From Marchantia polymorpha subsp. ruderalis (Eukaryota; Streptophyta; Marchantiopsida; Marchantiales; Marchantiaceae), in the NCBI GenBank assembly GCA_037833965.1, contig AP031357.1, positions 21,844,001 to 21,908,000 of the forward strand: 64,000 nucleotides of DNA, given 5' to 3'. The notes beneath the pieces were generated by a model, which searched no databases, was not told the DNA's origin, and saw only the letters and a list, made by a program, of their open reading frames with translations. Below are positions 1 through 64,000 of the stretch, piece after piece (position 1 is the stretch's first letter; each line of letters opens with the position of its first letter). A program made the translations under genes and the position numbers.

Positions 1-196
1 CCACCGCTACTGCTCTCGGTCTCGGTCTCGGTCTCTCTCGAGCTCGTGGCGAAATCTCTATAAGAAGGCGATCGAGTCCTGCCTATCCGACTGCTGCTCT
101 CGGTACTTTGCACATCGCACAGTTCGCACAATTCTGTGATTTATTGGAAAGCCGAATCCACTGGAAGCTGCATTTGGAAGGTTGAGTAATCAGAGA

Positions 197-209
197 GAGA
201 GAGAGAGAG
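197..209. repeat. GA dinucleotide run in the 5' leader
   Basis: A run of GA dinucleotides lies immediately before the ATG at 210. Pyrimidine- or purine-rich leaders with GA/CT runs are common just upstream of plant start codons. It belongs to the leader of the inhibitor-3-like gene and is not coding. Confidence 0.8.
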
Positions 210-479
210 ATGTCGAGGACTTTGGAGAGGACCGTGTCACTGACGAACTTGAAGAAGCTGGGGCTGCGTGAAGCTTCGTTCTCGTCGTTGCCCAGCTTCG
301 CGCAACAAGCACACGCCGCGCAGAAGCAGAGGGACGAGATGTTGCAGCTCAGGTTCCCGGCTCGCGGTGCCAAGAAGCAGAAGACGGTGTCGTGGAAAGC
401 GGGCACCGTGGACAACGAGCTCATGCCGAAGAAGTGTTTCGAGAAGGAGTTCTTCTTCTCGCAGGACATCTGGGGCTGA
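210..479 (+). CDS. Protein phosphatase 1 inhibitor-3-like protein (PPP1R11/YPI1/plant Inh3 family, short divergent form)
   Basis: An intronless 89-aa protein. Residues 54-58 read KTVSW, an RVxF-type PP1 docking motif, and continue into W-K-A-G-TVDNELMPKK. The family core in animal inhibitor-3 and plant Inh3 is a lysine-rich stretch, V-x-W, three residues, TVDNE-x-M and two basic residues, so the match covers the diagnostic block. Inhibitor-3 proteins bind PP1 catalytic subunits, often with SDS22, in nucleus and cytoplasm. Here the family's Cys-Cys(-Cys) cluster after the core is replaced by KKCFEKEFFF with one Cys, and the acidic/His-rich tail is missing; the protein ends SQDIWG. The ATG at 210 is the first in frame after the GA run. 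The N-terminus (MSRTLERTVSLTNLKKLGL) looks helical and is not one I recognise. Family membership is well supported; whether it inhibits PP1 is inference. Confidence 0.72.
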   Translation: MSRTLERTVSLTNLKKLGLREASFSSLPSFAQQAHAAQKQRDEMLQLRFPARGAKKQKTVSWKAGTVDNELMPKKCFEKEFFFSQDIWG

Positions 480-1832
480 GCCGAGCTGAACCGAGCCGAG
501 CGAGCGAGCTCCATCGACAACGAGACTGCGTCTTCTCGCGGCCAATGTCGAGTCTCCGAGCTAGACTTCGACCATGGTTGCATTCGCTCCAAGGAGCCGA
601 GTCTGTGGCCTGTCCTCCTGTTCCTCGGGAAGCGTTTGACCTCCTCCTCCTCCTCCTCCTCCTCATCGGCATCATCAGCACGACATGACTCGCGAATCGA
701 GAAGGTCACCATGAGGCTCGACGTCAAATGTTCAGTCCTGCGAGCGAGCGAGCGAGCGACACCGAAGCTTCAGACGCTCGTCGCGATGAACTCACCGATC
801 CGAATTATCTGGCACTTGAAATTTGCACGATGGAGCTTGCCTTCAGACTGTCGGAATGCTGCGAGTAGAAATTAGAGAGTATATTTGGTGGACTCGGCAT
901 TTACGTCACGAAGCTGTGAACGATTGCTTGCTTGCAGCTTACATCGACTGACCTGCTGCGCGTCTCATCATGCGCTTCTAGAGTCAACTGCAAATGCAAG
1001 TGCAGCCTGGAGCCTATTCCAGGTTCACAATGTGCCATAGCTGTAAATATCAAATGTAGCATTTCAGATCGAAGGAGTCTGGAACCACTTGCAATTACAG
1101 ACTTTCCCATGTTTTAGTTTGGTGCGTAGTACAACTGAGAGCTCGTACATGAGCGATGGCGTATGAGAGATTTATGCCAAATGTTGAGTCAGGTCCATAG
1201 AGTCAAGGACGCGAGTCTGAGATATGAATGTTCATTCCAAGCACGTAAATGAGGTGAAGACTTACTACGATAGTCGTACATTATTTTTTCAGTATTAGTC
1301 GGGACAATATGACATATGGGTTATCTGTATATTAAGTAAATTCGGGGTTTTTGGATTTTTCTATCTTGATATGTTACTATGAAATATCTAATTGTGTATA
1401 CCATAAATTAGCAAAATATTTTAATAAAACGTTGGCAAAATACTTGCGATACTTTTTTTATTTTTAAAGCTAAATTCTCTTGGGGAGGAAAAATCTTTGT
1501 CCTAAATATATTACATAAAATGAAGTTACCGTCTATAAAGCAGGTATTTATTCGATAGGACTTCACTAGAACTTATTGCACTCTTTAAATGTCATGTTAC
1601 AAGATGATACCCTACCGAATGTACAAGTCATGTATGTTCTTGTATCAAGAGACATGCAGGAAGTGGAACTATGACAGCGAAACTTTGCTCGTCGTGCATC
1701 ATTGAATCGCTCAAATCTCCACTCGGTGCAATCAGATCCGGACCTTTCATCTTCCGAGACTTCCCTGTAGCACCAAAATTTGTAAAAATACTTGATAATC
1801 GAGTAATACAAGTACTCCATTCACTCCATGAG

Positions 1833-1964
1833 AATTTACTCTAAAGATTCCACACGTCTGCTGTTACTCACCGAGAGGGATATCTTGACAGCTCAAAAAA
1901 TTTACTCCAAAGATTCCACACGTCTGCTGTTGCTCACCAAGTGGTATATCTTGACAGCTCAAAA
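1833..1964. repeat. 66-bp tandem duplication (two units)
   Basis: Unit 1 is 1833-1898 and unit 2 is 1899-1964. Both start AATTTACTC and end TTGACAGCTCAAAA, with only a few substitutions. The period is a multiple of three, so the open frame starting at 1828 carries the same 22-residue block twice (core YSKDSTRLLLLT). That frame runs to 2160 (110 aa), but its product looks like no family I know and the surrounding DNA is AT-rich spacer, so I annotate the repeat and not a gene. Confidence 0.85.
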
Positions 1965-2685
1965 CCCAAATTGTTTGTGGGCTTGTGACAATGTCTACAG
2001 TTCATCGTTACCGTACACTATAAAGTTCGAATATGATGCGAGGTTTAGTGCACAAGAAAGACTTGTAGAAGTTTGCGACGATGTGACTTCTCATCATGTA
2101 AAACAAAACTTGATGAGTACCTTAAAGCAGTTTAGGTTCCTATGGGGTTTCATCAAGTAAATAACCCTCTATAAACTTAAGATATAAATAATCTAGAATG
2201 TAAATTTTAACGTTGAATAGTTCATCACTGATTTTTATACAAATTATTAGTAATTAAAAAGCTAGAAGTGTAATATTGAATCCGATAAAATTCAAACAAG
2301 ATATATCAAATCTTAGTGTGTCCAACCTGTGCAAATGTAGTAATACAACAAATTCAAGTAATTTTTTTTGAAATAAATTAACTACAAGAAGAAATTATGT
2401 GTATTATGAGTAATAGAAGTAGTGTACAATAGAGAATATAATATATTTTGAAAAATACATATGATATGTATTTTGAAAAAATTACATAAATCTCTAAACT
2501 GTACACTTGCACATGTTATGGTTCCTGGAATGAACCACTTTTATGGTAAGCTCTCAAGGTCATTCCTGGTCAAACCATTCAAAAAACAAGTAAGATCAAA
2601 GACCAGCGCATATTTCTCTATAATACAGATGTCAAGGATATTAGAGGTGATTTTCATTTAAGTTTAATGAGGTCTGTGTGCTTCA

Positions 2686-2693
2686 ATATTATA

Positions 2694-2730
<37 letters not shown>

Positions 2731-2749
2731 ACACATATATATGTGTTAT
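2686..2749. repeat. AT microsatellite with flanking palindrome
   Basis: An almost uninterrupted alternating AT run of about 45 bases is followed by a perfect palindrome at 2730-2747 (AACACATA then TATGTGTT). Such runs are self-complementary, prone to slippage and to cruciform formation. Confidence 0.9.
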
Positions 2750-3301
2750 TAATTCATTCAAAACCAATTAATAAAAGGAAAGATTACTCATCAAATTGAA
2801 TAGTGTTCAAAATTCAAACATGTCTTGTTGTATATAAAATATTTTAGCTATCTAAATTAAGTTGTAACCAAGGCACACTCAAAATCCAACATGATTCCAG
2901 GTGTCAATCGATTAACCATTGAACACCGAGTAAATTTCCACATTCTTATTTTGCAAGATACAAAGACGTCCCATGTTATAAAACATGTTGATCTTGTGAA
3001 ATGAACCATGCGGATTAATTCTCAGGGACACGGAAAAAAGTGAGCGAAGTCTGGGGAGGCTAGAGGCTAGACCGGGTGGGGACGTCGTCCTTGTCTTGTC
3101 TGGAGGGGCAGGAAACGCCGTTGCAGTCTAGGTCGGCCACCGTTCACTGACAGCAGCAGCAGCACCAGCTTCCGCAAGGGTTGCCATGGGACGTTGCGAC
3201 ATTTCCCGTTGCACAATCGTTGGAGGAGCTGCTGCTGGGGGGCGATCGAACGCTGCGAGCGACGAGAGAAGGGGACACATTGGACTGGCGCTCGCGGAGT
3301 C

Positions 3302-3472
3302 ATGGCGAAGGGAAAGGGAGCGATCCTGGTGCGGTTGATCTCGGCTGCGGGAACCGGATTCTTCTACGTTACCACCAAGAATCCTCGCAAAATGACCACC
3401 AAGCTCGAGTTCCGCAAGTACGATCCGGTCGTCAAGCGTCACGTGCTCTTCACTGAGGCGAAGATGAAATGA
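3302..3472 (+). CDS. Ribosomal protein bL33, mitochondrial type
   Basis: An intronless 56-aa protein starting [20 protein letters not shown] and ending [11 protein letters not shown]. This is the complete bL33 fold: the KG-rich start, the [10 protein letters not shown] strand, the K-L-E-F-R-K-Y-D-P block and the invariant H-V-L-F-T-E-x-K-M-K tail. Length and tail match the nuclear-encoded plant mitochondrial L33 that lacks the zinc-binding cysteines. It sits in the large subunit near the E site and the tRNA exit path. An in-frame ATG at 3194 would add 36 Arg/Cys-rich residues containing acidic residues, unlike a typical presequence; family members start at MAKGKG, so I choose 3302. Mitochondrial rather than plastid assignment rests on sequence type, as plastid L33 is usually plastid-encoded. 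Confidence 0.93.
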
Positions 3473-4668
3473 TCAGGGCAATCCCGTCGACCTTCCAAAG
3501 GTATGGATGCGCCGGATTTGAGCTGAATTGCGCGGCCCATGGATGATATGTCGATCTTACGGGCGGCTGACTCGACATGTTGCTCGGGTGGACTTGGAGA
3601 TGACCCAGTGACTGCGTATGTGAGGTCGTTGACGGTGGGCACCGATTTTGATTATTCAATCACCGCGAATTTGAGGTGGAAGATCTGAAAGATTTCCTTC
3701 AAAAGTGTGAGCTTCGAGTAACCCAGAGAGTTAGAGCTCGGAGCGCCGAGTTTTGCAAAGTTTTTTCGAGCTTGGCCTCACTCCTCAATCTTATGTCTGG
3801 CTATCTGCGATGAACATCTCCTGCAATTGTTGTTCTGGCGTTTACCGCCGACAAGTTTTGTACAGGAATTCGAGCTTGGTTGGTTGACTTCAAAGTTGGA
3901 TTAAGGGTTTGGCGTACTATACTGCACAATGTGGGGATCCAGATAGCGTGCTTGGAAAAACCTCAAATTTGTTGCACCTGTTGTCCGATGTCCATCCAAT
4001 TTCCTTCCAATTTGGGTTCCAAGTGCTGCAACTGAGCTCAAGTGTGTCTGTCCGTCATGCTCCTGCACTGCATAGTACGAACTCCCAGTAGATGATTGTG
4101 GTTGCTACGTCTGCTTCAGCGTACGGTGATTCTTGTCAGTTCTTAATATCATCACAAAATCTTTGTTGACTAGATTAAAAGGGGTTCCCTTTTGTTCCTT
4201 GTTTACAGTCTTCTCGTCGATTATATAACATCATTGACTTGTGGATTTTATCCACGACTCACCAGCCAGTTAATGAATTCAGTGGCTTTCAGAGTTTTTT
4301 TTTTCAAACAATGTTCACGATGTTGTTGATTTTGTTGACGTCCTTGGATTTGTAAGATGCCGTTGGAATCATAGCATTGTGGAGTTACTTTACATTGATT
4401 TGAGTCGATACGCCTCACAGGCGTTGTGATTGCAATACTTCATGTGCTTCATCAAGCCTTATAATACAAATACTTGTACATGTATGAATTTATCTACAAC
4501 AATACAGCTTAAATGTTGAGGTACAGATGATGCTCAAAAAGCGTAACTCATCAAAAACTCATGTCCTACACGATCTTGGAAACTGGAGTACAAAATCTTG
4601 AAAATGCTCGGGCACCCTTGAAGGAAGTGCGCGTGCTGATAGAATCAGGCACGCTCGGACGCTCGGAG
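3473..4668. other. Convergent spacer between the bL33 gene and the kinesin-4 gene
   Basis: This holds the 3' region of the bL33 gene (+) and, towards 4668, the 3' UTR of the kinesin gene (-). CCAAAG|GTATGG at about 3500 resembles a donor, so an intron in the 3' UTR is possible. No protein-like reading is supported. Confidence 0.6.
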
Positions 4669-7600
4669 CTAGGAATGGCCCCTAGATGGTGGCACTGATC
4701 TCATGTCCACGTCTCCATCCGTTAACTCTCTCACGTTGCGCACCGGCAGCCGAATCCCAAGTCCAGCCTTGTGTAATAATGACTTGGTGTTCTCGAGTTC
4801 ATCCTTCAGTGCCTGATGATCTTTTTCTAGGTGATCGTGCTGTCTTTCTAACTGCTCATGTTGCTGAAGAAATGTGCAAGCTCTGATATCCCAAGCCTTT
4901 CTCTCATTTTCCCAAACATGTCGCTCATTTTGCACCATATTCTCGAACACCTGTCAGTTTTAATGCAAAGTCACAGTTAGTTGATCATCAGACCAGTTCT
5001 GTTTAATCAGTCCGCTTGACCTTAAATAAGTCATGACGCTGTATTGTTCATAAGACAGATCTGCACATTTGAAGGTGCTTTGTCTCACTAAATCTGCCTC
5101 TTTTAAGATCCCTGATAAAAAGGCGTCGTTCACAATTACCTTTTTCTCAGCTTCCCAAGCGGATATCATTTCTTGAAGCTTTCGCTTCAAAAGACTGTTT
5201 GTTTGCTTGTATTGCAAGTTGTCTTTTCGCAGAGCGACAAGTTTCTGATTGGTCTCTAGATACTGATGTTCGTCTACATTTTCCCTGTTGTCTACATTCT
5301 CCTCTCTACGTTCTACTCCATAATTTTCCTCGGACTGAACTTCAGGTGATGAATTTGGCGCCCTTGGATTGTTTGGCCTGCAACAGCAGGAGTCAGGAAC
5401 CTTCTACTGTATCACATTCCTTCCATTTGGCGTATATTAGTTTCTAAAAGCTGAAGGTTTACCTCAGCTCAAACCTTTGAAATAATCACATATTTCAAAC
5501 AATTAACCATTTTCACGGGAACATTTCACTACGGTTGTCCAAGCAATCTGAATCAGAAGTATGTTTACGATCCAAACAACGTAAATAGCTCTTGTAGATA
5601 TGTTTTCAGCAGAAAGCCCACAAATGTTTTAGTCATGTCCCAAGATAGCATCACGAGTATCACCCATTGAGGTTGTGGAAGAACGTAGATATACACAGAT
5701 TACTTTTTCTTTCATTAAGCTAGTTGATTAGTAGTGCGTAACTCTTTTAAACGAATGAACTTCGAGGCACGTTTCCAGTCTAGGCACGTGAGCATACCTC
5801 TCGATAATCGGTGTGACAGAGACGGTTTCCACTTGCTTCAGCAGATACTGAACCTCTTTTGCATGTTGTGAGTGAAGCTCTGTCAACCTGCAAATACGAT
5901 ATGGGAGTCTACCATCAACGACAACGCAGCTGATTGTTGACAATGATGCACAGTTCAAACATGACTCACGAGCTTAGAGATTTCACTGCTACTTACCGGC
6001 GATCAAACTCAAGCTCTTTAAGTCTGGAGTTGCTCTCTGCCTCAGCCAGCGCATGTGTCTTCTCCTTGAGTTGCAACTCTAAGTTTGCCACTAATTTAGC
6101 TTCCTGTCTTTGCTTGTCTTTTATGTCTACAAATTTCTCCAGATACTTTTTGAGGACAACCTTAGCCTCCTGCAATCCAAGATTTTCTAGCTGAGACTGC
6201 ACCTGCTCTCTGCAGATCCATATGTAAACAGTGTAAGGTGTATACTTCATGGTGTTAATCCTTGGTATGCCTGTTTGACAAGATAAGGTTTAGTCAAAAC
6301 ACTGGTTGTGATAGACGAGAAGTTGTATTCACACTCTACATACTTTCTATGGTCTGGTCGCCTCCAGACCAGTATTCGATACCAGAGTCATGATTGATAA
6401 TTATTTCATTCCTAAGACTTCTCCCGTGAATTCATCAATCTGATCTCTTATATTCACTACGATGTTCTATAACAGTTTTTTGAAGGTTTCTTAAGCTAAT
6501 TGGGGAAACAAATCAGATTGATACGAGAGAGCAGAAGAAGAACCCTATCATTCAATCTCATCGATACTCACAATGTGCTTGCAGGATCTTGTATATTCTT
6601 CTCTTGTTCTGCAATGGACAGTGTAACATACTCTGCTTGTGCATCCAGAGCTTCAATGCGTTCATCCAACTCTCCTACTAATGATGCTTCCCCTTTGGTC
6701 ATAAGTTTGTGAGGTTTGCGGCTTTCCTCAAGCATCGCGCACTCGTGTTTTTCCCGCTGACATTGATCTCTCAAAGACATGACCTACTTGCACGAAAAGA
6801 GAGAACTCATACTTGTTCAGGACCTGGTACGTGGTCAACTGCATTTATCTACTCCTTAGTAATCAACAAGTAGTCCCTTATCTTCACAAACTGGATAGAT
6901 CAAATAGCAGAAGTTAGACATTAGAAAGGAATACCTCTTGAAGTAGATCCTGCGCAATCTCCGTCCTGCCCTGTACTCTGGCTTCTTCTGCTTTGGTTTG
7001 TAGGAGTTCAACTTTAGTTTCCATATCTTGAATGTACAACGTTCTCTTCTCCAGTTCTTGAGCAATGTCATGAACGGCCCTTGCATGCTTGAGCTCCAGT
7101 TTGGAGCGTTCGTTCAAGCACTCATCCTTTTCTAGAAGTATTTCTTCTTTTTTTGCTTCCTGTAATTGAACGGTCAAAGTGTGTTTCCAATAGTCATTTA
7201 CAGTGTTCGGTAGGTACTGGAATGTGTTTTTAAAGTAATTACATGAAATTTCTGCCCTTGAAGGCCGATTCCCCAGTCTTCATTATTTTCCAATGTTTTT
7301 CTAATTACTGGAGTGTTTTCTAAATTGAGTACATGAAATCATTAAGGGCCAAGTACATATTTTTCTTTCTATGCATCCTACTCTCTTTTTTAAGACTCGA
7401 GGTCCAATTACCTTCATACGCTGGACCGAAGTAGGCTTGACAAACTACCTAGTAAGGTTTAAACTGTACGCTCATTTTGATCACGTGGTTAATTGAAGTA
7501 CGTAGAGTTGAAGTATTTCACCCTCTCTTACCTGCTTAATTTTCAAAGCAACTGCTTCCTTGACTTTTAGAAACTTGCCAATCTCCTGATCAAGAGTCGT

Positions 7601-10600
7601 CACTGTTCTTTCCACGTTGCTCACCAGAGCTGGAGATGACGCATCTGGGAGTGGCAGGACTGCAGTAGTATTGCCCCTCCTTGCAGTTTTATGAGCTTGA
7701 TCATAAGCCATACTCCTTTCTCGGTTGCTCAACTTCGACGAGGTGTCAACTTCCAATAAGCCAAGCTCCTTGAGTTTTTTGTTTGCAGCTGCCATTTCTT
7801 CGTTTTTCCTTCTAACAACCATTCGTTGTTTCTGATTCTCCATCTTCAGAGGAAATCAAATCAGGAAAGAAAACAGACAGAAACTGATTTGTCTATGAAA
7901 CACGCTGGACTATATTTCCAACCTCAGAGTGTAACCACACGACCCAAAACAAGAACGCCTGTGTAGGGACGTAATAAATCTTAAATACCTCAAGTTCACG
8001 AACTCGCTTCAACTGAGCTTCTGAATCACGCTTCAGAGCAGCCATACTCTTCAGATGACGCTCATGTTCATCCTCGTACATATCAGTTGTTTCTTTGATT
8101 TTTTTCTTGAGTGAGTCTTGTTGAGCTCTCATCCGAGTTATTTCATGCTGTAAATTTTGCACCTACACATATCTTCATACTTATGAGTTGTTTCTTTTAC
8201 ATATTATCTTGTAGGGCCCTATTTTGTTACAGCATTTGACTTGCACACCTCTACGTAAGAGGCATCTCTTCTGAACTGATTTTTCTGTCCTCATCCAGTT
8301 ATCTAGCTTCAAGGCAGAAAGTATGACGGAGCTAGATTTCTTTTCCTACGAAAAATGAAAGTTTGTTCAAGTTAGAACTCTCTCGAAAACTGGCCCGGAT
8401 GTTGAAATCACCCAGTGCTCTACCCGAAAGAAAGAATGTATGACACCGCTGATGAAACTAGAAACAGTAAAATCTTTTGAGTCATTTACAGATGTATTCA
8501 ACATACGTACCTCTTAAGAGGCTCACCCTTCTACCTTCTTGCTTTAATTTGCCTAAATTGACGACAAGCTGCGAAAACTCACTTTGACTTCAGATTTCGC
8601 TTTATGCCGTTCAAGCCGTTGTGATTCTTGTTCCCAACGTTGTTTCTTCAATGCTATTAGTTGGCTTGTAATTCTTTTGACCTTCTCTTCATATTGCTCG
8701 CGAAGTTTCTTCTTCTCTTCTACTCCTCTAGCAGCATTTTTATCAATTGCATCGAGCTCCTTCTTGAGAGCCTCCACTTCCTCTTCCTTCCGTCTCATCT
8801 GTACATATGGATTTTATTTTTCTTAACATCATCTCTGGACTTGCAGAGTTTGCTACAACAGACATGCGGAAGAAGTTTTGGTAACATGATAATCTGCATC
8901 AAGTAAAGAATCTCAATCACCTCAGCTTCAAGCTCTAGCATGCGCGACTCATATTGTAGAGTCAAATGTTTGGCTTCAGCTTCATTCCTAGCTAGCTCCT
9001 GTATAAGTTCCTCCTTTTGCTGAATACTCAATGCTAATTCATGCAGCTGCTTATCCATGATCTGCTTGCTGCGTTTGAATTCACGAGTTTGAAGACGGAC
9101 GTCCTCTTCAAGACGTGATTTTTGCTCTTCTATAGCTATCTTCTCAAATAGTAACCTCTCCTTCTCGTCCTCCTCAGCCTATGATTTCATCAGACAAACG
9201 AATTTGTTTACATGTCATTTACAAGCCTTCATCTATCTGAAGGTTTATAACATATATGACCCACAATCAGTCTCAAATTAAAAATTATACCGATAAAACT
9301 CTGTGAGCAAAAGACTGTCTTCGGCTTAGTAACACAGAAAGGGCAGATGATATTCTGACGAGCATTTGTGTTGTAACTTTAACGCTTGTGGGACATTATC
9401 AGGTAGTGCAAGTGTCTTCTTAGACTCACATGTCACGCGAAAACAAAACCTGCTGCCGAAGGTACAATGAATATATGGTCTATGAGGTGCATCTGCTGAG
9501 AGTCCGCTGAGAAACTACTGAGTTTGCTGAGAAACTCTTTCAAATTTGGCCAAAGTTGAAAAAGTCTGGACGTTAAGACCTTTCAGATGAACGACTGGTC
9601 ACTCGAATATATGGTATCTTTCACACTGGATCCAAACTGGGGTCATTGGAGCAGACATAGATAGATTGAGGTAAGTTTTGTAAGTATGGGACTAAGCAGA
9701 ACCTTCATTCTCTCCGCAAGTTCCTCTAACTTCTGCTTCTCCGTGTCAACGTTGGGTGTAGCAACTGGATCAGCTCCATCACCAATGTCTCCTCTACCCT
9801 GATTGGATCATGTTTGTGCTTGTTCAGGCATACCACTATCATGTATTTCACAATTATGATAAGAAATCAAGCCCAGTCAATTGAACTCTTCCTAATGACC
9901 ATGAATTATATGAAAATAAGACATGCAAAGTCCCAATCTAACTGCCGTTGCTAACTCGCCGTATTAGTATGAGCAACTGGTGTAGTCACTGTCCCACAGG
10001 ATACTGAAAGAACTGACTTACATTTGCATTTTTTACACAAGCTTGCGATGCTTGCATTCTTAGTGGTATTAACTAAACAAACATATGCCACGACGACATT
10101 AACTATGGAGGAGACAATGTCTCTTGTAGCAGGCATTATTTTACATACCCCTTCACAAGATTCACAGACTTGAGGAAGATCCTCGTACTGCCGGAGATCG
10201 TTATCTGCCTTGGACCTGGCAGATCCTATGTGGCCATCAGATCTACCTGATACAAGTGCTTCCAGAGAAATTTTCAGGCGTGCTAGTTGATCGTCCTTGG
10301 CCATAGCTTCTTTCGACATATTTGATATAATTGCAGCATCATGTTCCAATTTTATCAATAAGTCTTGCTTCTCACTCGCCAAATCTCTTGCTAGAGCTTT
10401 CAATGACTTGATTTCTTTCATCTGCAAAAGAGATTCATTACGAAGAATTCTTAAAGATGAAGATTTACCAATTCACAAAATTACCACTGCACAACTCGGT
10501 TCAAGATCTTATACTTCCAATGTGTACATACCGTCCTATCATCCAATCAAGTTGCTCATCCACTGAAAATTTAAGTCCATTAGGAGGTATACAATACGCA

Positions 10601-13600
10601 GTTTATATATTGAGACGGAGTTTCAGTCAAACCGAGCTTAATCCCAGTATAAGATGTCCAACCTTCTCGGCAAAAATCCGTTCATCTCTCGCAAGATCAT
10701 CTTTCGCTTCCATCAAAGCCTCATCTCGTGCCCTGACGTCACTCTCTTTTACTGCCAGTTGTTCTTCCAGTACTCGAATACTTCTCAAATGCTGGTTGAT
10801 CACGTTCCTTGTACCTCTACTTGAGGCACGCCCATGCGAACTCGTTACACCCTACTCACAGCATAAATCAGAATACAGCCAGCGGGCTGTTCTTTGTGTT
10901 CCAGGAGAGCCTGCAAATGATATTCTTAAGAATGTGCGGCCAGGTAGACCAAACGTTTTCTATCCTTTTCATCTAGATGCACGCGACATGGGCTGTTCTA
11001 CCAAAAGGTAAGCATGCAGCATAAGTAGCAAAAGATCACATGTCTTTATCCCGTATCCTTTGCAATTTTTGAGGGAAATGTCTACACTGAAATTGTAAAA
11101 GACTGAACACATTTTCGAACGTGTTAGCATAGGAGAAAAATTGACTGATATTCTTGTGGTATAGTTAACTTTAGCAGTTCATAACCAGCAGTCTTCTCAC
11201 CATTGATCTCTCCTCAACTGACGATTCTCTGTCAGTTGCAAGTTTTTGCGGAACTGATACCAAAGGAGACCTCTCCGTATGTCCATTAGGAGGAGAGCAA
11301 AGTTGATCCGAATCGTTGCCCTCGGCATCGACTTCTCCAGCAAGTCGTTTGGTCATTTCAGCCAAATGTTCCCTTGGAGAAGAGGAAATGCCTCCGGCAT
11401 TTTCCCACTCTGGAAGGAGTCTTGTGAGATTGACCATCTCTGCATTGACTTCATCAAGTTTCAACTGGTTTTGCAGTTCAGAACAGAGATTAGAGTACTG
11501 TCTTTTTTCACCGACTTGAGGCGATATGGATACAGATCAACCTGGAGATAAAACATTCATGTCCCTTTATGTACATATCTAGGTTTCTTCACTATTTCAA
11601 TGTTCATTTCAGATGTCAACAATATAACTTGTATCTTAACAACACAAATTCTAACAAACTAATTTCAGAGGAAATCACTACCCAGGATTCCATAACTCAA
11701 GCTTCTGAAGTCAAATGTCAGCAAACGATTTCAAATACCATGCAGATTTATACACAGAAATTATCAGTCTAACCTGGTAGTGATCTCGTTCTGTACGGAG
11801 CTCGAGGATCTCCTCTTGAAGTTTAGAGATGAGAGACTCCGATGTCTGAACACATGAAACGTGTTCAGGAAATGATCTGAAAATTCTCATTTTTTTTAAC
11901 GTAACTCTGGCCTTGACTGGACCTAGATTGTCTCTACCAATCAAAGCAATTGAAGTAGAAATGAACGTTAACAGATGTGCTCGCGTTCCTTTTTATTAGC
12001 ATATTTACAAGCAGAGGGTACCTTCCTCTGCTCACAATGGGAAGGTACCATTATAAGCTGCTCATAAATATTTAATTCCATGCTTCTTCCAGCTATGGTT
12101 TCATAGTTTGGGAGGAAAGGAGACAAAAGGCTCAGTCTCGGTTGGTTCAAACTAGGAATCCCACAAATTAGGAGTCCTTTCAAAGTAGCTCCATGGATAT
12201 CACAAGCACAACGTCGATAAGGTTGTAATCGTTCAGACCATGAGTTGCTAAGTTAGAGCTGCTTCCTGTAAAATCAGGAGCAACCACTAATGGTGAATAA
12301 ATCCAACAAATTCAAGAAATACCAACGGTCCAAGAAGAAGACGAGATCTGCCTCTGCAGACTTCAACCATTGCGGCATGAAGGGAACGGAGCTTCCCACA
12401 TGAAGTGACTGGAGTCCTCCACTTCTGAACCACATGAAAGGCGAGACCTAAGGCTCACACCGAAGCCCACAGTTTGACGCGAGGACGACAAGTGTCCAAT
12501 AAATATGACTTATTTGGATGGCACATCCAGTTTTTACACAGTAGAGTAGTAATTTAGTCAATTAGACTCTACAGGCTTGTGACTTTGTCTCCATCCACCG
12601 CTATGTAGCAACAGTTGTGGAGAGAACTTTGTGGAATAAAGGACATAATCATGTTGTCATCCACCAAAGCCGCTTAACCTAAACGCATTAATCTTCCAAG
12701 CTAGTTTCTCCACATTGAACTACAAGTTCCATCTGGATTCTGCAGCTTGATTTTGCACAACTTTTAGTCATAAATTTTATCTACAAGAGTACAGGTGTGT
12801 CTTGTCTGATTCGGGTGAACCACATAATTTAACTCTCTGACTTCCTATGAGAAGACTGTCTGCTCATATTATCGGGGTTTGATGATCAATGCCTCTTGAC
12901 AGCAGCCTAACTGTTATAAAAAATTCTACCAAGAATCTTCATTGACGAATGTCTTGCCATGATCAAAACCAAAGAATTTATGTGAGCTGGCCACTGCAAT
13001 CATGTGTGAGATCAATATATTTAGGTAACAATATCTCTAAGAACTTTCCGAAGGATCAGGTCTCTTGACTGAAGGTGATGTTAACAGCAATTGTATCAGG
13101 GGTTACCTTCATGTCTTGTTTCAGTTTCATGCACTCCTGCTCCCTCTCGCGACTTTTGCGATGAACAGTCAAGAGTTCGTTGGACACATTTGATGAGGCA
13201 TCTGCTCTGGACCTGCGATAGAACACTTTTTCGCACTTCAGATATTTAGTTGTGTCGCACCAAGGTTGTGATTCAAATGAATACCTTTGTGCTGCATCAT
13301 CAGCGTGAAATCCAAACAGATAGTATTACCTCATAGGTGTGCATGTTCCGGATAAGATCTCAGACCAAATTTGTAGCATTTTGTCACCATCAAAGTATGA
13401 GCATTGTTTACGGAGGATGAAGTTTGTGAGTTATACATTTGAGATCCACTTGGGAAGCAAGTAAGACATAGAATAGGTAATAGGTTCACAGTTCACAGGC
13501 GGGGAAACTTGCCTGATATCATCTAGAAACTGACGATGAGATTCATCCTGGAGAAGTGTCTCCAAACTCTGAGGTCCAGTGACGGGCTCCAGTCCCATGC

Positions 13601-16600
13601 TTTGCATACGCGTGTTCAATAACTCCACTTGCAAAGCCTGTCACATCATATTTTAATGTCTAAAATGTTAACCTGACAAGTCCCATCATAGGGTGACTGT
13701 GTTCTTTATGCAATCTGCAGTAAAACCACTGCTATTATATCGTAGTATTTTTGCATTAGCAAGGCTGAATACAGGAACAATCTACCGTAAGAGCGGAATA
13801 TACTCCAATTTGTGCATGATTACTGTGTTAAACCAGGTTGATTATATATCATGATGTAAGTAAGATTTCAAGCTAAGCCGACAAGTCTGCTTATTTAACC
13901 AGAAAGAACATCACCTACTGAAGAAGAGAATTTACAGCAGATCAGCTGCATTTGAAACAGTGAACCAAGCAATTCACGGCCTTTGACTCGAACATGTCAA
14001 TCTCACTAGAAAATTTTTAAAGAAATTGAGTTGTTCATATATTACAGCCAGTAAAGTGGAGTTCCTTAAGGACGATTGCTTCACAGTTAAACTCGATCAG
14101 TTACTTAATACTATCAAAATCCCAAGTTAATAAACACTGGGCAGTCGTTATAGCTCGACACCCTTAGTCAAGGGTTGAAAACGCACCCTGACTTCGTGTC
14201 TCAGCTGGTTTAGTTGTGCTGCCTGAGGATCGCGGTTAATAATTGGTTTGTTGTGAATGTTTCGAGCACGGTTCGCATACTTCAGTGTGTTTAACGTCTC
14301 CTCAAAGTTCGTATCTGCTGTGCTGTTTGCCAGTGACATGACACGCCTTGGTATCAAGGTCGTTCAATCTCGAGGCTTCATCTCACCTACGCTTAGTTTT
14401 TACGGATAAGGGGGTTGGATTTCTCGTTCTTTACTTCCGTCTTACCTCCCGTGATTAGAGAAACGAGAAGAAAGTCAGCTATTTCATTTACGTCGAAGCG
14501 CGCTAGATGATACTCAAGTTAAGTGGTACGTGTTCAATGTTTTCATTATGATTTTAAGTGTTTCAAACGCCAGATGTTATTCACAAACTTGTTAAGTGAT
14601 TCGCATCTGCAAAGGATAGGAACTCTAATGCTCATAATGTTCAATTTACCTGATGCAGGCGATCATGCAAGTCCTGCTGTTGCCACCAAGAGAATCCTGA
14701 AAAAATGGAACAAGATCATCAGGGAGTTTTGTAAGCGCGGACTATCAGAGGCTTGCATGTATGACAGATAGTTACGTGGGTGCAAGCTTGCAGATGCAAT
14801 ATAGTTCGTGGGGCTCTTAAGCCATCGTCCAGTCTCAAGGTTTGTAAGTCAGCCATGAATACGAAATCATGTTGCAGGCATGAAGGCAACTGTAGACTTA
14901 AAGGGTGCTTTAAGCAACCAAAATTGGTCGATTTATCCCAGTTTGTGTGGAAAATATGTCTTGAGCACAACAGCTTGCTAATACGAAAATTATTCAAAGA
15001 TATTCTTTGTTGTACCTGAAGCAGACGAGTAAGCTTTGACTCTCTATAGGGTACATGATGTCCCCGTTTGCGCTCATCTCCCAATGCACTTTCAGGGACA
15101 TACACACTATGTCAGCGGAAAGTATTGCGACAAGAAGAATGGTCCGAAAAGCATCTGACAGTGAAAAAAAGACAGCTTGAAATTACTCGCTCTATATCCA
15201 CGTTTCAACTTCCTCATACTAACGTCACCGAGGACAGATAAGGAGAAGCAAAGATTCATTTGATTCTCCTGGCCTACTCATCCTCAGGATTGCAGTAAGG
15301 TGCCATCTACTTGCAATTGAGAGATGAGTTTAGTATTTAATGTAAAGTGCAAGGGTAGAGTCTCATGTGGAAACTGCTGGGGGTTTTCCTACTCATGCAT
15401 AGTCACAGTGCCTCCTTCTGGGTTAAAAAAAACAAATATGATTACAACTGTGATGGGTGGTGTAAATTGTCAACCTGATAACATTTCCCAACGCTAGTAG
15501 ACCGCAATTGATGGTTACTGATTCCTTGAAGCGTAGTCCAACAGCACCCGTTCGTTTAGCGCGCTCCGAGCCAGCCAGGTCGACCTATTGGAAGCACTGA
15601 AAACGCTTTACATCGACAAGAGAAGATATGGCAATTGCGCTAAACTTAACAAGAATGGATAGATAAGATTGTGCGTATTCAGATCATGGTTCAAAGACTT
15701 CCAAAGCGTGAGTTATACACACTTTATGCAGGAATCTGGTTCTCACTCTCCTTCATTGTAAGTCACTCTCCTGGTCAAGAGATCCGCTTCATTTTGAAGA
15801 CCGACGAGTGGAGTCGAAGTTTACCAGGTGAAACTTTGCTGTGATACAATCAGTGCCGGGGGCACCGTCTTGAACCGCACGCTGTTCAACAATAATGGTG
15901 AAGATAGCATGGGACCTACTTGACTGTTGATTCATCAAAGTACTCCCTGTTGTCCGGAAAACAGACCCGTGCTCCAAAAACCTTCAGTCATGACGTACAG
16001 ATTCAAGTTGTCTTAAAAGATAAGCAAGTACCACCACAGAGCAGGCATATAGATCTGTCAATTGCACAAGGACTGCTAGATTTCGAAGGTGGAACATTGA
16101 CTCAAATTGGTTGAATATTACATACCCGTCAAGCTTCAACCTATTTCCATTTCGGAGGATATCGTCACGAAAACGAGGAGCCAAGAGCACTTTTAGATGG
16201 AAAGAGCTCAAGAGTAAGATATAGGGCAAGGCCAAAAGGTATATAACTGACCGAATCATACTTTCGAAGTTGGTAACCACCTCCTCCTTGACTCCAGCAA
16301 GTATTATGTCCCCATTCGCATCTTCTCGAATCGAGATTAGCTTAGAGGGAGTGTCCGGGTGAAGTAGATCCTTGACCTCTTCGTTGTATATCTCCACAAA
16401 AGCACATTTCACCTACACCAGAAAGAGAACGAAAAGCAAGACTAGCTGAAGCGCGCCCACTAGAGATCGACAAACCACTCAATCAAAAGCCAACGCTGGG
16501 TTCAAATTTTTAACAAGCAACTGTTAGTCACGCGGTATCCCCAAAGCCGAATATGTTACTCTCTTCTCAGCATAGCCTTTCTCAAACCTGGAAAGTCGCC

Positions 16601-17980
16601 CTCAGGAAGTTGATCTCAAGGACACCTGATACATCAATTAGATTCACTACAGACGTACAATTTCACTCGTCATATTCACCCGAAAAGTACCCTGGATAAA
16701 AGTTCGCATGAACAGTAACCACGCATTGTCTGATGGAGCAAAGATGTGAGGCTTGTTGCCAGCAGGCGCGAAATCACCTCTTAGCATCAGGTAAGCTACG
16801 AAGATTGTAGCCATGAGCTCTGGTGTATTAGTCAGCTTGTAACGGAAATATCACGGATATATTGTGAGATCTAGCCAAGGATGGATAGATGAGAGAAACT
16901 TACGAGAAACTCGGCCTGGTTGGTGCGCTCCTCAATAGCTTCGTAGAGCTGGCGGATAGCTCGTGGGAGTATGCCCAACTCCTCTTCCAAAAGCGACGTA
17001 TTGTTGCCACAACCCATGGTGTGGGTCTTGCCAGACCCTGTCTGCCCATACGCAAGAACTGTCGCATTGTACCTGAGGGACAGATCGGGGCTCGTATCAG
17101 GTTTAGAGTAGGATTTGTGGAGCAAGGTCCTGCTACCCAGTTTCATCCTAGAGATCCATCCTCTCGGGGCTGACCTTAGCAATCAAACACATCCACCCTC
17201 AGGCAGTCAATTATGTTGCTGTTGAGGTAGGGACTGAGCTCCTTTGACCTCTGGAATGCCGTATCTCAACCTTGTCTAAATCCATGACCCGGAACCCTGC
17301 TCTTTAAAACTCATTATATAGCTCAATCACAGGGTGTATGATCTGCACACTCTGAGCTGTAAGTCTTTGAAAGTCCTCCTCAGAGCTAGTGAATGGCCTG
17401 TGCGTGCAATCCTCGAAGGCATCAGATGCTTAGGACAGATCTTTGGGACAAGTGTAAAAGGTTCTTAAGCCCTATCCCCTACCCATTGAGAAGAGTTGGC
17501 GAAGAAATGACGTTCCTAGGAATCTTGAGAATTGAGTGAGCATGCAGAGAAACGGATCTGGGCAATAACGTTGGATCCATACCCAGCAATGCAGCTGTCT
17601 ACGAGAGGCTTGACGCAATCATTGTACACGTCCTCTTGGCCCACAATGGGTGGAAACACATAATCGAAAGTAAACCTGCGGTCCTTGCCGAGGACGATCT
17701 GGCGGCCATCCTGAGAGTACGAGACGCACTCTTGACACTTTTCCACGATTTCTTTCTCGATGAGAGGGCGAGCGCGCACTGCAACGCGCACCGCAGAGTC
17801 CTCGGACGGAGGAAGAATGGCAGAAGGTAGAGTTGGAACAGGAGGAGGAAGAGTAGAATGAGGAGCAGGTGCTGAAGGAGGAGAGGGTGCAGAAACGGGA
17901 GGAATTGGAAGCGGAGGCGGAGGCGGAGTCTGAGCCTGAGCCTGAGCCTGCTCGTGGGAGGGGGACATTGGCACCGTCAT
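4669..17980 (-). CDS. Kinesin-4 family motor protein, 25 exons, 1542 aa
   Basis: ATP-driven plus-end microtubule motor of the kinesin-4 group. Exons, 5' to 3': 17980-17583, 17072-16904, 16412-16252, 15981-15825, 15584-15475, 15088-15016, 14696-14650, 14322-14187, 13637-13513, 13212-13107, 11845-11774, 11497-11201, 10851-10663, 10421-10149, 9798-9703, 9178-8921, 8798-8583, 8162-7989, 7843-7532, 7159-6935, 6783-6572, 6209-5997, 5887-5798, 5377-5140, 4950-4669. Phases agree throughout and the total is 4629 nt. The N-terminus is Pro/Gln-rich. The motor spans about residues 63-405: P-loop GQTGSGKT at 142-149, switch I NQQSSRSH at 260-267, switch II DLAGSER at 297-303, then [12 protein letters not shown] and NKPI. 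The remaining ~1130 residues are mostly heptad coiled coil, including the family-typical [16 protein letters not shown]. No Cys-rich tail (KIF4) or WD40 (KIF21) is visible. The start is the ATG at 17980; the codon opening the frame at 17995 is GTG. The junction at 11497 is the weakest. Subfamily (KIN-4A/B/C or other) is unresolved. Confidence 0.92.
17935..17955. repeat. Short GAGCCT tandem run inside kinesin exon 1
   Basis: Three hexamer copies encode the alternating Gln-Ala stretch (QAQAQAQ) near the kinesin N-terminus. The run is in frame and therefore tolerated. Confidence 0.8.
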
Positions 17981-20900
17981 TTCTTGCAGCAGCACTAGGG
18001 AAGATGTCGAGTATGTGCGCCACCAGTTTTGCAGAGTGTGCGAGCAATTCGAAACTGTGTGCTCGTCACGGAGCCTGATCTACGTCTGCCTCGTCTGTCT
18101 GACTGATGCAACCGCTCAATTGCTGCTCTTGTACTCACCAGCTAGGGGCTGGATGCACCGCCTAGTCATTGACGCACCTCGGTGGTGGTGGTGGTTCTCT
18201 TGTACTCTGTTCAAGAGTTCCCAGCACGAGCCCAGAATGCTAATGTTGGCCAAAGTGGGCTGCGATTGGGAAAGGGTTGAAAGGTGAGGGGAACTGAAGG
18301 GGCGGAAGAGAGGATGGGCTAAAGTGCCCTGCACAAGCACATGATCGTCCATGACCACCGGCAGGCTCTCTTGGGTTTGCTTCGCTTGCCTTGGCTTGCT
18401 TGCTTGCTTGCTTGGCCCTCTGCTTGAGTGATTCAGCCCCTCTTGTCAAGCCGTCTGTCTACGCAATGCTCAAGAACAAGGAGTGAAGAGCGCCAGGCAG
18501 GCAGTTAGCCACAGACAGACAGCAGTGGAAGCCAGCCTGCATTTGGTTTGTGTCCTACAGTTTTGGTTTCTTCACATTCGGGCTCACCACCCAGAGAAGT
18601 GGCCACGTTATGTTCGTATCCACACTCCCGGTCCTTCGCCGTCTTACGGCAGCCTGCGCAGTAACACCTCGCAGCACGGCAGAGCCGTTTCAGACTAGAA
18701 TCGATTATTTCATTGTGATCTTACCCACAAGATGCTCACTATTTTCCTCGCAATTTTTTCTAGTCGGGCTTCGATCAATCGTTCTCCGAGATCAAATGTC
18801 TTCTTGACCCTCGACCCGTTTCAGACTGGCGACTCTCGTTTACAGAAACTCGACGACTCTCATTCTGAACTTGAGACGATTTGCGTCAGCTGAAGGCCAA
18901 TCCCCGGGGGAGCCCCATACTCCTCTTTTGATCGTTGATACTGGATTGCCAAGAACTCAAAATGTACAAAGCTATCAAAGGAAACGAGATGCTGACTGTC
19001 CACTGTCCAGCGTAGAGTAGTCGAGTCTTCGGGACACAGGAGTTTCCGAGTTCTTCTTCATGTTAGATATGTGGAGAGGATGGTGTTTCGGTCGAAATTT
19101 TGCGAATTAGGCTGCCAGGGGGCCTGTGATCCATTTCTTTTTAATCGTTTTGCAATCCTGCTTCCTATTTCAAGCGTCGCCCCTTTTCATTGTACTCCAT
19201 TCTGCGACTTTTGAAGGAAAACCGTTAACCCTACGCAGTTGTTATTACTAGTCTCGCCAAACTCTTTAATCCAATGGGCTTCGAATTTCCACTTGTATTC
19301 CAGCCTGAACAATTACCAACAAAATACGGCGTAGCGTTGAATACATAGGGTCGCCGTTGAGTTGTCACTTAATCCGCTGGGTTCGGATGGAACCAATCAG
19401 ATATCAAGAAAATTGTCGGTCCAACCTCCTCGATTCTGGTAAGTGTAGTCAATGAGCCGACGACAACGGTCAACCCTGGAAACCTTGATGTACTTCTCCC
19501 CTACAATCACTCTCCCCGGTTCTCCAAGGCCGAATGAGCTTAGTCTTCTCAAGAATCTTATGTGCCTCACTTCAAACGTTGTACTTGTGGCCAAACTCCT
19601 CTGTGCCAATCATGGCTTTCCAAATCCACTTGCTGAACACACCCTTTCTCTTTCCCTAAAAAAACCTCAGTGGTGTCTTCTCAAAATCTGTTCCTGGATT
19701 CTAAACCAACCACCCACCACGTGGAATCTTATAACCTTTCAACCAGCCACAGTACATAAGCTACATGCTTTCAGCTGGTGCTCTGCTGTGCTGTGACAGA
19801 AGCATATGGGAATCAGGGGATTGACAGAATGAACTACCAGAATGAGTCCTCTTCATCGCATGTGTCACGGTGATTTTTCAGAACATATCAGAGTAGCCGC
19901 AGCCAGTCCCCATCAATTCCCATGCTTTAAAATATCTCCAATACTTGAACCTTCGAGAGGTGCTCCGCTGAGCTGTAAGAAAAATGTACGGAGGGTATCC
20001 ATTCTTCTAGTTTTCATAGTCGGTTGGTTATGCAGACGCAGGGAATACTCAGCTAGAGAGAGAATCGCGTTCCTTCAAGTTTATACTGCTTTTTTCAGTT
20101 ACCAATCTCCTCCACTAAGGGGACACATGAGATAAAGAAAGACTTCTTAGAGAATCTTTCCTATGGGCGGCAAGAGATTCCATCAAAAACCCCAGATGAG
20201 CTTATTGCTCGAATCTCGATCGAGCCTGGAGCCACCAAACGTGCATTCCTGTCTCTCGGTCCACTCTCAAGGTGCAACTTCGAGGAAAGAAAAAAAAGTC
20301 CAACCGGAAACTCGGAGTCCTCACAGCAATATGCTATCCACTTATGTCACTTGTACCTCCGAATCAAGTTGCAAACGGTGGGGCAGCAGAGGAACGAAAC
20401 AAGGTCCGAGCAGAACCTGAATCATGTTCGCCTGTGCTGGGAACCCGGGCCCGGGGCAGAGCCTCGGGCCAAGACTCCCAATGATCTGCGCAATAACTCC
20501 GAGAAAATCTGCAATCTCTCTCTCTCTCTCTTGCGAGAAGGCTTCTTGGGGACTCGGAGTGACACATCGAGGCGACGATGTGGGATCCACTGCGCGCAGA
20601 GACGAAAAAGGCGCACTTCATAAATGGCGCGCCTGGCCTCGGCACAAATATCAGGGCGCGGCGGATCTACGAGCGTGACTGCCCCGTCACCAGGCCGCTG
20701 ACACCGACCGTCGGATCAGGAACCACGAAGCGTCGCAATGTTCCGCAGAGCGGGCACGTTTGCCCGGCCCTCGGCCATGGGCGATGCTCCGAGAGCGGGT
20801 CCCGTTCGATTTCGGCCAGGCCGCAGCCTTCGAGGAAACCACGAAGTATGGAAGGAAGGAAGGAGGCGAGACCCGCCGCGACGGAGTCGTAGTTTTCATG

Positions 20901-22899
20901 GTCAGGTAATTTTGTGGCAAACTCGGGCACCGGTCATCCAGGTAGTAGAAGTTGCCCCGGTTCTCAGTCAGCTGCTCGGATTTCATCTCCGGCCTCGGTC
21001 GACGGACCCGAGGATTTGTGCGGGGAATTTTGGAAGATTCCATCCGTCGGTGGAGCCAACCATAGCGTGCATGCATTTCTTCGGGTTGGACGGACGGCCG
21101 CTGCTTTTCGGCCGAGGGCAGGAAAACGAATGTCCTCGAGACCAGCATGGTGCAGTAACTGCAGTTTCCCGAGCGCTTGTACGTGGTGGTGTTGGTGGTG
21201 GTCACTTAGTTGGCGGTAGTAGGCACGGATGTGGTTGCTCGCAGGAGATGACATCGTCTACGTCCCTCGCCCATGGCCTCGGCCCCTTGTCTGCTGATCT
21301 TCGCGGTGGGAGAGCCATGCCCGCCCTCGGAGCACAACGCGAGAATGTTTCCCGGAGTGTGGTCCAAACATCGGTGCTCTAAAACATGCTGGAAACCTCG
21401 ATTTGCAGCTCTGTTAGGTCGTGCATGATCTGTTCCCAATATGATAGATAGGCGATCCCTACTCTGTCTCTGACCTGTCATGGAGAGACTCCCTCCCCCT
21501 TGTGAAGTACTGTACCCCAATAGTCTGAAACAAAGCTCGTTCGCGCACCGTTCAGTCTAGGCCCTTGAAATTCGTAGGAGTTCGCCTTTTGAGGAACATG
21601 GATCAGATCAGACTGTTGGTTTTACGATCGTCTCGCTAAGCGTGTGTACGCTAGATAACTCGAGGGTACTTCATTACGTATGCGACAGGAATTGGGAAGT
21701 AGAAAATTATTATCACTTGTTATATTTCATGCGGCTGTAGAGAAACCCATCCAGAGATTGGGCACAATCTGACGAAGTCTTCATGCTTCAAACAGGGTGC
21801 TGGTAAAATTGCCCGTGAGCAACACAAGCGAATCTATTGGGAGACTTGAAGTGGCATATCCTTTCCGGTTTCCCCCCACCCCACTATCGATCCAAGGCAG
21901 TACCTGTTAGAATTCAACCTGTCGATATCCGGATGTAGTTTGTTTAGCAGGGACGCATGTTGTGTTTCGCTCCCTTCATCAAGTTGATTCAGAGATAGCC
22001 TGCATCGGTCACGTAACAAGATTAAGCTTCGGTTTGTCGTCCTTGCATCCTACTACAAGATCGCACCCCCACCGTAGCATGCACAAATGCTTGGATGTTC
22101 CAAGCACTTGCTTTGAATATATTTCGTTCGTCCAGAGGAGCCTTAGGATCCCCAAGGTCGATGCTCCGGTATGAACGACAAGTCACGCGGTGTCACTACC
22201 GAAACCAGTAATGTAAGTCCAAACCCCCGATCCCTGTTAACCATGACACCACAATGCTCTCATGAATCCAGCTCGCGGAAACCTCGCAAATCACGTAAGT
22301 ATCTCTCGCCAAATGGACAACCTTCTGACTTAAGGACTTAACCTCGTTACCAAATTAATATTCGAGATTCAGCTCAAATTCCTCGATCGCACGAGGCTGG
22401 TGAGTAACAGCTCTCTCGCGGTGTGATAAACATTACAGACTTGTCGACCGTTAGGACTCTGAGACTGCAAGGGTAAGCTGCTCGCAGAGTGAGTACTCGG
22501 GACGAAGTGTTTTTTAGAAGCTGTTGAAGCTGTTTTTAGAAGCTGTACCGAGGGTAGGACCCCGAGACCGAAGTGGTAGTATGAGATAGAAACCTGTAGA
22601 GCTGCTTCAAGTTTGTTCAGCACATCGCTCCGAGGGTAGCTCGAGGCATCAGCAATGAAACCCTCATTACATCACAGACCTCGGTACTGGTCGTGCCTGA
22701 CGTTTGTATCACTCTCACGGTCATCAACTGCTACCTGCATGCGAGCTCGGGCTTGCCAAGTTCTTCGTCCGGACCGCGCACAAGAGTTTGGACCCCTTAA
22801 AATTTGGTAAATCTCGGCATCCTTCGAGTCTAGCCACAGGCATCGAAAACTACACATCAGAAACAAGAGACAGAACTGCAGAAACAAGAGACAGGCATC
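17981..22899. other. Spacer with the divergent upstream regions of kinesin-4 and the 548-aa gene
   Basis: About 4.9 kb without a gene I can support. The first kilobase is probably the kinesin leader and promoter and contains a CTTG run near 18390-18415. From about 20420 to 21400 the sequence is GC-rich and open in several frames on both strands at once, which is a base-composition effect; none of the products has a recognisable domain. A CT run lies at about 20515-20531. The last 100 bases hold the leader of the 548-aa gene, with a short direct repeat (CAGAAACAAGAGACAG, twice, about 22858-22894). Confidence 0.5.
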
Positions 22900-24546
22900 A
22901 TGGCAGCACCATCGCCATCGCCTCCTCGTGGCCAAATCTCACAAGCCTCATTTGATAGACACCATGCCGATCATCCGGAGTCGCCTGCTGAGCAGTATCT
23001 GGATTCTCCAAACACGATGTGGCGAGCTATGCATGGAGACGAAGACTTCATGATGCAGGAGAGGTCGCCGGCTGCGGATTTTCCGAGTCCGACTTTTCAA
23101 CACATACCCTGGATGAACCCAGACTTATCGCAGGAGGACGACGACTTCGAGATGGAAGAGAGGCAGTATCAAGGCTTGGAGCTAGATCCGGAGCCGGATG
23201 ATTTACCCCAGGACGACGACGGCGCCATGGTAGATCTGCTGGACTATCTCGACCGGGAAGATAATCCAGGCCTCGGAGTTTACTTACAATTATCTCCTCC
23301 ACCTCCGCTACCACCGGGATCTCCACCTCGGACACCTCCTCCACCTCGGTCACCGGGATCTCCACCTCGGTCACCGGGTTGGCAACCTCCGCTACCTATC
23401 GGACCTCCGCCACCTCCACCACCTCCGCCACCTCTGTGGCCCCCTCACCCTCCTCCACCTCGGTCACCGGGATCTCCACCTCGGTCACCGGGTTGGCAAC
23501 CTCCGCTACCTATCGGACCTCCGCCAGCTCCACCACCTCCGCCACCTCTGTGGCCCCCTCACCCTCCCAGCCCGCCGGGCCCCGTTGCGTTGCTTCCAGA
23601 AGCGCCACCAGACCGCCCACCAGGGGTACACCGACACAGTCGCTTCTGCCCCTATAAATGGAAAGCGCCGACGGTCCGGCCCATATCCAGAGAACAAGGG
23701 CGACGGCAACGTCTCATAAACGCCGGCGTCTGGCAGTTCGTTTCCTACGAGTTCCCCAAAGTGAGAAGGAGTTTCATACTGGACCAGTTCCCGGACATCT
23801 ACTGGTCGATGGACCTGAACGCGATAGTCGTAGAGCCGTCGGAGCCGTATATGGGCCGACGCATTCCCCGCAGGACAATCACCATAGACTTCATCCTGGA
23901 AATCTGGCCCGATTTGCCGTGCGGTAGAACTTATGAACATGCTGAGGGAGACCAAAGGCTTTGCTACCCCACGGATTACCGGAACTACGAGTTCTGGAGA
24001 AATACCCTCCGCTACTTCGCCCTTTGGCCGTGCGGGGACAACGATATGCTCGGCGACGTGGCAGTCCTCGACTCGTGCTTTCACAAGCCGCTCTACACGT
24101 TTCTCTTACGGATAGCGTACATCTTTGGCTGGCTGGGCTTTCCCGCCCTGTTCCCGGCCACCTACTTTCCCATGACCATGGTGACCTTCTTGACCGGTCG
24201 CCCCTTACCCTGGGGCGACCTGCTGATGCGGGAGTTGGAACTAGATGTTAGGTACCGCCGGGACTGTCCGCAGGCGGTTAGAGTATGGAAGGTGATCTGG
24301 GATCGTGTGCTGGCCGAAGACGGGCCGGTTGAGGCACCGGTGCAGGAAAGACGATACAACTACGAGAACTATCTGTTCCTGTGCCGAGCCGCAAATGTGC
24401 CTTACAATACGCTTGTAGATGAGCGTGACAGGCCCCACTTCTATGTCTGGAATATATCTCCTTATAGCCCCGCGAGCTTTGACGCCACCCTGCTCGAAGG
24501 TGCTTGTCGAGAAAACCATAATCATCCTCCCGATTATACTTTTTAG
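22900..24546 (+). CDS. Unrecognised 548-aa protein: acidic N-terminus, proline-rich hinge, globular C-terminal half
   Basis: One uninterrupted frame of 549 codons, by far the longest in this part of the window. Residues 1-130 are acidic (QEDDDFEMEE, PQDDDGAMVDLLDYLD). Residues 132-232 are proline-rich (PPLPPGSPP, PPPPPPPPPLW) and include a 38-residue block duplicated in tandem. Residues 250-548 look folded, rich in Trp, Tyr and Phe (ILEIWPDLPCG, FWRNTLRYFALWPCG, FLTGRPLPWGDLL). The order of a strand/helix block, then W-x(2)-TL-x-Y, then a Leu-rich helix and FP-x(5)-MVTFL faintly recalls the 'putative plant transposon protein' domain found near retroelements in plants. That is inference from pattern, not a clear match. 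The start is the first ATG in frame and the stop is TAG. Lack of introns and the position at the edge of the AT-rich block fit a transposon-derived or young lineage-specific gene. Function unknown. Confidence 0.7.
   Translation: MAAPSPSPPRGQISQASFDRHHADHPESPAEQYLDSPNTMWRAMHGDEDFMMQERSPAADFPSPTFQHIPWMNPDLSQEDDDFEMEERQYQGLELDPEPDDLPQDDDGAMVDLLDYLDREDNPGLGVYLQLSPPPPLPPGSPPRTPPPPRSPGSPPRSPGWQPPLPIGPPPPPPPPPPLWPPHPPPPRSPGSPPRSPGWQPPLPIGPPPAPPPPPPLWPPHPPSPPGPVALLPEAPPDRPPGVHRHSRFCPYKWKAPTVRPISREQGRRQRLINAGVWQFVSYEFPKVRRSFILDQFPDIYWSMDLNAIVVEPSEPYMGRRIPRRTITIDFILEIWPDLPCGRTYEHAEGDQRLCYPTDYRNYEFWRNTLRYFALWPCGDNDMLGDVAVLDSCFHKPLYTFLLRIAYIFGWLGFPALFPATYFPMTMVTFLTGRPLPWGDLLMRELELDVRYRRDCPQAVRVWKVIWDRVLAEDGPVEAPVQERRYNYENYLFLCRAANVPYNTLVDERDRPHFYVWNISPYSPASFDATLLEGACRENHNHPPDYTF
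23338..23565 (+). repeat. 114-bp tandem duplication coding a 38-residue proline-rich block
   Basis: Unit 1 is 23338-23451 and unit 2 is 23452-23565. By eye they differ at a single base (CCACCT versus CCAGCT, giving Pro versus Ala). Length is a multiple of three, so the reading frame is kept. Each unit itself contains the smaller repeat CCACCTCGGTCACCGGG twice. The near identity suggests a recent duplication. Confidence 0.95.
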
Positions 24547-25553
24547 AGACTACCACCTCACTGACCGAGATGTTCATCCATTCTGTCACACTGCGGTCGT
24601 TCGGCCCAAGATTCTAATTTCGATCCGCTCGATTGCTCGATGTTACTTCCGAGGTCCCCGCCAGTACAATCCTCGATCAAAAGGTAAGGGCATGTTCTCT
24701 AATTGAAGGGTTCGTTAACCAGTAACCAGCAGTCTTGACTGACGTATACTGCAATTGACATTCATGTGCGGGACAATTGGTACATCAATCTCGTTCCGGA
24801 GCCCGATGGAGAACCAACAGCTCGAGAGGTAAAAATATAGCCACTGCGCATTTACTCGATGAGTTTAAGGTCTGAAATAGGGTGACCTTTTTTATTCTAA
24901 TTCCTAGAACTTACAACTTACTTTGTTTTAGGATCCCCAATGAATCACTGCAGAGAGAGGACTTCGGAACAGATAATACAACTTCAATATTCTAATTCTG
25001 ATTTTGATAACTAGTGACCTAAAAAACTACTTTTCATGTCATGTAAATTCAATGCTTGATCTTTGGATTAATCTAAATTACGAAGCCAATTTAATTGAAA
25101 AAAATTTGTAACATAACTCCTTTTCAATTTATCGTAGATTTGACTTTATCTTGAAAATGATCATTTGTGATTTAAAAGTATGATTTCAAAGAAAAGTTCA
25201 TATCATGATAACATGAGTTCATCAATTTCATTCATTTATCTGTTTTTAAGTTTTAAGTTTAAAACCAATTGTATATAAAATGAGATTGTAGATTATCAAC
25301 AATGAATCAATATAATCTGTATAATTTTTCTTTGAAGAAAAAATAATATTTACATAATTTTTATAAATCTAAAACGTCAAGCACTATTACTTCGTCAAGA
25401 TCCATGTCAATTTAATCAGGATGGTGAAGAATTTAATATTAAATGAATAAATGATCTCATCAAAAAATCACTTTTCACATTTGAAAGTTATGAAACTACT
25501 TTTTTAATATATGAATTGGAGAATATAATGTGTAAAAACATGCATACAAGTGG

Positions 25554-25588
25554 TTGATAAACAACACATGAAATGTGTTGTTTATCAA
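25554..25588. repeat. Perfect hairpin, 16-bp arms and 3-base loop
   Basis: The left arm is TTGATAAACAACACAT (25554-25569), the loop GAA, and the right arm ATGTGTTGTTTATCAA (25573-25588). The arms are exactly complementary and pairing stops at the next base on each side. No gene is near. Confidence 0.95.
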
Positions 25589-26150
25589 TTTAAGCATGTT
25601 TCCAAGAAGAAAAGTTGCTTTAGTTTTCTTTAGTGTACTTGAATCTATCAAGATTTTTTACTTTATCTCTCAAATTACTATGCAAGAATGAGAATAAATG
25701 TCATCAAGAGCTTTTGCAAACACTTGCTTATATTAGTGTCAACTAATGTAAGTCAATATCTAACTAATGTAGCAGCCTAACTCAATTTCATCAAGATGCA
25801 AAGTAAACATAATCATCTACCTCGTAATTTTGATCTTGAAATTCTTCAATGTCTATTGGTTTCATAACTAAAAATTTGAAAATATAATATAATATAAAAA
25901 CCTTCGTATTAACCTAAACATAATAGATAAAAATAATATAGAATTATGGTGTTACTGTTGTTCTTGTAAGGTTTGCTTATATATAACATTTCACTTAGAT
26001 TCAATGTCTAGATAAACTTACAAAGGAAAATTTTTGTTGATTTCATCATGACATAAAAAAATAAACTGCATAATGTGTTCTCAACTAACTAATTTAAACA
26101 CTCATCATCTGTAAATTAGACACAAATCCTTAATGAATTAAGCACGATTA

Positions 26151-26330
26151 GAATGATTCAATTTCAGAAAATTCAAGACAAACATTCAATCGATTTCAAT
26201 TCAATTTTACAGAAGAATGATTCAATTTCAAAAAATTCAAGACAAACATTCAATCGATTTCAATTCAATTTTATAGAAAAATGATTCAATTTCAAAAAGT
26301 TCAAGACAAATATTCAATCAAATTCTACAA
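26151..26330. repeat. 64-bp tandem repeat, about 2.7 copies
   Basis: The copies begin with GATTCAATTTCA at 26155, 26219 and 26283, exactly 64 bases apart. The first two are nearly identical; the third diverges after about 40 bases. All lie inside the AT-rich block. Confidence 0.92.
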
Positions 26331-29300
26331 AAAAAGAATTCTATGCAAAGTTCATTGTATCAATTTCAACCATAACTTCTCACAAAAAAAAACTCGACAT
26401 AAAAAATTTCAGATCTAAGTAAATTCCTCTCAAACCATATTACTAATAATATCATACGCGAGTGGATCTATTTCCAAATTGTCTGGATCCAAATCCCATC
26501 TCGATCCACTCCGGTAAATCTTCTAATATGTATCTTGCCCGTGTACAGTTCCCACTATCTGAATAACTCTCTCTTTCTCGATCTCTATGAACCAACGTAA
26601 GGACAGCATATCTGCTTTCGTGTCTTCTACGTATGGATACAGATATCCACGAAGTTACTAACAACCATGCGAATAATTTTTACATGTATGAGAAGCAAAA
26701 ATTCTCTCAGAAAACATACTCTTACTATTTTATTGCTTCAAGGTGTGCAACAAGCTCCGTCTCACGATGCATCAATTAATTGATTTCTTGAGCTAGAAAA
26801 GAGTATATCAAATAATTTGCACAAAATTTAGAACTATAACAACGATATGAGATCCGAAAAAGTAAATTGTTATAACATGCAAATCATAAAGCTAGCGTTT
26901 CCAAACAAAACGAACACGAAAATCTATGTATGAAGTACCTATGCAAGTTGAGGCATACAGCGCAATTGAGAACGTCCACACCATGAAGTGATCAAATTTA
27001 CCAATTTGAAATTTTTTTGTTCTGAAACTACTCGAGAAATAATTTGGAGATTAGTGATGCACAAGGTTTGAAATGAGTGAAATTGGACATATTTTTATAA
27101 TGCTTAATGTAAAGAGCCATGATCATCATTATAATCATGTCCAAAAAAACTATATCATATGTTATATTTCATGAATTTCACAACTAGCTCCAAATTATTT
27201 TCATTATCATAATGAAAATTCACAATATCATATGTCAATTTTATGTTGATACTAATCAGTTTAAACAATAATTAAATTCTTTGATATTCAAAATTGTAAA
27301 TTTATCAATTCAATTGCAATACCAAATGAAACTATGCAATTTTACAATAAGTATTTTATGCATCAACACATTTAACTTTAAGTGAAATAGCTACTCAATG
27401 ATTAACCTTAAAATAATTGTAAAATATAATAACTTATTATTAATCTATGTGAATTTTAATAATAAATTTATTAAATAAATAAATAAATTTATATTAGTAT
27501 CTAAGCATAAAAACATAAATAAATTTAAATGTATATTTTTTACATATAAAAAAATTATTTTTTAACATATAAAAATATTTATTTAAAGTTTACGTTTTAA
27601 ATCATGATCATAACTACAACATTGTCAACTTGAATATAATTGATCAAAATTATTAAACATCTTTACATCTTGTTGTGATATATATTTTTACTCACATCAT
27701 TTTATTTGACAAAAAATCTATTAAAATTTCAAAACAAGATAAGAAAAATATGAACTTACTGACAATTTTTCATGTTAAATTTTGTAAATGCGTCACAAGC
27801 ATACAATTAAGCTTAAATCATAATATCTCTTCTTCTAAGTAAGGTTTGATCTTCATTCTAAAATTTAACTTGTTGTATCAAGAGTTTTCAAATGAAAACT
27901 CAAGAGAGATTCTAGTTTAGCTTAAATATTTGATTTAAAATCAATTTTATAAACCTTTTATGTTAATAATACTTTCGAATAATAAAATTTAAAAATATAT
28001 ATAATTTTCATCAAAAATACTGAATTTGAATATTTTGTGCCATGTAAATCTACAAAATAATTTTGTTCAATTTTTTTTAATAATACATAATAATTTTAAA
28101 CACCTAACAATTATGACTACGTTTTTTAAAAATAAAATAATATACAATTTTTTAAATCATATTATTTGAGATAATTTATAACAAAGTTGTGTTTTATTAA
28201 TTTAAACCTAAAATAGAATTACATGGTAAAATATTGTAAAAATTTCATGCATAAATTTCTCCTACAAAAAAATATGTAGTTCATAATGGTTGAAAGCATC
28301 CACGTAAACAACAAGATTAATTCAAAAAAAACTCATATGGTGTTGAATGCGAGATAATGCTTGTACTTTTATATATACTAGGTAGCATAGATACTTATTT
28401 TAACCTTAATCAAGATTAGGTATAAAGTTACATCTAAGTAAAGTTACGTTAATCAAAATTTAATCCAAGATTTGATTTAAGCACTATTATTTCTTAACTT
28501 AATTCATGTTGTGGAAATAACAAGCTCAATAACCTATATATTGCTTCACTTAAAATTATAAAACAAAACCTAACATATGTCATTTGTTTTAAAAATAACT
28601 AACTGAAATTAAACTGCAATCAAAACATAATAGATCGAATACTAATAATAAAAGTAACTAATCAATTTTGCTTGTGTTCATCATGCAAAATTTGCATGAT
28701 AGCACAATGTTTTCTAAACTTTTTCAAATTATTAATTTTGATGAGCGTTTCAATTCGATTGAGTTTATTGCCAATCTTGATTAGCTCAATATTTTTATTA
28801 CACATTACAATTTTCATAGATTAAAATTATCATTAAAATTGAAGCAAGATGTAATTCTCTTTGATTATTACAATGAACTTGAATACTTGTATGAACTCAA
28901 TCATATACAATTTTATTCTTCAATTGTTTATGAATATTCATCTCTAATTTACTCTTAGACTTATTCACATCCTTAATACATGCATATTTAAACTAATTTT
29001 TGCATCTGTAAACTTAGATTTGATATCTTTGTCAAATCAAGTATGTGATTTACGTATAATATTAGAATGATAAAATCAAAATCTCATTATTCACATTATT
29101 CATGTATATACGTATATTATACACATTTTGTGAAATTTTTTATTTTTAAAAACTTGTCAAATCTTGCAATTAATTGCATATAAACTTGATTCAATCTATA
29201 TAATGTTTTCAAAAATTTTGGAATGATTTTTTTGTTTCATTTTTTCTTAAATACACTATTTCTTTTACTTAGAATTCTTATTTTGGTAGGAATTCTAACT

Positions 29301-30543
29301 ACATTCATCTCATTTATTATCAAAACAAATATTGTTACAAATGAAAAAACTTTTTTGTATACCACAACTTTTTGTTGTGTGAAATCTGCAATCATCAACT
29401 TGTATTTGAAAAATCTCATCATTCATTGAATTTTTCTTTAGTTTGTACACCCATTTGCAATCAATCAAAATTTTTTTACTTAGAAGTTTTGCTAGCTTCT
29501 AGATTTTATTATTCTATCTGCAATTGCATGTAAAACCTCATAGCAACATTTCATGCAAAATTATTGATAAATGTTTGAATTTCTTCAAAAAAAAATATTT
29601 TATTTTGTTATACGATCAACACAATACTATCACCATTTTCAATTTCAGTATCACAATCCCCAAGAATAGAATAATCAATTCATAATTCATAGCTCACAGA
29701 TACCTTGCTAATTTGATTTAATGACCTTTTAATAGATTATTTTGTTATAAATTATCTTTAATTGTAGATATTTGAATCTCATCAATGACAATTTGATACT
29801 TCAATTCATGATTTTCAGGTATTTGTTTCATATATAATAAAACTCCTCATTGTGTCACAATATTCATAAAATAATGAAAATTGATGTGAGAGTGAAGTAA
29901 AGCCGAATCATTCAAAAATGCAATATATGACAAGACAAAATGATATCAATCTCAGCTATGGACACACAAGAACTTATTTTATCTTTCATAATTCATGAAT
30001 TAATAATCATCTATTATGAAAATTGAAAGCCGCACGTTCCAATTGTTTGTCATCGTTAGAATTACAACTACTAGTCATCATACAATGAACATAAAATTGT
30101 TTAATTAATTTTTCTATCAAGCAACAAACATTCATTCAAAGTATATAGTTTGTTTAGCAAATTTTGAACATTTGTCAAATAAATCCAAAATAATACATTT
30201 CATATAAATAATACAATATATAAATTCAAGCGTTTGGCCGAAAAACATGATGACTATGCAGTCCAAAATAATAGCAAATAATAATATGACAAAATAAATA
30301 TAATGAACGTTGTGAATATTTGTTTAGATTAAATGATTATAACACTAGGTTTGGAGATAAACTCACTCGAAGATGAAAACATGAATTTTAAAAATGAGAG
30401 ATACCAAGAATGATTTTTCTCTCCCTTATATAGCTCTTATCAACAAGTAAGAGAACATAAGATCTCATACCCAAAACATCCATTTCACTTCTAGTGGATG
30501 GATGATGTGGAGTATAATCCTAACAAACACATTGATTGTTAAC

Positions 30544-30613
30544 TTGACGTTTTCAACTAAAAATATCACGGATAAAAATTTGACGTTTTCAACTAATTTG
30601 ACGTTTTCAGTTA
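30544..30613. repeat. Short dispersed triple repeat TTGACGTTTTCA
   Basis: TTGACGTTTTCAACTA occurs at 30544-30559 and 30580-30595, and the variant TTGACGTTTTCAGTTA at 30598-30613. Each copy holds a TGACGT core, the type of motif bound by bZIP (TGA/CREB-like) factors. No adjacent gene gives this regulatory meaning. Confidence 0.75.
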
Positions 30614-31953
30614 ACAAGCAAACGGATCGCTGACCTGACATCTATAACTAATGCACGTTAAATTAACTATAATTTCATCTTGAGTTATCTTTATTTTAGT
30701 TCTAACTAACTAAAGTTGGTTACAACAAGTCAAAAGTTAAAAATCTATATAAAATGTTGAGGTCTAAATTATCCATTTACAACCACAACAATTTGTATAA
30801 TATACAAGAACAAACTATAGATATTGTTTGATGAAATTTGATAGTTATATTCTACTATTTGAAATACTTCAGCAATAATTTTTGAATATGCTTGTGAAAT
30901 ATTCATACATCATTTTTATTATGATGAAAATTTCTTAATATATGCAGTTATGCAATAAAAGAGTATGATGAAAGTAAAAACATACAAGCTTTTGCAATTG
31001 CAAGCTCTTTGTTGAAGTTTGAAGCAAAGTAAAGATGTCAAAATAAAATATTTGAAGAGAGTAGATTTTGATATTCATTAGTTTTTTTTTCTTTTGTTAA
31101 CTATGGATTTTGAATTTATTTAGATTTTTAGATCTTAAAAATTGAAAGTAGAAAAAGTTCAAATTTGAAAGAATGTTAAAACAGCAAATGCAACACACAA
31201 GTACAATAACATATAAGTAATTCATATTTCAACATGATTCAAATTTTGATGACGATGTATCAAAATCAAAAATGTTTCAATTTTATTTGCCAAAAAAATT
31301 CAAATTTTGATAATAATTAATTTTAACAAATAATACTTTAATTTTAATTGCATAAAAGATTTAAATTTGAACACAAATAGATCAAAAATCTAAAACTTTT
31401 GAATGCAATAGATTAAAACAGTCAAAAAAAATTTGAATCACAATATATAATAAATATATGTTGAAAATTGTGATACACATAAATAATTCCAATTAGAAAA
31501 CAACATTGATAAAATATTGTGTACAAAAGATTCTATTATAATTGGAAGCATAATGAATTCGAGTACATGAGATTTTGGAAAAAAATTAATTTTAATCTGT
31601 GAACTTTGTAACTTGGCGAGATTTAGATTGACATGCTTGTGTTTTTACTTGATTCAAAATTACATGCTTATAACTTGAAAAAAAGTAGTAAAAAATTTTT
31701 TTAATTAGTTTTTAAATCCGAAATAAAAATAAATTTTTTTCTTGATCTTATATCTTTTAGTTTTAATTATAAGATATAAAGTTAGAAAAAATTGACTATA
31801 CTTGAATCTGATTTTTTGAACATTAATAGATAGAAATAATCATTTATACATACAATATGAACTACAACTTCAAGTTGCAACAAGAAAATAATGACGACCA
31901 GAAAGTAAAAGGAAGTTTGACATAATATTATTAATTACAATGGTTATAAATTT

Positions 31954-32157
31954 AGAGAGCGGCTAGTTATCACTCACTTAGGGCCAATTAGCCATCACTC
32001 TACTATATGCAGTTTTCTTATTGGTCAATGCAAGGTAGTAGTAGATGCATGATAGTAGGGATGCACTAGCAACTATAGGATGTTTGACAAATCAGATAAT
32101 AACGTATAGTAGGATGAGGGCTAATTAGTCCTGAATGAGGCATAACTAGTCTCTCCC
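31954..32157. mobile_element. MITE-like terminal-inverted-repeat element, copy A (~204 bp)
   Basis: The left end reads GAGAGCGGCTAGTTATCACT and the right end, reverse complemented, reads GGGAGAGACTAGTTATGCCT. The arms stay complementary for about 50 bases, through the GG-x-CTAATTAGCC-like core to CTACTATA. The interior is partly palindromic too (ATTGGTCAATG against the TTTGACAAAT region). It is too short to code for anything. Copy B has a similar interior. No target-site duplication is evident, so the ends are accurate only to a few bases. Confidence 0.82.
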
Positions 32158-34052
32158 AAAATCAATTGTTTTTTGAAAAAATAAGTTAAAAATATAAAAA
32201 TATAAACAAGATTGTGAAACATAACCTTTCATCTTCAACAACAATGATTGAAATAAAATTTAAAAGCAAGTTGTGATTATATTTAAACTACATCCGCAAG
32301 ATTTAATATTCATACAAGAAGATGACTATTATGTTTCAAGTTTATTGCTTGAGCTTCTTAAGTAATAATTTTAACTCAAAGAATTTTAAAATATGTATTA
32401 TGTTTTTTGTAAACTAATGAAATTATTGTTTGAAAATTTTGACACAAAGATCCAAGGTAACATTGATGCTCTTTAATAATATTTTTATTGATCTTTAAAA
32501 ACTTTAAGTTCATGTAAATAATGTTAAAAACATTTTATCTTTCAAATTTTTAGCTTCATTTTCATTGATCATTGTCAAGTTTGTTGTTTCAATGTGATAG
32601 ATTTACGATCATATGCAAGATTTTTGTAAAATTTTTGTTGATTAATGTTTTAGGGCAAAAAATGATGTCTAAATCTTCATTTGTTATCTGATATGGCAAT
32701 AAACTTGACTTGAAATAAGCTATATTCGTAACATAACAAGAATGATCGATTTTATGAAAATTTATTTTATAATCTACATATAGATTCAAGTCTAGGGATA
32801 AGTTTTTGAAAAGAAATATAGTTTTTGTTGAAGATGTGTCAAAAGTGATGACATTAAAAAATGTTTGATGAAGATCAAATTTGATGATTATATTTCAACC
32901 ATTGTTGGTAAAAATTTTGATACTTAAAAATATAACTTGTTTAACAATAGATAAGAATAACAAATGTATGATTACCCTTGCAACTCATCAAAGAATGTTT
33001 TACCTTAAGATGATTCTCATATATTATGGATTTACATCAAAGATCAACGGTAGACAACTACAGATGTATAGGCTAATATTTTATGAAGATAATTCATCAT
33101 GTGTTATAATAAATGTTTGAAGAATTGCAAAAAACAAAAGTGCATATCAATTCACTATAAAAACAAAATTGACATTGATTGATGTTGTCAAAATCAATTT
33201 ATATATAATTACAATACATTTATAATAATATGTAATAAAAATAAGAATAATCATAAAAATAATAATTTTGATTTGCAAATAATCAATGATTAAATTACAT
33301 TTGTATATAAGATAAAACAAGAATTGTAAAATATGTTCGAGAAAATTGCCTTAACTTTAACCAAAATCAATAAAAATGAAGATGTCAGTTGTTTATGCAA
33401 GAGTTCAATGACAATTTGTGTTTTTCTACCAACTTTTTAATTTTTCAATTGTTTAAACTTTTTAACTGTCCATAACTTTGGATTTTATTGTACAAGTATT
33501 TAACATGATTTTAAGATCTTTTGTACTATCACTTTGTAATCATTTTGAGATTTCTCTGTAGAAGCACTTTTCATCAAGTTAAGTTTTTTTGTATTATCAT
33601 GTTATCATAGTTTTGGATTTTTTTTGTATTTGCAAATTATTATTATTTAATTTTTTATGAATATTTATTATCATTTTGATCATCTTTTCAACATTAATTT
33701 ATCAGCATTAACTATAGATAGTTTGTAGTCATTTTTTAAAAGTCATGTTATCCATTAAAATACTAATTTTTATAAATAAAAATATAATTGCTGATTGTGA
33801 TTAAAGTATATTTAAAACTAGGTTTGTGTTTATAAATGAATATAATCTTGGATTTCTATACACCATAAATGCATAATTTATTGCAAAAACTGCAGAAGTT
33901 AAATCTTTATTTGAAAAAAATCATAGATTTTTTTTCAACAAATTTTAAAATAATTCAAATTCAATTGAAAAATTATGTTTTCAACTTTTATTGGGATAAT
34001 AAAATGTTTTATATCTTGCAAAAAAGTATGATAATTAATGTTAGTTTTATGA

Positions 34053-34082
34053 AGTATATATATAAGTATATATATAAGTAAG

Positions 34083-34112
<30 letters not shown>
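34053..34112. repeat. AT microsatellite
   Basis: Alternating TA, interrupted by two or three AAG triplets at its start, inside the AT-rich block. Confidence 0.9.
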
Positions 34113-34113
<1 letters not shown>

Positions 34114-34829
34114 AATATCACTTTATTACAAATCAGATTTTTGATAAAGATATTAGAATTAATTAAATTAATCTACCTGGTGCATTTATCAAAAAAATTT
34201 TGATTTTTCCTCAAAAAGCTACGTTTCCAAACTAAATTAATTCTGCACTACATCCATAAGTAGATCAAAATCTCAATTAGAATACTCAGTTTATATGATC
34301 AAAATTTATCGTCTTTTTTTTAAAAAAATAGTCTGAATAAATCATAGTTAAAAAACATTTTTTGTAAGATTTTTTATGAATACAATTGTGCAAAAGTTGT
34401 CATATTAATGATTAATATTATATTTTCAAAACATGAGTTAAAAAATGGATTGTTAAAAGTAAAGTTATATCTTTATTAGTGTGTAAATCTATGGATAATT
34501 CATGTTATAAAATAACTATGAATCACATAGTTTTACGATTGTATCTATCATAAATTCTATCAATGAATTGACTGTATTATTTTCATCAATACTAAATCTA
34601 GATAAATATGAATAAATCTAGCTATTAAACTATAACTTACAAAATTAGAGTGTATTTTCTACGATCCATGTAATTGTATTTCTATTTTATCTATAATAAA
34701 AAATTAATCATTCTAAAGCTATTGGAGTTCTACAAGTAAAGGAGAAAGAGTTGGAGCTTTACAAGTTCAAAGATACATAATGATATTTTGCCACCTCATC
34801 AATGGAAAAAGTGATGTTTTGTAAGTTTA

Positions 34830-34955
34830 GTGCGCCTAGGAAGTCTCGTTCAAAGATGCGAAGGTTGAAAGCGATCGCCCGGATAAGACTTCTAACCTAA
34901 AGCGGGACCAGACCGCATGGAACTAAAGCATGGGGGCGTATCCGTTAGCTAGTTC
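34830..34955. other. Isolated GC-richer patch within the AT-rich block
   Basis: Bases 34861-34920 contain 32 G or C of 60, against about 15% in a nearby sample. The edges are abrupt (starts TGCGCCTAGGAAGTCTCG, ends GGGGGCGTATCCGTTAGC). There is no open frame of note. It has the look of a structured-RNA gene remnant or a SINE, but I could not assign it: similarity of CCTAGGAAGTCTCGT to a 5S rRNA 3' region is short and not continued. Confidence 0.55.
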
Positions 34956-35411
34956 AATGTACATGTTAAAATGAAAATATTATTCTCTGAAAGTGACTAA
35001 GAAAACTAACGATAATCTTAGTGAAATAAGTTCCATGATGATTATGATTGATTTTCATAATAACTTTGAAAGTGGTTTCAATATTTATGTATACTTCTTC
35101 AATATTTACAATACAAAATTCCTCGCAAGAGTGGCAATAATTTGATTGATAACTTGTGTTATCAATGAATAATGTTTTTTGCAAGGTAAATTTGAATCTT
35201 TGAATATTTTAAGAGATGAATGTAATTATTTGATGAAAGTGCGTTTGACAATAGACATCTAGAAGAAATATGACATTTCTCTATTCATGATGAATATAAA
35301 AAAGACATTGGAATGAACTGAAATAAAAATTAATTCAAAGGGCACAAAGTTGGCTGAAACTCAATTTCACATAAATTTCAGAATATTAGAAAAATAAATC
35401 ACACATTTTTT

Positions 35412-35634
35412 AGGTAGCGGCTAGTTATCACTCACTTGGGACTAATTAGCCCTCACTCTTCTATACCCTTTTTATTGATTGGTCGATGTAATTATCTGAT
35501 TGGTCAATGTAAAGTTCTAAGGTTTGTGGATGAATAGCAACTACTTCTAAAATAGAGTGTTCGACCAATCACATAATACAATACAGTAGGGTGAGGGCTA
35601 ATTAGCCATAAGTGAGATATAACTAGCCCCTCAC
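35412..35634. mobile_element. MITE-like terminal-inverted-repeat element, copy B (~220 bp)
   Basis: The left end is GGTAGCGGCTAGTTATCACT. The right end, reverse complemented, is GTGAGGGGCTAGTTATATCT, and the arms share the CTAATTAGCCCTCAC core and run to CTATA/CTGTA. The interior carries TGATTGGTCGATG and its inverse, as in copy A, so A and B are one subfamily. Ends are uncertain by a few bases because no target duplication is clear. Confidence 0.82.
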
Positions 35635-35970
35635 AATTATTTTTATCATTTTTGATGTATAGTAGTGCTTAATTAAACTTTGTTACATGTAGAACAAATA
35701 ATGTATAGTTAGAATTCGATGCTTTATGAACATAAAGCCGGGAAGGGCTACATCAAGCTTGCAATTTCCTTAGAGATAAATGATTGAGGGGTAGCACCTT
35801 AGACAACAAGAGTATCCGTTAATTCTCGAGTCGCTTCAAAACTTCTTGTGTTAATTGAAGCATATAGATCCCCAAAGAGATTGGTATGTATAGCTACTTT
35901 GGTAGAGCATGTTTATCCTATATAATCGGAGGGGAATAGATACATCTCTTGTAGTATTGAAATCCATAAA

Positions 35971-36904
35971 GGGGAGGCGCTAGTTATTACTCACTTTAGG
36001 CTAATTAGCCCTCATCCTACTATAAAGTCTACGATCATTCGTCTATCCTTATAGGTGTTGGAGGCGTTGCATTGATGGAGGTTAACATCACTAAGACAAT
36101 TCTTCTAATCAAAATTGTACCATATGATTCAATAAGAAGAGTATGACCTTGCGTTTCCAAGTTTTTCTTACATATCCATTCATACACGCGCTTTATTTTG
36201 CAATGTTGTGGATTGTTCATTCTGCTATCTACTCTTGTCTATCAGATGTGTTGCGAATGCGCAGTCGATGATTCACTCTTGAGCACATAAGCGATTGATC
36301 GAAAGCTTGACTGATACACCTTTGTGAAGAATCTGCATTTTTTCTCCATTTGCACAAGCCTTTATGAAACATTTTGACACGATTAAGAACGCGGGAGCAA
36401 GACCTCTGAAATGGATGAGAGTTGGAAATGATTTTTTAAATACGAATGCAGATTTCTTCCCATTGCTTTGCTTTAAGCAATAAAAATTACGTGTCTGAAA
36501 GTATGATGGTGATTTTTTGTTTGGGCAAGCAGACACTTGGCCGACTCTTCGATGAATGTATTTCCTGGCGCAAACTCAGATCAGAGCTCGGGCTATCACG
36601 GAGAGTGGGTGAGCTGAATGACAAGAAACCCCGTCCGCCGTATGATGCAATTTGCAAGTGCATACGGTATCACATATGGAGTATTTGTATGAACAATGGA
36701 CAAGGCCATGCAGAGCCTTTCAATACAACAATTGCTATCACATCAAGGGCTGTACGAGCAAGGCAGTCTACGAGCTTTAAGAGAACCATAGAATAATCAT
36801 CAATGCATTGATTCTGACACTTATAAAGATTGATGAATGGCCGCAGATCGTGTACTAGGATGAGGGCTAATCAGCCCAAAGTGAGGAATAATTAGCCACT
36901 CCCC
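35971..36904. mobile_element. Terminal-inverted-repeat element, copy C (934 bp) with target-site duplication
   Basis: The left end is GGGGAGGCGCTAGTTATTAC and the right end, reverse complemented, is GGGGAGTGGCTAATTATTCC; the arms match for about 54 bases through GCTAATTAGCCCTCATCCTA. ATAAA flanks both sides (35966-35970 and 36905-36909), a 5-bp duplication (6 bp if a boundary base is shared). The roughly 830-bp interior differs from copies A and B and is less AT-rich. Its longest frame is 36446-36796 (116 aa, no recognisable domain), so it carries no evident transposase. It is a non-autonomous element, or a deletion derivative, of the same TIR family. Superfamily not assigned. Confidence 0.88.
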
Positions 36905-39900
36905 ATAAAGATTTGGCTATACCCAGGTTCCTTTGTAAATTCTACGTCACTGATGAACAAGGGGGCGTTGTTATACAATAATTCGTTGCGTACGGAGACT
37001 TGCCCCACGGAAAACTCTTTGAGTTTGGGACTAGAGGATAGGAGCAATTACTGCTAAAATAAACCTGTAACAAATAATGTATAAATTTTTTTTTCTTTTG
37101 TTGTTTGAAATTCACATTTAAAGATGTTGATCACAAATTTTGGAAATTTTGGATTATGTTTTGAATTACATGTTCTTAAACATGAAATTTTTTTTTTAGA
37201 AATGTTCAATAATAATATTTCATTTTACAAAAAAAGTTCAGAAGAAAAAGTATTGGATTGAGTCCTTTCAATCCATTATTAAAAAATATTTTGGAAAGAT
37301 TTCTTGCAAATTTTTTAGACGCAATTGGAAGTATTTTATTTGTAATTTTTAAATAGAAAAGACGTTCAGATCTAGCCAAATATTTCTAGTAACATGTTTC
37401 TCCTCCCATGTGTACACCTTTTCACACCTGTGACATTTTGTCTAAATTTTCCAGAATCAAACAATATGAAGATAATTAGAGTCTACTTATTCTTTGAATG
37501 AATTCTAGAATGAATTTGTAAACAGACATTGGATAGAAACCGACGAAGATCAGTGACGGCTCGTCACACCAATTTATTCTCAAACTCTTCAGAGCATTTA
37601 ATCTTAAGAGTAACGCCAAGAAGCATCTAAGAGCCAAATTGAGAATGGGGGTTCGCGCAGTCACCCCCTTCCGAGGTTTGCTGAACTCGGTTTAGTAACT
37701 CTTTGGTATATTGGGAAACTGAGCATCACATAACTAACAGACTTTCATCGACTCATGGAATGGTAACGTGGTGGAATCTAACGAGGAGTTGTACAAAAGG
37801 GTTTTCGTGCATTCAGAAGTAACAAAAAAAGGCACTCTTCATCACCGATGGATACCATCAACGTCTGGAATGCAGTAGGTCCAATACTTTCATACGCACT
37901 TTGCAGAGAGGAGACGGAGCCAAGAGAATTGAGTGTGGATGTTGTCAACGCAAGTCGTTTGAGAAATAGCAAGTCTTCGCTGCAAGTGATGGTATTTCTC
38001 CGGGCAGGAAAGCGTGAGTATCCACCGGGAGTTGTTGGGGGCCAATAAATTACAGTATGGTAGAGAGTTGTAGGTGAGTTGTAGCGTACGAGTACGGAAA
38101 CGGGTACGATATACATGTACAGTTGTCAGGTCCATACGGTGCACACATGGAAAAACCTCCAGTCGTGGCCAGAGCACTCGCTCAATCCCCACCTCCCCCA
38201 CGTCTTCATGTGCAGCTGCTGCGGTTCTCGCTACAACTTCTTGTAGAGTTTCGAAAATTCGTTAGACGAGTATTTTATCCTTTTCTTGGACGCACAGCGA
38301 GCTCGCTCGTACGACTCGGTAGCAGCGCAGGTCAGTACTGTCGGCAGACAATACTGCAGTACAGTACCTGTACATCACTGAGCTCTGGTGCTCAGTCAGT
38401 CTTTTCAGCATGCTCGTCGCGAGGTTAAAGTGGCGGCTCGGCCAATTTAATCTCGAAGCCTTCTGTGTGAGCCGAAGGGTGTGAAAAAGCAAATGAGTAG
38501 ATAAAATAATAATATTTAGTAATGGCGGAAGAGAAAAAGAGAGTTTGCCGCTGAAGCGGGTTTTAAAATCAGTCTTATGCGTCCGCGCGTCTCCGTTCGC
38601 AGCGGAGGTGAGATGTTGACCGAATTGTGGCTCCGACGAAACGGAATTGACGGCGAGGAATCTAGCCAGCTGATGGAATTTACCGCGCCTCCTTGCAATG
38701 GCTAGAGGCTCTGGGAGGCTACGAGGCCGCCCATCATTTGGGAGCTACTCTCTAGATTAGCTGTGATGTTGACGTGATTAATGAGTCAAAGTTGCGGGTT
38801 GACAGAACCTCGTAATCCCTGTACACCGTACGTATGAGGTCGCTCTGCCACTCTTCCATAACAACCCGTAATCTAACCTCGAGGTATTTGAATAATCTGC
38901 GAATCTGAAGTAATGGGGGAGGACTCATGTCCACTCGAAGATCTCCGAGGCTGCAGCAGATGATGCATTTTCCCGATATGAATATGTGAGAACTTCGTGA
39001 AGGGTGGGCTGCGATTTCTATCCCGGTTTTTTCACCATGATGGTGTGATTATGAAGATGGGTCGACGAGTTGAAGAAAGGGTGACCACCGATCATCATTG
39101 TTCTCTATCCAGAAGTTCAAATCAGACAGGTCCGAGGCCGAGTTTAATACGGCGTGCCCGCATGAATTCAGGAGGGCACTCCGTATTGAATATGTATTCT
39201 TCTGGCGAAATGAATTTATGGAAAAAGATCATACGAAGTTTCCTCTAAGACAAATAATTTATCGGAGATGCTGCACCATTTACATGAGCCTGTAATTTTC
39301 CCCGAATCGATCCGGAAGATAACTGCATTAACTGGCGCATCGATCGCTCCAGCGTCCATAAATGTCCACATTCAAAATTCCATTTTTCCAAGATTCCAAA
39401 TCGTCACCTTCTCATCACGCTCCTCTCACTCTTGCGGCACAATCGTCCACTGTGGGCTTCCGCGACTTACGACGTACCGCCCGCCCGAGGGATTACGGCG
39501 TCGATCGTACGACCTTTAGGACCTTTACGTGGTGAACTCATCTACCCGGTACAGTACAATAATTTCGCTCACTGAGAGAAAAAGTCTCCGGCAGTATTAG
39601 AAGGTAGGGCGATTCTCTCTGGCCATAATTCGATGAGCGAATCACAATCTAGGCATTGTTTTCGGCTTGTGGCCACGGGATCTTTGCTAGTGGCAGACAG
39701 AGTAGCTATTTCAGTGGAGGAGGTTCTAAGAGACAAGAGTTCTGAACCAACTAGCGTCCCGCCACTGTTGGTGGCGAGATGACCAGGACTGTCCTGTCGT
39801 CGTCGCTCGGGCCGCCGGGACCAACTTTGGTCCCAACTTTCGAGCACATCTGCCGCTTGTTCCGACGCCACATTTAGCGAAGTCTATCTAATAACAGGGT

Positions 39901-41256
39901 TCCTCCAATTGTGACTGGGAAAAAGTCGTCTTCTGCGTTTTCTTCCCGTCTTTGTTTCTACTTCGATGTTGAGCCAGGTCTTCCTTGTACGTTTCCTCTG
40001 GTCTTTGTCAGCATATTGACCACTTTGCGTGTGTGATGAAGATATCTCATAGTTAAAGTTAAGAAAGCAAGTTGTTGTTGTTCTCGTGATTCTGAAATAG
40101 ACTTGGAAGTATTTTAAGCTAGATTTTAATGTTATCTACGGAGATCCATCGATGGCTTAATGTGATCAAATATGTACAGTGCTTTCGGGAGGTGCAACGA
40201 GAAATCCTCGACGAAACTTTACAGAGGAAAGAGTGATTCTTACGAGCTCCCGAGTCAAAGATTGGCGGTGTTATTATTCGATCCCAATACATGATAACAG
40301 CATCTGGATCTGGTGACCGCATGCATGTGTGTACACAAGAAAGGCAGTGATGTAACTTGTAACCTGATTAATGTAGGATCCTTCACGGAGTGAGTGTGGG
40401 ACTTGAATATCTGTCGCTTCCACGACAGTCGGTCCTTGTCCAAATTGAAGGAAAAGAATATTGAGTATTTCGAAGAGAATTTGTGTGGACCTAAATAATA
40501 TGAATCCAGATATCACCAAGCTTGTATTTTGCTCGTGAAATGTCCCAAACAGAACACTCCTGCTCCTCGGGCAGATATTTAGTTTCTACTTCGGTGGATG
40601 TCTTTAAACACCAAGCACTTGTGCAATTAAGAGAATTGAACTGTACCGAGGTATTGTGGAGACGGGAGAGCACGAGGACCGGTGTTCGGAGACAGCGACT
40701 ATATAAGGCAAGTCGTCATCGTTGACTGCAGCGAGCGTCAGGAGATCATCCGTTCTACCATCAGCACCCTATTCCCAGACTGATAGCAATCCGACAGTAT
40801 AGCGGAAGTTGCGCCTTCCGTGAATCAAGGAAGGGAAGGTAGCTCTGTGTCTCCGTGTCGACTACCGGCGGCTGCTGCCAATCCTACTCTACCCGGCGGG
40901 GGCTACGACGCAGCTCGAAGTGTCTCGCGCGACTTGCTGGAACTGTCACGCTGTGCCCAAAAGCTCCCTTCGGAAGTGCTCGATGGGCAGCGACAGCAGT
41001 CGTCGAGTAAATCCCGCCGTCTCGGGGAGCTGTGGGTAAGAGTGAGCCCTCGGGCTGATCGCTGTAATCGATGGATAGCGTTTTCACGCATGGTGGAGAT
41101 GGTGGGGTGGAGAAAACAAGGCCTTCCTCTGCGTTGCAGGGTGGCAGTGTACGATCAGTCGTCGAGTCGGAGGCCCGACCGACATCGTATCCTGCCTGCT
41201 CTCGGTTATCATCTCGGTTGTACCGATGAAAGGGAGACGCATGGAATAAGAGGCAC

Positions 41257-41291
41257 GAAGCCAAAGCCAAAGCCAAAGCCGAAGCCAAAGC
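41257..41291. repeat. Hexanucleotide repeat (AAGCCA)n
   Basis: Five to six copies of AAGCCA/AAGCCG in a row. In one frame this reads alternating Lys-Pro, but no gene is supported. Confidence 0.85.
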
Positions 41292-43655
41292 AGGCAATAA
41301 AAGCCCAGCCAAGGGTATGAAGAGAAGGAGAGCTAGTAGCACGAAGGAAGGGCAGGTCCGGTCCTGCCAGGCGGAGGGTGGAGCAGAGACGTAAAACTGG
41401 GAATCTGCGTGCATGTCTGTGCAGCCATGCCTCGAGCAGCAGCAGGCTTTGATGTCCCTTGTGCTGGATTTGAGTTGGAGTGAAGTACACTGTGAATCTT
41501 GACCTGGCCCGGCAGCTGGTGCCTCCAGGTTGCCTAGAGGAGCGCTACAAGAGGTAGAAAGTGGACCACTGTGGTATCACTCCCTTAAGCAAACTGCGCC
41601 ACTGGAAATCGATCAGGCCTAGCTAGGCCTTCCTGTTCCTCCACAAGGACTACCTCCGGATAGCCCGCCCCAAGCAGCTCTGATGCAAATGCCGCATCCT
41701 TGTTCAGACTGTGTGAGTTGATGGCTAAGACGGCCTGCCGCAACTTCTCATAAATTCGTCCTTTGTGGTTTCCGTTTCCGTTTCTGGTCCCTGCCTTTGG
41801 GTAGGAATGACCTCCTCTTACTACCGGGAGGATTCCTCTTGAGCAAAGAATATTTCCCCGTGTAGTCGGAGATTTCTGAAAGTTGGTGAGAAAGATGAAT
41901 GATGTGAGAAGATTATTCTGTTCCTTTATTCAAGCATTTTTCCAGTCCAGTGACCCTCGGGCGATTCAGAATCTGATTCGTGAAGTGGAGAAGAAAGCGA
42001 GATTCTCCCGAGAGGTGCTCACGATAGGACGAAGGTTGGGGACGGTCTGGAGGGGGACGGACGGGGGAAAGGAAGAGAGGCCAAGTGGAGTGTCATTGGA
42101 TTCTCTCCTGATTAAGCGAGGTCCTCTAATCAGTGGATCAGCTTTTACTTTTGTTGCCTACTGCAGTCCTGCCCCAGGTTCCCACCGATTACACAGTGCA
42201 GGTGGAGCAGTTGCAGCTGAGCCTGAGCTCTCTGACGCTGTTTTCCATTGCCGCAGGTTCCATCCGGTGGGATTTTGTCTGCAAACCTTAACTCTCGCTC
42301 GCGGAGCGCCAGAGGAAGTGGACCACTTTTGTCTGCACCCATGCCGGTCTATGGCCCTTTAAATAAACCGGAAATCGTACCGTAATGTGGCATCCGAGAG
42401 CGTGACTAGTTTAGGGACCTCTAACCTAGAGTATAAAATTGGCGTCCCGCTAAGACCGAGCTTGCGCTCGAAGCTCGTCAATCGTGCAGTCCAGAGAATT
42501 GGGCCCTCCGGTGAGCAAGTTCTTGGAGTTGCAAGGAATTTGGTATCGAGCTTCGCATCTCTCTGCTGGGCCCTGTCTCGTCTGTTGCACTCACTATCCA
42601 CTCTCCACTTCCCACAACCCTCATCCCGGTCCGCTTCCTCTTCCTCTTCATCTCTCTCTTGGCTTAAGTAGGCAGAGTAGCACTCTGAGCTGCAGCTGCT
42701 ACTGCTGCCCCAGGCAGGACCTCTGGGTGCATCATGGAGGAGTAGCTCAACTCTTCTTTTCCTCTAGAGCAGAACCCGACCCTTGCAGCACCGTATTGTC
42801 TGTGAGCCTTGCAGAGTTCAGTATCTGGAGGATCGCCAGACGAGCCAGAAAAAGTGATTGGGAGCTAGAGCGGAGTCGTAGAGTACCACTTTGCGACTTT
42901 TGCCGAGCTGCTGCAGATTCAGTGGCAGAGGCAGAGGCAGAAGAAGCAGGAGAAGCAGAAGAAGAAGCAGCGGCACCCGATTGGCTACAATAGTAGATCA
43001 TCAGCCGGACCATTGGCCGCCGCATGAGCTAAAGCTCAACTCTCGCCACTGTTCGTCAAATCTCGCACCGCTTCTTCTTTCCTATCACGACTTCTGCGTC
43101 GCAGCAGCAGCAGCAGCAGCACCGCCAGGTCCTTGGGGACGCCGCTGCGCTGCGCCATATTCATGATGGCATATGGATTTGGCAGAGATCGTTCTCATGC
43201 GCGCTCCTCTCCTCTCCAGGAACACGTGTTCCGGTCCACTCTCTAAGGCGCTCGCCCCGTTCTGTCGCCGTCGCCACTCGCCACTCGCCACTCGCCACTC
43301 CTCCGTGAGGCAAGCCGTGATTATTACGGCCCTCCGCCTCTACGATCCATAGCACTAGCACTGGAGTGGTAGTCAATCGTCCCTCCCTCTAGGCCCTGCC
43401 GCCTCGCTGCCTCCTCCTCCTACCGCTTCCCTCGCGCATGAAGCGAGAGCTCGAGGGACAGGCCCGGACGGACAGCTACAATGAAATTGCGTACATGTAC
43501 TGGGCCACATCGAGTGCGCGTCGGTCTGTCCGTCCGTCTGGCGTAGCGTAGATGGTTGCGGTTTCACCTGATCGCTCGCATTCGCGCTCGCACGCCGCGA
43601 CGACCAGCAGGAGACTCGTAACTGTCACCAAGACGAGCTGGAGGACGAGGAACGA

Positions 43656-43687
43656 GGAACGAGGAGGGAGGGAGGGAGGGAGGGAGC
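43656..43687. repeat. GGGA tetranucleotide repeat
   Basis: A run of GGGA units followed by AGCAGG copies. Such G-run arrays can form quadruplexes. It lies in the probable leader or promoter of the ARM gene. Confidence 0.85.
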
Positions 43688-43968
43688 AGGAGCAGGAGCA
43701 GGAGCGGAAGCGATTCTCGGCCTACCCATCGGTGCAGCAGCAGCCGATCCATGAAACGACGCACGCCGGTCGACGGTCGGGGAATAATGTCACGGTGCTC
43801 GCTCGGCTGTGGCCATTGACATTGACATTGTCGTTCACTCATTCGCAGTACTCTCTCGCACGCTGCGTCTGAGCGGGAAAGGGCAGCAGCAGTGGAAGCA
43901 GGAGCTGGAGGACGAGGCCTTGTTCTTTGTCTTGGCTCGTTGATGGACCTGCCGAGATCACCGCACCG

Positions 43969-43969
43969 G

Positions 43970-44004
<35 letters not shown>
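43969..44004. repeat. CAG triplet repeat
   Basis: Eleven CAG/CAA triplets in a row upstream of the ARM gene start. A shorter CAG run lies at 43098-43120. The same triplet recurs inside the gene's first exon, where it codes Gln or Ala. Confidence 0.85.
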
Positions 44005-44411
44005 ATTGGAGCCTGTCGACTGCTGGTGGAGTGAGCGCGGCGGAGTTCAAGAACTTGCACCGCGACTCTGCGCCTCGCTCCTATGAGCTCGAGCTTGCGG
44101 GCCGGGACAAAGACGAGGCGTAATCCGCGAGAGAGGCAGACGAGCGACTCGTGTGACAGTGCCCGGGCCTCCCGATCGCGCAATCGGGGAGGCAGAATAA
44201 CAGGAGCGGACGAATAATGCGACGGAGGCTCTGTGCCGCGTCAGGCCCTGCGAATGGACTCCAGGGAGCGAGCTAGCCGAGGAGCAGCAGGGCCTTGGAG
44301 ACTTGGCGCATTGCAGAGCCAGGAGGGGATTGTATCATCGTGAATGGAAAGCGACGGGCGTCGAGGAGAGTCGCCTCGACTGCATTAGCGCGCACACCCC
44401 TCGGAAAGGAG

Positions 44412-47400
44412 ATGGGATTGGTGGTGAGGCCGAATGGCATATCTGGAAAAAGCGGGGGATCCGCGGCGACGAGCGAAAAGAAGCGGTCCTCGAAGATTTC
44501 GTCCGCCCCGACGACGACGTCCACCTCCTCCTCCTCCTCCTCGCCGTCGGCCTCGACAACCTCTCGCAAAGGCTGGACGCTCTTCATTCTCAAGCAGAAT
44601 GTTTCGTGCGAGCAGCAGCAGCAGCAGAAGAAGAAGCTGTCGCAATCCAGCAATTCCTCGGCCAAGCCTCTCGACGCAGCTGCCACCACGGCAGCAGCAG
44701 CAGCTGCGGCGGCTGCTGCTGCTGCTGCCTCGGATCCCTCGGCAGCAGCTCCTCTGAAGCAGCTGCCCAGCAACAACAATTACTCGCGCGGAGATGCACA
44801 GCAGCAGCTGCAAGGGGCGGAGAAACAGGTCGACGGGGCGCAGGACAGCGCGGGGGACATCAGTCAGAGGAAGGAGCGCTTGCGCGGGCTGGCGGCGATT
44901 GTGCAGGACGTTCTGTCGCGGTCGCTGAGCGACCTGCGCAGGGAGTATGGCCAGAGCAAGGGGCCTCGAGGCGAGGACGACACCCCGTCGGAAATCAGCA
45001 GCGTCAGCTTCCGAATGCAGCTGCTCGACCGCTGCGACACGGGGCTCGGCTCCGCTCGCCTGCGCAGCGCCTCGTCCTCGTCCCTCGTCCCTTCGGACGC
45101 CGACACCTCCTTCCGCTACAGCCAGCGAATGGCCCCCGAGAGCACCGCGAAAATTGAAGGTACCTCTCCTCCCCCCTCCTCCATATTCCCTCCCGCATGA
45201 ATGCCCCAGCTCTCCCTCTGCTCTCCTCCCCGTCGCCGTCGCGTCGACCATTAATTTTGGCATCCGAGCGCTCGAGGTCCGTCGACTTTCCGCTCCGTTT
45301 CAAGAGGCTGATTTCGATGCCATGCATCCAGCTGACTCCAATTTCTGGCCCGTGTCGCGACGCGTTTTTCGAGCTGGTGCGTGAGCTGCCAGGGCCGAGC
45401 AAAATACTCGTGTTCTTGCAGAGAGCCGACGAATGCGGGAGATATGACGGCCTGGCGGATTTGATTCCGACGTCGCAGGAGTTTCTCTTGATGATTCGCT
45501 GGGCGAGACGAGTGTGTTGCCACTGTCGACCCCGAAGCTCGAAGCTCGGGTCCTGCATTCATCCATTCACTCACCCACCTGCATTTTCCCGAGCTCTGTT
45601 ATCCATCCGGGATCCGATAAAATTATGTCTCCGGGTGCAACAGTGGCCCTGGCTCGACGGAGAGGGAGAACGAGGAGGTAGCCCGCCGGGCAAGACGCGC
45701 GATATCAGCCTGAATCAGAGGCACAATGCATTGGTTTTCTTGCATGAGCGGGCGATTTGAGATGCCTCTCCAGTGCTGTCCAGCATGGGTGGCAGCGTCC
45801 GCTCACGCCAGCCTCTCGTGCCCTGCGTCGCCCCGCTGATTTCCTCGGGGCGTACAGTGAGTGGGTCGGATCGATTACGACCTCTCCCCTCGCCTTCTCA
45901 ATTCTTGGAGCCTTTTCGTTCCAACGGGAAGCGTTCGGCTGGCTGGGTGGAGGATATGATCTTCGCGTCGTAGCTAGCAAACTGCGAGCGAGCCCATGAT
46001 CCATGAAATCACCCCATTGAGTGAGAGTGAGGCCGGAAGCGAAGTTTCGCCGCCGGATGAAACTGTCGCTCCTCTGAAACGCTGTCGGAGCTGCACGGGA
46101 TGCTTCTCGAGGATCCGAGGTATGGATTGGAGTGTGTCCGGAATCGGACGGAAACCGACATTTGACTCGTTCTTTATGGAGCCCCTGCCTTCCCACGCCC
46201 TCTGTCCAATCCCACCCCACATCTCGAGTTGCAATTACTCACGCAGACCAATTTTTCAATCGAGAGTGTTCCTTTTTGGGTTTGGCAAACTGCAGTTATT
46301 AGTGTCCGGAGCAATGGACGTCGCCGAATCGTTAATGAACCGCGAATCGATTGTTGTGTTCTTCATTCGCAGGTCTGATTGACAGGGGCAAGCGTGCAGA
46401 CGACAGTTGCAGAATATCCGGGAGCCGCAAATCTTCGAGGGCGGATGAGTATGAGACTGTTGTGGAGCGACTGAACGATCCGCGAGCCACCATAAGATTG
46501 CTCGCTGCGACCGCAGTGCGAGAAGCGACCAGAAACAGCGCGCAAGCGAGGGAAGACCTATGGAGAGCGGGAGCTATACCTCCTCTTGTCAATCTCCTGC
46601 AGGAACAGGACATGGGTGTCTGCTACATGGCCACAGTAGCTCTGCTGAACCTGGCCATTGGATCCATCAGGTGCCCACTCTTTCTACCCTTTCCCATGGC
46701 ATGTCGTCGAGAAGCCTCGACCAGGCAAGGCGAGGCCCAGGTCGGCAACACTATTCCTGGAACCTTCAACTGGATCTTGTCAGAAAGTTGTTGCCGGGAG
46801 TCCAGCGTGGTCTCTCTGAATAATCTCTTTCGTCGTCGGGCAATTCTCGCACTGTCAAACGCCATGCGAGCATCGTTTTCCCGAGCCTGTCTCGTGGCCC
46901 ACGGCTCGCTGTCTTGGCGTTTCTCGACTAGAAAGCTTCGTAACTCGGTCACGTGTGGAATTGCAGTAGGTGAGAGGGATGAAGTTAGCGCGAAACAATT
47001 ATTGTCTGCCGACCGTGTGTTTGTTGTTCCGTCTGGGTTTAGGCTCGAGAAGAATGAGTGATGGGTGCAGCAGGTGAAAGTGACGCCAGAGTGATGGGCA
47101 TTGATAGTTGTGCACCTTGGCCTTCTTTTGACAGGAATAAGCAAGCTATGGCCGAGTGTGGGGCCATTGCGATCCTGGTGCGCTTGATGAGACCGGAATC
47201 TTGTACCTCGGTTCGTGAGAGCGCGACGACCGTGATTCTGAGCCTAGCTGCCTCGGATCAACTGAAGCCGATGATCGGGACGTCAGGAGCGATCGTGTAT
47301 CTGTCAGACATCCTCACCAATGGAACCACGCAGGGCCGAAGCGATGCCGTGCGAGCCCTGCTGAATTTGTCCATTTTCAAGGGAAATCGGCCTCCCATGG

Positions 47401-48095
47401 TGCAGGCCGGCACCATCGGCCCGCTGTACAGAGTGATCCTGAGAGACGCAAAAGACACGGCCGAGAAAGCGGTGATTCTGCTGAGCCATCTGTTCATGTG
47501 CAAGGAAGGTCGAGAGACCATCACCTCGGAGGAGCACACGGTGTCTGTGCTCATCCAGGTGCTCAAAAGGGCATCCTTCTCTCAAAGTTGTAAAGAGCAC
47601 ACCGTCGTGATGCTACTATCGCTTTCGACGAAGATGACAGTGCGGAGAGAGGCCGTCTTTGCGCAGGGGATTCTGCCGTCCTTGGTGGAAATTGCTCTTC
47701 TCGGCTCGAGCCCCAAGATGCAGGAGAAAGCTGCCAAGTTACTGAGGATCATCAAAGAGCATCGCACGGATGAAGGGATTCTCTCCATGGATAGGATGAG
47801 TGATTTAGATGATAAACTACCTCTCGAGAGGCAGTATTCCACCAGTAGTACGGTGGAGACCACAACCAGTACCTACACTATGCCGCCGGCTGCCAAGGGA
47901 CATGTAGATCGCTCTGTATCTGACAAGGTAGAGGTGACCTGCAAAGATGGCAAGGAGCTCAAGTATTCGAGTTTTTTCCGGTCTCTGATTTCTCGAAGCT
48001 TAAGATCAGATTACTTGACGTGTCGTGCAGTTTCCATCGACGAGTCCACTAGAGTCCCTTGTAAAATTCTTAGATCCTTCTGCTCACAAGATTAA
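44412..48095 (+). CDS. Armadillo-repeat protein related to plant U-box/ARM proteins but without a U-box (668 aa, 3 exons)
   Basis: Exons 44412-45159, 46373-46670 and 47135-48095. The junctions IEG|LIDRGK (GAAG|GTACCT, CGCAG|GT) and GSI|RNKQ (ATCAG|GTGCCC, GACAG|GA) keep phase. Residues 1-250 are low-complexity: Ser/Thr-rich, QQQQQKKK, and an Ala run near 90-107 encoded by CAG/GCN triplets. Residues about 270-560 hold ARM repeats, e.g. AGAIPPLVNLLQEQD, CGAIAILVRLM, SGAIVYLSDILTNGTTQGR, AVRALLNLSIFKGNRP, QGILPSLVEIALLGSS. This organisation matches the ARM halves of plant PUB-ARM proteins, which act in ubiquitin-linked signalling, but no U-box (C-P-I/V... ) is seen. Such ARM-only relatives are protein-interaction scaffolds. 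The C-terminal ~100 residues are Ser/Thr-rich. The start is the first in-frame ATG; the frame upstream opens with a TTG at 44295. The large first intron (about 1.2 kb) could hide another exon. Confidence 0.85.
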
Positions 48096-51000
48096 AGTCG
48101 TCCATATATCCGATGTATAAACTCTTTAGAAGTTTTTGAAATACACATGCACCACATTGTTGTTCATAGCCTTGTCTACTATCCCACCATCTCGCTCGCT
48201 GCATCTCACAGCAGCAGCATCTTCTGTTTTGAACTTTTGGCATGGACTACAACTTTGCTATTATTGCTGCTGGACAGTCGTCCTAGTAATTGAGTGAGTG
48301 AACGATTTGTAAGGTCCTCCGGCCTTGCTGATGGGCCAGGCCTGCTCCCGAACGCACAAAAGCATGCAGGCGAAGTGAGTGATCTGAGACACGACGTAGC
48401 AAACCTGGTTTGAGACACGCATGAGTCGAATCCGAGACTCTTTTCTTCGGATGATATTATCGATTCGTTAAAGCACAACGTTGGCTTTTCTCTTGTCTTG
48501 TCCTCGGGTGAAAACATTTCCAACTTTCAATATTCTAGACGGAATCGGAACAGACGGACCCTCGGCCAAGTGACTCGTCTCCCTGGAGTTCCAGTTCGCT
48601 GCCCTGGGAAGGTTGTAATAGAAAGTACCTTTCTTCTCAGCTCGGTGGTTCGCAGACTAAAGAGCGGCGTGCATGAGTCTGGTGTCGATGACCATCAAAG
48701 TCACTGGTTGGAATTTGGAAGATGTCAAAAGTCGAGGGTTTTCTTGCTTTAGTCTTGACTGACGTATGATTGGAGTATCTTACACGGGGAAATCTGTGAT
48801 CATTCCTACAGTTGTCTTTTTTGGATCAGAAGTGCGGCCAAATTTTTCTCTGTACCACTGAAGTCGAGAATAAACTACACTAGGCAATTAAGAGAGAGAC
48901 GATGAAACCAGGACGACGACGGTACTCCAGTCCCCGAGAGCTCTTCTGACGTACTGTTTTGTATGCTCGTGGCCTACCAACCAACCGAGTGAGATCCATG
49001 CTCAAGAGGCTTCCTTCCACCAGCCGAGAGCTCGACGTGACCTCAGAGACGGGTGTTCCGACCTGCAAGTTGCATTTCCAACTTCACGCATCCAACGTAC
49101 ATGCTGCGCTGGGGCGAAAGCGAGCCTCGTGCACATTCATTGGACGGGCCTCTACCTTTGGCCGTCAGCTTTCACAGCTTCCGATGTGTAGAAACTAGCG
49201 GCCCCACTACAGTTGATTAGAGATCCATGACGGTCTATCGAGCCTTCCTTCGAGAGGTCCCACCACCTGATCAGCTGATGCAGAAGCTCGATTCGGCAAA
49301 GATTCACTCGCTCCTCATCACTCCGGCTCGTTCAGCTCAGACATTCGTTCAGTACACTGCTCTGGCAGCTCTGTCCAGCTCTGAGTATTTTTCAAGTCTC
49401 ACGTCCTCACTCACTTGGCCCGAGCGCTTTGCTGCTAATATTCAATCCAAGTGCCACTAATCTAGCAGACTTTTGCAACTAGTTCTCGTACTCCACGGTA
49501 GTTGCAGCTCTTTTCGCAGGTCCGTAACCTTTACTAACTACCTTCGAGGCCCACAATGCTTTCCTTGCGAGAGATCCACTTTCACCTGGAGGTACCATGA
49601 TTCCTGCGTCTCGTTGTCCCACCATTTGTTCATAGGCCGTGATAAGAACCTCACTTCATGTCCGGATGACGAGCTTTGAAGCGTTTATGAGCACAAGTCG
49701 TCCGGGGATACTACTACAACTTGTGGCGCTTTAGGATTCGGGCAAAGGCGGTTTAAGTCGTGAAAGGAGAGGAGTATGCCGTAATGGGACCATGAGAGCT
49801 ACATCGTAGTTGTGATGGATGATGCATGCGAATGTGTGTCAAGATCTTGTCGGCGAGCGAATTAAGGCCTGGTGAGTAATTATGATCAGGGGACCCACGC
49901 TCAAACGGCGTACCTTTTTCGGCCGAAGTGAATATGGACAACTCGATCGGGGACTTTTTCAGCGATTCCCTCGGGCTGAGATTGGAAGCTCTCGAGCATC
50001 TCGTTCTTTCATAGGCCTCTGAGCTGTTGGAGCTCCAAAAAGCCCCGTGCGTTTACTCGTGGACCCGATGCCGGAATCGATGGGACATCCAATTCGAGCA
50101 AGTCTCTCAAATAAAGGCGCGAGTAAACCGACCATCGTGCTTGAATCTTTCCTCTTCAGGCCTTCCAAGATGACACTATCATGAAAGGAGGACTTGAACA
50201 GAATGAATGTGGAAGAACTGATCTACTTTAGCACAGCCACAAGTCCAGATCTCTTTGTTATATCTGCCTACTCCGGCACACGATCCCAAGCCTACTTTGC
50301 CCTAGCTCCACCGGATGATAAGACTTTTGAAGACGGGGACGACGAGATGGCCACACCTGATCAAGGCCCTACTTCTGAGACTCGAGTTAGCAGTGTAACG
50401 AACGGGTAAGTAAAGCAGCAGCTGCTGCTGCATATTGTTTGATCGGCTGAGATAGATAGATGCACTCTAGTATTGCCATCTTCGCTAAGCTCGGCAGTAG
50501 CTGGACAATAGTCAAAGCCTCGCGTGTGTTGAACACACACACACACCCTCTCTCTCTCATTGGTGGCCCCACCGGTAAAGATGTTATCCTGGAGGAGACG
50601 GGTTACAGGTCTGGACGGGGAGTAAAAAAAGCTTTATGTTTCCATCTTCGCAACTTTGCTGCAGCCTGCAAATTTTTAACCTTTTCAGGCAGACATTTCG
50701 ACCGATAAAAACTGCCCCGTGCAGTATGCTAGCTTGGCTCTGCTGGGCTGTGTTCTGCTCTGCTCGGCTTTGCTTTGCTGCTATCACTATCTGTCATGGA
50801 CTCGGTTATGTTTGTGACCCTACCATGGCAAACTTCCTGTGGTTGCACTATTTATGAACGAAGAGAAGGAAGGGTAGCTTGCAAGGTTGGAAAGAAGGCC
50901 AAGCACTGCACTCGGATCTACACGAACGCCTTTCTCAGCTTTACAACTTTCACCTACTGGGAAGCTGCACTAGCAGACCGCTAGTACGCAATAGGGAGGA

Positions 51001-53323
51001 GGAGGAGGAGGAGGAGCTCGACGCACTCATCAGCTGCTGCTGCTCCTGAGCAAACAACCTCTCAGAGAGTTCCAGTGTCCTCCTCTGTGGCCCCACACAC
51101 TTGTCCAGGTCCAGACCAGAAACCACATCATGCTGTTTGTTTGTTTCTCGTCCTTGCTGCTGCTGATCCTAATTTTGCACCCCCTGGATGGAGGAGTCCC
51201 CAGAGCCCAGCCCCTGTGAGTGAGTGAGTGAGGTTGGGATAAAAAGTTTAAAACCCTTCACCTACCTTCCTCCGAGGTCGGATTGACAAGGAGCTGCAGA
51301 TACTGCCTCTCACGAAGAGAAAGGGATAAAGTCAGCTACAGTCGAGTAGCAGCAGCAGCTCTACTTTTCACTTCATGATGTGAAAGACATCAGACTGCTG
51401 CTGCTGCTGCTGCTTCTGCTGCTTCTGGAGCACTGGCCACGCATCTCTTTCAGCAGCAGCAGGAGGCCTAGGATTACAGGTATCTACAGTTTCACTCTGA
51501 TGGACGCAGGTTATGTGATTGGACGACAGCATCATCGAGATACAGACACAGATGCGTGGGAGAGAACTTGTACCTTCATAGAGCCTCGCCTGCCATTCCT
51601 AGGACGAGACTAGAGAGAGAGAGAGACGAAGAACAAGAACAACGAGACAACGAAGTCTCATTCGGTCATCGTCTCGGTCCCACAGGCAGGCCTTGCAAGA
51701 ATCTCGTTCCCTCTTGTGCCAGTGAGAGAAGCAATCATATTTAAATGGGATTTGCATCTCAATGCAAAAACTTTTGCTCAAAGATGCCCCGAAGCTCTAC
51801 CATTGCATTCTCTCACGTCGGCATTTGCATAATCTTACATCAGCTGCTTTCGGTGAGGAGGATCCAGCTGCTGATTTTGTAGTTTTCATTACTTGACCGA
51901 GTCGCAGGATGCTGAAATCATACAATAATAGCTTGCGGTCGAAGTCTTCGATGTTGGTACGAGCGAGTGTGGCTGTGGCCCTTGCATGAAGGCATGCGAG
52001 AGGTTTGTTGCCGAAGCAATTATTGGACCCAAAAAACATACTGCATTCATGTTCAAACCTCCTCAACTTCACGGTGAGATTTATGTGAGCCAATATTCGA
52101 CTTTTGCCGCCTTCTCCGAGGAGGAAATGCGGTGCTCCAGCTTCGTGCGGAACTTGAACTTGTAAAATATGGAGCACTCACGAGCATGAACGTATAGACG
52201 AGTGAGTGAATGAAGAACTGCATCAATGGGCCTTGCTTCCAATTAATTTTAGGCTGGGACCCTCTACCTCTACCTCCACCTGCCCAATGAATTCTAGCAA
52301 ATGAGAATTTCCGCCACCCAAACCGGAGATTGCGATATGGTGGCTCTTGAGATTTCATGAGCTTCCATGAAGAGGACTCAAGGGTGGCTTCAGTATTTTA
52401 TTTTTTGCCATGGAATCAAATACTGTTTGTGAAGAGATTGAAGGAGATCTCACAGCTTTTATGATCACTTCCGAGGTATCAGCGTGCATGCTATTCAGAT
52501 GTTTGATGCAATTTTAAGAAGCCCCAGAAACAAGCATCGAAAGAAGCAGAGTAATGGTTCAAATTTATGCAGCTATTGATATCGAACCATCAATAGAGTT
52601 AGTTGAACATAATTTCAGGTGTAAAACACATACGTTGATGGCATGAACAGGTGCATCAAGTTTTTTCATCTTTCCAATCTTTAGATCTTGCCAGCATATA
52701 TCAATCTTGTTGAGCGCAAGATTCTAATGGTCCCGATTACAAATTTATTGCAAAATCTGTTCATGTTGTAGGTAACGATGTTTACCAATTCTCACAACAG
52801 TAATGCAATGTACACCCAGACATGTTTGAAGTAATGAAGCTCACACAGTTCACTCGACTTCACGTGGGGTGAGATTCCCTTGCACATCCAGGATAATAGA
52901 AAGTATCGATCGAACCCTCCAGGAGTACAAAACAAAAGATGAGGAGATACGGTTCCCACGTAGGGCACATTCCGCCATGATCTTCTCTAAAGCTAAGTTC
53001 CCTGAAATATGTTCATGCATTAGGCAAACACTAGCAAAAGGAGAAAATGCAAAAGGTGAGTTGATCCATCTAAGTCAGAAACACCAAAATCAGTTTTCGA
53101 ACCAAACTACGAATTTGTATGGAGATTTGGGGGCTATTGTGATAATGCTACCAATAAAATGTCGGAATGGAGAAAACTTCATAGTTCGTATGCTTCGGAC
53201 TAACTGCAGTGCAGAGTAGAGTATTTACAGATGTAGATCAATTGAAGTGATTCTTTCCGTCATTACCGATGGATTGCATAAGATGTACATTACTACAGCA
53301 AAAGAGTACTCATAATGCCTATA
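48096..53323. other. Gene-poor spacer with simple repeats
   Basis: No supported gene in about 5.2 kb. It starts with the 3' region of the ARM gene. GGA repeats lie at about 50995-51015 and CTG repeats at about 51395-51425. Frames at 50194-50409 (+, 71 aa, acidic end) and 52869-53219 (+, 116 aa) have no recognisable features. Confidence 0.5.
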
Positions 53324-53929
53324 CAGAGAGATTTGCTTGATGGGACCCCTGCGGAAAGTAATTTGCTTGATGGGACCCTTCAGGTTTCATTTTACCCGAT
53401 GGGACCCCATGAACGATGCACCGTCACCCATGTTCTAATAACAACTAGAGAGAGTGCAACGAGTCCACCTCAACCGCAGAGAGAGTGGACTTCAGACTCC
53501 ATCACACTCGTTTTTATGTTGTTATTTTGTATCCGGCCACTCTCCAAGGAGACAAGCAAAGAAATGTTCATCCGGAGTTTATTTGTTCGTCACAAATGGA
53601 TGATCGTGAGACTTGAGCAGGGTTACGGATGGAATGTGCAGGTGGGAGGCAACAGAGAAATCCGCGAATCTTTGCGGTGGGAAGAATTGAAACACAACAA
53701 ATTGCACTTCGAGCAAAATCGATCTTTGTCCCCGTGATAATCCACCAGAAATTATAATCAGGGATTAATCTCTGTTTGTAATTCCCGCATTGTAACTAGT
53801 AGTAATCGTAGTTACAAGAACTATGTCCGATGGCACACTATCGTTGGGGTCCATCGGGTAAAACTAAACCTGAGGGGTCCCATCAAGCAAATTACTTTCC
53901 GCAGGGGTCACATCAAGCAAATCTCTCTG
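53324..53929. mobile_element. Inverted-repeat element of 606 bp with ~88-bp arms
   Basis: The left arm starts CAGAGAGATTTGCTTGATGG at 53324. The right end, reverse complemented from 53929, starts CAGAGAGATTTGCTTGATGT, and the arms match for about 88 bases with few mismatches, to GATGG-ACCCCA. Each arm carries a motif (TTTGCTTGATGGGACCC and relatives) repeated at 30-base spacing: 53331, 53361 and, diverged, 53391. Flanks CCTATA (53318-53323) and CTTATA (53930-53935) may be a 6-bp target duplication with one mismatch. A frame at 53315-53737 (140 aa) reads through the left arm and interior but has no known domain. Non-autonomous; unrelated in sequence to copies A-C. Confidence 0.88.
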
Positions 53930-56900
53930 CTTATACATGAAGAAACACTTTCCACCTGAGTTATTCCTTTCTTTCTTTTTCCCTTTCTGTTAAGATTAAA
54001 GAGCAAAGAGTCTTGCCTTACCTATAAAACTTTTCTACGTACATAGGGACAGAATAATTCAAAGTGAGTAAAAAGAACTCGACGTTCTTCCTACTTCATT
54101 CTTCATGAAGTAGGGCCAAAAAAGTGTGAGTAGAAAATATCCGAAAATGAAAATCTTTCCACGAGAGTACGGAAATGAATATCATCTGTGGAGTTTCTCC
54201 GAGTTGCTTCCGCAACTTTAATGGAAGGTATGAATTACGATACTTCTAAAGATTTCGCTACACGTTTGATCGTAAGTTTCGATAGCCTGTGCGAAGGAAA
54301 ACTGTTAGCTACTCAATTGTTAAGGAAACAAATGTGGTGTGGTATAAATCTGAACAAATGTTTGTCATGTTGTGATCAGACACTCATAAGGACTACTTAA
54401 TATACTCATGCAGTCGATGATGTGATTCTTCATATTGCTTGCTTGTACTCAGAAAGTGTCTTGTATAAAACTCCTTCAACATCCCAATTTTTTCCCTTGC
54501 ATGAGACAGACTTTAATTGTAGTTGAGAGTTGTATTCGATTACTGCTCAAACTCACATTGGAGGAACCCCACAAGCAATGACCATCCATTAAATGTGAGG
54601 AATAACGCCAAAGGATCACAGCCACCAAATATATTATCAAAAAGCTGTAAATATCGGATGTTATATTATACTTTGGAAACTGTATTTCATGGGAATTTAC
54701 AGACTATTCGTCGCAGTCATATAATGGCTGAGGCATACTGTACATACCTAGGCCTCAATTGATTTTAGATTTGAGAATTCTTTAAAGGTCTGAAACGCTT
54801 GGTCATACATATCATACATCAGATCACGATCGCTGGACACGAAGATCGAAGAGCAGATTTTCAGTGAGCACCAGCTGCATACATCAAAGCACGACTGGCT
54901 TTTGTGAAAGGTCAGGCATATATTTCCACGAACACAAAAAGTATATCAAAGATGCAGCCCACCAGCATGACTTCTTCAGCACTTGAGTGGTGAGAAAGAG
55001 CATGAAATGGACTGTTTGGACCACCTCATAATTACTCTGTGTTGCAAGATTCTGAGATTTCTTTTTAATATAAACTTAGATAAAGAGATGAAACAAGTTC
55101 AAAACAGAAGAACTTGCTCCGTTCTAGGGTCCACATTATTCTCTCAAGACTCATCTTCGGATACAAATGATCTTATCTTGTGATCTCGTTGCATTGGATG
55201 CCATCATTGCGACAGATGGCAAGATTCATCACGAGATTGCTATCGGCATCATACATTATAGCTCCGCGCTAGCTTATGATACTTTGGGTGTATAATTATA
55301 ATACTTCATACTTTGGCTATACAATCTGAACCATGTTATCAACTGCAAAAGATATTCGGAGCCATACTTGCAAATTGTAATGCACAGCAGAGAAGGTTCC
55401 ATCCACATTTTTTCCTCTTCCGGTCTACTGACTCAAGAAAAAGCGAGAGTGTATGAGACATGTAATCATGGGAATGTGAGGCATAGGTAGGCACTTATGA
55501 GGATGATAGAGCCCTTGTAAAAATGATAAAAGCTTGTCATGTAGCTGCATTAAGGGAGACGAAGTGTTTGTATGGCAGAGTAGAGCCTGCACTTAACACT
55601 AGCTTCCAAGAAGAAGCTTAGAGAGTAGATTAAATAATTGAAGAGCCCTCTACATGCTCCCGTGTCCTACCAAGCTGCGTCGTCAACCTCTAGGAAGAAA
55701 GCGCAGATTCAACAAGTGCTTGCTGTACGAGTCATACGTGAATACGAGATTCCGTAATCCCCATGCTTGGATCTAGAGAGAATCTTGCACATCCTTACAA
55801 TTTTCTCTACTTATTGATTCTTGTCAACCATGTATTTCTTTGAAAATCTTTCGTTCAATATAGTAACCATATACTCTGAAATATCAGGTATAAGAAGGAT
55901 GGAATGTAGTGGAAAGACCACCTAAGTACTGACCGACTACATGATAATTTGTCGAACGAGATATGACTGGAGAGCAAATGTAGCTAGTGGTGATTACTAA
56001 TTTGGAACAGATCGTAATGACACTACATCCACTGTGCAATAAAACACGTAGACTTATTGAGGTGCATAGCATTAGCTTGGAATGGACGAGATTGTGGATT
56101 GACGATACTGCGACTCTGCCGTCTATTGTTTGGTCAAACGGTTGGAACAGTGCATTTGGGTGGAGCAAGACTAACTCAAAGTGTACAGATGACAGACAAA
56201 GCGGAAACTGGTTTGGTTTTGGATTTTCTATATGTGCACTATGGATTTGGTGACTATAATGACATGAACGTGCTTGTTGCCGATAGTGGCGATCATGTGA
56301 AAGACATCTTTGGCTGAAAGCCCGTGGAAAGAAAATGTAGAACACGATTGAGTGGGCAAGGCCAGTGTAAAAGCAGCGAGTAGTGAAGACTGGGTAGATC
56401 GAAAGACTGTGAGCACTTGTTACTACAGATATTTTGTTTCTTCAGGTACAACTACAAGTGAACTGGCATTCACTCACAGGGAGCTGAATTTCGAACGAAC
56501 GCTCCATGATCAGAGTTTCGGATTGCAATTGTTCCTTTCTCTGCGTACCGACCAAATGTGTGCAGATACTCCAGCAAGAATCTTACTCTTTACAGACAGA
56601 AGGAAATAAATACCGGAATAAGTTGCTGCAACGGAAGAAACAAAAGTCAATCATATGTACCTACGTCGCAGACAAGGCTTGGAGTCTTGTGCTAATCTGA
56701 CGAGACCATCCCCAGAAGATGGAAAGACTTGGAAAGACTTGCAGAGATAGAGATGAAGAGACGGGGGAGAGAAGTGGCGAAGGCGAAGGTGACACCGCCA
56801 CTTTCGGATACCGACTGACCAACTCGAAGCACTGGAAGAGCAGCAGCGCGCTCTCGGACGAGAAGTTGCTAAAGTGGAGATCTGACTGAACAAAAGCAGG

Positions 56901-58847
56901 AAAAGGTGCCACAGGGCCTCGTGACAATACTCGATGTCAATAATTGCGAACTATAGAAAAGATCCGAGATATTATCGTGGAGAGCAGAGAAACAAAGCAT
57001 TTGCTACATTTAAACCGAATCAGAAAAGGCATGAAATAATGATGATGGTGGCTGTGAAATAGGCTCCAAGGTTTTCGGTGGTGGATATATCTTCTCCTGA
57101 AAGCTTCTAATTGCTTCGGACCAAAAAGCACACCCTACGACACCAACGTTGCACTAGTCTATGCTATGCTATTCCATACTTCGTATGCAGCAGCTGCTGC
57201 TCTAGTGTACGAGCGAGGAGTTTTTTAAGGGTGATACCAAACAATAAAACTGTCCAATCTCTAAGAAAAGTATTCTGCATCAAATCCGTACTAGAAAACA
57301 ATTCTGGACTCGAAATGGATTCCATCTTTTGAAGCATTGTATACTCTTAAAACCGAATCGATCTTCATAGTGGCATCATTTGTACGTCTTTCTCGCATCT
57401 GAGTTAGTTTTGCATTGCCAGGGGAGAATATTTCTGAATGCTTACATGATTGCTGGTGAAATCCGAACGTTGGGACAGAATGTATCTATCTCATTTCACA
57501 ACCAACACGTGTGCTGGACGAGACAGCACTCTGATCTGCTTGTTTACCATTCGTCTGCTCTCGCAGAGCAATCCTCGACATGTCGGAAACAGTGAAAAAA
57601 AGTAACACTCGATAGAAGACCAGAACATGATCTAAAGCAGGCCACCGCAACCGATATGCCAGGACTCACCTCCGCCTTCGCACCTTGCATGCCTTTCCAT
57701 ATTATAATCCAAATGTATTTGACCATCTGTCGGACCTACTACGATAATAAATAATAGTACAAGCAGAACCGTGCTGCTGATGCTGCTGGTCTTCCGTGAA
57801 TATACGCATCTCCGAAGACAAATCTGCAGAAATATTTTGCTTCTGCGTGCCGAATAGGATCGAGGGAACTCCTGGAAGTCTTGGACGAGTTTGACGAGAG
57901 CACACAACACGTTCAGATACAGTTTCGGAATGCTTCGGTCACAGGGTTTGCTGCTGTGTTCACCCTCACCACCACCACCGACGACACACCCTTCCCCACA
58001 ATTGCAGAGGAAATCATGCCTTGGAATCATTTGTCGGGTCATAGATTCCACTAGTCCTCGAAAACATTCATGCAGAGGGCACAGAGTCAAAACACACCCC
58101 AAGGGTCGGACAGCATAGCGCACCACAGCTCTGGGATCTTCGAAGATCGATACGCCTGGACTGAATTGGTGTCGACTGATTACAGTTTATGCATCATTCT
58201 TTTCGGTGCAGGCAGAGGAATCTTCGGAAACCGACAATGCTCATCTGAAGATTGAAATCTGGTCGGGAGGCAGCTAAGCGAGGAAGCTCCTCTTGATTTC
58301 GTTCCGATCATAAACCGAAGGAGACGAACTCGAAGAAAAAGTGACCTCCCCTCACTTCTTCTCCGTCGTCGAAGGTCTAGAAGCTCGAAAAGCTCGAGTC
58401 CGGGCCCGCCGAGCGCTTCAATTCGCGAGGGGCCAGGTCTCGCCGAAGGGCCCGAGCTCGGGAAAGGTATGTTTCGGCTCACATGGTCCACCCGCGCAGC
58501 ATTAGTTGCTGCTGTGGGTTGCAGCCGCCCTCTCCGAAAAGCGATGATTGTTCACTGAAAGAATGCGATTTCGTCATTCGGGCATGCAGTTGGGTTTCTC
58601 ACGGGGAAAAAATCTTCCGAAGTCGTGCACTGATTCGAGCTTTAGAGGATTCCCGGCCACCCGTATGCGCTGGATGCTCGCCCGAGCGATGGAGCAAGAG
58701 TCAATTCCTGAAGAGGAATGAAGAAAGACTCATCCGGGAGAGACCGACCACCTGAGCGCTTGGGCTCGGGCGGACACGTCGAACAAATCTACGCTTCGGA
58801 ACGAAGTGCTCGATCGTAGTCGGAAGGATCGAACGTGGTGTCACTAT

Positions 58848-58878
<31 letters not shown>

Positions 58879-59298
58879 GGCTATAATCAACCGTGAGACA
58901 AACATTTGTCCCTGAGGGTAAACTTTATCTCGAGTGTGTTTGCAATCTGTTTAGGGAACTCGTGAAGCGCTCTCCGGTCTTGCGTCAAAATCAAGAACCC
59001 AAAGTTCACTTAGCCATTGTGAAGATCTTTAAAAGCCGGGCAAGAGTCACCTTGCGTAACTAAACTCGCTGGTTGTTCCGTCCCACTTGCGGAATTCCCA
59101 GTGGCTGCTAAAAGAGCTCGTACGAGAATGAGGGCCGAACTTGCCCGACTCTCAAATTGACCAGAAATCTCGATCCATCCATTCGGACAGCAGCAGCGTC
59201 CATAGGGAGTCGGTGGGATCACAGACCTCCACGAGCTACTTCTCTGCACAAAACTGGTGGGTAGGTTTGCAGCGGCGTCGACCTCGAAACGTTCCTCC
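53930..59298. other. Gene-poor spacer upstream of the TEDC2-like gene
   Basis: No supported gene. The first 2 kb is AT-rich with many in-frame stops. A short stretch at 56718-56891 is open in all three forward frames and gives charged, coil-like translations, perhaps a decayed exon. A CTG repeat (about 58851-58878) lies some 420 bases before the TEDC2-like start and is probably in its promoter or leader. Confidence 0.5.
58851..58878. repeat. CTG triplet repeat
   Basis: Nine CTG triplets in a row in the upstream region of the TEDC2-like gene, not within a supported reading frame. Confidence 0.88.
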
Positions 59299-62200
59299 AT
59301 GGATCGGAGCGAGGAGGAGCTTCTGGACGATGCTGCTTTGCAGATTTTAAAGTTCTTGGGACAAGTCTATGTCCGGCTTCAAGAAGCTCAAGCCGTGCAA
59401 GAATACGTCTGTGAGCAATACGAGGCCTCGATTCGATTCCTACGTCTATGTGCGAGTGGCTCGGATCAGTCCGGGCTCTCTGTCCCCGAGGCTCCTACCC
59501 GCAGGTACTGGCATTTAGGGCTCACCATATCCTCATTCCCTATCGAATCATTGTAGCTCACCAGGACACATCAAGAACCGACATCCTGTTTTCTAGAGCT
59601 CCATTTTTGGCTCTGGTTACGCATCCTTTTGCCTTTTCCATCGGCAGATGAACTAATACTTGTCTGATTGAGTCTAAAACCAATCGGCTTCTTACTCTAA
59701 TCGTGATTCAAGCGAAGTTCAAATGTTTTCTTTCGCTCGAGACTTCTTTTCCAACTCTCGGAGATAGTCGAAACAAAAGAACCCGCATTCGTTGTGTCTG
59801 CAAGTATCTTCCGATTCTCTTGGTAGGACATTATCGAGCTTATTCCGACGGCCAAAACGTCGGCATTTTCGAACAAAAACCTGCGGCCGCTGACGCTTTT
59901 CGTGCTGTGAGCACCTCTAGAATTTTTCGAACGAGAGAGCATTCAGCGCACAAGGGTTCTCACCAAGGCCATGAAAACAAGCAGCAGCAGCAAAAGATCA
60001 AGACAGGTTAGACCTCTCAGTAACTCTGCCATGCATCACATTCATGTGCCGTCTCTGCCGTCAGCGTTTGATTGGGGACCTAGGTTGCCGTGGGATCTTT
60101 GTCCTGCTTCTGAATTCTGTCACTTTTACCTTAGCGACTTCATCAAAACATCGAAGGAATCCAGAAGACTGTAGGGGGCCGGCTGGAGCCGACCACCGGC
60201 TTGGCTTTCGTTCGGAGAGTCGCTCGAAGAACTCAGAATGGCCAATGCCAGTATTGATCTGTAATGTCCGCAATTCTTCATGGCTCGAGATGTTCTGTTG
60301 GTCGCTGGTCGAACTTTCTCCTCGGCCGCGGATGTAACGCAAAGAAATTCCCGCAGGGCCCGACGACGACGGAGACATAGCCAGCAAAGAGTTCGCGGCG
60401 CTGTGCGAGTGTTTGGACACCGTCCTTGCGGAGGCGCAAGCTGTTCGTGAAGGGTCCATCGACGCATTGACGAGAAAGGTACGAATCGGCCTCTTGCTAA
60501 GACGCAATTACTGCGAGTGCACTTCACATTTCCACTCGTTCCTGCAAGGCCACAGGAGGATGAGCAGGCGGAGGTCAGCGAGCACGCCATCTGTGATCGA
60601 TCCTGACAACCTCCTTGACGTGCATTGAATTTTGCTCCCCCGATGTGCAACACTGCAAACGGACGCAATGACATTGTGAATTCATAGCTTTTAATCTTCA
60701 CTCGCAAACCTTCATGAACGGACCTGCTTGTTGCATGGCTTGCCTTTGGATACCACAGTGCGGAGGGAGAACCCGGGGACCCAAATCCGCAGGCAATCGT
60801 CAGCATCATCCCACTGCCAGTAAAGATGGTGCTGCCAGGGTCAGCTGGACGGCTGCTTCCAGAACAGTCAACGATGGTATTGTCGCCGGCCCTGCAACCC
60901 GGACCAAAGATAAGATCGTCCGACCAAACTCGAGGAAAGCAGCCAAATCGATCAAACCCCGCAAGCCTGCCATACCCCAGATGTCATCAGCGTCTGCCAT
61001 TCCTCCAGGGGCCTGCAACAACAACAAGATTCAGAGCAGGAAGACGAGTCCGGAGAAGAGCGACCGCATACCTCGTCTGCCTCTGTCCACCAGGCCCAAG
61101 CCAAGTCTAGCACCAGCACCAGCACCGTCTTCAGCTGCACGACTGCTTCGAGATGAGCTTAACATCGACTGCACAGCCAGTAAGTCCATGCAGGCCAAAG
61201 CCAGCTTCTGATCCCCTGAGCCACTCCCTTGTAGCTCACCTTCTTGTGGAAGGCGTCAGGATATCAAATTCGGGGAAAGCCTGAATTTGGAATGTGGAAG
61301 CACTGCATAATAATAATAATTGAGAAACCAACCATAACATGCCGGCGTCTCCACAAACGCCATGTCGACAGGGGTGAAGGAAGGGCGACAAGAGAGCCCG
61401 ACTTTTTGGGTGACAATGAAATTCGTTCTTGCACGGATATATTCGTGTTAGAGAGTCGAAAAAGTTGGTGATGTGAGTCTCATGTCTCCGTCTGCAGAGT
61501 GCCGGACAGCGGAGAGATGGCGTCTGCAGTTTCCCCAGAAGTATGTAGCACTTTGGTGCTGGTTCAAGGCGAGGGAACGGTACTGGCACAGCACATACGC
61601 CGCATGCAGGACCAAACCTGCTGCCGAGGAGGCATTCTTGGCCTCGTTGGAGGATGTCTACAATGAGCAAGAATCGAGCCACGAATCCCATGATGATGTA
61701 GGAGGCCCCTACATAACTTCAACAGCCGAAATCTCAAAGTTGATCTTCTCTTGTGCCCCTCTTGATTTTTAGATATCTTACCGCTTTTCTTGTCACTGTC
61801 ACTTTGCTCGGAAGGGTGGACATTAAAAATTGGAAGTGGCAGGAATATAAACTTGCAGCTTCACCCATTCGAGAATTACAGAAGGCCATGGAAGATCTAA
61901 TGACCTCTGCTATCATGAGCGAGTCGCGGCGGATGAATCTGCAGCGATTAGCACCCGCAGGTGTTTGTATCTTGGTTCTTTTCACATTCGTGTCCTGACA
62001 TGGATAGTTAGCCTCGTTTCACCTACTTCCGAATCCAACGCGCTGCTACATTAATTATCTCGTACGAATCAGCTATCCCACTCCAAAACATGAAGTTCTG
62101 AGTTCAGGCTGACGGAGTCGCATTGTACTTGATAAGTGATGACTTCATGAATTGATCAGGATCCAAGATAGCAGAAATGAGGAACTTCAGTATGCATAAA

Positions 62201-63063
62201 CTCCGGCCACCTGGTAAGACAGATACTATTCTGAAGACCGATTTGGAGAAGGATAACACGGAGCCTGAAGAGGCCCTGAATCCCTCCTGGCTTCCTCGGA
62301 ATTGCTGGGTACACTTGTGTACGTACACACAAAATGCCTCCTGTTTGTGTAATTAAGCTGTATTCTGTACACTGGTCTGAAGGGAAAGGTGGAAACCACA
62401 GTGCCTTCTTTTTTCTCGTTCAGCAAAAGATCAGATCCTCTCTGATAGCCCATGGACGTATGGTCGATGAAACAAAAGTCAATATCTTGTCTTTCCTGAA
62501 AGATGATGGATGGGCAGTCGCAAACCAAACTGCAATTGTAAAGCGATTTGCAAGGGTAAAGCTCTCCACCTAAAGGAGAATCTGTGAAAATTGCCCACCT
62601 GGTGGAGAATCTTTTCTGCATGTACAGAACTAGGACTGGTGAAAAGATGACTAGAATCAAACAAACTGTTTGACCTTCAGTCTTGGCATCTAGTTAAGTC
62701 CTGCGAGGGGTGGAGCAGCTACCACGACTCAAGGATATTTTAAGGATAATGAATATTCCATTGCGTAAGATTGTACATAATAATGACTACACTAATCAAC
62801 TAGTGATTGACAATTGAAGCCTGCGATGGCAAGATGGCAAGATGGCAAGATTTTCAAGTTTATCTTTTCATCCATCTGCAGGCGATGTACTCAACAACTT
62901 AGAGCTGGACGATTTATATGTGAACGAGCTGGAACGGGGCCTAGTCACCTACTCAGAACCAGAGGTAATGGATAAGTGACAGGTGGTTATTTTCTGGTAA
63001 AATGAAAGTTCTTACAAAATCTTCCCTTGTCAGTCTCTGAGAATGGTGGAAATACCGAAGTAA
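59299..63063 (+). CDS. TEDC2-like protein (tubulin epsilon and delta complex protein 2), 9-10 exons, 441-447 aa
   Basis: Exons: 59299-59504, 59921-60006, 60357-60478, [60556-60573], 60759-61179, 61498-61697, 61837-61960, 62160-62213, 62882-62964, 63034-63063. All phases agree with or without the bracketed 18-nt exon. In animals TEDC2 binds TEDC1 with delta- and epsilon-tubulin and stabilises centriolar triplet microtubules. Evidence: total length close to vertebrate TEDC2 (about 430 aa, from memory). Same block order: N-terminal coil (residues ~8-55, LQILKFLGQVYVRLQEAQAV); a helix ending AQAVREGSIDAL (~110-135); a long basic Pro/Ser/Lys linker (~145-280); RWRLQFPQKYVALW plus EEAFLASLEDVY (~291-337); WQEYKLA then ELQKAMEDL (~352-375); acidic C-terminus. 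The L-W and W-x-EY-K/R-x-L motifs are the strongest points. Bryophytes build centrioles de novo for sperm flagella, so such a gene is expected there. The acceptor at 61837 and the donor at 62213 are the least certain. Assignment is from remembered pattern, not a search. Confidence 0.62.
60556..60573 (+). other. Possible 18-nt micro-exon of the TEDC2-like gene
   Basis: GCCACAG|GAGGATGAG...GCGGAG|GTCAGC gives an acceptor after a pyrimidine-rich stretch and a usable donor. The exon is phase 0 on both sides and would code EDEQAE. Reading on past it meets TGA after ten more codons, so if the exon is used it must end here. Neighbouring exons also join directly in phase, so it may be skipped. Confidence 0.4.
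62826..62850. repeat. GATGGCAA tandem repeat (3 copies)
   Basis: Three exact 8-base copies in the last long intron of the TEDC2-like gene. Confidence 0.85.
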
Positions 63064-64000
63064 TCACGTCGTGTTAGGAACTGATGGAAAAAATGATGCC
63101 GCTAGCCGCCAGTTTTCAACAGGGGATTTGTAGTCACACCATCCATCATCATGGCAAGCATCGATCAAGAGTTCTTCCTCTCCAGGACTGTGATTGGTTC
63201 CAGAAATTTAGTTCACAGTGCCTCATAGCTAAACGCCTTTTTCAGATAAGTTGATATACTATGCGGCACTGGTCTCCTAAAGTAGAAGAGTAAAAAACAT
63301 GTACCCAGGCGAGATGCATCTGAGATTCTACGTCCACCTGAGTTTTCCTGTATCATGCCCAAAAAGCTTCTCATCCATTCTACCACTATTGGGATAGACC
63401 TCATATATGAGGTCTATTCAGAACGACTGCATACACCTTCGGTGATCCCATACCCGTCAATGATGACTTCAAATTGGCGATTGCAAAATCAGAGATTTCT
63501 TTAGGGGTGAGCTGGATACCAACTGGATCAGGTTATGTCAGACAGTGCTTTCAGAGCACCATGTAAACTATGACTTGAAAGCGGTGGACACTGGTTGAAG
63601 AAGCTCCAGCTCGTCTTCTATCAGCTAACGCGTATGATTTGGTGCTCTGTCGTCCCTTGGAGCAGCAAATTGTTGTTATTGCTCGACTCTCGCACTGTAT
63701 ACAAGTGACTTTATTCCACTGCTATGTGGAGAAAGTCTTCGGCCAGTCTTTACTCCACAGATATTCTCGGTACGATTCCTGATCTCCAGTCCCGGAATTT
63801 CCATGCAGTAGTCTGGACTCTAGGGAGAAGCAGATCTTTTCCTGTATGGAAGTGATAGCAACAGCCGTCGTATCTGAGTCCCACGAGGCAAACCGAACCA
63901 TTCAACAGCTAAACATGTAGACTGCTGACATTTCCATGAAGGCGTCATCTAATTTGTCTCCGGTTCACAGGAAGACAACAGGCGATCGTCAAGGCCGTGT
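63064..64000. other. Downstream region to the window end
   Basis: The probable 3' UTR of the TEDC2-like gene and spacer. No reading frame over 63 codons and nothing recognisable. A gene continuing beyond the window cannot be excluded. Confidence 0.5.

Follow-up and report, generated by a model that had tools for sequence, protein, structure and literature searches.

A candidate divergent TEDC2 gene in a liverwort genome that also encodes TEDC1, delta-tubulin and epsilon-tubulin

We analysed a 64-kb stretch of DNA from the liverwort Marchantia polymorpha (the window), which lies on contig C8 of a genome that we searched as 241 Mb in nine contigs. The window contains a candidate gene of ten exons on the plus strand, with GT-AG borders and a single open frame (Table 1); the exon phases are consistent throughout, as the first-pass annotation had described. 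Elsewhere in the window we observed a segment of a gene for a kinesin motor (PF00225, 35.2 bits), an open reading frame without a Pfam match that may encode its stalk, a gene with ARM repeats that resembles the plant U-box type (ARM_PUB, 66.6 bits; Arm, 36.1 bits), and an open frame of 570 aa in which proline-rich stretches recur and for which Pfam gave nothing at E ≤0.001. An AT-rich island has a G+C content of 24–32% in 4-kb steps, compared with 40–58% elsewhere in the window. Scans of the 64 kb for tRNA genes and Rfam families gave no matches. The genome also encodes a LEAFY-type SAM_LFY domain (128.7 bits), in keeping with a land plant or a closely related alga.

Table 1. Positions of the features described; coordinates are those of the window unless a contig is named.
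Feature	Position	Strand	Remarks
Candidate gene	59299..63063	+	ten exons
Exon 1	59299..59504	+	ATG at 59299 and N-terminal helix-like stretch; donor CAG/GTACTG, best of four compared
Exon 1, alternative donors	59449 or 59455	+	paired with exon 2 from 60357
Exon 2	60385..60478	+	second helix-like stretch, ends AVREG; best match to human FLTQALEKAVRVRRGITKA
Exon 3	60759..61179	+	basic, Ser/Pro-rich linker; donor CCA/GTAAGT
Exon 4	61498..61697	+	block 2, RLQFPQKYVALW...AAEEAFLASLE
Exon 5	61837..61960	+	block 3, WQEYK...RELQKAMEDL; weak acceptor
Exon 6	62160..62308	+	alternative end 62213 has stronger donor
Exon 7	62424..62555	+	strong acceptor at 62424; alternative start 62449
Exon 8	62716..62764	+	or from 62719; weak acceptor
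Short tandem array	62825..62851		GATGGCAA, 3.4 copies, in the intron preceding exon 9
Exon 9	62882..62964	+	placed by splice scoring and frame
Exon 10	63034..63063	+	contains stop codon (63061-63063)
Open reading frame	9954..10472	-	possible kinesin stalk
Kinesin motor gene, part	17519..18079	-	
570-aa open frame	22834..24543	+	
AT-rich island	24001..36000		
ARM-repeat gene	46339..48092	+	Arm 46339-47058; ARM_PUB 47058-48092
TEDC1 (PF14970 match)	C8:17005150-17005701		
Delta-tubulin	C3:28726915-28729754		five pieces
Epsilon-tubulin	C5:23398411-23402407		ten pieces

Twelve splice variants of the candidate gene give proteins of 445–448, 454–455 or 485–495 aa. The choice of exon 6/7 junction separates them, with 62308/62424 giving 485–495 aa and 62213/62449 giving 445–455 aa. 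A spliced length of 441–447 aa had been proposed from a first reading; this range overlaps the shorter variants (445–448 aa). The exon 1/2 junction can be formed in frame in three ways, as 59504/60385 (which uses the best-scoring donor), 59455/60357 or 59449/60357, and pairing an exon 1 end at 59504 with an exon 2 start at 60357 was rejected because it is out of frame. Among the acceptors scored, those of exons 5 and 8 were weak. An earlier end for exon 4 within block 2, at a GTATGT donor read by eye, was disfavoured because an open, codon-favoured stretch would be lost.

Codon usage also favoured the predicted frame, which scored 0.012 bits per codon compared with -0.398 and -0.270 in the other two frames, a contrast to which stops in those frames contribute. 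The introns scored -0.33 to -0.41 bits per codon, below the predicted frame in all three frames. The codon model had been trained on 26 open reading frames of the same genome that were presumed to be coding: one lies in the window, and the others are the longest at the tubulin and TEDC1 loci. Exon by exon, the predicted frame was preferred in eight of ten cases, the exceptions being the exons of 49 and 27 nt, and the margin was small for exon 3. A search of the whole genome with the candidate protein returned nine matches at E ≤0.1, every one at its own locus; hence, the gene appears to be single copy at the search sensitivity used.

We compared the predicted protein with human TEDC2 (C16orf59), a factor in the assembly of triplet microtubules in animal centrioles; the human sequence was the only animal one used. 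This sequence fits the Pfam model of TEDC2, DUF4693 (PF15764), with 511.8 bits over 285 positions (residues 148–431), which validates it over that part. The two proteins are similar in size and both begin with a helix-like part; in both, VRxG follows a second helix-like stretch and precedes a basic linker, and there follow, in the same order, a block with F..K...LW, a downstream FL..(L/M), and an EY(K/R) block. In the plant protein the motifs are VREG (exon 2), RLQFPQK...LW (exon 4) and WQEYK (exon 5), with the linker encoded by exon 3. In the 488-aa model and the human sequence, respectively, VRxG is at residues 82 and 90, LW at residues 252 and 221, and the W of the EY motif at residues 301 and 292. 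The block order of animal TEDC2, as claimed by the first-pass annotation, was thus found at similar positions, but the match is inexact: the EY motif reads W-x-x-E-Y-R in the human sequence and W-x-E-Y-K in the plant, shifting the W by one place, and the R-L-x-F-x-K...LW correspondence requires a gap. The two proteins also differ in spacing, with 14 residues between blocks 2 and 3 in the plant and ~42 in the human protein (counted by eye), and the C-terminal third of the plant protein has no recognisable human counterpart.

The summed score of the motif chain was reached by 6 of 4000 shuffled sequences. For the C-terminal blocks, the plant rule score of 53 was reached by 30 of 4000 shuffles (mean 29.6, sd 8.0) and, in a smaller run, by 1 of 300, and 98 of the 4000 scored at least as well on the N-terminal VRxG block. 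The true significance of the chain is weaker than these counts because the rule and the motif windows were devised after the resemblance had been noticed, with a single human sequence and the DUF4693 model as the comparison. Taken singly, the motifs had p values of 0.04–0.58 inside their own windows and 0.11–0.90 across the whole protein. Such values are consistent with an alternative that we consider less likely, in which the gene product is specific to plants and unrelated to TEDC2, its helical parts and basic, low-complexity regions notwithstanding, and the TEDC2 motifs are chance matches that arose from looking for them. The low number of shuffles that matched the ordered chain argues against this alternative, and the ordered motif match appears modestly to exceed chance.

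Profile searches, made with the 488-aa model or pieces of it, did not recover TEDC2. DUF4693 (cut-off 27 bits) gave no match at E ≤10 to the whole 488-aa model or to its N- or C-terminal parts, and hhalign comparison of the plant protein with human TEDC2 gave a probability of <1%. These negative results for the protein itself are as would be expected of an unrelated protein. The DUF4693 model starts downstream of the N-terminal blocks and, judging by its fit to the human sequence, appears to lie close to vertebrate sequences, so a distant orthologue could escape it. Searched over the whole genome, DUF4693 also had no match; the same search was silent in every control genome, so this result is no sign of absence. 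No other family took the place of TEDC2: none of 24736 Pfam models was significant for the 488-aa model, its N-terminal part, or a C-terminal part built with the alternative exon 6/7 junction, such that the better match to another family that had been named as evidence against TEDC2 was not found among them. The lowest E values for the plant pieces were 0.067–0.15 (Phage_TAC_11), 0.071 (Sex_peptide) and 0.095 (DUF2489), and a chimera holding the plant C-terminus matched Phage_TAC_11 at E 0.023.

Pairwise comparison was similarly weak. Of 300 shuffles, 5, 3 and 6 did at least as well as the plant and human proteins in local alignment, where the aligned residues lie mostly in low-complexity linker, a pattern that favours an unrelated protein; in global alignment the corresponding counts were 130, 47 and 16. 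Among solved structures, the plant protein had four chance matches (best E 0.051) and human TEDC2 had none at E ≤1. With 96 residues from exons 4–5 as the query, 4 stretches in viral contigs and 42 in prokaryote contigs fitted a pattern, none of them a relative.

We also grafted plant blocks into human TEDC2 and scored the chimeras with DUF4693. A 36-residue human anchor alone scored 46.0 bits; this rose to 49.4 bits with plant block 2, 55.7 bits with block 3 and 59.8 bits with both, whereas five shuffles scored 45.3–48.5 bits. In a larger graft, with the plant blocks between human pieces, the score was 154.5 bits, compared with 124.3–137.2 bits for eight shuffles and 118.0 bits for the reversed sequence. 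These first controls were too easy, since a favourable register had been picked by eye for the plant blocks alone. We repeated the graft with one automatic best-cut rule for every input, which chose nearly unchanged plant segments. The plant graft then scored 155.9 bits and the 19 controls (15 shuffles and four segments from other plant proteins) 135.7–152.6 bits, a narrower margin than before. That the candidate scored above all 19 controls argues against an unrelated protein; by contrast, the best control, a segment of TEDC1 from the same plant, came within 3.3 bits of it, as an unrelated protein might. On a human anchor, the plant C-terminal third added 0.5 bits (68.9 compared with 68.4 bits), and the exon 5–7 stretch ending NPSWLPRNCWQKIRSSL, joined immediately upstream of the human C-terminal anchor, added 3.4 bits (126.7 compared with 123.3 bits).

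The genome encodes TEDC1, which is the partner of TEDC2 in the human complex, within a 477-aa open frame that matches PF14970 with 53.6 bits (cut-off 27.4). The TEDC1 gene is on the same contig as the candidate gene, elsewhere on C8, and the candidate protein itself has no match to the TEDC1 profile. Delta- and epsilon-tubulin were assigned from summed collinear pieces, with human TUBD1 and TUBE1 as queries. The delta-tubulin pieces are 33–68% identical to TUBD1 and span its residues 1–450, and the locus sums to 350 bits compared with 142 for the next fetched locus. In the whole-genome search an ordinary tubulin gave the top single piece (124.2 bits, 29% identity), and the delta-tubulin locus came second (111.4 bits, 39% identity) with three further pieces. 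The epsilon-tubulin pieces, which partly overlap, are 35–75% identical to TUBE1 over residues 15–441 and sum to ~449 bits, compared with 263 for the highest-scoring ordinary tubulin gene, which gave two pieces. In the whole-genome search these pieces were small and were outranked piece by piece by ordinary tubulins; ten small BLAST pieces suggest that the gene may have many short exons.

The genome also encodes SAS-6 (SAS-6_N, 74.5 bits), which fits a centriole-building organism. Helix-like parts, a basic linker and a single-copy gene make up a build that is common among centrosomal and ciliary coiled-coil proteins. Both this build and the presence of SAS-6 would suit a different protein of that kind, retained by plants with swimming sperm; this alternative seems improbable, given that none of the 24736 Pfam models reached a significant E value.

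The candidate gene thus occurs in one genome together with genes for TEDC1, delta-tubulin, epsilon-tubulin and SAS-6. With three of the four complex members encoded, the fourth is expected, which raises the prior for TEDC2 and speaks against an unrelated protein, although it does not single out this gene. We conclude that the candidate is probably a divergent TEDC2 orthologue, with a probability of roughly 60%; the identification draws on the genomic context, which is the stronger support, and on a weak motif chain.

Human TEDC1, TEDC2, delta-tubulin and epsilon-tubulin are described as one complex, in which TEDC1 and TEDC2 can associate even when the tubulins are absent; if any member is lost, the centrioles have singlet microtubules (PMC11896610, PMC12704290). 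These accounts of TEDC1 and TEDC2 concern animal cells. In Chlamydomonas, triplets are described as depending on delta-tubulin, and both doublets and triplets as depending on epsilon-tubulin (PMC4888484). De novo centrioles of a moss are described as requiring SAS-6, Bld10 and POC1 (PMC9014216), and higher land plants as having neither centrioles nor Pix proteins (PMC2582488). The literature searched, which largely excluded subscription journals, yielded no account of a plant TEDC2.

We infer orthology, and likewise binding and when and where the protein acts. By analogy with the human complex, the helices of the candidate would pair with TEDC1, the pair would hold and stabilise a dimer of delta- and epsilon-tubulin on the wall of growing centrioles, and B- and C-tubules would thereby form or stay attached. 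In the plant, this would happen solely during de novo centriole formation in sperm mother cells. The gene may also be missing from flowering plants, as the first-pass annotation proposed, an idea that the negative Pfam scans favour weakly. We suggest, tentatively and at somewhat less than even odds, that a land plant whose body cells lack centrioles has kept the full module of delta-tubulin, epsilon-tubulin, TEDC1 and TEDC2 for use only in the de novo centrioles of sperm, and that TEDC2, shortened between its blocks, represents a minimal core for triplet microtubules.

The mechanism by which compound microtubules form is described as not understood (PMC12704290). If centrioles are confined to sperm, deletion of all four genes could spare the body cells of the liverwort and so allow clean tests. 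If the candidate is indeed TEDC2, the origin of TEDC2 would predate the split between plants and animals.
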